A stretch of DNA of 64,000 nucleotides from Branchiostoma floridae (taxonomy: Eukaryota > Chordata > Leptocardii > Amphioxiformes > Branchiostomatidae): contig NC_049984.1 of NCBI RefSeq assembly GCF_000003815.2, forward strand, positions 1,857,186 through 1,921,185. The letters run 5' to 3'. A model generated the notes under the pieces. The model did no database searches, had not been told where the DNA came from, and worked only from the letters and a program-made list of their open reading frames with translations. The first letter of the stretch is position 1, and the number at the start of each line of letters is the position of its first letter. Shown piece after piece: positions 1-64,000 of this stretch. The translations under genes and the position numbers were made by a program.

Positions 1-146
1 ACTGATGAAGGCGTCAGATGGTCGTCGAAACGTTTACTGAACAATGTAACGAAGAAGACTGACATGGCTGCTTAGAGATAAGGTCCACAGTGTCTTGTTT
101 GCGGTCCTGCCACTGAAAGCATAAAAAGAAAACGATGAACACCAAC

Positions 147-1957
147 CCGTCCAGTCGCACAGGGGAGTAGGTGTCCTCGGTGACCTTGCAGTAGGCCTCC
201 TCCACCATGACGTTAAGGTCATGTCCAAGATGGCGCCACCTGTCTGCTCCAGGGGCGCGAAACTGCCACTGGTACGGCATGCGGCAATGCCACCTCTCAC
301 AGAGGGTCTTGTAGGAACACCTGTGAACAAACGCAAACAGTGTAGGAATAAGTTAACATTCTTTATGCGTTTCACATCGTGTACATCGCGGAACTGCCAC
401 TGGTACGGCATACGGCAGTGCCACCGCTCACACGGGGTCTTGTAGGAGCACCTGGGAACAAATAGACACAGTGTAGGAATAAGTAAACATTCTTTATGCC
501 TTACACATCGTTTACATCGCTGTACTGCCACTGGTGCGGCATGCGGCAGTGCCACCGCTCACACGGGGTCTTGTAGGAACACCTGTGGACAAACGCATAC
601 AGTTTAGGAATAAGGAAACATTTTTCATGCGCTTCACTTGTGTACATAGCACGTTGTGCAATGGCCCCATGTACATCGGTGTACCAGTATTTACTATATA
701 GATCTAGTATTTGTCAAATTTCGCCTCAAAATTACCATCCCACAATTTCCTTCATTCAGCTTCCATCAACTTTCGGCAAAGTTTGATTATTGACATGCAT
801 GATTGACTTGATACGAAACTTCATAAAAAGAGGATGTGTTATGTATGGAATGGCTCGCCCACGGGCCATCGAAAGTGAAAGTACACACGTCATTTCCGGT
901 GTCTACAAGGCGGGACGTTTCGCCAAGTGAGCGAAACTTCTTTCATTTTCTTCTAGCAGACAATTTGCGGCACCAAAGGGCTCTTTTCCAGGACGAAACG
1001 TTCAGTTATTTCTAGTAGTGAATAAAAATGATTTGGGCAATGTCTCTATGACTGATATATCTACACCATAGTTATTAGTACTACATTACAACTACAAAAC
1101 CCCATAGCACAAGCATCATATATACCGCGCCAAAGAAAATGAGAGTTGGCCCACCTTTGACGGATGTTGAAAATACAGATTTCGTCCAACTTCTCTGGGA
1201 CTTTGTCTCCTTGTTCTGCCTTCTTCTTCTTGACGAGATCCTTCTTAAAGATGTCGATGACGGCCTTCTCGGAGGTGCTGGGGATCCCGAACTTCTGCAG
1301 GATGCCCCTGTTTTGCGGGGTCATGACGTTGTGTGAAAAATCGCACTGGCCCTTGTCGAAGATACAGCCCCCGACGAGATAGCGGCTGCACACGTGGAGA
1401 TATGTGCAGGCGTCGCCCTTGGTGCAGCCCCGTTGGCGGTTATTGTACCAGGTACAGGCCTGGGGCAGTTTGGCGGGGACCGGGGCAGGGTTATCGTTCG
1501 CTCCGGACCTCTGGCGCGACCGTGGCCAAGGGCGGGCGCGTCCGCTGGCCGGTGGAACCTCGGGCGGTGTTTGCGGCATTTGTGCAGCTCCCATTTGCAC
1601 AGCCTGCATTAGCTGCATGACATCGCTCATAGAGAATTTAGCCTCGTTGCCGACCATCGGGCCGCTAGGAGGCTGAGGCACCTGTTGAATAAACCCTCCA
1701 CGGCCACGGCCTCGGTCCATCCCGCGACCCCCTCTAGGCCCTCCCCTTCCCCCGCGACCGTTGGGGTTCGGAGAGGGGCTAGGCCCGCTGTAGCCCCTCC
1801 CCCTCCCTCCACGGCCACGGAAACCTCCTCGACCCCGGGGGTTTGGACCGCCCCTAGTGCCGCTACTGTGGGGTGAATTGTCCCGGTCGTGCTTCACGGG
1901 CTCCATGTTTGATAGTGTGGGGACGTTTTTGTGCTGCTTCCCTTCGAATGATACCAC
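147..1957 (-). CDS. PARP12/ZAP-like CCCH-WWE protein, 3' part missing (gene A)
   Basis: Two exons are visible: 1957-1155 and 320-147; the gene continues past the left edge. Exon 1 codes for an RG/RGG-rich tail (about residues 35-90), a Met/Gln-rich linker, and two CCCH fingers (C168-C178-C184-H188 and C190-C198-C205-H209). A third finger is split by the intron (C261, then the Cys at the start of exon 2), and exon 2 adds the start of a WWE domain. Donor AAG|GTGGGC (phase 2) joins acceptor CACAG|GTG in frame. Exon 2 is 174 nt, the same length and phase as the matching exon of the complete paralog at 9.7-17.5 kb. Proteins of this family bind RNA with the fingers and ADP-ribose with WWE; a PARP domain is expected outside the window but not seen. 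The start could instead be the Met at 1906, since residues 1-17 have no family support. The acceptor of exon 2 is triplicated. Confidence 0.85.
259..650 (-). repeat. Tandem array repeating the exon 2 acceptor of gene A (131-bp unit)
   Basis: Three copies of an intron-plus-exon segment have exon starts at 320, 451 and 582, exactly 131 bp apart. Each carries a pyrimidine-rich tract, an AG, and about 61 nt coding for the third CCCH finger (CSYKT, then CERWHC). Only the copy at 320 continues into WWE sequence; the other two revert to intron after the finger. All three acceptors look usable and in frame, so the outer copies are best read as a minisatellite covering the splice boundary and not as extra fingers. 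Confidence 0.88.
871..882 (+). promoter_or_regulatory. ISRE-like motif in intron 1 of gene A
   Basis: GAAAGTGAAAGT fits the interferon-regulatory-factor consensus (GAAANNGAAA). It lies in the intron between the two visible exons, and a second GAAA-rich stretch follows near 940-955. Vertebrate ZC3HAV1 and PARP12 are interferon-induced; whether this motif acts here is inference. Confidence 0.4.
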
Positions 1958-3487
1958 GGCAGAAGGTAGGGACTCCTTACAGCGCTAGAAATCGCGTGGG
2001 CGTGTGCTAGGCTTCAGGTTGGTAAGAAAATTGACCCCATTTTTGTTGAAAACTTACTGGAAACTCGCTAGAAATGCGTAGAAAAATCCAGTCCTCAGAA
2101 CACAAAAGTAAGAAGTACATCATCATAAGAGAGCAGAGACAATCAAACAAACCCAATCTGACTGAAAACCCGTACAGAGCCTGACTTTGGAGGCTAAGGC
2201 CTGCCCCTGGTTTCGCTACGTCATCAAGCGCGTAACAGGTGGCGAGGCATCTGATTGGCTAAGAGGGTTTGAGCTAGGTCACGGAAGATTACGTGCCGTC
2301 TTTACGCAGTGACTAGCCTGGGTACCAGTCGATTACTACCGAGGCCTTCTTACACTCGCTGCCATGAAAACAAGAAAGACTTTTCTCAGTATAGCGAGTG
2401 TAAGGAGCGCCGGTAGTAATCGGATGGTAGGCATGGTAACTATGGAAAGCAAGTCTTTTCTGTGCAATATGGAGCAGACCTGATTGGAACGTATCGAAAA
2501 GATTGTTTTTCTGGATTAATTTTCCTTGACAAACTCAAATCGACGGGCAGTGTTTCCGTTCATGGGGGGTCTGCATGGAGGGGCCCCGGCAACGTTTTTA
2601 CTCTGAATTCAGGGAACCACCTACGTCTTACACTAAAACCAAGGAGGGCACTTGCACAAACTTTGGTCGCGTCGCTACAAATTACGTGTTTAAGATGGCC
2701 AGGTTTGTTCGCTGACGGCTTACCTTACGAATTACGGGAAATCCGCATGCAAGCCCTCAGTCCCCGTGCGCATCACATGACATTTTTGCAAGGCGCAATG
2801 TCCACAACATACTTTCGACGACAACCGGCATTTGAACACCGAAGGTGACGTGGGGAACTTGTTCCAAACTACTGACTGAGATCCAAACCGCCATTTAAAA
2901 AAGTTGGGTGAGTTCACTTGATTCATCATTTCCCACTGACTTAAAAACATTCACAAGTACTTGGCATATTTGATAACTTATGGTGATCGACTCTCTCTAA
3001 CAAGTTGCTGTATCGAACAACTTGTTGTTGCGCCATAATGAACGGATAAGTGCCAAAGTTCGGAACGCCCCCCCAGGTCCGCCATTGTTTCAAAAAATGT
3101 AATTGCGTATCTGTCATGAAGACCAACAAGAAAAGGACAAAATTATATCTTCATAACGGTAAGGTAATGTATATATGAAAAGTAATTGTTAAACTTATAT
3201 AAGGTTAATGACTATCTATTATTTCGAGTCGTCAAACTCAGCTGAAAAATTGTGCGCCTTTGCCTTTGGCGTCTTTCATTGCTTCTTAATATGTAATCAT
3301 GATTATTAAATGGTAGGAATGACTCTACTGTTTTATTTTTGTTTTGCCTACTATTTTAAAAGTCATTGGTACATTTATTTTATATGCGTTCTGGCTATTC
3401 CATTCTGTTGACTACAAAACCAAAAATTCAAGTAGGTATCCATCGTTAGTTCCGCTTTTTTAATCATGTACGCCGTTTTCTATGCAG
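1958..3487. other. Region between divergent gene A and NLR gene
   Basis: About 1.5 kb between the gene A start and the first coding exon of the NLR gene. It should hold the gene A promoter and, because the NLR exon begins with an acceptor at 3487/3488, at least one upstream untranslated NLR exon that I could not place. An inverted CCAAT motif (GATTGG) is near 2251 and a CRE-like TACGTCA near 2218. A hairpin MITE sits at 2314-2433. Confidence 0.5.
2314..2433. mobile_element. Short hairpin MITE, AGCCTGGGTACCA family
   Basis: The left arm begins TAGCCTGGGTACCAG and contains ATTACTACCG and CTTACACTCGC. The right arm has the complements GCGAGTGTAAG and CGGTAGTAAT. Related hairpins lie at 33832-33952, 44194-44330 and 55119-55482. 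It sits in the putative promoter region of gene A. Confidence 0.75.
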
Positions 3488-3547
3488 GTGACGCCCCACA
3501 AGACCGATCCCCGACGCATACCCCCTACACCCACCCCCACCCCCACC

Positions 3548-6500
3548 ATGACTGAACTCTCCCACCGCACCAGGCTCTACAAGAAGATCGAGGACAACCT
3601 CTCCGACGATGACGTCAGAAGCCTCAAAGCCATGCTAGTTGCCGACGAGCACCTTGGACAAGCAAGAGTAGAAAATGCGACGCCTCTAGAAATCATGAAC
3701 ATGTTAGAAGCGGACAATAAGGTCGGGAAGGGCAACCTAGCGCTGCTAGTGGACCTTTTGAAAGCCCTCGGTAAGACGAAGTTGGCAGAAGAAGCCGAGG
3801 ACGTCGCAAAATGGGAAGGAACTGGAGGTAGGTTAGCTGTTAATATTTTACAACGTTATCTGTAACGTAAACCACGGGACTGGTCTCGGCGTGGGTTAGC
3901 AATTAACAAATAAATGGGCGAGTAAAAACAGCTTTATTTACCTTCTAGCTTTGATAGACGGGTCAATATATTTGTCGATGGAATTGAAGTGGTGTTATTT
4001 TCAAAGGCAATGTAGAAATTGTATCATGGATAATCTACATTGAAATTCCAAACTGTAACATGCATATGGACGCTTTGTCCCAAACGCATTGATATGCATC
4101 TTTTTTCCTACTGAACGATTTAGGAACATTACATAGCACAATATGTGTTCAGTGTAAAATTATTAATTCACGGGTCTTGGTGGCAAGTGTGCAAATGTTG
4201 ACACACTGGGAGCACCGAATCCGCAGGTGTTTTTGGCACCTTTAGACAGAATAGCCGTGAGGCTCGGTGGGCATCACTCCACCGTCATGGGGGCAGGGAC
4301 ATGGCGAGTATCGAACTCAGGACCTACTGATTCTGATCCCAACGCTCTAGCCGTTGTGCCACACAGACACCCTCATTGTCAGTGTAAAAACAAACTGTAA
4401 TACACGTCTATTTCAGGACCGTCATGCACCATTGAGAATGTCATCAGCTGCCTGAAAGACCTGTATGCAAGAGAACACGCTCGTGTGCGGCCTCTTCCGT
4501 GGTGTGAAGACCTCAACCTGCCTTTGGGAGAAGTTTTCACCAATCTGCGACATCAGCGCAGGGGCGACAGGGGGCGCTTCCAGGACACAGACACTATCGT
4601 AAGCCTAGCAGATATTTTCAAGAAGACCGAAGCTAAAGATGTTAGAAGGATAAGGGTAGAGGGGGATCCCGGTATTGGGAAGTCGTGCTCTTGTCAGAAA
4701 CTGGCTCATGATTGGTCCTCTGGGAAACTGAATATTTTTAAGGCTGTTTTCTTTCTGGAAATTCGGCACATGTCTGGGAAAGTAAAAGATGCAATATTTG
4801 AGCAACTCCTACCAGAGGATACAAACATGACCCCGGACCATCTCTGGTCCTACATCCAAGAGAACCAGGATGATGTTCTCTTCATCCTGGACGGTCTAGA
4901 TGAGCTCAGTCAGACAGCTAGAGAAGTCACAGATGTGGTAGCCTTGATTCAGGGTAAAATCCTCAGGAACTGTCATGTCCTGGTGACCTCCAGGCCGTAC
5001 CACTGTGTCAAAGACTTGGAGAAATGTGATGAGTTTTACAAAATAATTGGTTACAGCAAAGATGATTGCGTCGAATTCATACAGAAATACTTCACTGAGA
5101 CTCCTGAATGTGCTGGAAAGCTAGTAGAAGAGGTTAATTGTAATCAGAATTTGTCGGAAATAGTTGTTAATCCCCTCAACAATGTGCTGATATGTATTGT
5201 ATGGGAAGACAATGAGGGAAAGTTGCCTTCCAGTCCAGATGAACTGTATCAAATGATTGTATATTCGATTAGCAAACGATATTGTACAAAGAATAGTATC
5301 CCATTAGAGGGTGGTGAAATTGCTCCAACCGTAGAAGGTGCATTGCGAGCCTTGGGGAAACTGTCCTGGGAGGGACTAGAGCAGGATCAGCTCCAGTTTA
5401 ACATAAATGATATCAAGGAGAAGTTTGGAAACAATGCAGATGACATGTTGGCTATCGGCTTACTGACAAGAGACAACTCTTTCTCCAGAATCAAACACAG
5501 TTGCTTCTGCGCTTTCTTACATAAAACATTTCAGGAATACATGGCTGCCTACTACATCAGTGACTTGGTCAAAAAGGGAAGTAAAGGGGAAAACGGCAAA
5601 GAATGCCTTCGTAGTTTGTTTGGAATGACAGTGGCTACAGCTAGTAATGTTGACATGGAACTGATGTCAGCAAACCGTGAGAGATATAGGGAGGTTCAGA
5701 ACATGCTGCTTTCGATCCTGGGTGACACTTCAGGCCCACTGTTTGAAATGTTTGCAGAGGAACTTAGAAAAGACGAGTGTAAGCGGGAGGACAGTGATCT
5801 TCTGTCCTTTTTCTGTATCATGTTTCTTGGTAGAAGTTGTAAAGCTGGCAGAACGTCGTGTAGACTGGCGGAGATTGTGGCACCTTGTCTGTCCCACATA
5901 ACTAACGACGTAAGCAAGCATGATGCTTCCAAGTCCTTCAAATATGATCAGGCTGAGTGGATTGACGGTTTGATACAGGTTGTCAGATGTCAAAGGACAT
6001 TTGCTGTGAACCCGGATTTAAGGTCGATACGACATCTCACTGTTAGCTGCGACGAGATGTGTGGTATGGTTTTGCAGCAAAGGCAACTTGATATTTTAGA
6101 AAATTCCCTATCAGATTGCGATGCAATAAGTTGTGTCACATTACTACAGTCCACACTCTATATTCCGATTGTTACATCAGAGGGACGTCAGGAAATTTCT
6201 CCATTTCGTACATTCATACCTCGGTGTGGGACAGACAGTTTGCACATAGATTTCGTATATACTTCCTGCACTTTTTCTCTGTCAATGGAAAACATGTTGA
6301 AAGAATTGTCAGAACTACAAAGTCTGCGACATGTCAACATCTGCGTAGGGTGTAACAGGCATACAGACTTCTCACATTATGACTCACTGTTGGCTGACAT
6401 GATTAGGAAGCAGAGTTGTCTCAGGTCCCTAAACTTGATGATCGCTGATTGGGATTACTTGGCATTTGAAGAAGAAGAAGGTGGATTTCACAATCTAACA

Positions 6501-7028
6501 TCAACCATACAAAGTATCTCTGAGCATGCAACAGTCGAGGTCGTGGAGCTAGAACATCCGGTGAAAGATACATATACATATGACGATCCATTATATGGAT
6601 GCGACTGGCTTGTGATAAGTGTTGATGCAATGGTACACAAGCTTACGGAATGTGTAACTAAAAACAAAGTCCTGAAAAGGCTACGGCTTAGTTGGAAACT
6701 AGGTTCTTATGACCATCCTTCCATTGATAAAATTTACGAGGGAACCTGTAGTAGTAAGTCTCTTTCCGACTTATGTTTGGCAATACAGGGGAACAGAACC
6801 TTGCAGACATTGACGATTGACGGGATGTTCTCTGAATCAGAGGGTCATCAGGACATAATCGACCAGCTAATGCATAATAAACCTGCAAACTTTGAGGAAC
6901 TCAGAATTACAATGTTTAAGTCTGAGGAGTACGCTCAATATGTCTCTACCGAAATCCCCAGTCACAGTAGTTGCAGTGACTTTAGAGGCAGTGGTGAGGA
7001 ACTCAGATTCATCGTGTCTGATTCTTAA
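3548..7028 (+). CDS. DED-NACHT NLR-type receptor (963 aa model)
   Basis: Two exons: 3548-3827 (donor GGAG|GTAGGT, phase 1) and 4417-7028 (acceptor TTTCAG|GACC). The acceptor at 3487/3488 and CCACCATGA context favour the ATG at 3548. Residues 1-85 resemble a death effector domain. The second exon is a NACHT NTPase: Walker A GDPGIGKS (176-183), Walker B VLFILDGLDEL (247-257), sensor VLVTSRP (281-287). A winged-helix/superhelical region follows (FQEYMAAYY motif). The C-terminal third has weak leucine-rich-like segments (LRSLNLMI, LQTLTIDG, FEELRIT) but no regular LRR array. Such proteins are cytosolic sensors that oligomerise and recruit partners through the death-fold domain; amphioxus is known for an expanded NLR repertoire. 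A SINE-like sequence lies in the intron, and a 102-bp tandem duplication spans the stop codon. Confidence 0.85.
4180..4372 (-). mobile_element. tRNA-derived SINE-like sequence in the NLR intron
   Basis: On the minus strand a box A-like TGGCACAACGGCTAGAGCG is followed by a box B-like GAGTTCGATACTC, spaced as in a tRNA gene, then non-tRNA sequence. No proper tRNA cloverleaf or discrete end is obvious. The 5' end is near 4372; the other end is approximate. Confidence 0.6.
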
Positions 7029-7095
7029 CAGCACATCAAAAGCATCTCTGCTGACAGCCCCAGTTGTAGCATGCAATGACTCTATCAGTCATGAG
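6894..7095 (+). repeat. 102-bp tandem duplication across the NLR stop codon
   Basis: GAGGAACTCAGA occurs at 6894 and 6996, and similarity continues for most of the unit (for example CCCCAGT followed by GCA-TGACT in both copies). 102 is divisible by 3, so the repeat keeps frame: FEELRI in copy 1, GEELRF in copy 2. The stop at 7026 lies inside the diverged second copy. Confidence 0.6.
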
Positions 7096-9434
7096 CAAAG
7101 ACATGTCAGCCCCGGTACTAGCCCTGGAGTCAGTGAGCAGCGGTATGACCTGCGGTCCCGCAGCAGTAGCCAACGCGGTGACCTCGGTAAGAGATCCCGT
7201 CGAAGTCAGTCTTTGGAAAACACAATGACACAGAAGGAGGCAAAAACGATGAAAGTCGGACAAAGGGATATTCAGAAAAGGAAGAAGCGGGAGCCCCCCC
7301 GCAGTTGTACCATAAAAACACAGATCGTCTATAGTCTGAACATTTATCACAGTTTTACCTTGGGTTTGGGCTTTATTGGGATACACAATTAGCCTTACAT
7401 ATCTATTATCTATTCGTCCTGTAGTCCTATATGAAGTACGTCATATAATCAAATGGCATGCAGGGAAACTACAGAACAATCACACTAAAATACACTTGAT
7501 ACATAACCATACCACAGAAAGGCAAGTTCATATTTAGTCATCACCCAAAGAAGCTACATGAGTAACTTTGAATGAAAGCAATGATTCATGTAGATGAAAA
7601 CATGTCAAATTTCTAAATCAAGAGGGAGATCACCAGGAAGAAAATTCCATAAGCCTTATACAGACATACTATCATCTTGCTACTAACTTTAAAAACCAAA
7701 CCAACACATGGGTACTCACCTGACAAGAGCATGGCAGACACATATTATTATTGATGGTACAATGTGAATTACTATCGGATATCATTTGTCTTCTGCCTAG
7801 TTTTCTCCTATTTAGATGCTGTCATTGTATTTAGCCCAGATTGAATTTACAAAGAATTTATGGATATCACTGACAGAGAATATAACTTTATACTGGTGAC
7901 ATAAGAACATGATGTGTATATGTAATATATTCAAGTATATATGTAAATAGGATGGGCATTCTATATTGTGTTTACATTGTATTATATTGTGTATGTTATT
8001 GTCAGATGTGGTAAAACTGAAAGAAACGGGTATCATGATTATCAGGAAAATACCTGCAGCATTATGTACTGTGTTATTTTGTACATATTCTGTCTGTCAA
8101 TCACGTAAGTATTGTGATTTCTACCACGTAAATATTCAGTTGTTCTTGATTATTTGGTAATGCCAAATGTGTAGTGCAAAAGCAATGCATTGTTTATTTA
8201 ATTTGAAGTGGCTCAACAGTAGCTTGTTTGAATAATGCTATATGTTTGCATTAAATCTGTATTTTCAGCCACAATCGAAATAATGTTATTACCATAGAAT
8301 GTGGTCAATGGCTTTGCGATTCAAATGCCAATATATTTGCGCTGTAACGAAGAATTCTTTGTACATAAGTCATTCATACGAAGTGTCCAGGTTTCTTGTA
8401 TGTTTTGCCAATGTTCGTTATAACGTTAACTGAATGGAATAATCATAAATGACAGATCATGCTTTGTGTTTTGAAGGATGCTACTATCATCAGGTGCCAT
8501 GACACTTGAATAAACAAATGTTTGTCTTCTTCTACGAATCATTAAACGATTGAAAAGAGGCAGTGATGTTAAGTTCTCAATCTCCGCATTTGAAATACAG
8601 TGTTCCGTGTAGTAAGTAGACTTGCGTATGTTCAAGCGTTCAAATTATGCATAACATAACATTATATGGCATGAGATGACATGACATGGCATAATGCAAT
8701 AGCACATAAATGCCCCGGAAACTTTTGGATATTACAAGACTCACGTAAATACATTGTTTTGTCTCAACATCTTTATTCACATCCAAGTGTAAGTGAGATT
8801 TATTTCCGACTAAACAAATTTACTTTTCACCTCTAGACTTTATCAGTGTGTGTATTTATTTAGTCTCGATAGCTTTATTCGGCCTACTTCGCAATACAAA
8901 TACGTAATAGAAAATTAAAGTTCCGTATAGTATTGACTGTTAGAAACTCTTTTGAAATTAAAATTAAGTTATATTTTCACCAGTTATGCTAATACAAAGA
9001 AGGATCCGGATGCTGAAAGTTGCAAGGCTAACAGTAAGCAAATGAAAACATAACTGTAAAAAATGTAGCTTTGAGTGCTCATCTTTGTATTGGACACCAA
9101 ACTATAGCTGATTAAACCATTTCATTTTTCCTGAAATTTCGTGCTATCTTGTTTATTTTTCGTTCATTTTTTGTGTCCCCGTCTCACTATATACATAGCT
9201 TTCTATGCAATGTTTGTTGCTTTATTTTTCTTTAAAGTCTTTGTTTTCTTTTTGTTTTTTACTCATTTTCTCCAACGACCCTCCCATGCCTCAACCCCGC
9301 GAACTTCTCAGCCACTTGTAAACCCCTTTCCTATGGGAAAAGCAAACTTGTTTAGAATGTACGTCATTAAGCTTTAGAGTGTTGTGAGCTACCGCAACCT
9401 ACTATTAAAAAACATTCATAAACACAATATTGGA
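7029..9434. other. Gene-poor interval between convergent NLR and PARP genes
   Basis: AT-rich sequence without a supportable gene. An open frame offset by one base from the NLR gene runs from 6892 to 7392 and codes for a basic, Ser/Arg-rich tail; see findings. The rest (7.4-9.4 kb) has only short uninformative ORFs. Confidence 0.5.
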
Positions 9435-9454
9435 GAGTACGTGTAACAAGGCAC

Positions 9455-9460
9455 TTTATT
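9455..9460 (-). other. Polyadenylation signal of gene B
   Basis: On the minus strand AATAAA lies about 285 nt after the gene B stop, immediately after a run of about 16 C in the transcript (poly-G at 9461-9476 on the plus strand). Cleavage is expected near 9435-9445. Confidence 0.6.
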
Positions 9461-9514
9461 GGGGGGGGGGGGGGGGTGCATGTCGATGCCACCTTGGAGG
9501 GAAGTTGGGAATTT

Positions 9515-9743
9515 TTATTTCTTTTTCTTTCCTTTGAATTCGTTCTGTTTTTTCTTTATCTTTTTCCCTTTCCTTTTTGTTTTCGTCCTTTGTTTCTTTA
9601 TCTTCGTTTCTTTCTCTTTCTTTCTTTCTATCTATTTTCTTTTGAATTCTATCTTGTTTTCTTTCTCTATTTTCCTTTGCTTTGTCATTCTTTCTGTCTC
9701 TTTCTTCCTTTTTTCTTTCCTTCTCTTTCTTTCTTTCTCTTTC
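9515..9743 (-). repeat. Purine-rich (GAAA/GGAA) tract in the gene B 3' UTR
   Basis: The plus strand is almost entirely T and C (TTTC, CTTT repeats) for about 230 bp up to the stop codon. The transcript therefore has a long G/A-rich 3' UTR. The open frames rich in Phe and Leu here are low-complexity artefacts. Confidence 0.8.
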
Positions 9744-12700
9744 TCAGTACTCAATCAGATACTCGGGGTAACACTGCGCGCTGTCAAAGACGACAAAAAT
9801 CGTCGGATCGGTCCTGCTGTTCACACAGGAGTCAAAGGTCCTCCCTAGCGGCTCGCTCGGGTTGAGGGGAGGAGGGCGGCGGAGAGTCTTCTGCCCTGTG
9901 GTGTACGCACCCACCAGCACCTGAGCCACGAACATTGTCCTGCGTCTTCCAGACGTTTGCTGGGCGTAGCGGTTAGAGTATTCGGAGCTCGTGGAGAAGT
10001 AGCTTCCCTGCCCGTAGAGTGCCCCGGTGCTGGTTCCGCTGAGGCGCCAGTCGAAGTTTTGTAGACAGATGGCGTCCACTACCTCGGGTTTGGTGCCGTG
10101 GAACAGCTGGCGCTCCTCTGGGTCGGTCCCGCCGCTCTGCTTCTTCATCTGAGCTTTCTTCCTGTAAATTGAAAAAGAACTATAATCATTTTTAGAATAT
10201 GTTTAAGAAATTTAAACAAAATTTGAAGATGGGTGATCTGCACATGTCTTTCCCTCTGTCCTGCTTCTTCATCTAAGCATTCGTCCTGTAACATTTAAAA
10301 AATAAGATGAAATGTAAAGATTTTTGGAATCTTTTTATAATAAAAAATAGAAGGTAAAAGATAGATGCTCTGCTTATGTCTCTTGTCCAATTATTTACTT
10401 TTGATATCCTATTGTGCTTTTTCAGTAGTTTACTTTTCATAACTTATTACATCGATGTTGAAAATCGCGAACCATTCACCCCATCAGATAAAAGCCAGCG
10501 CTGCTAGAAGTCTGCAGTCATGTGTATGGGTGATTTTCTCTTTACCTGACGTAGGCGCTCCACAGGTAAGGGTTCGGCACCCGTTTGATTTGGGGATTTT
10601 GGCTAGGAGAGAAAGTTCTACAGCCGCCATACATCATTAGATGATGACTGCTGGTGATTGATCGATTGATTGACTGAACATGTAGATGCGTATTAGTGGC
10701 TTCCCTTTACCTGACGTAGGCGCTCCACAGGTAAGGGTTCTGCACCCGTTTGATGTTAATGACAGGTGTCCCCGCCATCCCCTGCCCCTCAAACAGCGCC
10801 CTGACCCGCTGGTACTCTCCTGCCGTGGTCCCGCTTGGGGAGAGCGGCACCTCGTCGTAGTCGTCCCCGTCCTCGGCCATCGCGCGCCAGTGGGCGGGCA
10901 GGGAGTCGTCTGCTCCCGAGGAACCTGAGGTCAGCCTGCGGCGGGCGGTGGGCTTGTTCCTGGGCAGACATGTCACGTATGCATTATAGAAGTGTAACTG
11001 TAAATATTATAAATTTTAAACGTTTCGTTCAGATTTGCGTTTGCGACTAATTTTAAACAGTTACAGCGTTCATGAACAACGTGAAAGAAAGAAGCTGAAA
11101 GTTACCTAATTTTATGTTAGTTATCCTACCGAACATTTACCAGCTCATATTTAACGACACAACGCAGTTGCATATACGCTGTGAACATCTTTTTGCAGTG
11201 TAATAAGGCAGGTTCAACTAGAAATGAATCAAAACAATGACTTTTCCTATAATGTTTTGATCGGTCATATTCTACAATCAGGTATAGAACTAGTCTATAG
11301 TCGACTTCTAAAAAAAGACGGAAAATGACTTTTACCTTCTCGGATTAGTGACGTCATCCTCGGAGACGAAGCAGGGCCGCCGTCTGACGTCACGCCTGGT
11401 CTGGTAGCTGACGTTCTCCTGCTGCATGTCGCGCAGGCGCAGGACGTACTGATGGTGCTGCGTGTTGAACGTCAGTTCGGCGTCAGGCTGGTCCTGGAAC
11501 CGCTCCTCGATATCCTGGCTGGTCAGGCTGCTCTGGCCTTTAGCGCCCGAGTTGTTCTGTAGACAAAAAATTGTGACTCTTATTAGTGGCAAATGTTGGC
11601 ATATACAAGTGGCCATTGGCACACCAAATCTGTGTTTGTTTTTGGCACACTTTTGACAGATCTTTGACAGCCAATCTTTATTACTCAATTCTGAGTACTG
11701 AATGTCAGGTCGGCATCAGGTTGGTCTGGCCTCTGTCGGCTCCAGAGTGGTTCTGAGGACAGGAATGGGGTTAAAGAGGTTAAGGAGGAGGCTATTTATG
11801 GCCGGGTGATTTTAACTGCGAGTCAAAAATCTCCAGGGGCCCGGCCGAGCCCCACAATAGCCCGTAAGGTTGGTCCTGGAACCTCTCCTCGATTACCTGA
11901 TACCTTTGGACCCTGTCGGCGCCTATAGCTAAGTGGTTCTGTGTTAGGAGCACATTTGGATGTTGCAAAACGTTTCAGCTGATACTACGAGAAGACCACT
12001 GGCACTGTCCATAGGTGGTCCTATAAGAGACCAACCAACAAACCAACAAACAAACGTGTCTGTCGTGTCTCACCGTCTGCCCTTACTCCACCCAAGTCCC
12101 ATGACCAAACAGACAGACAGACAGAACAACACAATCGAAAACCACAATAACTCAGTAAGAAATGTCCTACCGTCTGCCCGTACTCCACCCAAGTTCTACT
12201 GTCGTCCCGCCAGTACTACCGCCACTCCGTCACGAACAGGGGGAGACTTCACAGGGGAACCAAACAACCAGACAAACAAACAAAAGCAAAGACAGTCAAG
12301 CACAAGCGACAACATATAGCTCCTTCCGAAACTCTCACCGTCTGCCCGTACTCCACCCAGGTCCCGCCGTCGTCCCGCCAGTACCAGCGCCACTCCGTCA
12401 CGAACGGGTACCCGGCAGGCTTGACCCCCCACGACGGCGTGGACAGCCTCCGGACCACGTAGACCTTGTCCTTGACCGTGGGGGCGAGACCAAGGCGCTG
12501 GAGCAGGGATGAGGCGTCTTGCGGAGGCCGAGACTTCATGTCCTTGAAGTTGACCACGCTGAATGGTTTGCTGAAATTTACATGATTACAGCGTTAATTT
12601 AAATGTCTTATATATGCTAGGGTCATATTTCCAGGCAGTTTGCTGGAAAAGAAGTTATAATAAAAACCACACATAACTTAGAATATGAGTCTGAACATAA

Positions 12701-15700
12701 GTCGTGTATATTTCTTAATCTACACATTTCTCTTTCGTTCCCACAAGCTGCCCGGCCTGGTCCGGGTTTGAAAATATGGCCCGAGCACGTACGTGACTGA
12801 GTTACGTATGTTTTGTTTAATTTTTATTTTATTTAATGCTTACATACGTTTACAGACGCTTATTTTTGTCAGTGTTTATGCATCATTATCATATAGCCAG
12901 GCCCCGCGGACCAATCAGAAGTCCCCGTTCCACGTTGGTTATGACGCCGTAACACAAAGATTCAGGCCAGGCAGGTGTGTATCGCTCCTCTGATTGGTCA
13001 GAATGAATCGACACCGGCACCAGTGTCGATGCAAATCGACACCGGTGCCGGTGTCGATTCATTTTGACCAATCAAAAGTAGCCTTACACACAAGAAATTA
13101 AGGTATATGCAGGCATTGACCAATAAAAAGGAGCAAAACATATGCCAGAGCAGAGGGAACTAGAGTTCCACGAACACATACCTTTGCCAAATAAACCAGG
13201 TTTGTTATGTAGAATGATGTCTGTAGACAAATGCATTACTCATTTCATTTTCTTTATAATTGTATGCTTGGAGTTGGTTTATAAAATTGCGGCATTGATT
13301 ATGCAAATTAGATCCCAAGTTACAATTTACGATATCTATCAGCATACCAAAAATCATGATGATCCTTTGATCCATTCTTGACTTATTCTCTTTCAAAGTC
13401 TTTAAATACACCTCTTTTTCTCTTCCCTTTTTCTCAGTTACATTCTCTCAGTTGGATTTATGAACTTTTCCTCATTAATTATGCAAATTAGCTGTTAATT
13501 TGCATAATAAGTTTCACATTATGTAAGTCTTCACTTAGGCTATCTACATGCCAAAAATCATGACGATCCTTCAACACGTTCATATTTTCTCATTAATTAT
13601 GCAAATGAGATCATCATTTGCATGATAAACATTTATTGACATTTCTCTCTTTCTCAGCTACATATGTGACAAGTTTTAAAGTCCTATTGTGGAATGTAGT
13701 TTGAATTTATAAGATACCCTCATTAATTATGCAAATTAGCTGTTGATTTGCATAATTGGTATCTCATTATGTAGGTCTTCATTTACGCTGCCTACATACC
13801 AAAAGACATGATGATCTGTCAACATGTTCATATTTTCTCATTAATTATGCAAATGAGGCCATCATTTGCATAATTGATATCCATCGACTTTTCTCTCCTT
13901 CCCAGCTACATATGTAACAAGTTTGAAAGTCCTATCATGGAATGCAGTGGATTTATAAATTTTCCTCATTAATTATGCAAATCAGCTGTTGATTTGCATA
14001 ATTAGTATATCATTATGTAAGTCATCACTCATTCAACCAAAAATCATGACGATCCGTCAACACGTTGTAGAGTTATTCTCGTCCAAAGTTTGAAAGGAAA
14101 CCGGCGCCTGCAGTTCCAAACAAGCCGCTAGGGGGTCCAAACTCACAGCACTTACTCTCTGCCCCAAGGGCTATCTACCAGTCAAAAATCATGACCACAG
14201 CATGTCCAGAACACGAGATATAAAAAATTGAGGTTCTGCTGCAGTACCTTAGCAAGCCGCTAGGGGGCCCATTATCGAACTTGACCTTCGTTTTCCCAAC
14301 CTCTACCCACCTAACAAATATCATTGGGATCCATCAAAGGCTTCTCGAGTTATGCTGTTAACACACACACAGACACACAGACTCACAAGCCTAAAACATA
14401 ACCTTTAGCCATTCTGGCAAAGGTAATAAGTACAGACTGCAAGGGGGAATGGCTCCTTCTAACATTGATAATGAGTTTTGTTGTTCTAAAAAGCCTGCAA
14501 TGTTTCGAATATTTTCTGTGAAAATTTTTGGTTTCAAAAATTTGACAAAGGAATTCACACGTATAGAGTCAATTCCAAGTCACCGAGATGGTTTTGAAAT
14601 AATATTTGTAATAAGTTTGAACTATTTTGAGTAAAAGAAAATTTCAGTCACTAAAGTTCGAAATCGTTCAAACATTTCAAAATGAAAGTTTAAACATGTT
14701 TGAACCTTTTTATATTTGTTGGAACATTTGGGAAAGTAATGATATAATTATATCTTTATTTAGAACAATTTTCAAACATCTATGTGTTTTTGTTATTGTT
14801 CCAACATGTTCCAACATTTTGTGTCATTTGTTCCCTCCATAAAAACTTTTATTGACCCCATAAACAAAGCTGCTAAGCTTGGTCCTTTGTTTGGCTCTTG
14901 TATTTTTAGATTTTCTTTAGTATACAATGGTGAGTCTTTTGTGAGAAGGTGGCAGACAGACATAATTTCCTGCACTTGGCAGGGATGTGTGAATTGCCCT
15001 CTTCCCAGCCCACTGACCCAGTTTCATCATATTGTTTCCATGTTCGAACATGTGATCACAAATGATGCATCTATGTTGGAACAGTTTAGAAACTAACAGA
15101 AATAATGTATTTGATGTTAGAAATGTTTCTAACATGTTTCAATACTATAGAAATATTTAGAACGTCACATAGATGTTATAAATATTTCTAAACAGTTACT
15201 TATCACAGTTAGATTGTTACAAAGACTTCCAAAATGTTAGAACAAAAGGTAAGAAACACCCTCTCGGTAATATGGAATCGACTCTAGTGCCAAGAGATCT
15301 ATGCGTCATAAAGGAGTTTGCAAGTTTGGGTAGGCTATATGATAATAACGTTAATGACCCGCCTGTTCCTCGGTGTACATGGTGTCATAACGCCTGGTCC
15401 TTTGCTCCAACTACTCACTTTGCTCACATCGGTGGTTTTATTCGGTGGTTATAGCAAAGGACCAGGCGTTATGACACCATATACACCTCGGGGCGGGTCA
15501 TTTATCCTTAATTAAATGTTATGGCGGCCAGGCTAAGTAACACACAGGCCGTCCCTGTAGCTTCACACATACATTACGTACATTAAACATGCATGTATAT
15601 CAAGACTACATAGTATGTGCTTATTTGCATTGCGTCATGGTGCACCAGGTTACTTTGTTTGGTTTTCTTTTGTTAACCACTTCAATGTCACACGACCGAA

Positions 15701-16678
15701 ACCAACCTCTGTTACGAAAGGTGAGTAGCAATGAATGCACCTTATATGTCACACTATATTGACTTGATGCCACACGATCGTGCGAAGCACACGTTTAGCC
15801 CCTGATAAAAACGGCAAACATGCAAACACCACTACCAATTTATTCCTCCATCTGAAGTGTTTATTGTCAACAACAAAAATGGTTTCTAAAATCGTTAGCC
15901 TTCTCTTCAGGTCAACTTCAGTGATATGACATCAGTGCCGTAATTTTAACCGCCACCGGTGGTACCTTGCCTGACCGGCTTTTCACACTGTGCTACATAT
16001 ATGCCACTGGTAATTCTGCTTGGAGATATACGCAATGCCTGACTTAATACTACATATAGTATGGTAGAGCCCTTACTTTGTTGATCCCAGCAAACAGACG
16101 TCTCCGTTGGTGACGTCACAGAACTGCTTCTCTATTACGATGTTAGAGTCGGAGTTGTAGTCCTGCCAGGTCTCGTCCCCAGCTACCCGGCACTGCCACT
16201 GGTAGGGCAGGGCGCAATGCCAGTTGTGACAGGTGTCGCCGAAGGAGCACCTTGTCGGAAAAATGGAAACGACTTACATTGCTATATAATACATATACGC
16301 AATACGCAACAGGGGTCATTCATAAAATATTAACATTCATCGCAGTAGGTGTCGTGGCATGGCCTTGCACGAATAATATCACATACAATGGACATGATAC
16401 ATTCATACGACTTCAAGGGTGACACTAGAAGTACGCAATTTCAAGTTTCCCATTTCCGGGTGTATTAAACATTACATATGAAATACAACTGTTACAGCAA
16501 CGCATTCATTATTTTGGCATGTATGTGTGATTACGTATGCGTGTGCCTGTGTTTGTTTGTATGTTTGTTTGAGTATGTGTGTGTTTGTGTGTGTCTGTGT
16601 TTGAGTGTGTGTGTATCTGTGTGTCTGTGTGTGTCTGTGTGTATCTGTGTGTCTGTGTGTGTCTCTGTGTGTGTATGC

Positions 16679-16715
<37 letters not shown>

Positions 16716-17527
16716 TCTGTGTGCGTATGTGTGCATGTTATCAACTGATAGGCGCTAATTAAAGGATATCATTCTTGGAGACATATGTTGTCACCTGTTC
16801 CTCAGGTTGAACGTGCAGATCTCTGTCCCCTTCCCGGCATCGTCTCCCCCGCCCTGGCGCGAGGGCCCGCCGCCCCCGCTCGGTGTCCGCCGCCTTGCTC
16901 CCGCCGCACCGCTAAGCTGCGCGCTCCTGGGTGGGGTTACCCCCGGTGGTGACGACAACATCTCCAGCAGAAAGCTCTCAGGTTTAGAACCGTCGATCCC
17001 AAACTCGCTCAGCACCGCCATGGGCTGCGGATCGTGCAGGTTGTGAGAGAAATCACATCGCTGCGCGCCGAACCTACAGCCGCCTTGCAGGTAGAACTGA
17101 CAGACGTGAAGGAATGTACAGGTGTGCCCTTTACTGCAGCCCCTGTCTCGGTTGTTGTACCAGGTACAGGCCTTCGGGAACCTACTGGTACAGACAGAGC
17201 GAAAGACCACACTTCAGGCATTCGAAAATACCCTGAACAACATGAAAATTACAACCAGTCAACCTGAGTTATTGGTACTCACCGCCACCCACCTGCAGGG
17301 TGCCCCTGCCTAGGATCCCTCTCTCTCCCTCCCTCTCTACACAAACATTAATGAACCCAAATACCCTTGACCCAAACCCGTGTCAGAGGTTTCAGTTAAA
17401 TGAAGTTGACACGTATGTAGAAATTTAATAATATTAAGAACCTTGGGGAAGCTGCCATGGGTGTGGGACGTCCGCGTCCTCGTCCTGCGCCGCCGCTAGG
17501 AGCCCGACGACGTTGTCTCTCCGCCAT
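9744..17527 (-). CDS. PARP12-like CCCH-WWE mono-ADP-ribosyltransferase (gene B, 589 aa)
   Basis: Seven exons join in frame: 17527-17442, 17184-16795, 16250-16077, 12570-12339, 11556-11336, 10959-10711, 10161-9744. Order of parts: a short Arg/Gly-rich N-terminus; CCCH fingers C35-C45-C51-H55 and C57-C65-C72-H76; a Gly/Pro/Ser linker; a third finger C152-C160-C166-H170 split by intron 2; two WWE domains (about 172-240 and 276-355); and a C-terminal ART/PARP domain. Catalytic positions read H472 (FHGT), Y505 (GQGSYFS) and I587 (PEYLIEY), the H-Y-I pattern of mono-ADP-ribosylating PARPs. Known relatives (PARP12, ZC3HAV1) bind RNA and take part in antiviral responses. There are three fingers, not the five of vertebrate PARP12. 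Four of six introns carry tandem copies of the adjoining exon end. It is paralogous to gene A. Confidence 0.93.
10130..10292 (-). repeat. Duplicated exon 7 acceptor of gene B
   Basis: The real exon starts at 10161 (TTACAG|GAAGAAAGCTCAG). A second copy of the exon start with its acceptor is at 10285 (TTACAG|GACGAATGCTTAG), 124 bp upstream in the gene. The copy has an in-frame stop (TAG) in the exon part, so it is not usable coding sequence. Confidence 0.8.
10530..10760 (-). repeat. Duplicated exon 6 donor of gene B
   Basis: The last about 45 nt of exon 6 (NPYLWSAYVR) plus donor CAG|GTAAAG (exon end 10711) recurs 165 bp downstream in the gene, with exon end at 10546 and donor CAG|GTAAAG intact. 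The two are nearly identical over the shared part. Confidence 0.88.
11463..11945 (-). repeat. Triplicated exon 5 acceptor of gene B
   Basis: The real acceptor is at 11556 (CTACAG|AACAACTC). Degenerate copies of the first part of exon 5 with acceptors lie at 11752 (CCTCAG|AACCACTC) and 11938 (ACACAG|AACCACTT), 196 and 186 bp apart. The outer copies have internal deletions relative to the exon. Confidence 0.82.
12062..12400 (-). repeat. Triplicated exon 4 donor of gene B
   Basis: The end of exon 4 (EYGQT) with donor CAGACG|GTGAGA at 12339 is repeated downstream in the gene, with exon ends at 12171 (CAGACG|GTAGGA) and 12074 (CAGACG|GTGAGA). Spacings are 168 and 97 bp. The middle copy extends about 75 nt into the exon; the distal one is shorter. 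Confidence 0.85.
12974..13092. mobile_element. Perfect-stem hairpin element in gene B intron 3
   Basis: TGATTGGTCAGAATGAATCG and ACACCGGCACC on the left are mirrored by GGTGCCGGTGT, CGATTCATTTTGACCAATCA on the right, around a loop of about 4 nt (GCAA). It could form a strong stem in RNA or DNA. No clear target duplication was identified. Confidence 0.7.
13290..14060. repeat. 247-bp tandem repeat rich in ATGCAAAT octamers
   Basis: ATTAATTATGCAAAT recurs at about 13475, 13593, 13723, 13841 and 13970. Two half-unit types alternate, giving a period near 247 bp. Each half also carries an inverted ATTTGCAT, so about eleven POU-octamer-like sites lie in 0.75 kb. It is in gene B intron 3. Confidence 0.8.
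14060..14432 (+). repeat. Dispersed repeat ending in GGCAAAGGTAATAAG
   Basis: It contains AGCCGCTAGGGGG, AAAAATCATGACCA, GTCCAGAACA and TTATGCTGTTAACACACAC before the end. Relatives end with nearly the same words at 43655-43975 and 51225-51475. It may be the 3' end of a retroelement; family unknown. Confidence 0.65.
14640..15250. other. Intron stretch with recurring GTT(N)AACATG-type palindromes
   Basis: Many short words such as AAACATGTTT, TTCCAACATGTTCCAACA, GTTCGAACATG and TTCTAACATGTTTC recur at irregular spacing. No coding or element structure was recognised. Confidence 0.4.
15357..15501. mobile_element. Hairpin MITE with about 50-bp arms, gene B intron 3
   Basis: The left arm starts GACCCGCC and contains GTGTCATAACGCCTGGTCC. 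The right arm carries GGACCAGGCGTTATGACAC and ends GGCGGGTC, with a loop of about 40 bp. The arms are almost perfect complements, suggesting recent spread. Confidence 0.8.
16540..16735. repeat. (GT)n-type microsatellite
   Basis: Long imperfect TGTG/TCTG run in gene B intron 2. The His/Thr- and Cys/Val-rich open frames across it are artefacts. Confidence 0.95.
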
Positions 17528-17640
17528 GACTATCTATCTGACGCCTGGTGAATTCAGGTAAGGTAGGCTACATGGCTGTAAACAAGCGCTGGTGCGAAGT
17601 GGGACTCTCCAAAGATCGCAGTGATTGCTGACACAAAGGC

Positions 17641-17651
17641 GGAAGTGAAAC
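17641..17651 (+). promoter_or_regulatory. ETS-IRF composite-like motif upstream of gene B
   Basis: GGAAGTGAAAC, within CGGAAGTGAAAC, fits both an ETS site (CGGAAGT) and the ETS-IRF composite consensus GGAANNGAAA. It lies about 115 bp upstream of the gene B start codon, a plausible promoter position. Function is inferred. Confidence 0.45.
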
Positions 17652-18583
17652 TACGTAAGCAAGTTTCGGTCCCGTGAATTTGGGGTCAGTTAAGAGTAGA
17701 GCAGAGAAGATCTTCGCGTGATCTCTTTAAACATCGGTCCTAGCCTGATCAGGAGAGAGAAGCTCAAGAAGCTATTTAAAGCATCTGAAAAGCGAACAAC
17801 ATTCATTTTGTCCGAGGCAAACTCTGTATTAAATGCATTGACAACCTCTCAGAAACTGTGCTGCATATCCAAAACGCTAGGTGGCGCTAGTAGTTCTTAC
17901 CTCGGAGTCCGTGAAAACGTCATCGTTTTTGGTCTGTCTGTATGTTTGTTTGGATTTGAGCCAAGAACCGCTGGGTTATGAATGGAACACGCTGACAATT
18001 GCGCCACACAACCCCACAAAAAAGGTGGCTGTACTACCCTATCTTTGCCCTAACCTTGAAGGAGAGACCAAACACCAATAAACACACCACTAAAACAGGT
18101 AAGAGGCGTACGTTTAATTAGGTACCTCCGTAGAATTCCAATAAATTATCAAAGTAACAATGTACATGAACATAAATAACTAACACCTGGGATAGCCATG
18201 ACTTTTTAAACAAAAATCTTAAAACTCGCATTAACAGCTAACGTTACATAACTAAACATTGCAAAAGCTACCAGTGCTGGCTGCACTTGTGTCAAATACG
18301 ATATACAAAATGTCATGTGTAAAATGATGTGTAGCAAGCTCAAATAAAAAGATGAAATTATATTATTCCTGAATATTGCTATATGGATGAATAGTGCAGT
18401 TTACCAGCTATCTACCCTGAAAACTGGCAGAGGCACAGTTACGTTTAGTTTCTGGATAACTGGCAGTATACAAAAGATTCATAAATCATTAAAAAAGCAC
18501 CTTATAAAAGATAACGATAGATGGTTGTTGATTCTAATACAGTACAAGAGTTAAATTGTAGAGGGAATGAAATATTGTAATAT

Positions 18584-18770
18584 GTTGATGAAGGTTTGGC
18601 ATCCAGGTAATAAGATATGCAAGATAACAACTACTCAGGCTATTGGATACATTTGGAAACAGACACTTCAGGTAGCATTTGCTAGCTTTAACCAATCACT
18701 GACAAAGGAAAGTGGATGCTGTTTGAAACTTTTGACTATTTCCAAATTTCATTCAGTTGCATAAGTTACT
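18584..18770 (+). repeat. Dispersed repeat, 'ACTCAAGCAACTGGATATGA' family
   Basis: It shares ordered blocks with 22320-22480, 34262-34380, 53680-53735 and 61670-61745: a block with CATC(C/T)AGGTAATAAGATA, a block with TTACTCAAGCAACTGGATA, and a final GTGGATGCT...TGACCATTTCC. Class unknown. Confidence 0.7.
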
Positions 18771-20678
18771 ATTAGTATTACCTTGCAAAGTATTCTAATG
18801 AAATACAAGTAGTGCTCTTAGTTTTGATAAATCATTTTAAACAATGAATAGTGTACATTCACTTGGCAAGAAGCACCAAGGTATCTGAGCAGACATAAAC
18901 CTACTGGTACAGTGTTTTGACTATGCCTTCAAGGAACATTTTGGTGCACTTCTATCACATTCTGCCAGGTGGCGTGCTTAGACCACAACAGATATGGACC
19001 CACCTGAGGTTTTATTACAATGTATCAGTAACATGCAGACTTTGCACACTAAAGTCACTTGTGAATTTCTGTATACAACAATTGTTTGTGAAGCCATTAT
19101 TTCTCTAACAATGCATCATAAAAGGCACTACGGTTTTCTACTATATTCCTGCAGGACAACTGTTCTGTTAATACACTTGGCTTTGGCCATAACGGCAACT
19201 ACAATGTACTGTATGTCATGTAGAAAATAATTTGAGTCTTGCAGTGGTTGAGTCCTCAGGACTTGAACATGCTTAATGCAGCTGTTGTACAAGAAACATA
19301 CAAGAGTTTGCACTATTATGTAGTGTTAGACAACATATACATGGCATTATGTAATTGTTTTCTTCATATGTATATATATTGAGCCATGCTATTGTCAATA
19401 GGTTCGTATTCAAATGTACTTTCTTAGCTTGAGCAATCCCTGTCTCTTCCTTTATATGTACGTACTCTGCATCATGCTTGATTCCTGGTCAATCCTGAAT
19501 GCAATTTCATGTGCTTACACTGTAGCTTGTAAGAGAAGCATATATCTTTGCTATCTTGTCATTAAAAAGTAAAAGTGATTCTTCATTAAAAACTTAAATC
19601 AAAAGCAATGAAATTGTTTGATCACAACTTGGCAAGAGGACTAATTTCACAGTAGATTACAATAAGGCACATGTTGATTCTATGTTGTGCCTCTTAACTT
19701 ACGATGTCCTAGCTTTTTCTCTACATAATATTAGATATGGGCTTGCACCTCTGTGATAATAACTTAGAAATAAACTTAAAATGTTACGACATTAGCAGAA
19801 TACTTTTTAAGGATGGTAAGCAGTAACATAGACTTAAGATATCGAACATTACAGTAAACGAAAGTTAGTAAAGATAAATTTCCTTTCTTGGAGGCCCTTT
19901 TGCATCTCCATCATAATTTCACATGACAAAGGTAATTATAGTTAATTAGTTGAATATGCTTAACTTATTTCTGTACACAGCTATTGCAAAATGGTGTCTT
20001 TTTTGGGGTATAAAAATGTAAACATTCAACTGAAATGTGTGAAATGGTTAAATATTTTGACAATAGTACGAAAAAACTAGTTTCTGTTATTAGGAACAAA
20101 TTTCAACTTCCCTTGCAAATATGTTACAGTATGGGCCTGTCAAGATCTCTACTCATTCCTTTGTAGAACTGTCACCAAAAGAGTTGACCTGGCTTGGTGT
20201 CTTAATTGTCCATTGTGGACAGACTACTACATTTAAATGTAACACCAGCCAGTATGGGTAGAACATGTGACTTCTTTCTTGATCTTGTAACTTGACTTTC
20301 TTGTATCTAGCTGAGCTGTCTGGGTGCCTTAGCGTGCAGTCTCCCTACCTCAACAACTTGTCATGGACATCTGAAAAACAGACAAAAATACACATAAGAA
20401 TTGAGACAATATTCAATAGAGTTCTGAAACACCACATTTTCTTCCATTACCAATCAACAATACTTAATTCAAGAAATTGTACAATATTCAACTGAGGGAG
20501 GGCTTGTCATCAGAGGGAAAGGATCATGGAAATAAATATTTTTTGTGTGGTCCTTCAGATCTGTCGAACATATTTTATGATACACATAGAACCCAACTGC
20601 CTAATGACGAGCCCTCTCACCCCCCAAATATGATAGAATCAAATATCGTTAGGGTACTTCATAACACCTTGCAAGCTG

Positions 20679-20916
20679 TAATGCTAGTTCACCTTTATTC
20701 ATGGGGTAACCTATATCTGCTATATTCAAAACAGGTTATATACATGTAGTGATATCAAGACTCTACAGACAGTGGTTTCAACTTCCATTCTTTTTTTAAA
20801 TATACCAGTTTTCAGTTTTTGAAACCACAGACCATTGACATGATATCCCTAAATACTGTGTTTTACCTAAAACGGATATAAGTTACCTCACAGATGAAGG
20901 TGAAGGTAGCGTTACA
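20679..20916. mobile_element. MITE, TTCACCTTTATCCGTGGGGTAACC family
   Basis: The left end has GCTAGTTCACCTTTATTC and GGGTAACCTATATCTG. The right end has CGGATATAAGTTACC and GATGAAGGTGAAGGTAGCGT. Relatives are at 24254-24295 (fragment), 28335-29727, 40551-40770 and 44526-44733. Confidence 0.75.
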
Positions 20917-21280
20917 CAAACTAAGCATCAACAAGTGTCAAAGGGCTTATTGTTCCAGGAAAGTTATGAATGGAAAGATGATATGCTAACATCCTATAGA
21001 CTTGACCGAATTGAGTAAGATATATCAACCTATACACATGATATCAAAGTGTATCCTGTAATGCAGAGGGCTATTTTGCCATGGAAACTGTTGCCATAGC
21101 AACCCTTCCAGAAAAGTCCCAGCCCTCCTCTCCCGACCACACGAAAGGTTCCGCATGTTAAACCTCCAGATCAGTGATACTTAAGTATATATAACTTATA
21201 ATCCTGTGCAGTAGTACGTAAAAGGTATGACAAAGTGCCTGGGACCCCCTTGAGATGTTCTCTTCTGAATAATTTAACAG

Positions 21281-21720
21281 AGGGAGGACTTAAAACACCT
21301 GATACTCCTGCTAGTTGTTAAGCTACGCTATAAGGAACCTGCTAGGTTTAATTTCTGTGGGGTTCAAGCACCGCCAACCGACCATGCCAAATGCCTGTCA
21401 GGCTTTTGGCCGAATCGGTTCGTGCTTGGTTTTGGGGAGCTTGGCTACCCGGGTCCGGCACGATAGGTCGCGGGTTCGAATCCCGGGATCGGGCTTGGGA
21501 TAAAAACTGTTCTACTCGCCTCTAGTGTTTCAAGGCATATTCAATTCACAAAACAAACTACATCACCTACAAATGTGTCATCTAAATACATGTCATTGAT
21601 TAATTAGTATCTATCACAAAAATGTATTATCTAAATGTATAGCGTTAATGCATTATATGGATGAATGCAATGTATGATACCTGCTTATGTTCTACCATAT
21701 ACAAGCATAGAGTTGCCATT
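21281..21720. repeat. Duplicated segment, copy 1 (contains a SINE)
   Basis: It matches 23603-23820 in order: CACCTGATACTCCTG, AAGCTA-TATAAGGA, GCTAGGTTTAA-TTCTGTG, ATCACCTACAAATGTGT, TTATCTAAATG and ACCATATACAAG. Copy 1 is interrupted by about 180 bp of SINE that copy 2 lacks. Confidence 0.8.
21356..21535 (+). mobile_element. tRNA-derived SINE
   Basis: Box B GGTTCGAATCCCG and a box A-like TTGGGGAGCTTGGC precede a tail with CTACTCGCC. The 5' leader (GTGGGGTTC, then GCC) matches copies at 26377-26545 and 59801-59970. The empty copy at 23603-23820 fixes the insertion point just after TTCTGTG. Confidence 0.8.
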
Positions 21721-22319
21721 TTTAGCGTGTTGCTAAACAAATGATCTTGTAAGAACTGCTGACAAACGGGAATGACGACATGGGTGACGGAGAAAGCGAT
21801 TGCAACAAAAATACCTGGCAATTTCTTCCAGTGAATGCAGCAAGAACAATACTTTTCGTAAACACAAAAGAAACAAGGATGGATCAGAAAAGTCCCAAGG
21901 CATTCCGTCCCAATGAACAGAAACAATAAGTGTTTTTCTGTGTGGTCAAGAATACTCAAAAGGAATACATGTCTTGTTCTAGTAAGTAAAGTAGAAATTA
22001 CAACACCTTCCAGATCTCTAACACTTAAAACAGTACACACATTAGTGACAACAGGTATGACAAACAGCAGGACGAGTGACATATATTCGTTATCAACTTT
22101 GTGAACAAGTTATCCAGTGAATGCGCCAAGAACAATAGGTTATGTAAACCCAAGGGAATTTTGATTGATGGACTGACCCATTCCCAAGGGGTGGTATGAC
22201 ATCTAGGGATCAGTATAAGAGTGTATGGAATGCTTAATTACATCATACAGTCGTAACTGAAAAGAGGCAACCTCTCTAGTGAATTGAAGAAAGTTGGAAG
22301 AGAGTATTACTATACTAAA

Positions 22320-22480
22320 TACGTCTATGAAGGTTAGACATCTAGGTAATAAGATACACCAAAAAGTAGTTACTCAAGCAACTGGATATGATCAAAACAA
22401 TGTATCTTCTTGCTTAATCCAACGAGTACTGACGAAAGATAGTGGATGCTATCTGAAACGTCTGACCATTTCCTAACTCG
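22320..22480 (+). repeat. Dispersed repeat, 'ACTCAAGCAACTGGATATGA' family
   Basis: CATCTAGGTAATAAGATA, TAGTTACTCAAGCAACTGG and GTGGATGCTATCTGAAACG occur in the family order. Confidence 0.7.
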
Positions 22481-22629
22481 TATCCAGTTTGCTCTAGTAA
22501 CTGGTTTTTGGAGTATTACTACATATTCTGTTCTTTCTAGCAAGGTTTCTTTCTAGCCCATCCTTAATTTCCAAATGAACCTGCCCTAAAGTTTCTTCTG
22601 CAGTCCCTTTGTTCCTAACCTGCCTGCCT

Positions 22630-22945
22630 GTCACACAAAGGAAAGAAAGGGTGACAATAAATCATGTAACACCTGTAGGGCTATGGCAGGTGGATATACA
22701 GGAGCATCATGTGACTGTGATTATACCTTACAGTAGGAAACACACATGCAACACTCTTAAGTTTCTTTAATTTGTAGCCCCTTTGTTCCAAAACGGCCGG
22801 ATGGTTGTTGGACAAAAGAAAGAAAGTGAGACAATAAATCATGTAACACCTGTACACCTGTGGGGTTCCATGAGGGAGACATACAGGAGCATCATGTGAC
22901 TGTGATTATACCTTACAGGAGGAAACACACATACAACACCTTCCT
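22630..22945. repeat. 177-bp tandem duplication
   Basis: GACAATAAATCATGTAACAC at 22653 and 22830; both copies continue to GATTATACCTTACAG and end near CATACAACACC or CATGCAACACT. Confidence 0.85.
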
Positions 22946-23602
22946 ATCATCAGTCAAATCTCTTTCTTTGATTATCATTGGTTTTGATTAGTGGGCCTAA
23001 ACGTTTCCTATCGATGTAAAAGAGATATCTAAAATAATGCTGACACGTTCAGACAAGCAAAACTGCCAGTTAGAAATGTTTGATCTTCTCTCGAGATGAA
23101 AACAAGTGTAAATTTTGTGAGCCTGATACATTGTCTGTTGAAGGAAGAATTGAAAACCAGCAACAACAAGATGTACATGCTTTGCTGGGTCTTTAAGTAC
23201 AATCGCAACAAAATCTCTGCTGTCTCCAGTTACTGCGAAAAAATGCGGCGAATCCTGGATATTTACTGGTGCATGCAGGGGTCAAACATGTTGTAATACA
23301 GGAATTGTCTGAAGACACTTTTGGGGACAAACAAATGATTGATGATACATTTTGCAGACATATCAACAGATAATCTTTTCTGCATGTGACAGGTACTATG
23401 ATCGTTCCCATGACCCAGTTGCTGACCCTTGAACATGATTTAAAACAGGGATGTCATAATCATCATGACTATGTTTGCCAAATTCTTACTACTTACAAAA
23501 TGCACATCTAATGGCCCTTTTACACAATAGGATGATGATTTGCGACAGGTATTAGTACGGCATAGGTCTTGCTGACAATTGTTTTTAACAGGTAGATTTT
23601 TC

Positions 23603-23820
23603 ACAGAGTGAGGACTTGACACACCTGATACTCCTGTTGTTGTCAAGCTATACTATAAGGAGCCAGCTAGGTTTAACTTCTGTGTATTCATTTTACTTTA
23701 TCACCTACAAATGTGTTTAACTTATCTAAATACATGATCAGTGTCTACCATGAAAATGTATTGTCTAAATGTATGAAATACCTGTTAATTCAACCATATA
23801 CAAGTACAGAGTTGCTGGTT
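23603..23820. repeat. Duplicated segment, copy 2 (SINE-free)
   Basis: Empty-site partner of 21281-21720; runs straight from TTCTGTG into TATTCATTTTACTTTATCACC. Confidence 0.78.
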
Positions 23821-24301
23821 TTAGTATGCTCATGTTTGCCAAATTGTTACTACTTACTAAATGCACATTTAACGGCCATTTTACTGAATTGGACGATGAT
23901 TTGCGACAGGTATTAGTAAGACGGGCCCTACCGGCACAGGACTTGCTGACAATGGTTGTTTTTCGACAGGTAGATTTTTCACAGGTGGGCGGGCAGGTAT
24001 GGAGATCGTGGGAACAAAGGGAGACAGCTTTCTAACCACCTATTACCAGAGGAGGGGGCTTAAAGGGAATTTGGGCAAGTGTTGTCTTCAGGTTTCTTTC
24101 ATGACATAGGTAAAATTTGCACCATGGGATTAAAATACATTATACCAAGGATGTTAAAAAGGAAAAAATAGTTTAACTTCCTTTATCAAACAATATATAT
24201 ACATGTTTGTATTCTGTTCAATGACCTGTATACATGTACTCAATAACTTCAAAGTAGCGCTAGTTCACCTTTATCCGTGGGGTAATTATCTCAGTCTGTT
24301 G

Positions 24302-24483
24302 TACTGTAAATCCATTTAAGTTTGCGGGGATTTAAGTTTGCGGTAGCGGGAAAAAGGACTTTTCGCGATGGTTTTAAGTTTGCAGTAGCACCATGCACTG
24401 TACTCTCTTACTGCCATAGAAAAATGTTCCCGGTGAGTTTGCCGTGAAGTGACCAACGCGTTAACATTTCTGCATTTACAGTA
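24302..24483. mobile_element. MITE, TACTGTAAATGCA family
   Basis: Ends TACTGTAAATCC and GCATTTACAGTA are inverted repeats; the interior has GCGGGGATTTAAG-like words shared with 57856-58066. A half-copy of the TTCACCTTTATCC family abuts it at 24254-24295. Confidence 0.75.
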
Positions 24484-25842
24484 TCTCAAAACGCCTGGTT
24501 ACATACAGACACACAGATATATAGCAACAAAAACATAAACTCTGTGGCAAAACTAATAAATGTTACAGCAGCTCAAAAAACCCATTTGACTCAGGTGTGA
24601 CATGACAGGTGAATAAACCTTTCCTTAATCACTGCATACTGCGCACCTGCAGCGCAGAAATTATGCATCAAATCGTAACTACCGTTCCCATGGCAACGAG
24701 ACAGGCACGCCAACATTGCAGGTAATTTCCTCGTAATGATTGACAGGAACTGCAGATGACACAGCCCCTGATTAAAAGGTTTGAAACCATCACATTAATA
24801 ATTAAATACCACCATCAGGTACAAGTAATTTCCTGTAAAAGCTGCTTTTATGTGGACTGTTCCAAATTTTTGAAGGGGTTAATGTCTTAATTAGCTACAT
24901 TATGACCATATATAAATTGTAAAAAAAAATGACTATATATATATTGGGGCAAAATTATAAATGACAAAAAGTTGGACGGAATTTGGAAGAAAAAAAGACC
25001 TCCATCCACTTTCTTCTAAATCTAGACTTCTCAAAATATACCTGACAGGCGTAGCTTTTTTCTTTTCTTTTTTTCTTTTTACAATTTTCATATTGATCGT
25101 TTAATTTGAATAAAAATAAACGCAATCAGTGGACCATCCAGCAAATAAAACATATAAAATGTAAACAAATAAATGATCTACAATCTGACTACTAGAAGCT
25201 GCAAAGTTATTAGTGAAATAAAAAAATACTAATAATTTGCCCATCACCTTCTCTTTAGTTAAATTTTTGGACCAGTCCAAAATACTTTAGTACCCCATTG
25301 TCTATGACTTACCCTGCCATGTACACCTGAACACCCTGCATGCATGGTACCTCCCATTGTTGGGGTCAGGGGTCACGAAGATAGTAATCTATCTATTTAT
25401 AGACCATTGTTTCTGGGCAAAACATGTGACGACACTACCTGTAACAGGTGGTGTCTGTATTGTATCTCTCTTTGAAGACTTTGTACTTTGTTTCCAATTC
25501 ATTTAAAACATTGACCAACGCTAGATCTAATCAATACGGAGAGTTTTTCACATTGATGAATATGGTAGATAAAGCTGACTGCAAGCCTTCATGTCACCTA
25601 TGATTTTTGTAACTTAGTATATAAATGTTGACAGATATTTAAGGTTGCCTTTGACTCTGACAGGCTTAAAATCCTTTTCAAAAAGCCCCCGCCCCCAACA
25701 TCAAATTCTTAAAATTTTCTCAATGGTACAGTTTTCATATAATACATGCACTTTTTGCTGTGTCAATGATAATTTTTGTGGTGTCGAGATAATTCTAATT
25801 ATTCCAAAAGGGAGGAAAGGGAAGTATAATGTACTTGGTATG

Positions 25843-25886
25843 TATCTGTATCTATGTAGCCGGTATAACAGCCCATAACACATCAG
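25843..25886 (-). repeat. Dispersed (GATACA)n-tail repeat fragment
   Basis: CTGTATCTATGTAGCCGGTATAAC recurs at 49953-49990, and in opposite orientation at 35283-35320 and 39190-39240 (TACGCCGAA, then CGGTTATA-like words, then GATACAGATACAG). Probably the tail of a retroelement; class unknown. Confidence 0.55.
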
Positions 25887-26376
25887 CTTAAATATGTAGC
25901 TACTTCTCAATAGATTGAAATGTCACATTCAGTTCAGAAGATTTTCCAAGAGGATTTTCACCTTACAGAAAGTTCATCCTTTGTCTACGCATGCACAGCA
26001 GCTAACATCATCCATTGTTGACGTGCTGAGCTTTCCACAATTCAGAGCTACTCCTCGTTTAGGTCTCCTGCACTGATTTCAAAGACATCAAAGACACTCA
26101 GCTAAGCCCACTAACCCCTCTGAGTGTCACTGACAGACTGTGAAGCCTAAGGTCTGAATCGACCCAGACACCACCAGGGCTATAGGGACAGATCTGGGTG
26201 TGGTTAAAAACATTCCAGCTATGGTACTCTGGTTCACAAGTGGATTTGCAAAGCACGTGCTTGAATTTTGGATAAGCTTTAAGTAACTGTACTAGGGATA
26301 AGTACAGGTAAAGGTGTCAAAGGCTCACAGATCGCAATGTTTCGAAGCGTAACGCTTTTTTTATTTTAAGGAAGTG

Positions 26377-26545
26377 TAACAGTGGGGTTCTAGCGCTGCC
26401 AAACTGACCACGCCAACAGCTCTTGAGCTTTTGGTGTTGTGGTTAGCACGTTGGATTTGTGATCTGGCTGCCCGGGTTCGGCGCGGGTTCGAATCCCGGG
26501 AGTCGGGGTGTTGTTTCTTTCTGTTCTTACTCGCCCCTCTGAATT
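26377..26545 (+). mobile_element. tRNA-derived SINE
   Basis: Box A-like TTGTGGTTAGCACGTTGG and box B GGTTCGAATCCCGGG lie at tRNA-like spacing, preceded by the family leader GTAACAGTGGGGTTC and followed by TTACTCGCCCCTCT. A functional tRNA is unlikely because of the leader and tail shared with other copies. Confidence 0.85.
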
Positions 26546-26775
26546 TCTACAGAAGTTATGTTACATGCATTGCAGTGTTTCTTCCTGCACTTCTGAATGA
26601 GTCTTTTGTGTGCAAAGGTTTAATACTGAGCTCATACCCCAAGCTTCTTCACACCGGTTTTATATACACCTCCACATCTGATAGATATACAGGTAGAAGA
26701 TCTGTCGCCAATGTCTAGAATTTATAACTTTTGTGTTCATACGAAGCATAAAGAAAGAAAGAGATTTTTCTTTAA

Positions 26776-27861
26776 CCCTCTCAGCACGAGAAGCCACTAT
26801 CGTGGCTTTCCCATAGGATGCGAGAAGCCACGATCGTGGCTTCAGGTTTAATTCCGGCGGGAAATTCAAACTGACTACTGTGAAATGGGAAATTTGGCAG
26901 AGTCTGCCAATCAGGATGCTTGTATCTTTGACCAACCAGAAGGGATGTAGCATTTGAGCCCTGTTTCTGAGGCCTCCAGCGTGTGTTTTGGCTTCAGTTT
27001 TCTACAGGTTTATTTAGTAAATTTAGCAGAAATGGAGACAATTTGGTGGATAATTTTGTTGGTGGCTTACAGGAGTGATGACAGGGAAATCCTTGAGGGA
27101 CAGCAAGGCAAACACCCAGCTGTTTTTGTTGAGATCAAATGAGCTGATATCACCGTGTCTAATGAGTTCTACATGCATGCTTCCTTGTTGTTTTTCTTGG
27201 GCATGAGGAGGACCAGGTCAGGTCAGAAAGGTCACTGGTCTCAATTGACATTTTAGATACTCTGCTACCTGTTTCTCTACCCAAGTCATAAGTAATAGGA
27301 TTTATTTGACTCCCTGATATGTGGAGAACATCCAGAAAAATAATTTGCCATTTAGCACAAGGCATATTCATTATTTCAATAGTACAACTACAGGTGTGGG
27401 GAGGGGGGCACAACTGTTTATTGGGGTGAACATTTGTTTATCAACACTGAACTTATTTGAAATCATGCTTTGATTTTTAGTTTTTGGTCATTCTAACAGC
27501 ATACCAGCATTGTGTATGTATAATTGAGTATATCTACATAGTTTTATGATAAATGACACAAAAAACTCAGTCCCTAGCCAAATGTTTTCTTTTGTGAAGC
27601 TTTTTTTGGGAGTGTTGCAAGTGTGTTTTTGAGTGATTTCCATGACGATTGCTGTCCTCAGATTGATGGTATGATATTTATTTTGCTTGTTTTGGAAAGG
27701 CCATTCTGTGAGCTTTCCAGCAATATATAGTTTTCCTAGTCTACTCCTTACATAACAGCTGTAATAATGATACACAAAAAGTACTAATTGACACCTGTAT
27801 AGACTGAAATTATATGTCGTATATGGTATACAGGAAAAAATTTTATGACGTGTTGAGAGGG
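26776..27861. mobile_element. piggyBac-like non-autonomous element (1.09 kb)
   Basis: Flanked by TTAA on both sides (26772-26775 and 27862-27865). The ends CCCTCTCAGCACG and CGTGTTGAGAGGG are inverted repeats. Near the left end is a subterminal repeat, AGAAGCCACTATCGTGGCTT then AGAAGCCACGATCGTGGCTT. A TTAA target and C-rich terminal repeats are typical of piggyBac. I see no transposase; frames at 27488-27928 (minus) are not recognisable. Confidence 0.82.
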
Positions 27862-28334
27862 TTAAGAAACTTCTAAAGTGGATGAAAAAACTCTTCCACC
27901 CCTCAAAAGTCATTTGGAACAGTCCCAACTTTCCTACATTTTAATCATTCTGTGATTTACTTCCACTTGTTGTATCGACTAATCTATCACGCGGAGCGCT
28001 TCCTTCTAAATCTCCCCTCATCTGTTAACCTCCCGACTTTGACAAACTACATTTGATCTCAATCTCTGCAAAGACTGATTGCCTGTGCGGAGATAGATTA
28101 TGTTGGATGGCTCCGCTCAAGTTCAAGATTAAATAAATCAATCAGGACCGTCGCTCTGACCTTTAATCTGTTCCGTTGCCATGGGAACAGATGTTTGCGA
28201 TATGAGGCGGATTACGGGAGCGTATCAAGTTGAAAATGGCTTTCTAACGAGATTAATTAGATGTCTGTAAGGCTACATCAGTCTTACCAGGAAAAACAAG
28301 TTACAACTCAAGCGCAAACTAATAGTATAAAACA

Positions 28335-29727
28335 TTAACGCTAGTTTACCTTTATCCGTGGGGTTATATATATCCATCATTTTTAAAAACAAGGTATTAA
28401 GGCCATAAAGAGTGGTAACTGAGGCGTTTGGGGGTGTTTTTGGTGTCATGAAAATATCATGTTTGGATAATGCATGGGTCTTTAGTTTTCTTTAGGAAGT
28501 ACCTTATTGCCTAAAGGTGATTTATGCAAATTAGCATGACGTCATGATGATGTCATAGAGAGCTATATGGCCACGCCCATTTGGGGAAAAAATGCCAGAA
28601 AGGTGTTTTGCCCCGCTTGTAATTCGACGATTGTTGTTGATACTTTACAGTAATGTATATAATGGTCATTTAAAAAGATCTGTGCGTGGATTTCGTCATG
28701 TCGTGTAATGCTGATTTTTTATGAATTTTTTTCCTCGAATTTTTATTACCCCTTATGCTACCAGCAATTGGGAGCACTAAATAGCACCCTTTCGAGGCGG
28801 CTGCGCGAGACATTCTACCTTACAGGGTATATTTCAAAATAAGATCCATTTTGACTAATTTTGATGAACAGTTTTTGGGGCGTGTCGCTCCGATAATCAT
28901 ATTGTGGTGGTAGTAGTGACACAATCCATTTTTATAGATCATAAAAAAATCAAAATGATATTTTGAGGTCAGATTTGTATTCGGCATGTGCTAAAACCTC
29001 CGTTTACCAAGTTTTGTTCTTGTATCTTCAAGGAGAGGGAAAATATGGTGTTTTTGCATATTTAATTAGCTGACTCATATTTTATTACCCCTGGAACTCA
29101 ATTATTCAGGATTATCTATCATTTATGAATTAGATATGTAAATTTCATGGCCATAGTTAAATTCAGCATGTTACAAAACCCCAGTATACCAAGTTTTTTC
29201 CTTGTATCTTGTATGACTGTGGAGATATTGTAATCTTGCATATTTAATTAATTGACCCAGAGAAATTATGGTGTAATTTTTAGGCCGTTGATGGCCATAA
29301 CTCTCTAACGGTATGTCCGATTTTTTCGCAATAAAAACCATTCTATTTCTTTCACTAAGACCTATCCAATGATGTCAAGTTTGAAAAGCTGTGAAGAGTT
29401 TGAAATTTTTGTGTAATTTGAGACAGCTACTTTGACCTTGAAATTTGGCCAACAAAAACAACATTTGATGGCAAAGTGTTCTATTTTTATAAAAATAGAA
29501 GTACCTATCTACTAACATTGATGGTTATTTTTCGGAAAGAAATCTTGCTCAGACATACCTCCTGGCTACCTTAAGGGGTAACAAGTTGACTGATGTGGGT
29601 TCAAACTACAGCATTTTGAAAATACTGCTGTTTGAAACCACAATCCATAGATTTGATATCCCGAAATTACATTTTTTTAAACAACGGATATAGGTTACCA
29701 TACATTTAAAGGTGAACCAGCGTAACT
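28335..29727. mobile_element. 1.39-kb long form of the TTCACCTTTATCC family
   Basis: The left end TTAACGCTAGTTTACCTTTA is mirrored by AAAGGTGAACCAGCGTAA at the right, with inner words ATCCGTGGGG and CGGATATAGGTTACC. The interior is about six times longer than in other copies and holds no ORF I recognise. It could be a longer deletion derivative of the parent transposon. Confidence 0.72.
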
Positions 29728-30165
29728 AAAGTATTACATAACTGCACTTGATTTTTGTTTGAAAAACTCCTTTTGTTTTTAAGCAGACAGGTTTAAAAAT
29801 TATTGGATATGCTTTGCCCTTTCCCAGGAAAGCTTCTACAAAGTTAAAGGCAAATGTAAAACAAAATTCCGCAGCCAGTCTTTTGCGCCAGCATGGCTCA
29901 GTATTACATAATACCCCACTCTAGAAGTAAACATACATGGAATAGCACTGGCAATGGCAGTGTGGGTTTACAATGTACACTATGCAGGTGTTTTGTGGGG
30001 GCAAAGCACTGGAATTTTAAGACATCTGAATGACAACTATTTATGTCTTTTAAAGACTATTGAATACACATTCAGTCCAACAAAAATACAACAACACACG
30101 CTTCCTGCCACGGCTAACTAGAGTGGAATGGGAGATATGAACAGCCAAATGTCTTCATGAAGTTG

Positions 30166-30380
30166 TCATACCCCCTGTAGTGTCCAGAACACCTGTAGTG
30201 TCCGTACCCCCTGTAGTGTCTGTGCCCCCTGTAGTGTCCGTAACACCTATAGTGTCCGAACCCCTTTGCTGTCCGTACCCCCTGTAGTGTCCTTATTCCA
30301 TGTAGTTTCCGTACCCCCTGTAGTTTCCGTATCCCCTGTAGTTTCCGTACCCCCTGTAGTGTTCATACCCACTGTAATGT
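30166..30380. repeat. 19-bp minisatellite, about 11 copies
   Basis: The unit ACCCCCTGTAGTGTCCGT repeats with little spacing variation. A variant with TAGTTTCC forms the last third, indicating local spread of a mutated unit. No spacers, so not a CRISPR array. Confidence 0.92.
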
Positions 30381-33221
30381 CAACATAAAATCTTTGCCAT
30401 GCGCATTTTTACACACAGTCTTACCATAGACGGCATATTTTGTCTGGAAAATAGTTTAGAGGACATTCTTTCTGACAATGGCAAAGGTAAACATTTTTCA
30501 GAGGGCCGGACAATTGAACACTTTGGGCAAGCAGTGGCGAGTTCTCGGATCATTAGCAATGTTACAAGAAAGTATTCTACAAAGGAATTCCTCTTTGAAG
30601 CCTTTCCTTTTCTTATGACCAGCTTCTGCTCTATATGCACCTGTTGCATTGGTCCTAAATTATAACAATTTGTACTTTTGCATACTCTATTAGGTTAAAA
30701 CAGTTGATGAGGAAAGGTAGAATATTATTATTGTTACAATATTACATGGTTTCAATGGTGACCACTCCACGGTTACGAGTTTCCAATGTATTAAAGTACT
30801 GACAGTAACTGAACCACAGGATTGTTTCAACTGCAAATACACCAAAAAGAAACTCTATTCCCCTTCAATCATATAAGTCCCCACAAAAATAGAAATCGAT
30901 TTACAATATTTTGATAAGTTGATTTTTACCTAATTAATTTAAATCAGTTTTCCACAGTCTTCTTTCTTTTCATTAGCATGACATTTTACATTTTACAACT
31001 GGTGGGTCTTGGCAGAACGATTTTCCCCGCTACCAACAGTCTGTTATGTGTTCATTAGTAACCAACAACCAGGGAGACACAAAGGGTTCCAGCTGTGCCA
31101 TCCCTCAAGGCAAACATGGTTACTGTAGACTCTTCAAAGGAAAAAGAAAGGTCCAAAAGGACCTAATAGCTATAGGCTCATGGTTGGCTATAGCAATTAA
31201 ATTTGTTGGTTCAGATATGCTTAACTGGAAAATGTTGTGAATATAAAACTTGAGGAGCAGATTTATGCCTTACTGCACTCAATTTTATGGAGACTTCAAG
31301 TTCAATCGTATTCTCTTCAAGTTTCGTCAGAGATTATAGAACTCCCTTTCTCCCTCTGTACTGTCTACTTTTATGATGTTTTCTTTTCCAAGTAAAATGC
31401 CTCAGGCCTCCCCCCATAAAAAATTGAGGTGGCCTTAAGAAAATGTCTGTCAATTTTTTTCAGCTCAGTTAATTTTTGTTCTACATGTATCGATTTTCGC
31501 GTGACAATTTTGTCTCCTTTATTTCCGCACTTCAGTTCCGGCCAGTTAACACCCTAGAGCTTTGTGATTCAACCCAACAATACCTGCCCTATTTGCTTAC
31601 AATAAATCAACAGATGTAAGTAAAGGCTTGGTAAAGGTTATATTCAAAGACTGACAGACGAGTATGACATTAGGATGAATGGCAACATTGTGTTGTGTAA
31701 AAAGAGCGGATTAAGAAGAATCCGTTGGATGAATCAGATGATGAATTATTGAGTAAGATGGTAAAATGATGGGATCTCACAATACAAGTCTCACGACACA
31801 TCTCCATTCATTCCAATAAGTTCGTTAACACATCACGGCTTCCTTAGAGAGAATGCAGGTCATCCTTAAATGAAGGTGACGATGACCTTCAGGATGAAGC
31901 AAAGGTCATGGATGTCTCATATTACGAAGTGTCAGCTATGTACTTCGAGGCTGTGAGTTGCTATGAATCAGTTTTATTGATGTTGATATAACGCGTAATT
32001 GTCAAACCTATGTTCCAACATCCCTACATTTTGACATGAGGTTTAGACACAATTATTACTAATAATATTAGGGGGTGTATCAATCATTCTTGGTAATAAA
32101 AGTATAACCTCCTTGGTAATAATCATGCTATTCTAAAACTTATGAAGAAAACTAACAGTGGCATTGGGGGTTCTTTGTCTTGTCTTTTGAAAGTTATGTG
32201 ACAAGTTACGTACAGTTGACGTTACACCCCCAGCCTAAACCTATCTACCTACCTACCTACCTAGTCACTCACTCTAACTCTAACATAAGGGTGACACGAA
32301 AGGGAATCAGAATATAAGGTTGTCCCAGTGCAAGTGACAGTTATATTTTGAAGAGACTGAACTTTCATGACAGTGAAAGCTGTCTGCCATAAGTAACAGC
32401 TGGGTATGGCATGTCTCCATATACCTCACTCACACCGGCTGGGCCCTGTACTGTAGTACAACAGGTGCACCTACCAATGGAAACCCTTGGGGGCTATAAA
32501 ACAAACCCATTTCAACTCTAGCGTTTTATTTCAACTGTAGTGTTTTATGGACTTCTCAGTCACCATTTGTTTTTTGTTTTTCTTTAATATTTCTTTATCC
32601 ATTTTTCAAAAAATAAACAACAGTAACACAGAGTAGTTATGAAAATTTAAAATGTAACAAAACATCATTCGTATTAGCTTAAGCTGCTTTTATTGTCTAC
32701 TTTGCCCATAGGGCAGCTTTAGAAAGTTGGACTTGCCCAAAAACATGGATTGACAAGATTGATCAAGCCTAAATTCTAAAAGAAGAAAATGGTGTTTTGA
32801 AGACTCAGAATTTAGCAAAGAATGTTCATTTTTCCTGCCAAAAATCGCAAAAGACAAACCATCAAAACACAAGATTCTTCCCTGATCCTAAGAAGAGAAA
32901 AACAGCAAACAAGGCGTCGAGTGTCCCTTCTACTTTCTAGAAGAAACACATGTTTGCCTTCAAACTTACAAAGGATCTGCAAACAGAAAAAGCGTGCCTG
33001 ATACTGTATTTTTCTAAGTACTTAAAAAGTTGTCATTCCCACTTAGGATGGCGTGGGGGGAACAATTAAGAGGAATGGGGCATAGCGCAGGGCTCAAAGT
33101 TGAGTGTCAAGTTACATGGCGTCACCTTATTCACCTGTCGTGACAATAGCAGTAATTAAGGTCAGAAAATGTTGTGGAACAAGAGAACTAAGGCTACTTA
33201 AGTTCTTTTCTGGTGTTACAA

Positions 33222-33425
33222 GTTGAATAGAAAGACCACCTGTTACGCCAGACTTGGCTTTGGTTTGTGAAAGACGTGCAGAAAGAATGTGCTACTATCC
33301 TGAATTACAATGTTGAAACCTCAGTCTATAATTTTGAATAGAAAGACCACCTGTTATGCCAGACTTTGGTTTGTGAAAGATGTGCTTAAAGAATGTGCTA
33401 CCATACTGAATGTTGAAATCCCTGT
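33222..33425. repeat. 112-bp tandem duplication
   Basis: TTGAATAGAAAGACCACCTG at 33222 and 33334; each copy continues through GGTTTGTGAAAGA and GAATGTGCTAC to AATGTTGAAA. Confidence 0.88.
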
Positions 33426-33512
33426 CATTTAGCATGGGTGACATCTGCAATCAGTTACAAATAAAGAAGGAAAAAGCAAGGAGGTTTCGATAGAAACAAC
33501 CTTGGAAAAACG

Positions 33513-33654
33513 TACTCTCCAAGAAGAGGTTTTGGTCTGAGTGCTAGTACTAAGTAGTACAGTGGCTGCAATTTCTTTTGTGGACGTAGGGAAACGAAAG
33601 AAATCGGGATCACTCAGACTACTAGCCCCCTGACCGAAACCTCTGCTTGGAAAT
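33513..33654. mobile_element. hAT-like MITE, CTCCAAGCAGAGGTT family
   Basis: Ends TACTCTCCAAGAAGAGGTTT and AAACCTCTGCTTGGAAATA. Flanks GAAAAACG and CAAAAACG resemble an 8-bp target duplication with one mismatch. Confidence 0.75.
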
Positions 33655-33831
33655 AACAAAAACGTGGCTAGTTTGACAACTGTTTCAAGTGGTGGTGGGT
33701 TTTGGCATGACAAATATAAAACTGGCCAAATAAATGCCTTACTGACAAAAGAAGTGTCAGAGGCATGGAACACTAAACACCAATGCTACAGGTTAGTACT
33801 AAGGGCATGCAGAGATTTGCCAACAAAAACG

Positions 33832-33952
33832 TTAGCCTGGTATACAGCCGTATTATAGCTCCCGAGTCTGTCCTCTCCGCAAATACTTTTTGTAGAGGAC
33901 AGAAGAGACTCAAAAGCCATAATACGGCTGGATACCAGGCTACAAGAACGTG
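33832..33952. mobile_element. hAT-like hairpin MITE, AGCCTGGTATAC variant
   Basis: TTAGCCTGGTATACAGCCGT is mirrored by ACGGCTGGATACCAGGCTA. Flanking CAAAAACG and CAAGAACG suggest an 8-bp target duplication. It ends 48 bp beyond the stop codon of the RING gene, so it is probably in its 3' UTR. Confidence 0.78.
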
Positions 33953-34000
33953 TTAGGACGAACCGCACGACACACCACATAACAGCGGTAACATCTAACC

Positions 34001-35282
34001 TTATATTATCGTTATCCTCTCGCTTCTCTTGCAGCGACTACAGGTAACGCTCTTGATGCCCTCTGACCCCTCGCGGGGGATACCTTTGATCAGCTCGATG
34101 AGCTCCCTCTTCTCCAGCTCTGCCCGCTCCAGGTCCTGCCTCCGCTGCCGCTCCATCTCCATCAGGGACCGCATCTCCTGCATGATGCGGGTCACCTGGG
34201 ATGGGAAGAGATGAGACAAACTGGTTCATTAGATTGTACCTCAGTAAGATAAGGTAACATCCGGCACAAAGTAGTTACTCAAGCAACTGGATATGATTTT
34301 GGAAACAGTCAGATATAACTGCTTTTTGGCATATCTTATTACCTAGATGTTTAACCTTCATCAAAGTAAGGTAATAAGAACACTCATAATTCAACTGCCA
34401 AGTGCCATAATACTGCCACATAGAAAAAAAAACATTGTTATAGAGGCCTTCTCAAAATTGTCTTCTCTCATATGATGGTATTATAGCACCCAGACGAGTC
34501 AAGAGAGTTGACGTTACATCGTTGTTACCTAAGAGCTACATTGCAATGCACTATGATACAGACAAGATCACCTGATACAGTTAATACAGTATGGCAAGGT
34601 GGTGTTCGTGAACCGACTAAAGTTGAGGAATCGGAGTTTCATTAACCTGTCCTTTCAAGTCGTCGACCTCTGCCTGTAGCAAGCCCTCCCGCTGAACCAT
34701 GTGGCGGCGCTGCGAGTCCAAGCGCGACTCCATCTCTCTCCGCTGGTCTTCCAGCTTACAGATCATCTCCGCGCGGAGAAGCTCGACCTCCGTTCGGAGC
34801 TCTGCGATGCAGTTGTGTTCGGCATCATCGTGATTCAGTATCTGCATGCCGCATCCGCGCGGACACTCCTTACAACGGAAGTCGCAAACGTTGAGGTGCA
34901 CGTCGAGGTTTCGCCGCTCCACGATCGTCGAGCAGCCCATGTTCGGGCAGCAGACGGTCACGAACCCGCACTCCCGCTCGTGTTTTGAGATGTTTTCTAG
35001 TTCGCACACGACGGTACAGCCGTGCTGGGCATTAATACAGCGGATCTGTAACCTGTCCAAATCGTTCTTCATGTAGCGGAAAAGCGGCCGTAGCTGCGTG
35101 ATGTTCAGGGGCTGTCGGTCTTCTGGGCAGATCCGGTCGTGAACGAGCCAGCCGTGGATGCACGTGGAGCAGTAGGCGTGCTCGCAAGGCGCTTGGAGAG
35201 GGTCTTCCAACACGTCCCGGCAAACGCAGCACAGAAGCCCCTCGTTCACAGTCCCGACGAATCTCTCGATGTCAAACCCCAT
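34001..35282 (-). CDS. RNF41/NRDP1-like RING and TRAF-type zinc finger protein (276 aa)
   Basis: Two exons: 35282-34647 (donor CAG|GTTAAT, phase 0) and 34195-34001 (acceptor CCCAG|GTGACC). Residues 18-56 form a C3HC3D RING (C18, C21, C33, H35, C38, C41, C52, D55) with the MGFD start and APCEHAYC motif typical of RNF41/RNF151. TRAF-type zinc fingers follow (about 82-158), then a heptad-like charged coiled coil (about 160-260). This architecture predicts an E3 ubiquitin ligase that multimerises through the coiled coil. Vertebrate RNF41 is about 317 aa with a C-terminal USP8-interacting domain; here the protein ends soon after the coiled coil, so the C-terminal function differs or another exon is missed. 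Start context is supported by family match at residue 1. Confidence 0.88.
34262..34380 (-). repeat. Dispersed 'ACTCAAGCAACTGGATATGA' repeat in the RING gene intron
   Basis: TTACTCAAGCAACTGGATAT is present here with flanking blocks inverted relative to other copies (ATCTTATTACCTAGATG), giving a rearranged or palindromic form. Confidence 0.6.
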
Positions 35283-35338
35283 GGTAGTGTCTTACGCCGA
35301 AGGGCGGTTACACAGATACAGACGTTCCCGTATCTACC

Positions 35339-35560
35339 TGTTGTAATATTTTGAAGCGGGAGCGACTTATGTGCGTGATGTAGGGCAGCAGTCAACTTTA
35401 GCAGCTCTTCACTCGGGTTCTGCCGGCTAATAGAGATACAGAATCGGATACAGTTGTTGATCAACCCTCCCTGTTGTACTCTTCTGTAGCAGGAGCGACT
35501 TATGCGGGAGAAGTAGGGCACCAGTCGACCTTAGCAGCTCTTCACCAGTTCTATGGGAAA
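35339..35560 (-). repeat. 134-bp tandem duplication upstream of the RING gene
   Basis: GGGAGCGACTTATG then TAGGGCA-CAGTC and TTAGCAGCTCTTCAC at 35354-35421 recur at 35488-35555. It lies just 5' of the start codon, so it probably covers 5' UTR or first-intron sequence. Confidence 0.8.
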
Positions 35561-35644
35561 ACAAACACAAAGAGTTAATCCCTGAATAATAGCAGCAGGT
35601 CGATTAATACCAGGCTTGAAGACTCCTAGCTCACTGCCTGGCAA

Positions 35645-37357
35645 AGTTATTATAGTAGTAGTAATGGTTTATTGAACAAGAACATATCGCATACATTCGC
35701 AGCCTAACGGCTGAATTGCAGTTGCAATAGCACAATAAAACAAACGCATTCGGTCAATGCCCAACAAGGCAAATCATTAAAATAGAAGTACTTGTAAAAT
35801 CAGTTAGGTACGAATATAAATATTTACATGATATCGACCAGCGAATATCATAAACGAAAATTAGCGGCGTACAATACTGGCAGGATTAAGGCATGGGGGC
35901 ATTGCAGTTGAGTAGACGGACCATGTACGGAATGGCACTAGACCTATAGCGTTCAGTTCTGCACTTGGGAATGTCCAGTTTGTTGGCAGAGCGGGTTTGT
36001 CGACAACTGACGCTCTTTCTTGTGGGTGGTAGGAAGTGGCGGAATTGATCGGAGACTAAGAGAGATTGTGCAAACCGAAGAGTCAGATTCGAACGCCTGG
36101 AGTGGAGTGATGGAAGGCCAAGCTGTGTACATGCATCTCGGTAGCTGGTGTAGTCGCGTCCCATGATGATACGTACCGCTCTGCGCTGGATACGTTCGAT
36201 CTTGTTACTCTGCTGTGTGGTTAACCCTGGGTGCCAAACAGGGGCTGAGTACTCAGTAACTGGGCGAATGTAGGAAGTGTACACAGCAACAAGGTCTTCT
36301 TTCGAAATGTGGAAATGTTTCAGTCTGCGCAGTAAGAACAGGCGTTGACTTGCCTTACTGTATGTGTGGTCGACGTGCGCGTTCCATCTGAGGTCAGACT
36401 GTAGGTAGAGACCGAGTATTCTCATGACTCTTACTTCCACTAGAGAAATTTCGTTGATCTTGAGCGGGGGAGGAGGGCGTGGAGTCATGCTGAATTGGAC
36501 ATGGAGAACCTTACATTTACCCGGATGGAGCACCATCTGGCTTTCCTGGGACCATGTGGTCAGGTCAGTTAAGTCCTGTTGGATACTCGGAGGTTGTGAT
36601 GACGAGTTTCTAATTTCCAGCAAGTTCAAGTCATCCACAAACTTCCATCTCTTGGACAGGGCTTGTCGTGCTGCACTGTTTATATAAACAATGAATATGA
36701 TGGGGCCAAGAATTGTTCCTTGCGGCAGACCACAGGTTACAGAAACAGATTCAGAAAGGGCACCGTGGTAACGGACCACCTGTTGCCTGTTCGTGAGGAA
36801 ATCTGAAATCCATTTGACGAGAGATGGCCGTAATCCCAACTCAGTCAGTCGGCGAATAGCTAAGGTGTGACTCACACGGTCGAAGGCTTTACTGTAATCC
36901 GTGGACACCAGGGAGCTCAGGGTACCAGGTCTGTCAGAGGCCTTGAACAAGTCGTTCGTAAGGTCTAACAGACAATGGGTGGTGGATCGACCCTTCAGGC
37001 AGCCGAATTGCTGGGGGTCGATTTCAGATTTAATGTCCGACAATACCCATTGACTGATGAAGCTTTCGGCAACTTTGCCTAACAAAGACGTCAGAGAAAT
37101 AGGTCGCAGTTCTTTGACCGAGGGAGGTTTCGTCTTAGGCACCGGGACCACAACGGCGCGTTTCCACTCTTCAGGTACGGTACCCTGATGGAGGGAGGCG
37201 TTCAGGATATCTGCCAGAGGCGCGCTCAGTTCACATGCAAATTCTTTGATAAGTTTCCCTGGGATCCCATCAGGCCCTGCGGCCTTTCTCGTCTTCACTT
37301 TCAAAAGTCTGTCGTAAACCTCCCATGGTTCAACCGATGGTGCTGGGAGTGACGGTA
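35645..37357 (-). mobile_element. 5'-truncated non-LTR retrotransposon with reverse transcriptase
   Basis: An open frame from about 37355 to 35886 codes for the fingers-palm part of a LINE reverse transcriptase: KAAGPDGIPGKLIKEF, LRPISLTSLLGKVAE, TDYSKAFDRVSH, GLPQGTILGP and the catalytic FVDD box, followed by a typical C-terminal RIQRRAVRIIMG segment. The block order fits CR1/Jockey-type elements. No endonuclease domain is present and a stop lies just upstream of the first block, so this is a truncated copy. The 3' UTR runs to about 35645 and ends with AATAAACC and TAGTAG repeats. The frame is intact over 470 codons, so the insertion may be fairly recent. Confidence 0.9.
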
Positions 37358-38634
37358 GTCAAGTTACTCTATGGGAAGGCTATGGGAAGGCTTTGCAGAC
37401 CTGAACTCATGTACACAATATTAAAAGTTCTCCTTCTGTGCACTATCCTTCGTAGAATCCTTTCCGAAAAGCAATGCTACCTTGTTGTAACATATGTGAC
37501 ATTCCAGGTCAATTGTGTATACCTGGCTAAATAAATAAAATGAAAATGAATGAAATGAAATGTTAAGAAATAATACCAGGGTTCTCATAGCTGCCTGACA
37601 AAGTTGCTCTCTTGAAATTCTTAAAAGCAATGCTAACTTGTGGTACACATGTAGCATAGGTGACATTCCAAGTCATAATATGACCTGGCCTCCCCTACCT
37701 GCCTAGCTAGCAGAGACGCACTGTCAAAATTACTCAAGATCCTTCAAAGCTTCATAGAATACTTTCTAAAAAGCTTGGTATCTTGTTCTAGCATAGGTGA
37801 CATTCCGTACTAAACCTTACGAGGTCATGACATTCTTGCACTGAAAGGAATCTGAAGGCCAAAACCTCCAGGAAAGCATTATTGAGTTAGTGTCATCACG
37901 GTCGACTTGCCACCGCGTACTGAGCTATGCGCCGCCACAAAGTTGCTAAGTCTGGACCTTGGCAAGAAGAATGCGAGGATTTGGCGGCATGGCATTTCGT
38001 CACCAGAAAAACGCTTCCCGTCCATTGTAACTGACGGCTGAGAAGTTTCCACCCCATGAGTCGCATTGACAGACACAGATTTAAGGTTAGCCATGCTTTT
38101 CTGCAATGTGCAAACGAAAGACTCTTTAGGACTTGAATGGAGGTAATATAATGGTCCTTCTCTTTCTTTTGTTGTACGTTTTCACTTTTCGTGCTGCCTT
38201 CCCTCTTTGTAATGGTTTGTCGCTATCGTTTCAAGTTGCAATTATTAGAAAGATTCTCTCTCAAATAATTACCATTTCTATAGGATAACATACAAGCATA
38301 CAAGTACATGTGTACTACATCGCAGCTAGGACACCTTTATTGTTATATATCATTAATAGCTATATATTTGCACTTGCAGAGTGTAAGTGCAATCAATATT
38401 TAAGTTGCCAAATCAACTTATTAAAGTCTGTTTTTTTTTTAGCCAGGCTCCTGTTGTGTCATTAAGGTTTCAATCATGCACCTCTTAGGATGGTCTACTG
38501 ACAAAGCGTAGGTAAGTAAACAAATGCACAGGTGCATAATACATAATTCATTAGCTACTTACAGTACATTGCATTAGTCTATTTTCAGAGGGGAGACTGA
38601 CAAATATAATCAATTATAACTATTTAAAAAATGG

Positions 38635-39200
38635 TGAAACAAGTTGCTAGGGGGCCCAAAATCTAATTATTTTGAGGTCCGATCAGGACCTACCCACATA
38701 CCAAACATCAAGACAACCCATCCAGGCCTTCTCAAGCTAACAGAGGGAAGAACACGACACGGACACTAAAAACATTTTTACGGAAGTAGCAATAGACGAA
38801 ACAACATTTTCTGAAAGAACCAAACAGAAAGCAAAAACATATAAAGAGATTGATACCTGTGGAGGTGCAATGGACCAATTAGGCTTAGATCACATTTCCA
38901 AACTGGGGCCCGGCCGGGCAGCTTTCGGGAGCAATAAGAATGATACAAAAGACATCAAAAACACAAAATGTCAAAATAAGATTCATGGACATAATATGTG
39001 CATATTTCTAGGTATATATTTTGATTTTTCTTTTCTTAACATCCCGTCCGGGCCCCGGTTTGGAAATGTGACCTAAGCCTTAACAAGGAAGACATGAGAG
39101 CAAATTACGAGAATGTCCTCCAAAGTTTCCCACCACCAATTACCAACCAATCACCTGCCCAGGACAGGACAGTCCCTGGTGTTATCTCGTGTTACGCCGA
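38635..39200. repeat. Large tandem duplication, copy 1 (contains a MITE)
   Basis: Shares ordered words with 39245-39965: TTTTGAGGTCC, ACCCACA, AGGTGCAATGGACCAAT, GAATGTCCTCCAAAGTTTCC, AGGACAGGACAGTCCCTGG. The element at 38882-39079 interrupts this copy only. Confidence 0.85.
38882..39079. mobile_element. MITE inserted at TTA (AGGCTTAG ends)
   Basis: AGGCTTAGATCACATTTCC and CCCGGCCGGG on the left are mirrored by GGAAATGTGACCTAAGCCT on the right, flanked by TTA. The paralogous site in copy 2 reads CCAATCAACAAG, consistent with a 3-bp target. The pattern fits PIF/Harbinger or a related group. Confidence 0.82.
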
Positions 39201-39244
39201 ATGGCAGTTATACCGGCTATATAGATACAGATACAGAATTATAA

Positions 39245-39965
39245 CTTGATGAAAAAAATGATAAAACAAGCTGCTATGGGGGAACAAAATCGAATCATTT
39301 TGAGGTCCTATCAAGACCCACCCACAAACAAAACATCAGACAATCCACCTTACTTTTGGCCTTCTAGAGTCAGAAGGACAGTGACACACATGAACACTAA
39401 AACATTTTTCTCAGAGGTTACCGTAGCAATAGCATAAATAACATTTTATGTAAGAACAAAACAGAAAGCAAAAGCATATTGATGTCTTTGAAGGTGCAAT
39501 GGACCAATCAACAAGGGAGACATGTGAGCAAATTAAGGCCCAATCTACATACACACAGTTTTTACCGATATCTGTGGAGATGTCGGGAGGGATCTAGAAC
39601 GTAGGGGGCTGGACACCCATGGCGCTTGCAGTCATAAACATATAGCGCGATTTTCCAAATGGCGTTATATGCTAATGAGCCTTCCCGAAGTCGGGAAGCA
39701 TTTACACGCGCGCGAAGCTGTCGGGGACCCCTGCTAAGCTATCGGTAAGGTATCGTACGAATGGTCCAGACCTTTCGGGAGAAATTTTCCAGATATCGTA
39801 ATGGCGATATAGTAGTTCTATCTAGACGATGAAAAAAAGCTCTCGCCGATATCGGGAAAAACTGTGTGTAGATTGTGCCTTAGAGAATGTCCTCCAAAGT
39901 TTCCCACCACCAATTACCGTCCAATCACCTGCCCAGGACAGGACAGTCCCTGGTGTTATCTCGTA
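39245..39965. repeat. Large tandem duplication, copy 2 (contains a different MITE)
   Basis: Partner of 38635-39200. The interrupting element is at 39536-39880, a different site and family from the one in copy 1. Confidence 0.85.
39536..39880. mobile_element. MITE inserted at TTA (AGGCCCAATCTAC ends)
   Basis: AGGCCCAATCTACATACACA and ACCGATATC are mirrored by GATATCGGGAAAAACTGTGT and GTAGATTGTGCCT. Copy 1 of the duplication reads AGCAAATTACGAGAATG here, showing the empty site. Confidence 0.82.
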
Positions 39966-40068
39966 ACCTGATCTGCCGATGTAATCATCATGAGGGGTGG
40001 TACAGCTACAGTAGGGGGGATCATTATTGTTCTCTGGGGGAGGGGTAAAGATGGTTAAAGGACTTAGG

Positions 40069-40338
40069 TTGTGCTAATTGAAACAGGAATACTCAAAATG
40101 TTGGAAAAAGGAAAACAGCTCATATTGACAAAATGTGAGTAATAAATTATTTAACAAACCAATAAAAAAGGAACCACACCTTTCACGTCACAAAATTCAT
40201 GTAGTAATTGTGCTAATTGAAACAGGAATACTCAAAATGTTGGAAACAGTGAAACAGCTCATATTGACAAAACTTGAGTGATAAATTATTCAACAAAGCA
40301 ATAAAAAAGGAACCACACCTTTCACATCACAAAATAGT
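40069..40338. repeat. 139-bp tandem duplication
   Basis: TTGTGCTAATTGAAACAGG at 40069 and 40208; identity is high through GAACCACACCTTTCAC and TCACAAAAT. Confidence 0.92.
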
Positions 40339-40550
40339 TGTTATCTGTAAACTAGCGACGCGTAGGTCAGCAAGTTTCCTGTCTGTTTCAGTAGCAGGGT
40401 AATTTTACAGGGAGGATTTGCTAGCCCTTCCCCCTTAATCTGCTCGAGGTACCAGGTTACCTGCTCTAACATGGGACCCCCATTTTACGACCCTTCCCAA
40501 AGACAGGTGCAGCCCCAACCAAAATGCCCTACCCAGGATTGAACCAGAAT

Positions 40551-40770
40551 TTAACGCTCGTTCACCTTTATCTGAAGCATAACCTTTATCCGTTCTTTTA
40601 AAGAACGATGTATTTAGGGGTATTATGTCAGCAGATGGTGGTCTGAAACTGCAATAATTTGAAATATCACAATTTGAAACTAACGTCCATCAACTTGATA
40701 TCCCTGGATACCCTGTTTAGCAACACAACGGATATAGGTTACCCCGCGGATAAAGGTGAACGAACATTAC
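40551..40770. mobile_element. MITE, TTCACCTTTATCC family
   Basis: TTAACGCTCGTTCACCTTTA is mirrored by ATAAAGGTGAACGAACATTA; inner word CGGATATAGGTTACC is present. Confidence 0.8.
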
Positions 40771-41319
40771 CAACTAATGTGAAACCAGGGGCTGAAAGGT
40801 GAGACTACCAGTTGACCTACAGGGACACCCCTCACAGTACACGTAATGATCCACCCCCAGTGTTGAGTAGACATCTGACATCAATGTAATTACCAGACTT
40901 TCCCCCCCACCTGTAATTTGTCTAATGACAGATAATCACACCAGCAGATGGGCTGACGTGATCACTCAGAGGTCAGCACAATTATGCGCACCTTGGAGAT
41001 GATACTGTCACTGGAAAATACACTGTAATTGTTGGAATTTTCATGGTCGTTTGTAATTTTCAATTTACCCCCCCCCCCCAACATTATAGAAAATGTACCT
41101 GTCTGTCGTTGCATTATGGTACAATTTGTGACTATAACAATATTGCGAAAACACTCTCTCTACCACGAAATTCGATCACCGCGAACTTAAAGCTAATTAC
41201 GGTACTTACCGGTAATATATGCTGATTCAGACTATAATTTGGATTTGTAGGACAGAAAGGATCAAAAGCCCTGCACTTAACTGTTTGTCCCCTTTCCTAG
41301 GTTAAGGTTTCATCACCTT

Positions 41320-41505
41320 ATGTGTTTTCTGTATGTGTGCATGAGTTTGCATGTATGTGTGTGTATATATGTGTGTGTTTGTGTGCCTGTGTGTGTCTGT
41401 ATGTATGTGCATATTGTGTGTGTGTGTGTGTTTGTTTGTGTGTGTTTATGTGTGTGTGCATGTGTGTGAGTCTTTGTCTGTCTGTATGTCTGTTTGTTGG
41501 ATAGC
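41320..41505. repeat. (GT)n-type microsatellite
   Basis: Imperfect TGTG/TATG run; frames across it are low-complexity artefacts. Confidence 0.9.
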
Positions 41506-41739
41506 ATAACTAGAGCTTCAGATAGACAATGATACACATGTATGACAATGAAACATTCAATAATGGACCCCCTAGCAGTTTTTTAAGATACTGCAGTTTA
41601 ACCTTCCGTTTTAATACCTTTCCTGAGTTTTCTTTGACAATATGTCATGGTACAAACAGTTGTCTAACAGAGATTACACAATTGCTACACACAGCAAGAA
41701 GGTCCCATGACCCAAGGCTCATCTGGCAGACAAAGGTAA

Positions 41740-43247
41740 GGGACCGTACGGCATTTAGCGAGGGGGGAGGGCCGGTCGCCAGGGGGGGGAGGGCCAAGCA
41801 AAAAAATATTTTGCCAGGGGGAGGGCCTAGCAAATTTTTTTTTAATTGGGGGGAGGGCCAAGCAAAAAAAAAATAGCTTGGTCTGCCAGCAAAATATGTC
41901 CCTTAAAATCCAAGAAACGGCGTTTCAGAGGGTCAAGATTTCAAAATTTTTCTGGACCTCTGCAAGGGATCGCCCGAGGTTGGCGCTCGGGATACAGTGA
42001 AAATGCGAAAGGGAGGGGGTGGGGCTTATGCATGACGCCCTCGAAAACCTTCTTCACGCACAGAAATGTTATTAAACTCTAGATTAGTCTGCCAGCAAAA
42101 TTTACCCCTGTCTTATTGCCCTCAAAATGTAAGAAATGGCGTTTCAGAGCTCGAGGGTAAATATTTGCAAATTTCCCTGGTTTCCTTTTGACGTGACCGG
42201 CCTCGCACCTTTGATGACCGACATCGTGATAATGTGTTTGGGGGGGATTTAATTTTGTATTTCTAAATTGAAATGCTATTAAAGTTAGCTTTGTTTGTCA
42301 GCAAAATATCTCCTCAAACTGAAGGAAATAGCTTTTAAGAGGGTCAAGATTTCAAAATTCTCCCGGACCTACCTTGCGATTCTTCATGCCTTTGGCGCCG
42401 AACATGGTGTTCGGAACGTCGTTCTCAAAAACTTGAAACCCTCGTATTTTTTTTAGAAATGTCATCTAACCAGCAAATTTTCCCATAAAAAAGCAATGCA
42501 GGAAATCGTGGCAAAAAAAGCGTGGCATTTCTAAAAGATCTCCTGCAAGTCTGCGGTCTCACGCCCGCCGGCGGCTAGAGAGAGGCGACCGGTCTTACCC
42601 CGCCGTGGGAAAATCAGCGTCACGCGTCGGCGCCCCCCTCCCCACTACAGTTTTGGAAGTCGAATCGTGCTGTCGTTTTGGTTTTCATTTTTTCCCCCGA
42701 TTTCTGTAAGTTATTACCACAACAGAACCAAGAAAAAGTCCAAAATATATGTAAATTGAAAATAGTTTCCGTCAAGCCGCTCAGGCCCGCGAGCTTGCAA
42801 TACGTAAATTTAGGGAGCGGGGCGCGCGCCGCTTCGTGGCGCAAATCTACTAGAAATCCAGGTACAAATGCTTTTTAGGTGTTGTTTTAATATCAAAACA
42901 ATGAAATAGCTTCTATAAAGCAAATATTTATGCCTCTATGAAGCAGATATTTATCCCTCTATTTAGCAGATATTTTGAGCCATTCTGTTTTCCTTTTTTT
43001 ACTAGGGGTGGGAGATCTGCTTCTCGATGAAAATCATGAAAAAGTATGCGGGAGCGCAGTGTTTTATTGGCGTCTTGAATATTTTTTTCAAAGTTGATAG
43101 GAGGGGGGAGGGCCAAGCAAAAATATTTTGTCTTGGGGGGAGGGCCTAGCAAAAAAAAATTTACCTGGGGGGAGGGCCATGCAAAATTTTTTTGACCCGA
43201 CCCTCTGGCGACCGGCCCTCCCCCCTCACTAAACGCCGTACGGTCCC
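41740..43247. mobile_element. 1.5-kb inverted-repeat element, GGGACCGTACGG ends, TAA target
   Basis: The left end GGGACCGTACGGCATTTAG and GGGGGGAGGGCCGG are mirrored by CTCACTAAACGCCGTACGG and TCCC on the right. TAA flanks both sides. Inside each end are short direct repeats of GGGGGGAGGGCC followed by AAGCAAAA. Same architecture as 56228-57815. The 3-bp TWA target suggests a Harbinger-like transposon; no transposase was seen. Confidence 0.82.
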
Positions 43248-43654
43248 TAACCAACTAGTAGCAGCATAATAAACATCCTTTCAGCACAGTCATTTCCCAA
43301 CAATTTGCTTTTGTTTTGACAACATGTACTGCTTTGAAAAAATCTTGCCATTCTGTGACCATCACGTTTTGAACAACTAATGACTTTGTAGCACAAGAAA
43401 CATCCGCTCAGCGTAATGTCAGTTCCCAACAATTCATATAATATCGTACTGTTTTGACAACAAGCAATGCTTTTAAAAAAACTGCCATTTCGTGACCATT
43501 TCGAGACTGTAAACTTGACATTGAATGAAATATTGACCCTCTTCCACCTGTAGGCTTTGTATATTCAGTAAGTCTATGGTGCATGGCTAAAATGTAAATT
43601 AACACCAATACATCAGTCTTCGTCAATGTTACTTACAGGTAAAAAATCATAAAA

Positions 43655-43978
43655 ATTCACTTCATCCTTTCTCGACGTATCCTGCTCAAAGTCTGAAACT
43701 TAAATAAAGCTACCTGCAGTTCTATGGAAAGCTGCTAGAAGGCCCAAACTTATGTCACTTCCTCCCAACCGTAAGAGCTATCTGTCAATCAAAAATTCTG
43801 ACCATAGCTTGTCCAGAACATAATATATTGAAACCAGCAGTTCCACTGCAGTACCATACTATGCAACTTGGTGGCCAAAAATCTAGGCATTTTTGAGTCG
43901 TCGGGGTCACAGACATACGGACTTACAGACACACAAAGCAGCTGACAAAAACATAACCTTCTTGGTAAAGGTAAATAT
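43655..43978 (+). repeat. Dispersed repeat ending in TTGGTAAAGGTAAATA
   Basis: Same order as 14060-14432: AAAGCTGCTAGAAGGCCC, CAATCAAAAATTCTGACC, GTCCAGAACATAATAT, CACAGACATACGG, AAAACATAACCTTC. Confidence 0.65.
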
Positions 43979-44193
43979 TGCCAGAGAGAAGGTTAAACGA
44001 GGCCACAGGTGTCCCTAGAAAACAGGTAATGGGATGTTTGATGTAGCTAATCTTCGTTCATCCCAGAAGGCCTTAAATACTGGTCCACTGGGACTGATCC
44101 CATTGCACAAACATAAGGTTTTCATATCAGCTATATCTGATACTGATACAGACACCACTTTTTCTGGCTTCATTAGTTACATCAATACATGTT

Positions 44194-44330
44194 GCCTGGG
44201 TACCATCCTCTTACGATTACTACCTGGGCTCTTTACAGTTGATTGTTACCTGGTCCCCTAATTAATTACACTCACTGCCATCTTCATGGCAGCGTGTATA
44301 AGGAGCCCAGGTAGTAATTGGAAGGTAGTT
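44194..44330. mobile_element. Hairpin MITE, GCCTGGGTACCATC family
   Basis: GCCTGGGTACCATCC then ATTACTACCTGGGCTC are mirrored by GAGCCCAGGTAGTAATTGG and AAGGTA. Confidence 0.75.
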
Positions 44331-44525
44331 ATTACAATACATGTACATTGTGTAGATGTTGGCAGGAAAGGAGTTGAAATACAAAGGTAGGAGACTTTGT
44401 GGGCTGGAGAAGCTACTTACAGAAGCAGGTGGTAAGGTAAGGGTGAAAAAGGAGATTATTCATTGTCTAAACTGATTGATACAGGAGTCTAATTTGAATG
44501 AAGTTGCTTTTTAGGGGAGGTGAAT

Positions 44526-44733
44526 TTAACGCCAGTTCACTTTTATCCATTGGGTAACCTATATCTGTTGCTTTTAAAAACAGGGTATTTGGGGATATCA
44601 CGTCGGCAGACGTTGGTTTCAAATTGCAATATTTTTAGTATATTGCAACCATCGGCTTGTGCCTAAATACTGTTTTGCAAAACAACGGATATAGGTTACC
44701 CAAGGGATAAACTTTAAGGTGAACTAGGGTTAG
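44526..44733. mobile_element. MITE, TTCACCTTTATCC family
   Basis: TTAACGCCAGTTCACTTTTA and GGGTAACCTATATCTGTTG are mirrored by CAACGGATATAGGTTACCC and AAGGTGAACTAGGG. Confidence 0.8.
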
Positions 44734-45289
44734 AGTTGGAAAATACTTTGCCAGGATATCTCTGTTAAAAATCAATGCATCGATGAATGGATACTAACAA
44801 ATATTTGTCATATCCCCTGCGGATGACTTATGCACCTATAAAATTGATTCTAATGATTTTCTGGTGGGAAAGCCTCTGTTTGGATCGAAACATGGACCAT
44901 GACCTGAACTGTTGTATAACATATATCGTGATGGCCTTGATATCCTAACAACTGATCAGATATCAATACGAGCACATTTTAGAGGGTCTATATCATATGC
45001 TCTTTTCCGTCAGGTGTAGGCAGCCTATTATGATTTTTCCGTATTTCGTAGGGAAAGTTCTGACTCTTAGTCACAAAATTTTGAGTGAGGTGACCAAATG
45101 CTGTGTACTTTCCTTCCTTTTTTTTATTTTAGTGTGTGGTCTTCTAAATTGCGTTGTCAGGACTCATGACCCCCCCCCCCCCATGCAGACCCTTGTGTTT
45201 TGCTTAAGTTTTGCTTCATTTGCCATAAAACTCAAAACCTCATACCCCCTCTCTACTTCCTTATTCTGACCAACCCTTGTACATGTAAC

Positions 45290-45480
45290 GTTAAAGCCTA
45301 AAGTGGACGCCACTCCAGCCTTAATTGGGACAGGAGTCCCTGGTTCGAGTCCCGGCAGCGTTTCAGGAATGTGTACACACCTGTCTCCACTCCGTCCCTC
45401 CGACTGTTTAATAATGTCACATACAAACAATGGGGGTTCAACATATGACTCCCTGTTGTTGGCCCCGCCATTCAACCTTC
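45290..45480 (+). mobile_element. Possible tRNA-derived SINE
   Basis: Box B-like TGGTTCGAGTCCCGG lies at 45341-45355 downstream of AAAGTGGACGCCACTCCAG. Box A is unclear. The minus-strand frame here has a LEPGTP motif, typical of translated tRNA-like box B, so it is not a gene. Confidence 0.4.
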
Positions 45481-47591
45481 GCACTTTGTCATGCTAAGCG
45501 AGAAACAAACTTCTGTCAACATGGACTTGATGACCGAAGTGTACACAATCACACGCTGCTGTAAAATTACACTGTAGAATTTGTGCCCGTTTTTCATAAT
45601 GACAGGAAATGATCTTCGAATCACAGTCAGGTAATGTTGCTAGATTGCAACATAAGTGTTGAGTAAATATCTAAATTCTTTTTCAGATCTTTTGTTTACC
45701 AAAATGTGACAAGACCAAACAATTGGCGATTGTTTTTCAAACAAGGTGATATTTCGTAAACTCCTGTCATTAATGTTAACTGTATTGCAGCATACTTAGA
45801 TTGCTAAGCCATAAAATGTTTTAAGAAGTTTAGGGATCAATTCTAGAATTTATGATCTTACTTTTAAGAGGTTGAACATTTAATGTCTCTTTTTTTAAAG
45901 AAAATTCCTTTTAACAAAGTTTCTGAATCTGACTCACATGACCAGTGAACTGGCAAACTGTCCCATGGCACAAAACACCACTTTGAGTTTGAAGCTTCCT
46001 ACTTCAAGTTCAAGTTGACATGTATAACAAGCTGTGTAACGAACTCAATGGTTCATGCTTTCACGCACCAAGGCGTAAGCCAACTATTCTCAAGAAATGG
46101 GGCGGGTTCTTTAACGTGCTCAAGGCGTGGTCAAGACTCCTTAAACAGCGTTTACAATGTTTGCGACGCTTTTAAGTAGAATGCCTTTATGTACTGCAGT
46201 GTGCTGTAGTTATGTGCGCACGTCCTCAATATCTAGCTTAACCTATTAAACAGATAAGCGGAGAGTGGGTACATGGTCTACCATGGCAGCCAGGGATTTT
46301 AAATTACTGCAGTCCATCATTACGGAGATAGCAACACTGTAAAAAAAGATTACCACTCTATTTCCCCTAGATAAAGAAGAATGCCTGAATGACACCTGAA
46401 ACTACAAAGTACAGATGTGTTGTGGTCCTCACATCGCTAGGCACTGACCAAGTATTCCCCTCTCCAAGCTTTAATCCGAGACTTACCGGCCGCGGATTCG
46501 ATACAGAGTGGCGATACGTCGGCTACACAGCGCAGATGCCAAGGTTGCTACAATTCCTCGGCAATCAAGCGTAAATGCCAGTGTGGGTTTTGGCAATCAA
46601 AAGCTGAGGGCGGGCATATGGCGGGCAATAAATATGTTGCACTGAACAGCAGGTCTGGTTATAACTGCCACAATAAAAACTGCTACATTGCAGCCTCGGT
46701 AACCTAGCAACAGAGTGATGACTCTACGGAAACATGTTCCAGAACGGAACCAGAACAAGGGCCTGTCACAACAAACAAATTGGGCTTCTAATATGGCATG
46801 AAGGGAAGTAAAATAGCTTGCTGAGTTTTGAGTATGAGAACTAACACATGGCATGCTGTAAAAGGCATTGTGGCCAACAGTTTAAATAAGGATCTATTTA
46901 GTGGTAATATCACTCAGGAAAGAAAGGTAACTTTTGTTAGCAATTTTTTTTTTACAATCAAAAGACTGTCAGCTTATAAAAGTAAACAGACTTTATTTGA
47001 TTTTCTGTTGGGGAAGGGAATTTTATGACCCCTAAACTACACAACAAATACTTGTGTACACTTGTACTCATAGTGTGTATTTTAATTGCAAAAATTGTGT
47101 CAAATCTTGTAGTTGTACACCATTGTCACTTCTTACTACTTAGTATTCATGTCTAGAATTGTTCGACAACTGCAACTACGGGCACACAAAATTTACCCTT
47201 TGACTCCAAAACCTGTATACAGATTTGTTTTGGCCCATGACTGTGGCATGCCTAGAGAAACCTACACCAACCATTGACACTGACAACACAAGATTGACGC
47301 TCTCTCTTCACAAATTCTATTGGCCCATAAATGGCTACTTAAATATGCAGAGAAAATGATACATCATTTGATAAATACAAGATGTCTGGAGTGGAAATTG
47401 ATACAGATGTTACCCACCCAGCTGTAACAATGGGGTCAGGACTCTGTGGCTAAACAGGCCCTCTGTGTCACTTGTATTTGGCCAGCTTTCAGCACTCGAG
47501 AGCCTCTTCATATTTGTGTTGAATAAACGTTCGTAAGTCCTACCGCTGGCTTTCATTTGTGTGTTTGTGACAAAGGTAAATACTTGAGAAC

Positions 47592-47905
47592 TGATTCGGC
47601 GATCCAAACACAACAGGGTAGGCCTTGTTTCTTTGTGTTGTTACTTTCGGTTGAATTTTCGTCAAGGAGGTTTTATTACTTGATCAGTTGATGTTTTGAC
47701 TTTGACTTCGAGAGAACACTTTGTGAAGCTTGATTTTGTGATGATAATTGATTCGGTGATCCAAACACAAGATAGAGAATGGCACAGTTTCTTTTTCAAC
47801 CTCCTTGGTTTCTTTGTGTTGTTTATGCTTTCACTAAGTTTCAGTGGAATTTTCGTCAAGAAGGTTTTGATCATGATGTTTTGACTTTGACTTTAAGAGA
47901 ATGCA
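47592..47905. repeat. 157-bp tandem duplication
   Basis: TGATTCGG(C/T)GATCCAAACACA at 47592 and 47749; both continue through TTTCTTTGTGTTGTT, AATTTTCGTCAAG and GATGTTTTGACTTTGACTT. Confidence 0.85.
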
Positions 47906-48736
47906 GCTTGAGTCTGTGATTTGAGGCCTTGAGTGACTTTTGTTGTGTCGGCTTAACCAAGGAGGTCTTTCAACCTCCTTGGCTTAACAAGCCAAGAGAC
48001 GGTTCGCTGGTCATCAAATGCAAGGGCGGAGAAGTTAACACAAAGGGGCACTGCTTTTTGATAGACTTCACGAAGGATAAGCACTCGGCTGTTCTTAAGA
48101 GCTTGTTTTGTTGTCACGCTTTGCCGAACACGCTCGTTTAAAAAAAAAAGAAGACTTACTTGTGACCTCAAGCATTTGCGACAACACGGCTCAGAAATTA
48201 TGGACCTCACGTAGGTAAACAAAGGAGGGTAATGCCACGGTATTTTAGCGAGGACGAACTCATAATAACCTAACACCTTACTAGATAGAGGCAGAAACAC
48301 TCTAATTGCTACCAGCCTTGCATTAAATGCTGGATTAAAATGGGGCAGAGTTTCAGTTCGAAATTCATGGCCCCTGTTCACATAACACATATGATCGTAA
48401 ATATCTTACGTTCTACGTACAGTTGTAATGTTTGTACGAACTATAACCTTAACATTCATACAGGGTGCTCTTAAAAGGCTGCTTTGTTTGGAGTTTCTTG
48501 TAACATTTTGAGCGCAATGTTTACATTTGTTTTCCCCGGGTGGTTACAAGAAAAACGGGCGGGAGACCCAGAGGGGATCCCCCGTCAGCGATGTATCAAA
48601 TAACTCGCCACGGCGAGTTTCCGTGAATGGCTACATATTTGCTCCACACGCCAGCTGTCAACAAGTTCGCCACATCGGGGAGAAAGATGCAACATTTGTG
48701 GCGACTGTGGAATGTGTAAGAAGAGTCCAAACCTAC

Positions 48737-48872
48737 CTTGTGGATCTTGGCGGGCTTCCTGGCTCCAGTGAACAGTTGTGGATGCCCCCGGGATAGCTCG
48801 ACTTTCTCTAAAAACAGAGGCGGGGTCCTAGGCTCGCTGTCCGGTCACAGCGCATGCCCCCCTCTATATAGC
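48737..48872 (-). promoter_or_regulatory. Possible TATA promoter and untranslated first exon
   Basis: On the minus strand CTATATAGAGG (about 48863-48872) is followed by about 130 bp ending at a good donor, CACAAG|GTAGGT (exon end 48737). No ATG lies in the putative exon and no downstream gene was identified, so this is tentative. Confidence 0.25.
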
Positions 48873-49475
48873 CGCACCAGCTGGTACCCACGTGGTCCAC
48901 TCCCGCCAGATATGCAAATACGGTGAGGGTGATACCACTACAAACAATGGTGGTGATGAAGGGGTGTAAAGTAGTTAATCAAATATGTATATAAAGCAGA
49001 CAATTCTAAGAGATTACACAGTTTGCAAATATTTCCTACTAGATTATCCGGAAAATAATGAAATATAATTACAAAGGTCCTTATGAAAAATAGAATAACA
49101 ACAAAAACAACGGCAACAAAAACTCCAACAACATCTCACCCCTCTGAAAAAGTGATATTCAAAGTTGGTACAGTCCAAAAGAGATCTGGGTTCCTGGAAA
49201 TTAATTGGGTGTGAAAAAAATAAGATCGTCCCTAAAATTAGAACAAATCACTGATCAAAACAAAGGGAATTATTTACGTAACCCTTGGAAACGGGGACAC
49301 GAGTGGGCAAAATCAAAAGTGATGACGTAAAAGGGGCGCTTCCCTTGTGGTTCTTACTCCCCTGGGGCATTTGGACATCCTGTTTTATCAATTAACAGTT
49401 ATTCTGACGTAGTATCGTCTTGAAGAATCTTAAAGAAAGATTTGCCAAGTCATAAGCATTGACGTAACATCTCAG

Positions 49476-49682
49476 TACTCTCAGACTGGTCAGAGCAGCG
49501 TCAGAGGTTAGGCTCCGGCTGTTGTTTTGTTTTTGTGTGTGTGTGTGTGTGTGTTTTTTACGCTTATAGGTGTTTTATCGGGCTTTCTATTTTGTACTGA
49601 AACAAAATAGGAAGCTCGATAAAAACGCATGAAACTGAAAGCGTGAAAAAGCAGCCGGAGCCTAACCTCTGCTTGGAGAGTA
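49476..49682. mobile_element. hAT-like MITE, CTCCAAGCAGAGGTT family
   Basis: GAGGTTAGGCTCCGGCTG is mirrored by CAGCCGGAGCCTAACCTC then TGCTTGGAGAGTA. The interior has ATCGGGCTTTCTATTTTGT and its complement plus a (GT)n run. The left end is altered by a short insertion. Confidence 0.82.
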
Positions 49683-52500
49683 ACATGCTAGCCCTCGTGC
49701 ACTCTTCTCTGCAACGGAATACATAAAAATGTCCGGTATTTTTATCCTCCAACGTTGATCAAATAAAGCGGTGCAAAATCACATCATCTTTCAGCTTTTC
49801 CCCCACATAACCGCTTTTCCGGTCTGATGTTTATAACAGATGCGCCTTGCAGGTCACTCGCGGTGGTTTTAGGGTTACTTTTATCAAATGAAGGAAAGAA
49901 AATCCCATTTTGTTTTTGAGTCAGAACTCAGGCAAAGCTTATAACTAGATTTTCTGTATCTATGTAGCCGGTATAACCACCTTTCAGCGTAACACACCAG
50001 TTTTATAGTAGGCAATCTTCACATAGACTCTACCAGGCTCCACAGGTAGCTAAAAAATAGTAGACATTTGTCAAATAGACAGGTAACATGTCAGACGAGT
50101 TAGCTGACAGAGGAGAACAGTTTTTCCCTAGCTCCTACATTTTTCTCCTCGATCGGTAAGCTCTGGCAAGTTATCTGTCTAATTGGCCAATTCCGACCAT
50201 TTTTCCAACCCGCTAGAGGCTAATCTTTACAAAGGAAATTAATTTAATAACGCAAAACCTCGTCCAATAAATTGTCATATCCCTAAACGGTTAACGTTTA
50301 ATATAATGTACTAGAATGTTTTCTGTGTTTTTTGCACCGAAGTAAGAGAGAAGTTAAGTGTTCCGAAGGGTTTGTGATTTCTGTGAATAAAGCAGGACGA
50401 CAGCTGCTTATTTTGAAGAGGTACTTGAAACGTTGCGGTTGTTTGGGGACCACTTTCTACAAGGCGTCAGGAAAGCACGCATGACGTTACCGGAATATTG
50501 GCAGACGAAAAGAGGGAAAAGATAGACTGTACAAATAAACAAGAAACCACGTTATGGCATACGAGGGAAGTCCGATACCTCTGAGAGGTTTCCCTTTCAA
50601 AGCAGGATGTTGGCTGATTTTTGAAACGTCATTTTAAAAATTTAAAAATCTTATAGAAAACAAAAACATCACCCAAGCTAAGTTTCAGATGCACACTTTT
50701 ATTTGCTTTGTTATTAGACAGAATAACGAAACGTATGATTAGACTTCTTGGTCTCTTCAATTTGCAAGATTTCTCTAGAGGTTATGAGTTAGAGGTTAAA
50801 TCATTACTTTTTTGAGAAAATGACCGAAATAGGGTGCAAATTGGTCATAGAAGTAAGCCATCCACTTGGCAAATAAGTCACCCTTTTTGACCAAATTCTA
50901 TACCAAAACTCGCCAGGGACGGACGATACCATCTTAGGAACCCGCTCTTCTCCTTGTAGGTGTGAAAAACAGCCGACGACTTACAGCTAAAATTGGAAAC
51001 TGGACGTCACGAAATCTACATAACTTTAGATTTGAAAACTAATTGTCAGTTCCCACAGCACACATCCCGATCATATCTATAGTCGTCCGTAAGGTCAAAA
51101 TAAAATGGGGGATGTCAAAATCATTTTAGTCAAGGGATTCAAAGTTAATTTAACTTCCTAGTTCTATTGTAGCGAATAATCCGTACAAAACAAGAGCCAT
51201 TATAATATCTACCTCTCAAAAATCACGGCCATACATGTAGCATGTCCAGAACACGATATGTATATATAAAAAACGGACGTTCTGCTGCAGTACGTAGACA
51301 CACGCTAGGATGAGCATGATGGAACTTGACCTTCGTTTTTCCACCCCATGCCCCAAAGCCAAATCTCGTAAGGATCATTCCACAGCTTATCGAGTTATGC
51401 TGTCCACAACCACACCAATAGTGACTTTGGCGGCAATGATAACATAGCCTTCTTGGCGAAGGTAATAAAGATTGATACTGCAATGATATTAATTGTTTTT
51501 CACAAGGTCACTCATTTCCAGAAGAAGGAAAAAAAGATAATAAAATGTCGTCAGTCAGATTTAGGTCAAGCACAGGATGTTTGGGACCCCCGAAAGGCGC
51601 GAAAGTGTGGCCTCGCCTCAAATATTGAAACTAATACATTACTATGTATAGAATCTGCGCAAAGGAAACATCGTCCCTCACGCAAATGCAACGCAAATAT
51701 TGTTGTGGACTTATGGACGCGTTTTGGCGCGAAAAATGAAAAAGGGCCATAATTTTCAGGTTTTGTGATGGGACAGTGGAGCATTAGCAAAGGAAAACTG
51801 GAAATTTTGGTAACGTTTGGCAATTCTCAATACATAAGAAAGATAGGACTGATCATGAAATGGTTTAAACCTAGCGAAAACTGACTGTTGGTGGTGTCGT
51901 CTGGCGGAGTGATGGCGACCGCTGATCGAAGTAAACAAACTTACAGCAAAGTCATAATTTTAAGCACTTCGTAAGATTTTTTCAGCATCTCCGTTGATGC
52001 AAGGAGTTTATGGTTGATGTTATTATGGGAAACCATTTACTAAATTTCGTTCACAAAAGGTGTGAAAGCAACGTTTAACTCAGACTCTATCTCACGAAAA
52101 ATGTTCTAATCGGAGTCTAAATTTAGAATCAGACGATACCAGACCAATTAACGGCAATTGGTGACATTTGCATCGCAGAAGACTCTGACGTCACCAGTTG
52201 TATGACGAAAGATAAGACAGACCACGGGACCTCGTATCTACGTATATTCTCTTATTCTCAAAACACAGCCGGTTGTATGCACTAGTAGTTTTGCGAATGA
52301 AACAAGACTATATGACGTATTCTCCATGAAAGAAACGATAACAAGCATAACAGCTACTTGAAAAAGGAGAGGCATTTGTAAGACTATTTAACCTAATTTA
52401 AGATCCCCAGGTGCCTTGCTAATTAAGGTTAATCAAGGAGGATAACGCTGGGACACAAGAGAAGTGAAATCTCACACTTCGGGTGTTATGGCCTCGAAAC
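49683..52500. other. Interval with no supportable gene
   Basis: Mostly unique AT-rich sequence. A GATACA-type fragment is at 49953-49990 and a dispersed repeat at 51225-51475. Short ORFs show no recognisable domain. Confidence 0.5.
51225..51475 (+). repeat. Dispersed repeat ending in TTGGCGAAGGTAATAAAG
   Basis: GTCCAGAACACGATAT, TTCTGCTGCAGTAC, AACTTGACCTTCGTTTT, CGAGTTATGCTGT and ATAACATAGCCTTC match 14160-14432 in order. Confidence 0.7.
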
Positions 52501-52539
52501 TGCAACTTAACTTTCAGTACTTTTCAAGAGCATGAGTTT

Positions 52540-52750
52540 GACATGCCCGTAGCCAGGATTTTGGTTGGGGGCCGTCGCAATGGAGGTCCAGGAAATTTGA
52601 AATCTGGACCCTCTGAAATGCTATTTTCCTGTACTTTCTTGGGCAAATTTTGCTGATAGGCTCACTAAGATTGAACAAAATATGTCTATCATTCATGCCT
52701 TGGAAAAAAAGATCTTGGACATGAAAGAGTGGACCTTTGAGTGTCAAAAA
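52540..52750. repeat. Fragment related to the interior of the GGGACCGTACG elements
   Basis: GCCAGGATTTT, TTTGAAATCTGGACCCTCTG and GGCAAATTTTGCTG resemble words near 41880-41960 and 56470-56560. Ends are undefined. Confidence 0.4.
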
Positions 52751-52890
52751 TTACAACAGCAAATAGCATACAAATAGGACAATCGCAGTACAGTTAGTTA
52801 CACCAGCATCCTTTTACTATGGAATAAGACAACACACTGATGCTAATGTTTAACTAGTCCTGTGCTTAGAAGAATTACATCGTGAAGCTT

Positions 52891-53090
52891 CTTTCCAAGC
52901 AAAGGTTCGGCTTCGGCTTTTTTCTACGTGTTAGTTTGTAGGCATTTTTATCGGGCTTTCTATTTTGTGCCGTTTTCATAATGTCTCGCGGCTGCAAGAG
53001 TTAAAAGAAAACGGCACAAAATAGAAAGCCCGATAAAACGCGTAAAACACGTACAAAAAAAGCCGAAGCCTAATCTATGCTTTGAGAGCG
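52891..53090. mobile_element. hAT-like MITE, CTCCAAGCAGAGGTT family, diverged
   Basis: CTTTCCAAGCAAAGGTTCGG and TTCGGC are mirrored by GCCGAAGCCTAATCTATGCT. Interior ATCGGGCTTTCTATTTTGTG and its complement are shared with 49476-49682. Confidence 0.78.
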
Positions 53091-53207
53091 TTGTGAAGCG
53101 CCCTATGCCTTTCAGGGTAAACACTTGACGCCAGCTGTTTAACCAACCCAGTCCCATTAATAGAGCGTCCCGCACTTGACCGTGTGCTGTGCGTGGAAAG
53201 AAGCTAG

Positions 53208-53530
53208 CTAGGCACGCGCTAACACGTGTACGTAGTGGAGCGCTTTGTGAAACTCTATACAACAAGCTTAACAAACACAATGGAATATGAAACTTGCACG
53301 GATTCAAAGTTGATGTAAATGTTGCTTACCTTTTAATATTCATTGAAAGTGCATTTTATGAATTGCCGAGAAGCTAACCAGGCACGCGCTAACACGTGTA
53401 CGTAGTGGAGCGCTTTGTGAAACTCTATACAAGCTTAACACACACGATGGAATATGAAACTAGTACGCATTCAAAGTTGATGTAACATGTTGCTTACATT
53501 CATTGAAAGCGTATTCTGTGATGAATAGCT
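53208..53530. repeat. 164-bp tandem duplication
   Basis: GGCACGCGCTAACACGTGTA occurs in both copies (53215 and about 53379), followed by CGTAGTGGAGCGCTTTGTGA. The two copies are nearly identical for most of the unit. Confidence 0.92.
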
Positions 53531-55035
53531 GAACATCTGGTGTGTGTACATGTGTTATTGGGGGTTCGTTTTATGATTTTCTGGTGAGTTTAAGCATATA
53601 CATGTATATTAAAACAAACCTTTCCTGTATACAAGGAAACTACATTCTGCTACATTCTACATATTTATGTTCTATATATGGTAGTGGATGCTATCCGAAA
53701 CGTCTGATCGTTTCCAAAATCATATCCATTTGCTTGAGAAATTATTAATTTCTTGTACGTAAAAAAATGGCCATATCATTACGGTATGCAGCATCATACC
53801 TACCTTTTCAAGTAACAGTTTTTCATATGAAACTAATATTAGATTTGACCATCTGCTGTTTTGAACTTCTTTATTTTCATTTAAGGTTACATTAAGGCAC
53901 CACAACAGATCACTTTCCAATTTCACCTTGTTCCATACAATCCCTGGGTTTACCAGGAACAAATAATCAATATTTCATGGCCTACTGACAACCAAATTCA
54001 ATTATCCGTTTCTTTGACACCCATTAAAACCGACAGGACATGCAAACTTCATTTTTTCAATGGATTATAAATGGACATTTGTGATTCATAACTTCCACGT
54101 TATAGTCTCTTTCTTTTGTCCAGATTTGACAAGTGGTACAATGGATAAAAATGCAATATTTCATAGAGCTATTCTACACATAAATGAATTACAGCACCCA
54201 CAGGTTTCTAAACTATAAGACAGGTATAAAAAATCATAAAAAATTCATTCTTTTTCCATAATTTAGATCATTTAGGAATATCTGTCATGATAATTTACAT
54301 TCCATTAATGTATGAATTATTTCCACATTGAATTGATAATAATTTACATTTTCTCACATTTACGTACATGTATATTTTTGACTGGCCATGTATTTTCTTA
54401 GCCTGATTAAATCTCGCTTATAGCAGCCCGCCAAACATCCGCCGGCCCTCCGCGGGGAGGGGCCAGTTACAGCCCTGGACAGCGGAGTTTGTGTTACACA
54501 GACTAGTATTTTCTATGGCATGGACAAATATCCCACTGTTTTCTTTGCTTCGATCAGCTTTGCATAGAATAAAATATTACATCTGAAAATCAAGTATATT
54601 TACTATACTTGCACTACTTAGATTTGATTCATAGGATAAATAATTTAGCCACTTATTCAAATTCTTATCAATTTCTTGTGAAATTCATAACTCTAATTTA
54701 AAAATATTTCAGTTTTTCTTGTTTTGAACACAATAGCTAAGCATAGAATAGAATATTGCATCTCAAAATTAAGTATATTCATCATAATTGTACTTGCATT
54801 ACTCTTATTGCATAAACCATTCCAGCATTCCACTTATGCTTAAAAATTCCCCTTATATTCAAATCAATTTCTCATAAAATTCATAGTCATACAAAGATTT
54901 TGGTCTAAAAGTGTGACTTTGCCGGCAAGGTACAAGCATGACTGTGGTAAAAGCTGCTTTTGTGCAAACAAACAATGTAAAAAAAAAACAAGCCTCTCTG
55001 TTGACATTTTCCAAAGGTAAGATTGTGCACTTCAA
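53531..55035. other. AT-rich interval downstream of the Rab gene
   Basis: No gene seen. A fragment of the 'GTGGATGCTATCCGAAACG' dispersed repeat lies at 53680-53735. The Rab polyadenylation site should be here or in the adjacent MITE, but I could not fix it. Confidence 0.45.
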
Positions 55036-55557
55036 TACTCTCCAAGCAGAGGTCAATGGGGAAAATCATGACCTTTTCCTTTTATGTCGTTAGTTTCTGT
55101 CAGCGGTCCCAAGTCCCATAGCCTGGGTACCATCCGGACACTAGTTTGCTTTGACGTCTATCAATATCATACACTCACTTTTCTGCTATTCTGTTTGGGA
55201 ACCTTGACATCTCTAACGTCTGGAATCATCCAAACTTTGGACGAGGGCGCTGATTGGTCCCTATTCATGAACGAATTAAAGAATGGGTTCACGCGCTTGT
55301 TCGAACAGGTGATCCAACACCTGAAACGCCCTTCGTCCACTTGGTATTGGAATGCCTGTTCTAATGAGCACTCAAGAACCCAGTCCTTCATTCGCTCATT
55401 AACTGACTTTAATGTGCAGTTCCCAGACGGGTAGCAGAAGTGAACATAGGAGCAAAGTACTACCCAGATGGTACCCAGGCTTCCAGTCCCACAATCCCAG
55501 ATGGGGACAAACAAAGAAACAACGATTTTCCCCACCAACGTCTGCTTGGAGAGGATA
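55036..55557. mobile_element. hAT-like MITE in the Rab 3' UTR, itself invaded
   Basis: Ends TACTCTCCAAGCAGAGGTC and GTCTGCTTGGAGAGGATA are inverted repeats; flanks CACTTCAA and CATTTTAA are a degenerate 8-bp duplication. The element ends 12 bp after the Rab stop codon. A second element (55119-55482) lies within it. Confidence 0.78.
55119..55482. mobile_element. Nested hAT-like MITE, AGCCTGGGTACCATC family
   Basis: TAGCCTGGGTACCATCCGG is mirrored by AGATGGTACCCAGGCT. Flanks AAGTCCCA and CAGTCCCA form a near-perfect 8-bp duplication, showing insertion into the older MITE. Confidence 0.83.
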
Positions 55558-55569
55558 CATTTTAAGACA

Positions 55570-58500
55570 TCACTGTTTACAACAGCTCTTCTTCCCAGAG
55601 GCAGACGCTGACACTCTTTTCTGCAGCTGTATCGACCCTGAATCAGTAAGGCCCTGCGGTAGGAGGGATTCTGACGGCAGTCTCTGAGCTGGAAAAAAAA
55701 GAAAAAATCCTAACATTTAAAAAGCCACGGGTGTTTTTATACAGCACCAAAGAGGGACATAGTAGACAAAAAAGTGAACATACTCACAGTGGTTTTATGC
55801 TCAAAAAGTTGAAAAAAACACCACAAACATTTCCCTCTTTGAAGTAAAAGCCTGCATGGCAGTCTCAACTGCAAACTTAATTAAAACCAATGCCATGGCT
55901 CCATTTTCTCCCTATTGCAAAGTTAAATCACTGCCCAAAATTCTACATTTATCTGGAATGTTGGGCTATTGAATCTCAAGTTGGCTGCATAAATGAATGA
56001 GTCGGTCACTTGAAGGGAGAGGGACCATTCATTAGCTACTTACCAGCACCACCTATCAAAAGCTGAATAAACTGCAGCCTATCAGTATCATTTTATGCAA
56101 TACAAACATCACAGTGTACTAAAGTTTCAAACTACTCAGTAATCAAGGTGATGAGACACATTATGTGCTGTCTTGCTGCTGGTCTATAAGAAGATGGCGT
56201 TGTTTTCCTCAGCGCCACCTATCATAAGGGACCGTACGATATTTATCGGGGGGGAGGGCTGGTGCATTGGAAGTCGGATCAAAAAATTTTTTGATGGCCC
56301 TCCCCCCCATCTCAAAAAAATTTAACGTGACCCTCCCCCTCCACCTAAAAAAAATCAACATGACCCTCCCCCCGACAGGCATCATAAAACAGGTAGAAAA
56401 ACAACCGATAAAATAATCTTAATACAACATGTATAGACGTCAGGGCACAAGGGCGCCGGCCAGTGTTCTCGCCAGGATTTTTTCACAGCGTCGGGGCAGG
56501 GGTCTGGGGGCATGTTCCCCAGGGAAAATTTGGATTTTCAAACCCTCTAAAACAGAATTTCCTGCAACTTGAGAGGAAAATTATGCCCTTGAGATTGGAT
56601 GCCGGTTGCCTTTTTTACTCCCGTTTTTCAGTAATCGACGTCCGCCCTCTCCCCAAAAATACGTTATAACTATAAGCTCGGGGAATCAGCAGTCCGTGAT
56701 CTGGCCGCGGGTATTATTTGTCCAGTCATGTCTATATGAAAATTTTGGGGTTTTGATGCTTCCAAACAGGGCTCTAGCCAGTGAGTTCGTCAGCCCATGG
56801 AAAAATCCTGCCAATTTTTTTCCGGCGTTGAATATGAAAAGAATGCCTACCTCGTGCGATCGATGTTGCGCCCTCCCGCATCAAATGCTAGTAGTTTTTC
56901 CAGAGGATAGAATAAACGGCGCCATCACACCTTGTGTTTTTTTTTTCTATTTTGCCCGATGATTTTACTCAAATTTATCGAATCGGTCGGGTTTTACAAG
57001 GCCGCGACGTCATTTTCCACGAGCGTGCGTTTGTTTCGTGCGACCTCAGGTAACCCCGTTTTCGGCGTGAAATCTTTGGCTCACCGCTGGATTTCTTTTT
57101 ACATAGAGTAGAGTAGACCAAGAACGTTATACATTATACGAAGGAAGGCGATCTGCTGCATCTTTGGCAGTGATCAGTGCCATTGTAGTCTTGAAGGAGT
57201 AGCCAGAAAAGACGTGCTGGCGCTGTGATCGACAGTCCGTCTGGGGAGGGGGGCGTGCCGCGGCATGTGCTACGGACGCCAATGCCAGTGCACAGCCGAC
57301 TCGATCGACACTTGACAACAATATTGCGGCCCCTTTTTCTGCCGCAAATTTTGTCTTTTTGAAACAAAAGAAATGTTTTAAATAAAAAATAAAGTGTATA
57401 GTTTTGGATTCTTCACGTATTTACCGTGCACCGCTTTTGTAACTTAAATATTTTGGGAACCTCAGCCGAGCCGATTGCGTCTTTCCAGAAAAAAATAAGT
57501 CTGTAGACGGAATGACGTATGCCTGGCGGGAACACTGGTCCATGGCAGCGCCACTTTGGGGGGCCTAGGGGGGCAAAGCCCCCCGGAAGCTCTTGCATTT
57601 TAGGCTATTCAGAAGGCTTATTTTATCAGTTTTAGGGCCATGTCAAGATATCAAAACAAAAAGAGTATGAACAATTCTTTCAAAAAAATTAACATGGCCC
57701 TCCCCCCTATCTAAAAAAAATTAACATGGCCCTCCCCCCACCTCAAAAAAAATTAACATGGCCCTCCCCCCCTAACGCACCAGCCCTCCCCCCCTGATAA
57801 ATATCGTACAGTCCCTAAGTTGAATGAACTACAGCCCATCAGTGGCATTTTCAACTACTGTAAATGCATCTAAGTTCGCGGGGATTTAATTTTCGCGTTA
57901 GCGGGAAAGTGGAGTGTTCGCAGTGGTTCTAAGGTCGCGGTAGCACCATACACTGAAGTCACATACAGTAATGAAAAATGTCTGCGGTGGTTTTTAGTTC
58001 GCGGTAAGACTGCCTCGCAAAAACCGCGAACATAAAACTACCGCAAATATTTCTGCATTTACACTACTGCACATCAATCTACTCACTGATTAAGGTGAAC
58101 ATCTGAGCCACGTTATGTGCAGTCTTGGCGCTGGTCTCCAAGAAGATGGCGTTGTTTTCTTCCGCGTAATCCGACGCCATTCTCGTGGACACTTCTCGCA
58201 GGTCTTCCATGTCACACTTGTTTCCCGCGATGGCCAGAACGATGTTGTCCGCACCATACTGTTTCAGTTCGCGGATCCAGTCTTTTAGTGTCTGGAAACT
58301 TCCCTTGGTGGAAATGAAGAGATACAAATTTAAAATTAGTCCTGTTTTGTAATTAATTTGATATTACAAACTTTGAAATTCCATGATGCTCACGGATCCA
58401 GTCTTTTTAGTGTCTGGAAACTTCCCTTGGTGGAAATAAAGAAAAAGAAAAACTCAAAATGAATTAGCTACTTATTGTAAACAGTGCAATTTTTATAGTA

Positions 58501-61500
58501 CCCAATGTAAAAACTCTGACTACAAACTTTGAAATTCTATGTCATATTGAATAATTACAAAATCATGGTACAAGTTCAAGGACAGATAAATGAAACAAGT
58601 TTTACCTGATCCACCACTCCTGTTGTGAGTGTGCATTAAATGAATTAATAAGTTACCTGGTAGTCATAGATTAAGTTCAACAACAAACTGATCAACCAAT
58701 TGGACAATCAACAGTGACTTAAGTTACTACCGTATATTCTCGAATAAAGTACGCACTTTTTTAACTTTTCAAAATTGAAAAGGTGCTACAAGTTGTTGCC
58801 AAAGTTGGGGTGCGTACTTTATTTGAGGTCACTGCACAGAGAAATGGTAAAAAAAGCCTAAAATAAAGCAAGGTGGAGCTACACTTCTAGTAATTTTTCA
58901 AAACATGCACATTGTTGTTGTCTTGTAGTTGTCTAAACATGAAACAAAGACATTGTCTAAACATGATTTACATAAGATTGTCATTTGCATACAATCCTTT
59001 TGAGTTAGTGACTTTGACTTGTACAACTGGTTTTTCCTGATTTCTTCTACCAGTTCACAGTGATTTTTATAATTGCAGTAGGCAATTCTCCAGGTTATCT
59101 TATGCAAAATAACCGGGGGAAAACATCATAAATTTGAATTTATCCAGTTAAAGGTCTGTTCAAAATTGGTGGAGAAGGGGTGCGTACTTTATTTGAGTTT
59201 TTCCATTTTACCTTTCAGTCCCAAAGATCTGTCTAAGACTTGTCCAAAATCAGGGGTGCGTACTTTAATTGGGGTGCGTACTTTATTCGAGAATATACGG
59301 TAGTAGTTTCTTCTACATTGAACATATGAAACAGAAAGTGCAACAAATTATTAGTAGAACAATGGCATACTGTAAAAGGGGGAGTGTTTGCTGTGGCTTC
59401 ATGTCCATGTTTTTTTGGGGTAGTCTCAACTGCAAACATAAAACCATCACAAACACTCAAATCTCTCCCTTGAAATTAACCACATGCGTTTCCCCTTTTA
59501 CAATATGATATGACTAAATGACTCCTAAGAAAATGAAACTTGACCCCACCCTGTGAAACCTGACCTAGCACTACAGGACAGCTCACCTCTCTGGTGATGT
59601 CATACACCACAATAGCAGCTGCTGCACCTCTGTAGTACATGGGAGCCAGGCCTCGGTACTGGAAAGGGGAAACAAACATACTTGATGAACTGAATAACAA
59701 CATTTAGTAGATAGAATTCCTGTGTCGAGATCTGATTTCCCGCTGCTGCTTTCGCAAGCTCGCACATGTGATCAAGAAAGTTCTCGAACATCTGCTAATG
59801 TAACAGTGGGGATCAAGGAATGCTAAACTGAACATGCCAAACTGCTTAAGCCTTTTGGCTGAACAGTTTAGTGTCTGGATTTGTAAGCTGGCTGCCCGGG
59901 ATCGGCACTGGTTCGAATCCCGGGAGTCAGGATATTTGTATATATTGTTTCTATCTGTTCCTACTCCCTTCTTGTTTCACTAACCCCATTGTTGCACTTC
60001 TCAGTCCACGTCTTGCAATTCTCTCATTTGTCACCTGGTACTCCAATGAGAAATATTGTATCATTTATTTATTTATAATCCTGCATATACAACACCTTTA
60101 ATCTTTACGTAAAGTTTGCCCCAGCTAAAGTTAAATAGTATCGGTACATGTAGCTGTAATGGCCCAAGTCTAAAAGATAGTTTTCACAAGAAGTCAACGA
60201 GACCATAACTATAGTCTTGTAGTTGACATTTCAAACACAAAGTGTACTAGTATAGTGTCCTGACCTTTTCCTGGCCTGCCGTGTCCCAGATCTGGAATTT
60301 GTAAGACGTGTCGTTCACCACCAGGGTCTTAGACATGAAGGAGGCCCTAGGATGGAACACAAGATGTCTTGTTATGACATCATGATAGAACACAAGATTT
60401 ACAACAAAAATCAGTCCCATGAAAGCTCTCTTTTCAGAATCATCCCAATTGCTTCCAGATCCACTGTACGCACAGAAAATATTATTGTATTGATAAATGT
60501 ACGACACAACAGTTTCACATAACAGAAAACCAACTGAAGATATTTCAATAATTTTCTTCAACTGTTGGTTCCAAAACATGAGTATTTCATCGTGTTTAAT
60601 ACTGAAGAGGAGAGCCAATATATTATATTATTGCCATGGACTTTTGGCAACCATTTACAGGACAGGTTTGCTTTTTTTCCCCTGATCCTGAAATGCCAAC
60701 AATCTGACTCTGCATGCAGAGCAGTTGGTTATCTCATGATGAACAGCTGTTAAATTCATAGGTTATGTCATAGGTCAGCTATGCTAAAAAAACCCAGAGT
60801 TTTGGCCAGTCTTGGCACATGACCACCCCAGCACATGTTGATAGATTAAGGGAGTTTAATGGCTTCTCCATGCACAGCCCTCTAGAAGTTGCTTTTTCAA
60901 AGGGGGAGCACTCATTTTGCTATTTCCAACACACAGGCTATGAAAGCAGGCCTTCCAGGGTTGCAAATACGATATTCCCAGCATAGAAACCTGGCCTATA
61001 TCTTGAAAATGTGGAATCAGCCCCCCTCCCCATGTGAATGCTGCTGCTCCTAAAAGGCTGTGAAGGAGGCTAAAGGTTGACTATGCAATATAATAATATG
61101 ACTTATTAAGAATTTAAGTTATTTTAACAAATATATTCAAATAAATTCAGGATGGTAAATTCAAAGACATCTCTAAGGAATATACTATAAATTCAACTGT
61201 TACTCATAACATTCAATTAGAGCCATCCAATTACAAATTACAAAAAATTAGAATACACCTTGTGGGAAAAAAAATGCAGCTCCCATATCATGATCAGACA
61301 ATAAAAATTCAAATTGCTGTTTGCTATTCTGATGGTATTGTTGGACAAAAGTCTGACAGGACATCCAATCTACCAGTATACCACAGAACCATTCTCCCGT
61401 CAGTAGCTGTTGACAGAAAGACTTGAAAGTTGTTTAAAAGACTTGATTAAAGCTGTGCAGCTGGCACGCACTGACAGACAGTATCACACTGTGTCTGAGT

Positions 61501-62171
61501 GAAAGGATGTCTTACAACAAATGCCTCCCTGTTCATGGCTTCATCCCAAGAGGTCCTGTGCCAACAACAGACATGCTGTGCACAGAAATTGAATACTTCC
61601 CCTCCTGTCATCACCCTTCTACTGATGTGACAAAAATACAGGATACGTAGATGAAGTCACTGATGTAAACTAGTGGATGCTAGTTGAAATGTCTGACCAT
61701 TTCCAAAATCATATCCAGTTGCTTGAGTAACTGCTTTCGGGCATAAAACTACAAGATATTTTCTTCTGAACCAGAACTTTTCAATGTTTTCTGTGAATGA
61801 TTTCATGAACAGACGGTCACCAAAATATTGGTTCATGTAGATACTGTATGTAGTCACAAATAAAGAAGCTTGTTGAACTATGCTTCAATATTTTGTGTCC
61901 TTTGTGTTATAGAGAGAGAATTGTCATTATGATCTTTAAAAAACAGCAGACATGCTTTACCCGATGGTGCTCTCCAGATTAGCTGTGAATGTGTCTGTAA
62001 CAAACCGGACCACCAGACTGGACTTTCCTACTCCTGAGTCCTGCAACATGAACATAGAAGTTACATGTATATAGTAACGTTACTTTCAATTATCTATACA
62101 TACATGAACATATATAAATAAATTGCCATTGTATACCGGAGGTTATAAAGACAAGAGTTGATAATTCAGTG

Positions 62172-62231
<60 letters not shown>

Positions 62232-62677
62232 TCACTCACTCACTCACTCACTGTTCATTTCGCTATAGCAAAAGGAGACCTGGCATTTGTCAACTGTTCC
62301 TAAGGAAATGAAAGAGTGACCTGACGTGGCCTTTCTGTGATTATAGTGCCAATGTACATAAAGGGTAATAGGCCGGATACTGTAGTTTGGTTTCAGATAT
62401 GCGTTCCGATATACCATTCCGGCATGACAACAAACTAATACTAAGCAAGAAACGAAGCGCAAATCTATATGTTAAGTGCTATAAATTATAGTGATTTAAT
62501 GTCACAGAAACTTAGACTCCACCCAATTGATATATGGCTAAAATTGCCTACCCTAAAACGTGGCGTATTTTTGTACAAAAAGGCAAATCCCGGCACCGAA
62601 CACCGCCCCTTGACGACACGAATTAAGACAAATCTACTCACCCCTAACAAACATAACTTGATCTCCCGCATAGACAT
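55570..62677 (-). CDS. RAB22/RAB31-like small GTPase (201 aa)
   Basis: Six exons join in frame: 62677-62642, 62040-61961, 60346-60265, 59658-59587, 58303-58087, 55688-55570. All GTPase motifs are present: P-loop GDSGVGKS, switch I STIGASFMSK, G3 WDTAGQEK, G4 GNKCDM, G5 ETSAK. The protein ends KKSCCKQ, a double-cysteine prenylation site. TIGASFMSK, LAPMYYRGAAAAIVVYDIT and NIVLAIAGNKCD match the RAB22A/RAB31 branch better than RAB5 (TIGAAF). Vertebrate members are about 194 aa and act in early-endosome and trans-Golgi traffic; the same role here is inferred. Exon 5 has duplicated boundaries on both sides. The introns hold at least five transposons, and MITEs sit just upstream of the start and just past the stop. 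Confidence 0.94.
56040..56225 (-). repeat. Degenerate copy of the Rab exon 5 donor side
   Basis: 56135-56215 copies the end of exon 5 and its donor (58078-58165): shared words are AAGAAGATGGCGTTGTTTTC, TTATGTGC and CTGGTCT. The donor GT is mutated to CT. The 1.59-kb element at 56228 and the MITE at 57856 now separate it from the exon. Confidence 0.8.
56228..57815. mobile_element. 1.59-kb inverted-repeat element, GGGACCGTACGATATTTATC ends
   Basis: GGGACCGTACGATATTTATC is mirrored by GATAAATATCGTACAGTCCC, with TAA on both sides. Subterminal CCCTCCCCCC plus AAAAAAATT(A)AC units repeat at both ends. Sister of 41740-43247. It lies in Rab intron 5, inside the duplicated exon-boundary region. Confidence 0.83.
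57856..58066. mobile_element. MITE, TACTGTAAATGCA family
   Basis: TACTGTAAATGCATCTAAG is mirrored by TGCATTTACACTA; interior GTTCGCGGGGATTTAA and CGCGAACATAAAACTACCGC. It ends about 20 bp from the Rab exon 5 donor. Confidence 0.8.
58290..58440 (-). repeat. Duplicated Rab exon 5 acceptor
   Basis: The real exon starts at 58303 (CCACCAAG|GGAAGTTTCC). A copy with start at 58425 repeats the acceptor and about 40 nt of exon, 122 bp upstream in the gene, with one extra T that would break frame if used. Confidence 0.88.
58728..59301. mobile_element. Inverted-repeat element, CCGTATATTCTCGAATAAAG ends
   Basis: ACCGTATATTCTCGAATAAA is mirrored by CTTTATTCGAGAATATACGGT, flanked by TA. GGGGTGCGTACTTTATTTGA-like words recur four times inside. 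The TA flanks suggest Tc1/mariner-like transposition. It is in Rab intron 4. Confidence 0.8.
59368..59506. mobile_element. MITE, TACTGTAAAAGGGG variant
   Basis: TACTGTAAAAGGGGGAG is mirrored by TTTCCCCTTTTACAATA; interior has GTGTTTGCTGTGGCTTCATG and AACATAAAACCATCACAAAC, near-complementary. Confidence 0.7.
59801..59970 (+). mobile_element. tRNA-derived SINE in Rab intron 3
   Basis: TAACAGTGGGGATC leader, GCTGGCTGCCCGGGATCGGC and box B GGTTCGAATCCCGGG match the copies at 21356 and 26377. It is antisense to the Rab gene. Confidence 0.82.
61670..61745 (-). repeat. Dispersed 'ACTCAAGCAACTGGATATGA' repeat in Rab intron 2
   Basis: GTGGATGCTAGTTGAAATGT, TCATATCCAGTTGCTTGAGT and AACTGCTT are in the inverse orientation to 22320-22480. 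Confidence 0.65.
62177..62252. repeat. (CA)n then (CACT)n microsatellite
   Basis: About 25 CA units followed by CACTCACT repeats in Rab intron 1. Confidence 0.95.
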
Positions 62678-62789
62678 GGTTACTGCAGATATTGTGACGT
62701 GTTTTTGGACAGACAAAGACCCGTAAACGTCGCTCTAAACGGAAATTTACAGCGTAAAACAGCCGCAGCGACAAGTTAGCAAACATTCG

Positions 62790-62801
62790 GCGGCCATCTT
62801 G
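62790..62801 (-). promoter_or_regulatory. YY1-like motif upstream of the Rab gene
   Basis: On the minus strand CAAGATGGCCGC, close to the YY1 core promoter motif AAGATGGCGGC, lies about 115 bp upstream of the start codon, a common position for YY1 in housekeeping promoters. Confidence 0.45.
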
Positions 62802-62860
62802 CTTTCAAGTCAGGTCAAAGGTCAAAAAGTTTTTGCGCAACAGCATGACCATGTCTTGCC

Positions 62861-63044
62861 TACTCTCCAAGCAGAGGTTAGGCTCCGGCTGTTTTTTAAC
62901 GTTTTTTTNNNNNNNNNNNNNNNNNNNNNNNNNNNNNNNNNNNNNNNNNNNNNNNNNNNNNNNNNNNNNNNNNNNNNNNNNNNNNNNNNNNNNNNNNNNN
63001 NNNNNNNNAAAAACAGCCGGAGCCTAACCGCTGCTTGGAGAGTA
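62861..63044. mobile_element. hAT-like MITE upstream of the Rab gene, interrupted by an assembly gap
   Basis: TACTCTCCAAGCAGAGGTTA and GGCTCCGGCTG are mirrored by CAGCCGGAGCCTAACC and TGCTTGGAGAGTA. Exact 8-bp flanks GTCTTGCC on both sides identify a hAT-type insertion. The centre (62909-63008) is 100 N. Confidence 0.88.
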
Positions 63045-64000
63045 GTCTTGCCCATTGTTCCAAATAAAAGTATAAAGAAAGTGCAAGATAGCGAAAGGAA
63101 ATTTTCTTAAGATTATTGAGGCGTCTTGTTGAAGATGAAGAAAGGTTGAGAAAGAGGTTGCGTTACTTGATACTATAGTATACTAGTACTTCCACTTTCA
63201 TTGTCTACTACGACCTACTACGAGGTGGGAGGGTTGATGGGTGTTGTTACTGTAACGTTAGTGTTTCTGATGTACTTTCGGTCGTTCACAAGCTCAAACA
63301 AACAAAAAATCGTGTTCTCAAAAAGGCTTTCGATTTGGTATTATTCAATTATTTAATCTCCCTGGTCGAAACGAATCCATGGTCGACGAAACGGCATACA
63401 GTAAATATCAAATCCGCTAAGTGCCCCTTCTTAGTTCTCCCATTACCCCCAGAAACTAATTCATATAGGACAGATAGATTTGTATACATATAAAGATTTG
63501 TATCGAACCGCCAACATATCAAGCTTACTTTGTGACCTAGTTCTTAATAAGCTTGGAGGGGCGTGCTTGCGTAGATAGATAATTGTGGTTATTGAGATCA
63601 GATATGAAAGTGATTGAAATCACATGTGAAAGTGAACTGAAAGCCGACATCTTACAATGATAACCTCGAAATTGCAAAGGGGCCTATTATCCTGAAAGTA
63701 GCACCTGATTAGTGACCGTTCGAATGGTTTCAATATTGTAATAATGTCTGAGCATATGGCAGACTAAGACCTCTCAAATAGCATGTCTGATCTTTCTAAG
63801 CGGCGAGTTAGTATGATAAAAGGCTACAGCGCCGCTAGGATGAATTGATATTCACGGCGTGGTTTTGGCTTCGTGGCTTGTCGTCTTAAGCGTCGAGGCA
63901 TCTTAATTTGTGCATTTCTTCCAACCTAGAGATGGTCAGCTGGTAGATTAAGTACTTTCATTAGAAGAGAATTTCATATTGGATTTGTATGAACCCAAGC
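63045..64000. other. Right-edge sequence, no gene seen
   Basis: AT-rich sequence upstream of the Rab gene. No recognisable ORF, RNA or element. Confidence 0.5.

Follow-up and report, generated by a model that had tools for sequence, protein, structure and literature searches.

Copies of exon-intron boundaries within the introns of a PARP12-like gene of amphioxus, Branchiostoma floridae

The introns of a PARP12-like gene of Branchiostoma floridae, called gene B here, hold duplicates of exon-edge stretches from the adjoining exons, and these duplicates leave decoy splice sites inside the introns. The gene lies in a 64,000-nucleotide stretch of contig NC_049984.1 (the window; all positions below count from its first letter). 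Its duplicated boundaries number four, namely both ends of introns 4 and 6, so that a preliminary description of this DNA, which spoke of four of the gene's six introns, was wrong on this point. Gene B looks like a new and unusually rich case of the repeats known in amphioxus as mirages, with more boundaries affected per gene, and the copies are very probably repeats of that type, the product of several local duplications, spaced at 97-196 bp, which by chance spanned an exon edge.

Gene B and its copied boundaries

Gene B occupies roughly 17.2-9.7 kb on the minus strand and, by Pfam and PDB matches, combines CCCH fingers, a WWE domain and a PARP domain; its model is based on reading frames, splice signals and homology. 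Exons 4 to 7 (12570-12339, 11556-11336, 10959-10711 and 10161-9744) give an in-frame 372-residue product, whose best PDB match is 2pqf, human PARP12 (E 1.5e-44), and which contains Pfam domains PF02825 (5.3e-14) and PF00644 (1.2e-24), PF25261 being found in an upstream frame. Exon 4, placed by its splice signal, reading frame and Pfam match, encodes the first half of the WWE domain and has its real donor after 12339; exon 5 (reading frame, Pfam) encodes the second half, the first exon base after its real acceptor being 11556. The real donor of exon 6 (splice signal, reading frame) follows 10711, and exon 7, the last, whose first base after the real acceptor is 10161, carries the C-terminal part of the PARP catalytic domain and ends with YPEYLIEY and a stop (reading frame, Pfam PARP, PDB 2pqf). 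Further upstream lie an exon with the first WWE part (16077..16250, minus strand), recognised by Pfam, homology and the boundary test, and a CCCH zinc-finger exon with PARP12-type fingers (16795..17213, minus strand; Pfam, homology), whose donor follows 16795 and whose 5' end is undefined; the CCCH exon is linked to the remainder by frame and by homology with gene A, a paralogue in the same window. Since the exon that ends at 16077 joins exon 4 in frame and without a stop, a separate exon 3 is unneeded, and five introns can be placed rather than the six described earlier; an additional, unseen 5' exon is possible. As predicted from these matches, gene B is a PARP12/ZC3HAV1-type protein gene with CCCH fingers, WWE and a C-terminal PARP catalytic domain in one gene. 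By the same model, a single gene B intron contains a near-perfect 40-nt inverted repeat (12991-13074; 95% complementary, 4-nt loop, CACCGG-rich) and an AT-rich array of 248 bp repeats with TTAATTATGCAAAT and TTTGCATAAT motifs (13269-14089).

The copies, all read on the minus strand, are arranged as follows. The exon-4 donor boundary recurs twice in intron 4: the first copy (12165..12260) has 62/70 exon bases the same, a weakly alignable intron part (about 80%), an in-frame TAG and a decoy GT after 12171, and the second (12066..12100) has 22/24 exon bases, an in-frame TAA and a decoy GT after 12074. At the other end of this intron the exon-5 acceptor boundary is also copied twice, in a near copy (11690..11758) that is gapped, matches at 32/39 over its best stretch and has a decoy AG with first base 11752, and in a far copy (11863..11944) that matches at 32/37 over its best stretch and has a decoy AG with first base 11938. 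In intron 6 the donor of exon 6, along with the adjoining 3' exon end, is copied once (10536..10589; 96% over 54 nt, decoy 10546, flanking intron unalignable), as is the exon-7 acceptor boundary (10246..10337), whose copy comprises about 25-40 exon nt and about 50-70 intron nt, with an in-frame TAG and a decoy AG with first base 10285. The nine bases at decoy donors 12074 and 10546 are the same as those at their respective real donors. All six copies lie at the coordinates that the preliminary description had given, and its spacings (168 and 97 bp for exon 4, 165 bp for exon 6, 196 and 186 bp for exon 5, 124 bp for exon 7) are exact when taken from the extra lengths that go with decoy use. It had reported that most copied sites keep GT or AG; in fact all six do.

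We scored these copies against 200 dinucleotide shuffles. The exon-4 copy scores 98 against a null maximum of 32 and the exon-6 copy 87 against 24, and the exon-7 copy scores 61 against 28 when joined with its intron part and 35 against 27 for the exon alone. Exon 5 scores 49 against its intron and 38 against the near copy, with a null maximum of 29 in both comparisons. The copies are better than chance in self-alignment, with the exon-5 acceptor the weaker case: in a uniform test applied to 18 boundaries it scores 32, which equals the null maximum and is matched by 1 of 300 shuffles (p 0.003), and so falls below the strict cut-off.

One event or several

The copies of gene B represent more than one duplication, and a single large duplication is not favoured. 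We weighed in particular whether each intron might have been copied together with both of its exon ends in one event, through a nested insertion or stitched haplotypes, so that donor and acceptor copies are paired. Such pairing would agree with the counts, since donor copies are as many as acceptor copies both in intron 4 (two of either kind) and in intron 6 (one of either kind); were 4 of 10 boundaries hit at random, both ends of two introns would be duplicated in 4.8% of cases. Over the safest exon stretches the members of each supposed pair are also similarly diverged: 1/44 differences in the exon-6 copy vs 3/25 in the exon-7 copy (p 0.13), 8/70 in the first exon-4 copy vs 7/39 in the near exon-5 copy (p 0.39), and 2/24 in the second exon-4 copy vs 5/37 in the far exon-5 copy (p 0.69). 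Longer stretches, however, do differ (1/44 vs 11/42, p 0.0014; 8/70 vs 16/64, p 0.046), the first of these values being obtained only with the exon-7 copy taken over 42 nt, and all other pairwise tests give p of at least 0.13. The claim that the duplications at the four boundaries were independent holds in so far as there was more than one event, while the divergence differences between copies are mostly non-significant.

The accompanying introns provide the stronger argument. In intron 4, the sequence beside the exon-4 donor copy aligns modestly (p 0.04), and the outer against the innermost piece does so at less than 1 in 500, in TTTG-rich sequence; the pieces beside the exon-5 acceptor copies do not align above shuffles (p 0.34 to 0.96). 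In intron 6 it is the 3' side that aligns weakly: the intron beside the exon-7 acceptor copy gives p 0.07 alone, with about 77% identity over 71 columns (its joined score is given above), and the outer 5' piece, beside the exon-6 donor copy, does not align above shuffles (p 0.72), its score against the inner intron being 15 with a null mean of 15.9. Because the introns next to the exon-4 and exon-7 copies align and those next to the exon-6 and exon-5 copies do not, a single event that copied both ends of an intron is disfavoured, and we regard such paired copying as very improbable. One large duplication, which had been named as the finding that would undo the earlier reading, is likewise disfavoured by unlike spacings, divergences and intron similarity. 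Stitching of haplotypes in the assembly would be expected to yield full-length matches, and the matches here are short.

The exon-6 copy deserves separate comment. It is 43/44 identical to its exon, yet the 113 intron bases expected to accompany it score at shuffle level. When we simulated the drift of a whole tandem unit, the 0.33 percentile of the score was at least 17 in all four settings, including the upper 95% limit of divergence; the observed score is below this percentile in all four, so that the copy looks unlike a plain tandem unit. Either the exon end and donor alone were copied, or the intron part was later replaced, or conversion has kept the exon part alike. For the second exon-4 copy the same model gives a borderline result and is not rejected (the observed score of 31 compares with 24-31 for the 0.33 percentile simulated at the point estimate), and the exon-5 copies, which lack alignable introns, fit their divergence in some simulated settings only. 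The null models for tandem drift and for copy visibility use assumed indel settings. Overall, tandem units with a repeated intron part are clear in gene A and partial for the exon-4 donor, the exon-7 acceptor and the Rab-like gene described below, and alignment against shuffles finds none for the exon-6 donor or exon-5 acceptor copies.

Transposable elements were considered as a source of the repeated intron sequence. Beyond the local copies, positions 9700-12600 have no matches elsewhere in the window on either strand (low-complexity filter on), which leaves elements that occur only elsewhere in the genome, and a search of Rfam gave 0 matches at gathering score.

Boundary copies and the local background

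Gene B is not the only gene of the window with such copies. In gene A, the PARP12-like paralogue (CCCH frame from 1984, donor after 1155, WWE exon from 320), an array of three 131 bp units crosses the acceptor of the WWE exon (256..648, minus strand; real first base 320, decoys 451 and 582). Its units are 88-92% identical in their exon parts and 81-86% in their intron parts, and the two intron copies agree with each other at 60/65 positions and with the real exon at 58/65 and 57/65. No copy accompanies the homologous gene B acceptor at 16250 (score 16, p 0.60), and the gene A array is therefore probably younger than the split of the two genes. Between these two genes, on the opposite strand (3464-7025, +), a death-effector-domain frame is followed by a NACHT frame in an NLR-like order. 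A Rab-like gene, marked by WDTAG at 60288 and GNKCD at 58225 and unrelated to the PARP family, has one copy of an acceptor boundary (58269..58450, minus strand): the first base of the real exon is 58303, and the copy lies 122 bp upstream, at 58425, with 35/40 exon bases the same and one inserted base. The window also contains a reverse transcriptase frame (35889-37358, minus strand; Pfam RVT_1), perhaps, at a guess, of a non-LTR-type element. Copies that score far above shuffles are found at three boundaries of gene B, one of gene A and one of the Rab-like gene, with the exon-5 acceptor weaker.

Local duplications are common in this window. We tested 40.4 kb of non-coding sequence at 40-base steps, coding regions having been excluded by eye from the reading frames. 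Of 2022 tests, 131 (6.5%) reached the strict score, 35, and these formed 12 clusters; a random sample gave 37 positives in 600 tests, and shuffled sequence 0 in 400. An 82-nt repeat at 39109-39190 and 39883-39964, with 98% identity over a distance of 774 bp, exceeds most local repeats of the window in identity. In a hand-made list of 22 loci, which omits short satellites and near-repeats, the median spacing of local duplications is 169 bp, and 16 of the 21 loci within 45-400 bp fall at 100-200 bp; spacings of this size are found also at loci without a known exon edge.

Against this background we compared the 18 boundaries that can be placed in genes A, B and Rab, a set that omits the donor of the gene A WWE exon, a RING/TRAF-type gene at 34.6-35.3 kb and the DED-NACHT gene, and in which one Rab donor, dA, sits one base off. 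Copies occur at 5 of the 18 under the strict cut-off (6 with the exon-5 acceptor), where 1.17 are expected, giving P 0.0037 in a cluster-preserving test that keeps each gene's layout. Three further boundaries were not counted and have low scores (Rab aA 25, Rab dA 23 and gene B d5 21; p 0.007-0.027). The excess over background is suggestive. It bears on the idea that local duplications arise preferentially at exon-intron boundaries as true mutational hotspots, with transcription-linked breakage or the phasing of nucleosomes along exon edges as possible mechanisms. In its favour are the contrast between 5/18 boundaries and 6.5% of non-coding tests, the two introns hit at both ends (0.048), and the predominance of 100-200 bp spacings. 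The exon template is conserved, however, so a boundary copy stays visible longer; in simulation an exon-anchored copy is recognisable about 1.7 times longer, and with this correction the excess of 5/18 has a binomial p of 0.043. Outside gene B the count is 2/8 boundaries, with p 0.088 in the cluster test and 0.22 after correction, and the spacings of 100-200 bp are not confined to known exon edges. Genes A and Rab, like gene B, were moreover examined after their copies had shown, so the 18 boundaries are not a blind sample and a hotspot is not established; we think one unlikely. A broader proposal, that exon edges are preferred targets of local copying with a nucleosome-like step of 100-200 bp, at times of the exon end and splice site only, and so provide a standing supply of splice signals for new exons or introns, appears somewhat less probable still. 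Of the two options in the preliminary description, hotspots or tolerated sites, tolerance suffices, given the frequency of local duplication and the 1.7-fold visibility. The boundary copies are most likely ordinary local duplications tolerated by introns, although slower decay accounts for the excess of 5/18 over 6.5% only in part.

Splicing and probable kinship with amphioxus mirages

When each gene B decoy is used singly, with all other sites real, a stop is met in 6/6 cases, and 4/6 copies have a stop in the exon's own frame. Useful new isoforms would thus be unlikely, and nonsense-mediated decay would be the expected fate of such transcripts. These properties are also what one might expect if the copies were functional, retained because, as alternative splice sites or poison sites, they adjust how much PARP12-like protein is made: splicing at any one of the gene B decoys leads to a stop, the 9-mer at two decoy donors is that of the real sites, preservation of the exon-6 copy exceeds that of its flanks, and despite the divergence of the copies the splice dinucleotide survives in 9/9 decoys (gene B contributing six, gene A two and Rab one). 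Stops, however, are expected whenever 124-382 nt of intron are retained. The retention of GT or AG has a chance of about 0.054 from divergence (0.11 for the six of gene B), which is non-significant, and the presence of the dinucleotide was itself partly why the sites were chosen; with 0 of 9 decoys having lost GT or AG there is no sign of purging, and retention is likewise unproven. We also considered whether the exon-6 copy might form a coding cassette exon, 57 nt long, in frame and stop-free, before 10546, but its possible acceptor is ordinary: on one strand, 33.4 kb of sequence contains 305 AG sites that score as well or better (splice-site scores here use a position table that gives only a rough scale). 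Published mirages are reported not to disturb splicing (PMC3087553, PMC3902484). A retained function for the copies seems to us most improbable.

Under the reading that we prefer, a local duplication that straddles an exon edge would deposit in the intron an inert duplicate of the exon end, splice site included, this duplicate presumably arising by slippage, unequal exchange or templated repair. The spliceosome would continue to use the exon-side site, since that site bounds a short exon and preserves the frame; exon definition may underlie the choice of the right site, and for donors the real site would in addition be transcribed first. Transcripts that did use a decoy would run into a stop and presumably be removed by decay of mis-spliced transcripts.

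The kinship with mirages that had been suggested for gene B is supported by the anatomy, which in the features compared is that published for amphioxus mirages, described in globins, Adh3, PGBD5 and TnC. As PMC3087553 describes them, mirages of the globin genes BflGb6 and BflGb9 repeat an exon-intron boundary in tandem, whether at a 5' or a 3' end, in units of about 150-160 bp; many copies keep AG/GT, splicing is apparently undisturbed by RT-PCR, the BflGb6 copies are 81-100% identical, and their number varies between haplotypes. The same paper cites mirages at Adh3 and further loci, and for Adh3 of B. floridae and B. lanceolatum (Canestro et al. 2002, as cited there) gives units of 10-72 bp and somatic length instability. 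For lancelet PGBD5, PMC3902484 describes imperfect repeats of 60 bp and 108 bp at two places in the gene, with a copy number that differs between assemblies, and names TnC. The gene B copies resemble the globin mirages in straddling boundaries at donor or acceptor ends with AG/GT kept, and the PGBD5 repeats, as far as these are described there, in being imperfect and in covering splice sites at two or more boundaries within a single gene. Unlike BflGb6 and BflGb9, each with one boundary in the descriptions cited, gene B has four, at both ends of two introns, and its copies are few, diverged and partly exon-only; PGBD5, with two places as described, likewise has fewer, and the units given for Adh3 are shorter than the gene B spacings of 97-196 bp. 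In the literature that we searched, of which coverage was partial, we found no mirages in PARP12. A further parallel is with the Rogers model of intron gain by tandem duplication, discussed with a potato RdRp case in PMC4974935, in that local duplications copy splice signals; unlike that model as presented there, no new intron is evident in gene B, the copies lying inside existing introns and 4/6 being interrupted by a stop when read in frame with the exon.

Mirage sites may mislead gene prediction and short-read assembly in such genomes. Mirages may be common, given that within a single 64 kb window three genes carry copies at 6 of 18 boundaries (5 strict), the genes not having been chosen blind. 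They can be counted genome-wide, which would bear on whether exon edges are hit above chance and on how the spliceosome ignores decoys that are locally equal to the real site.
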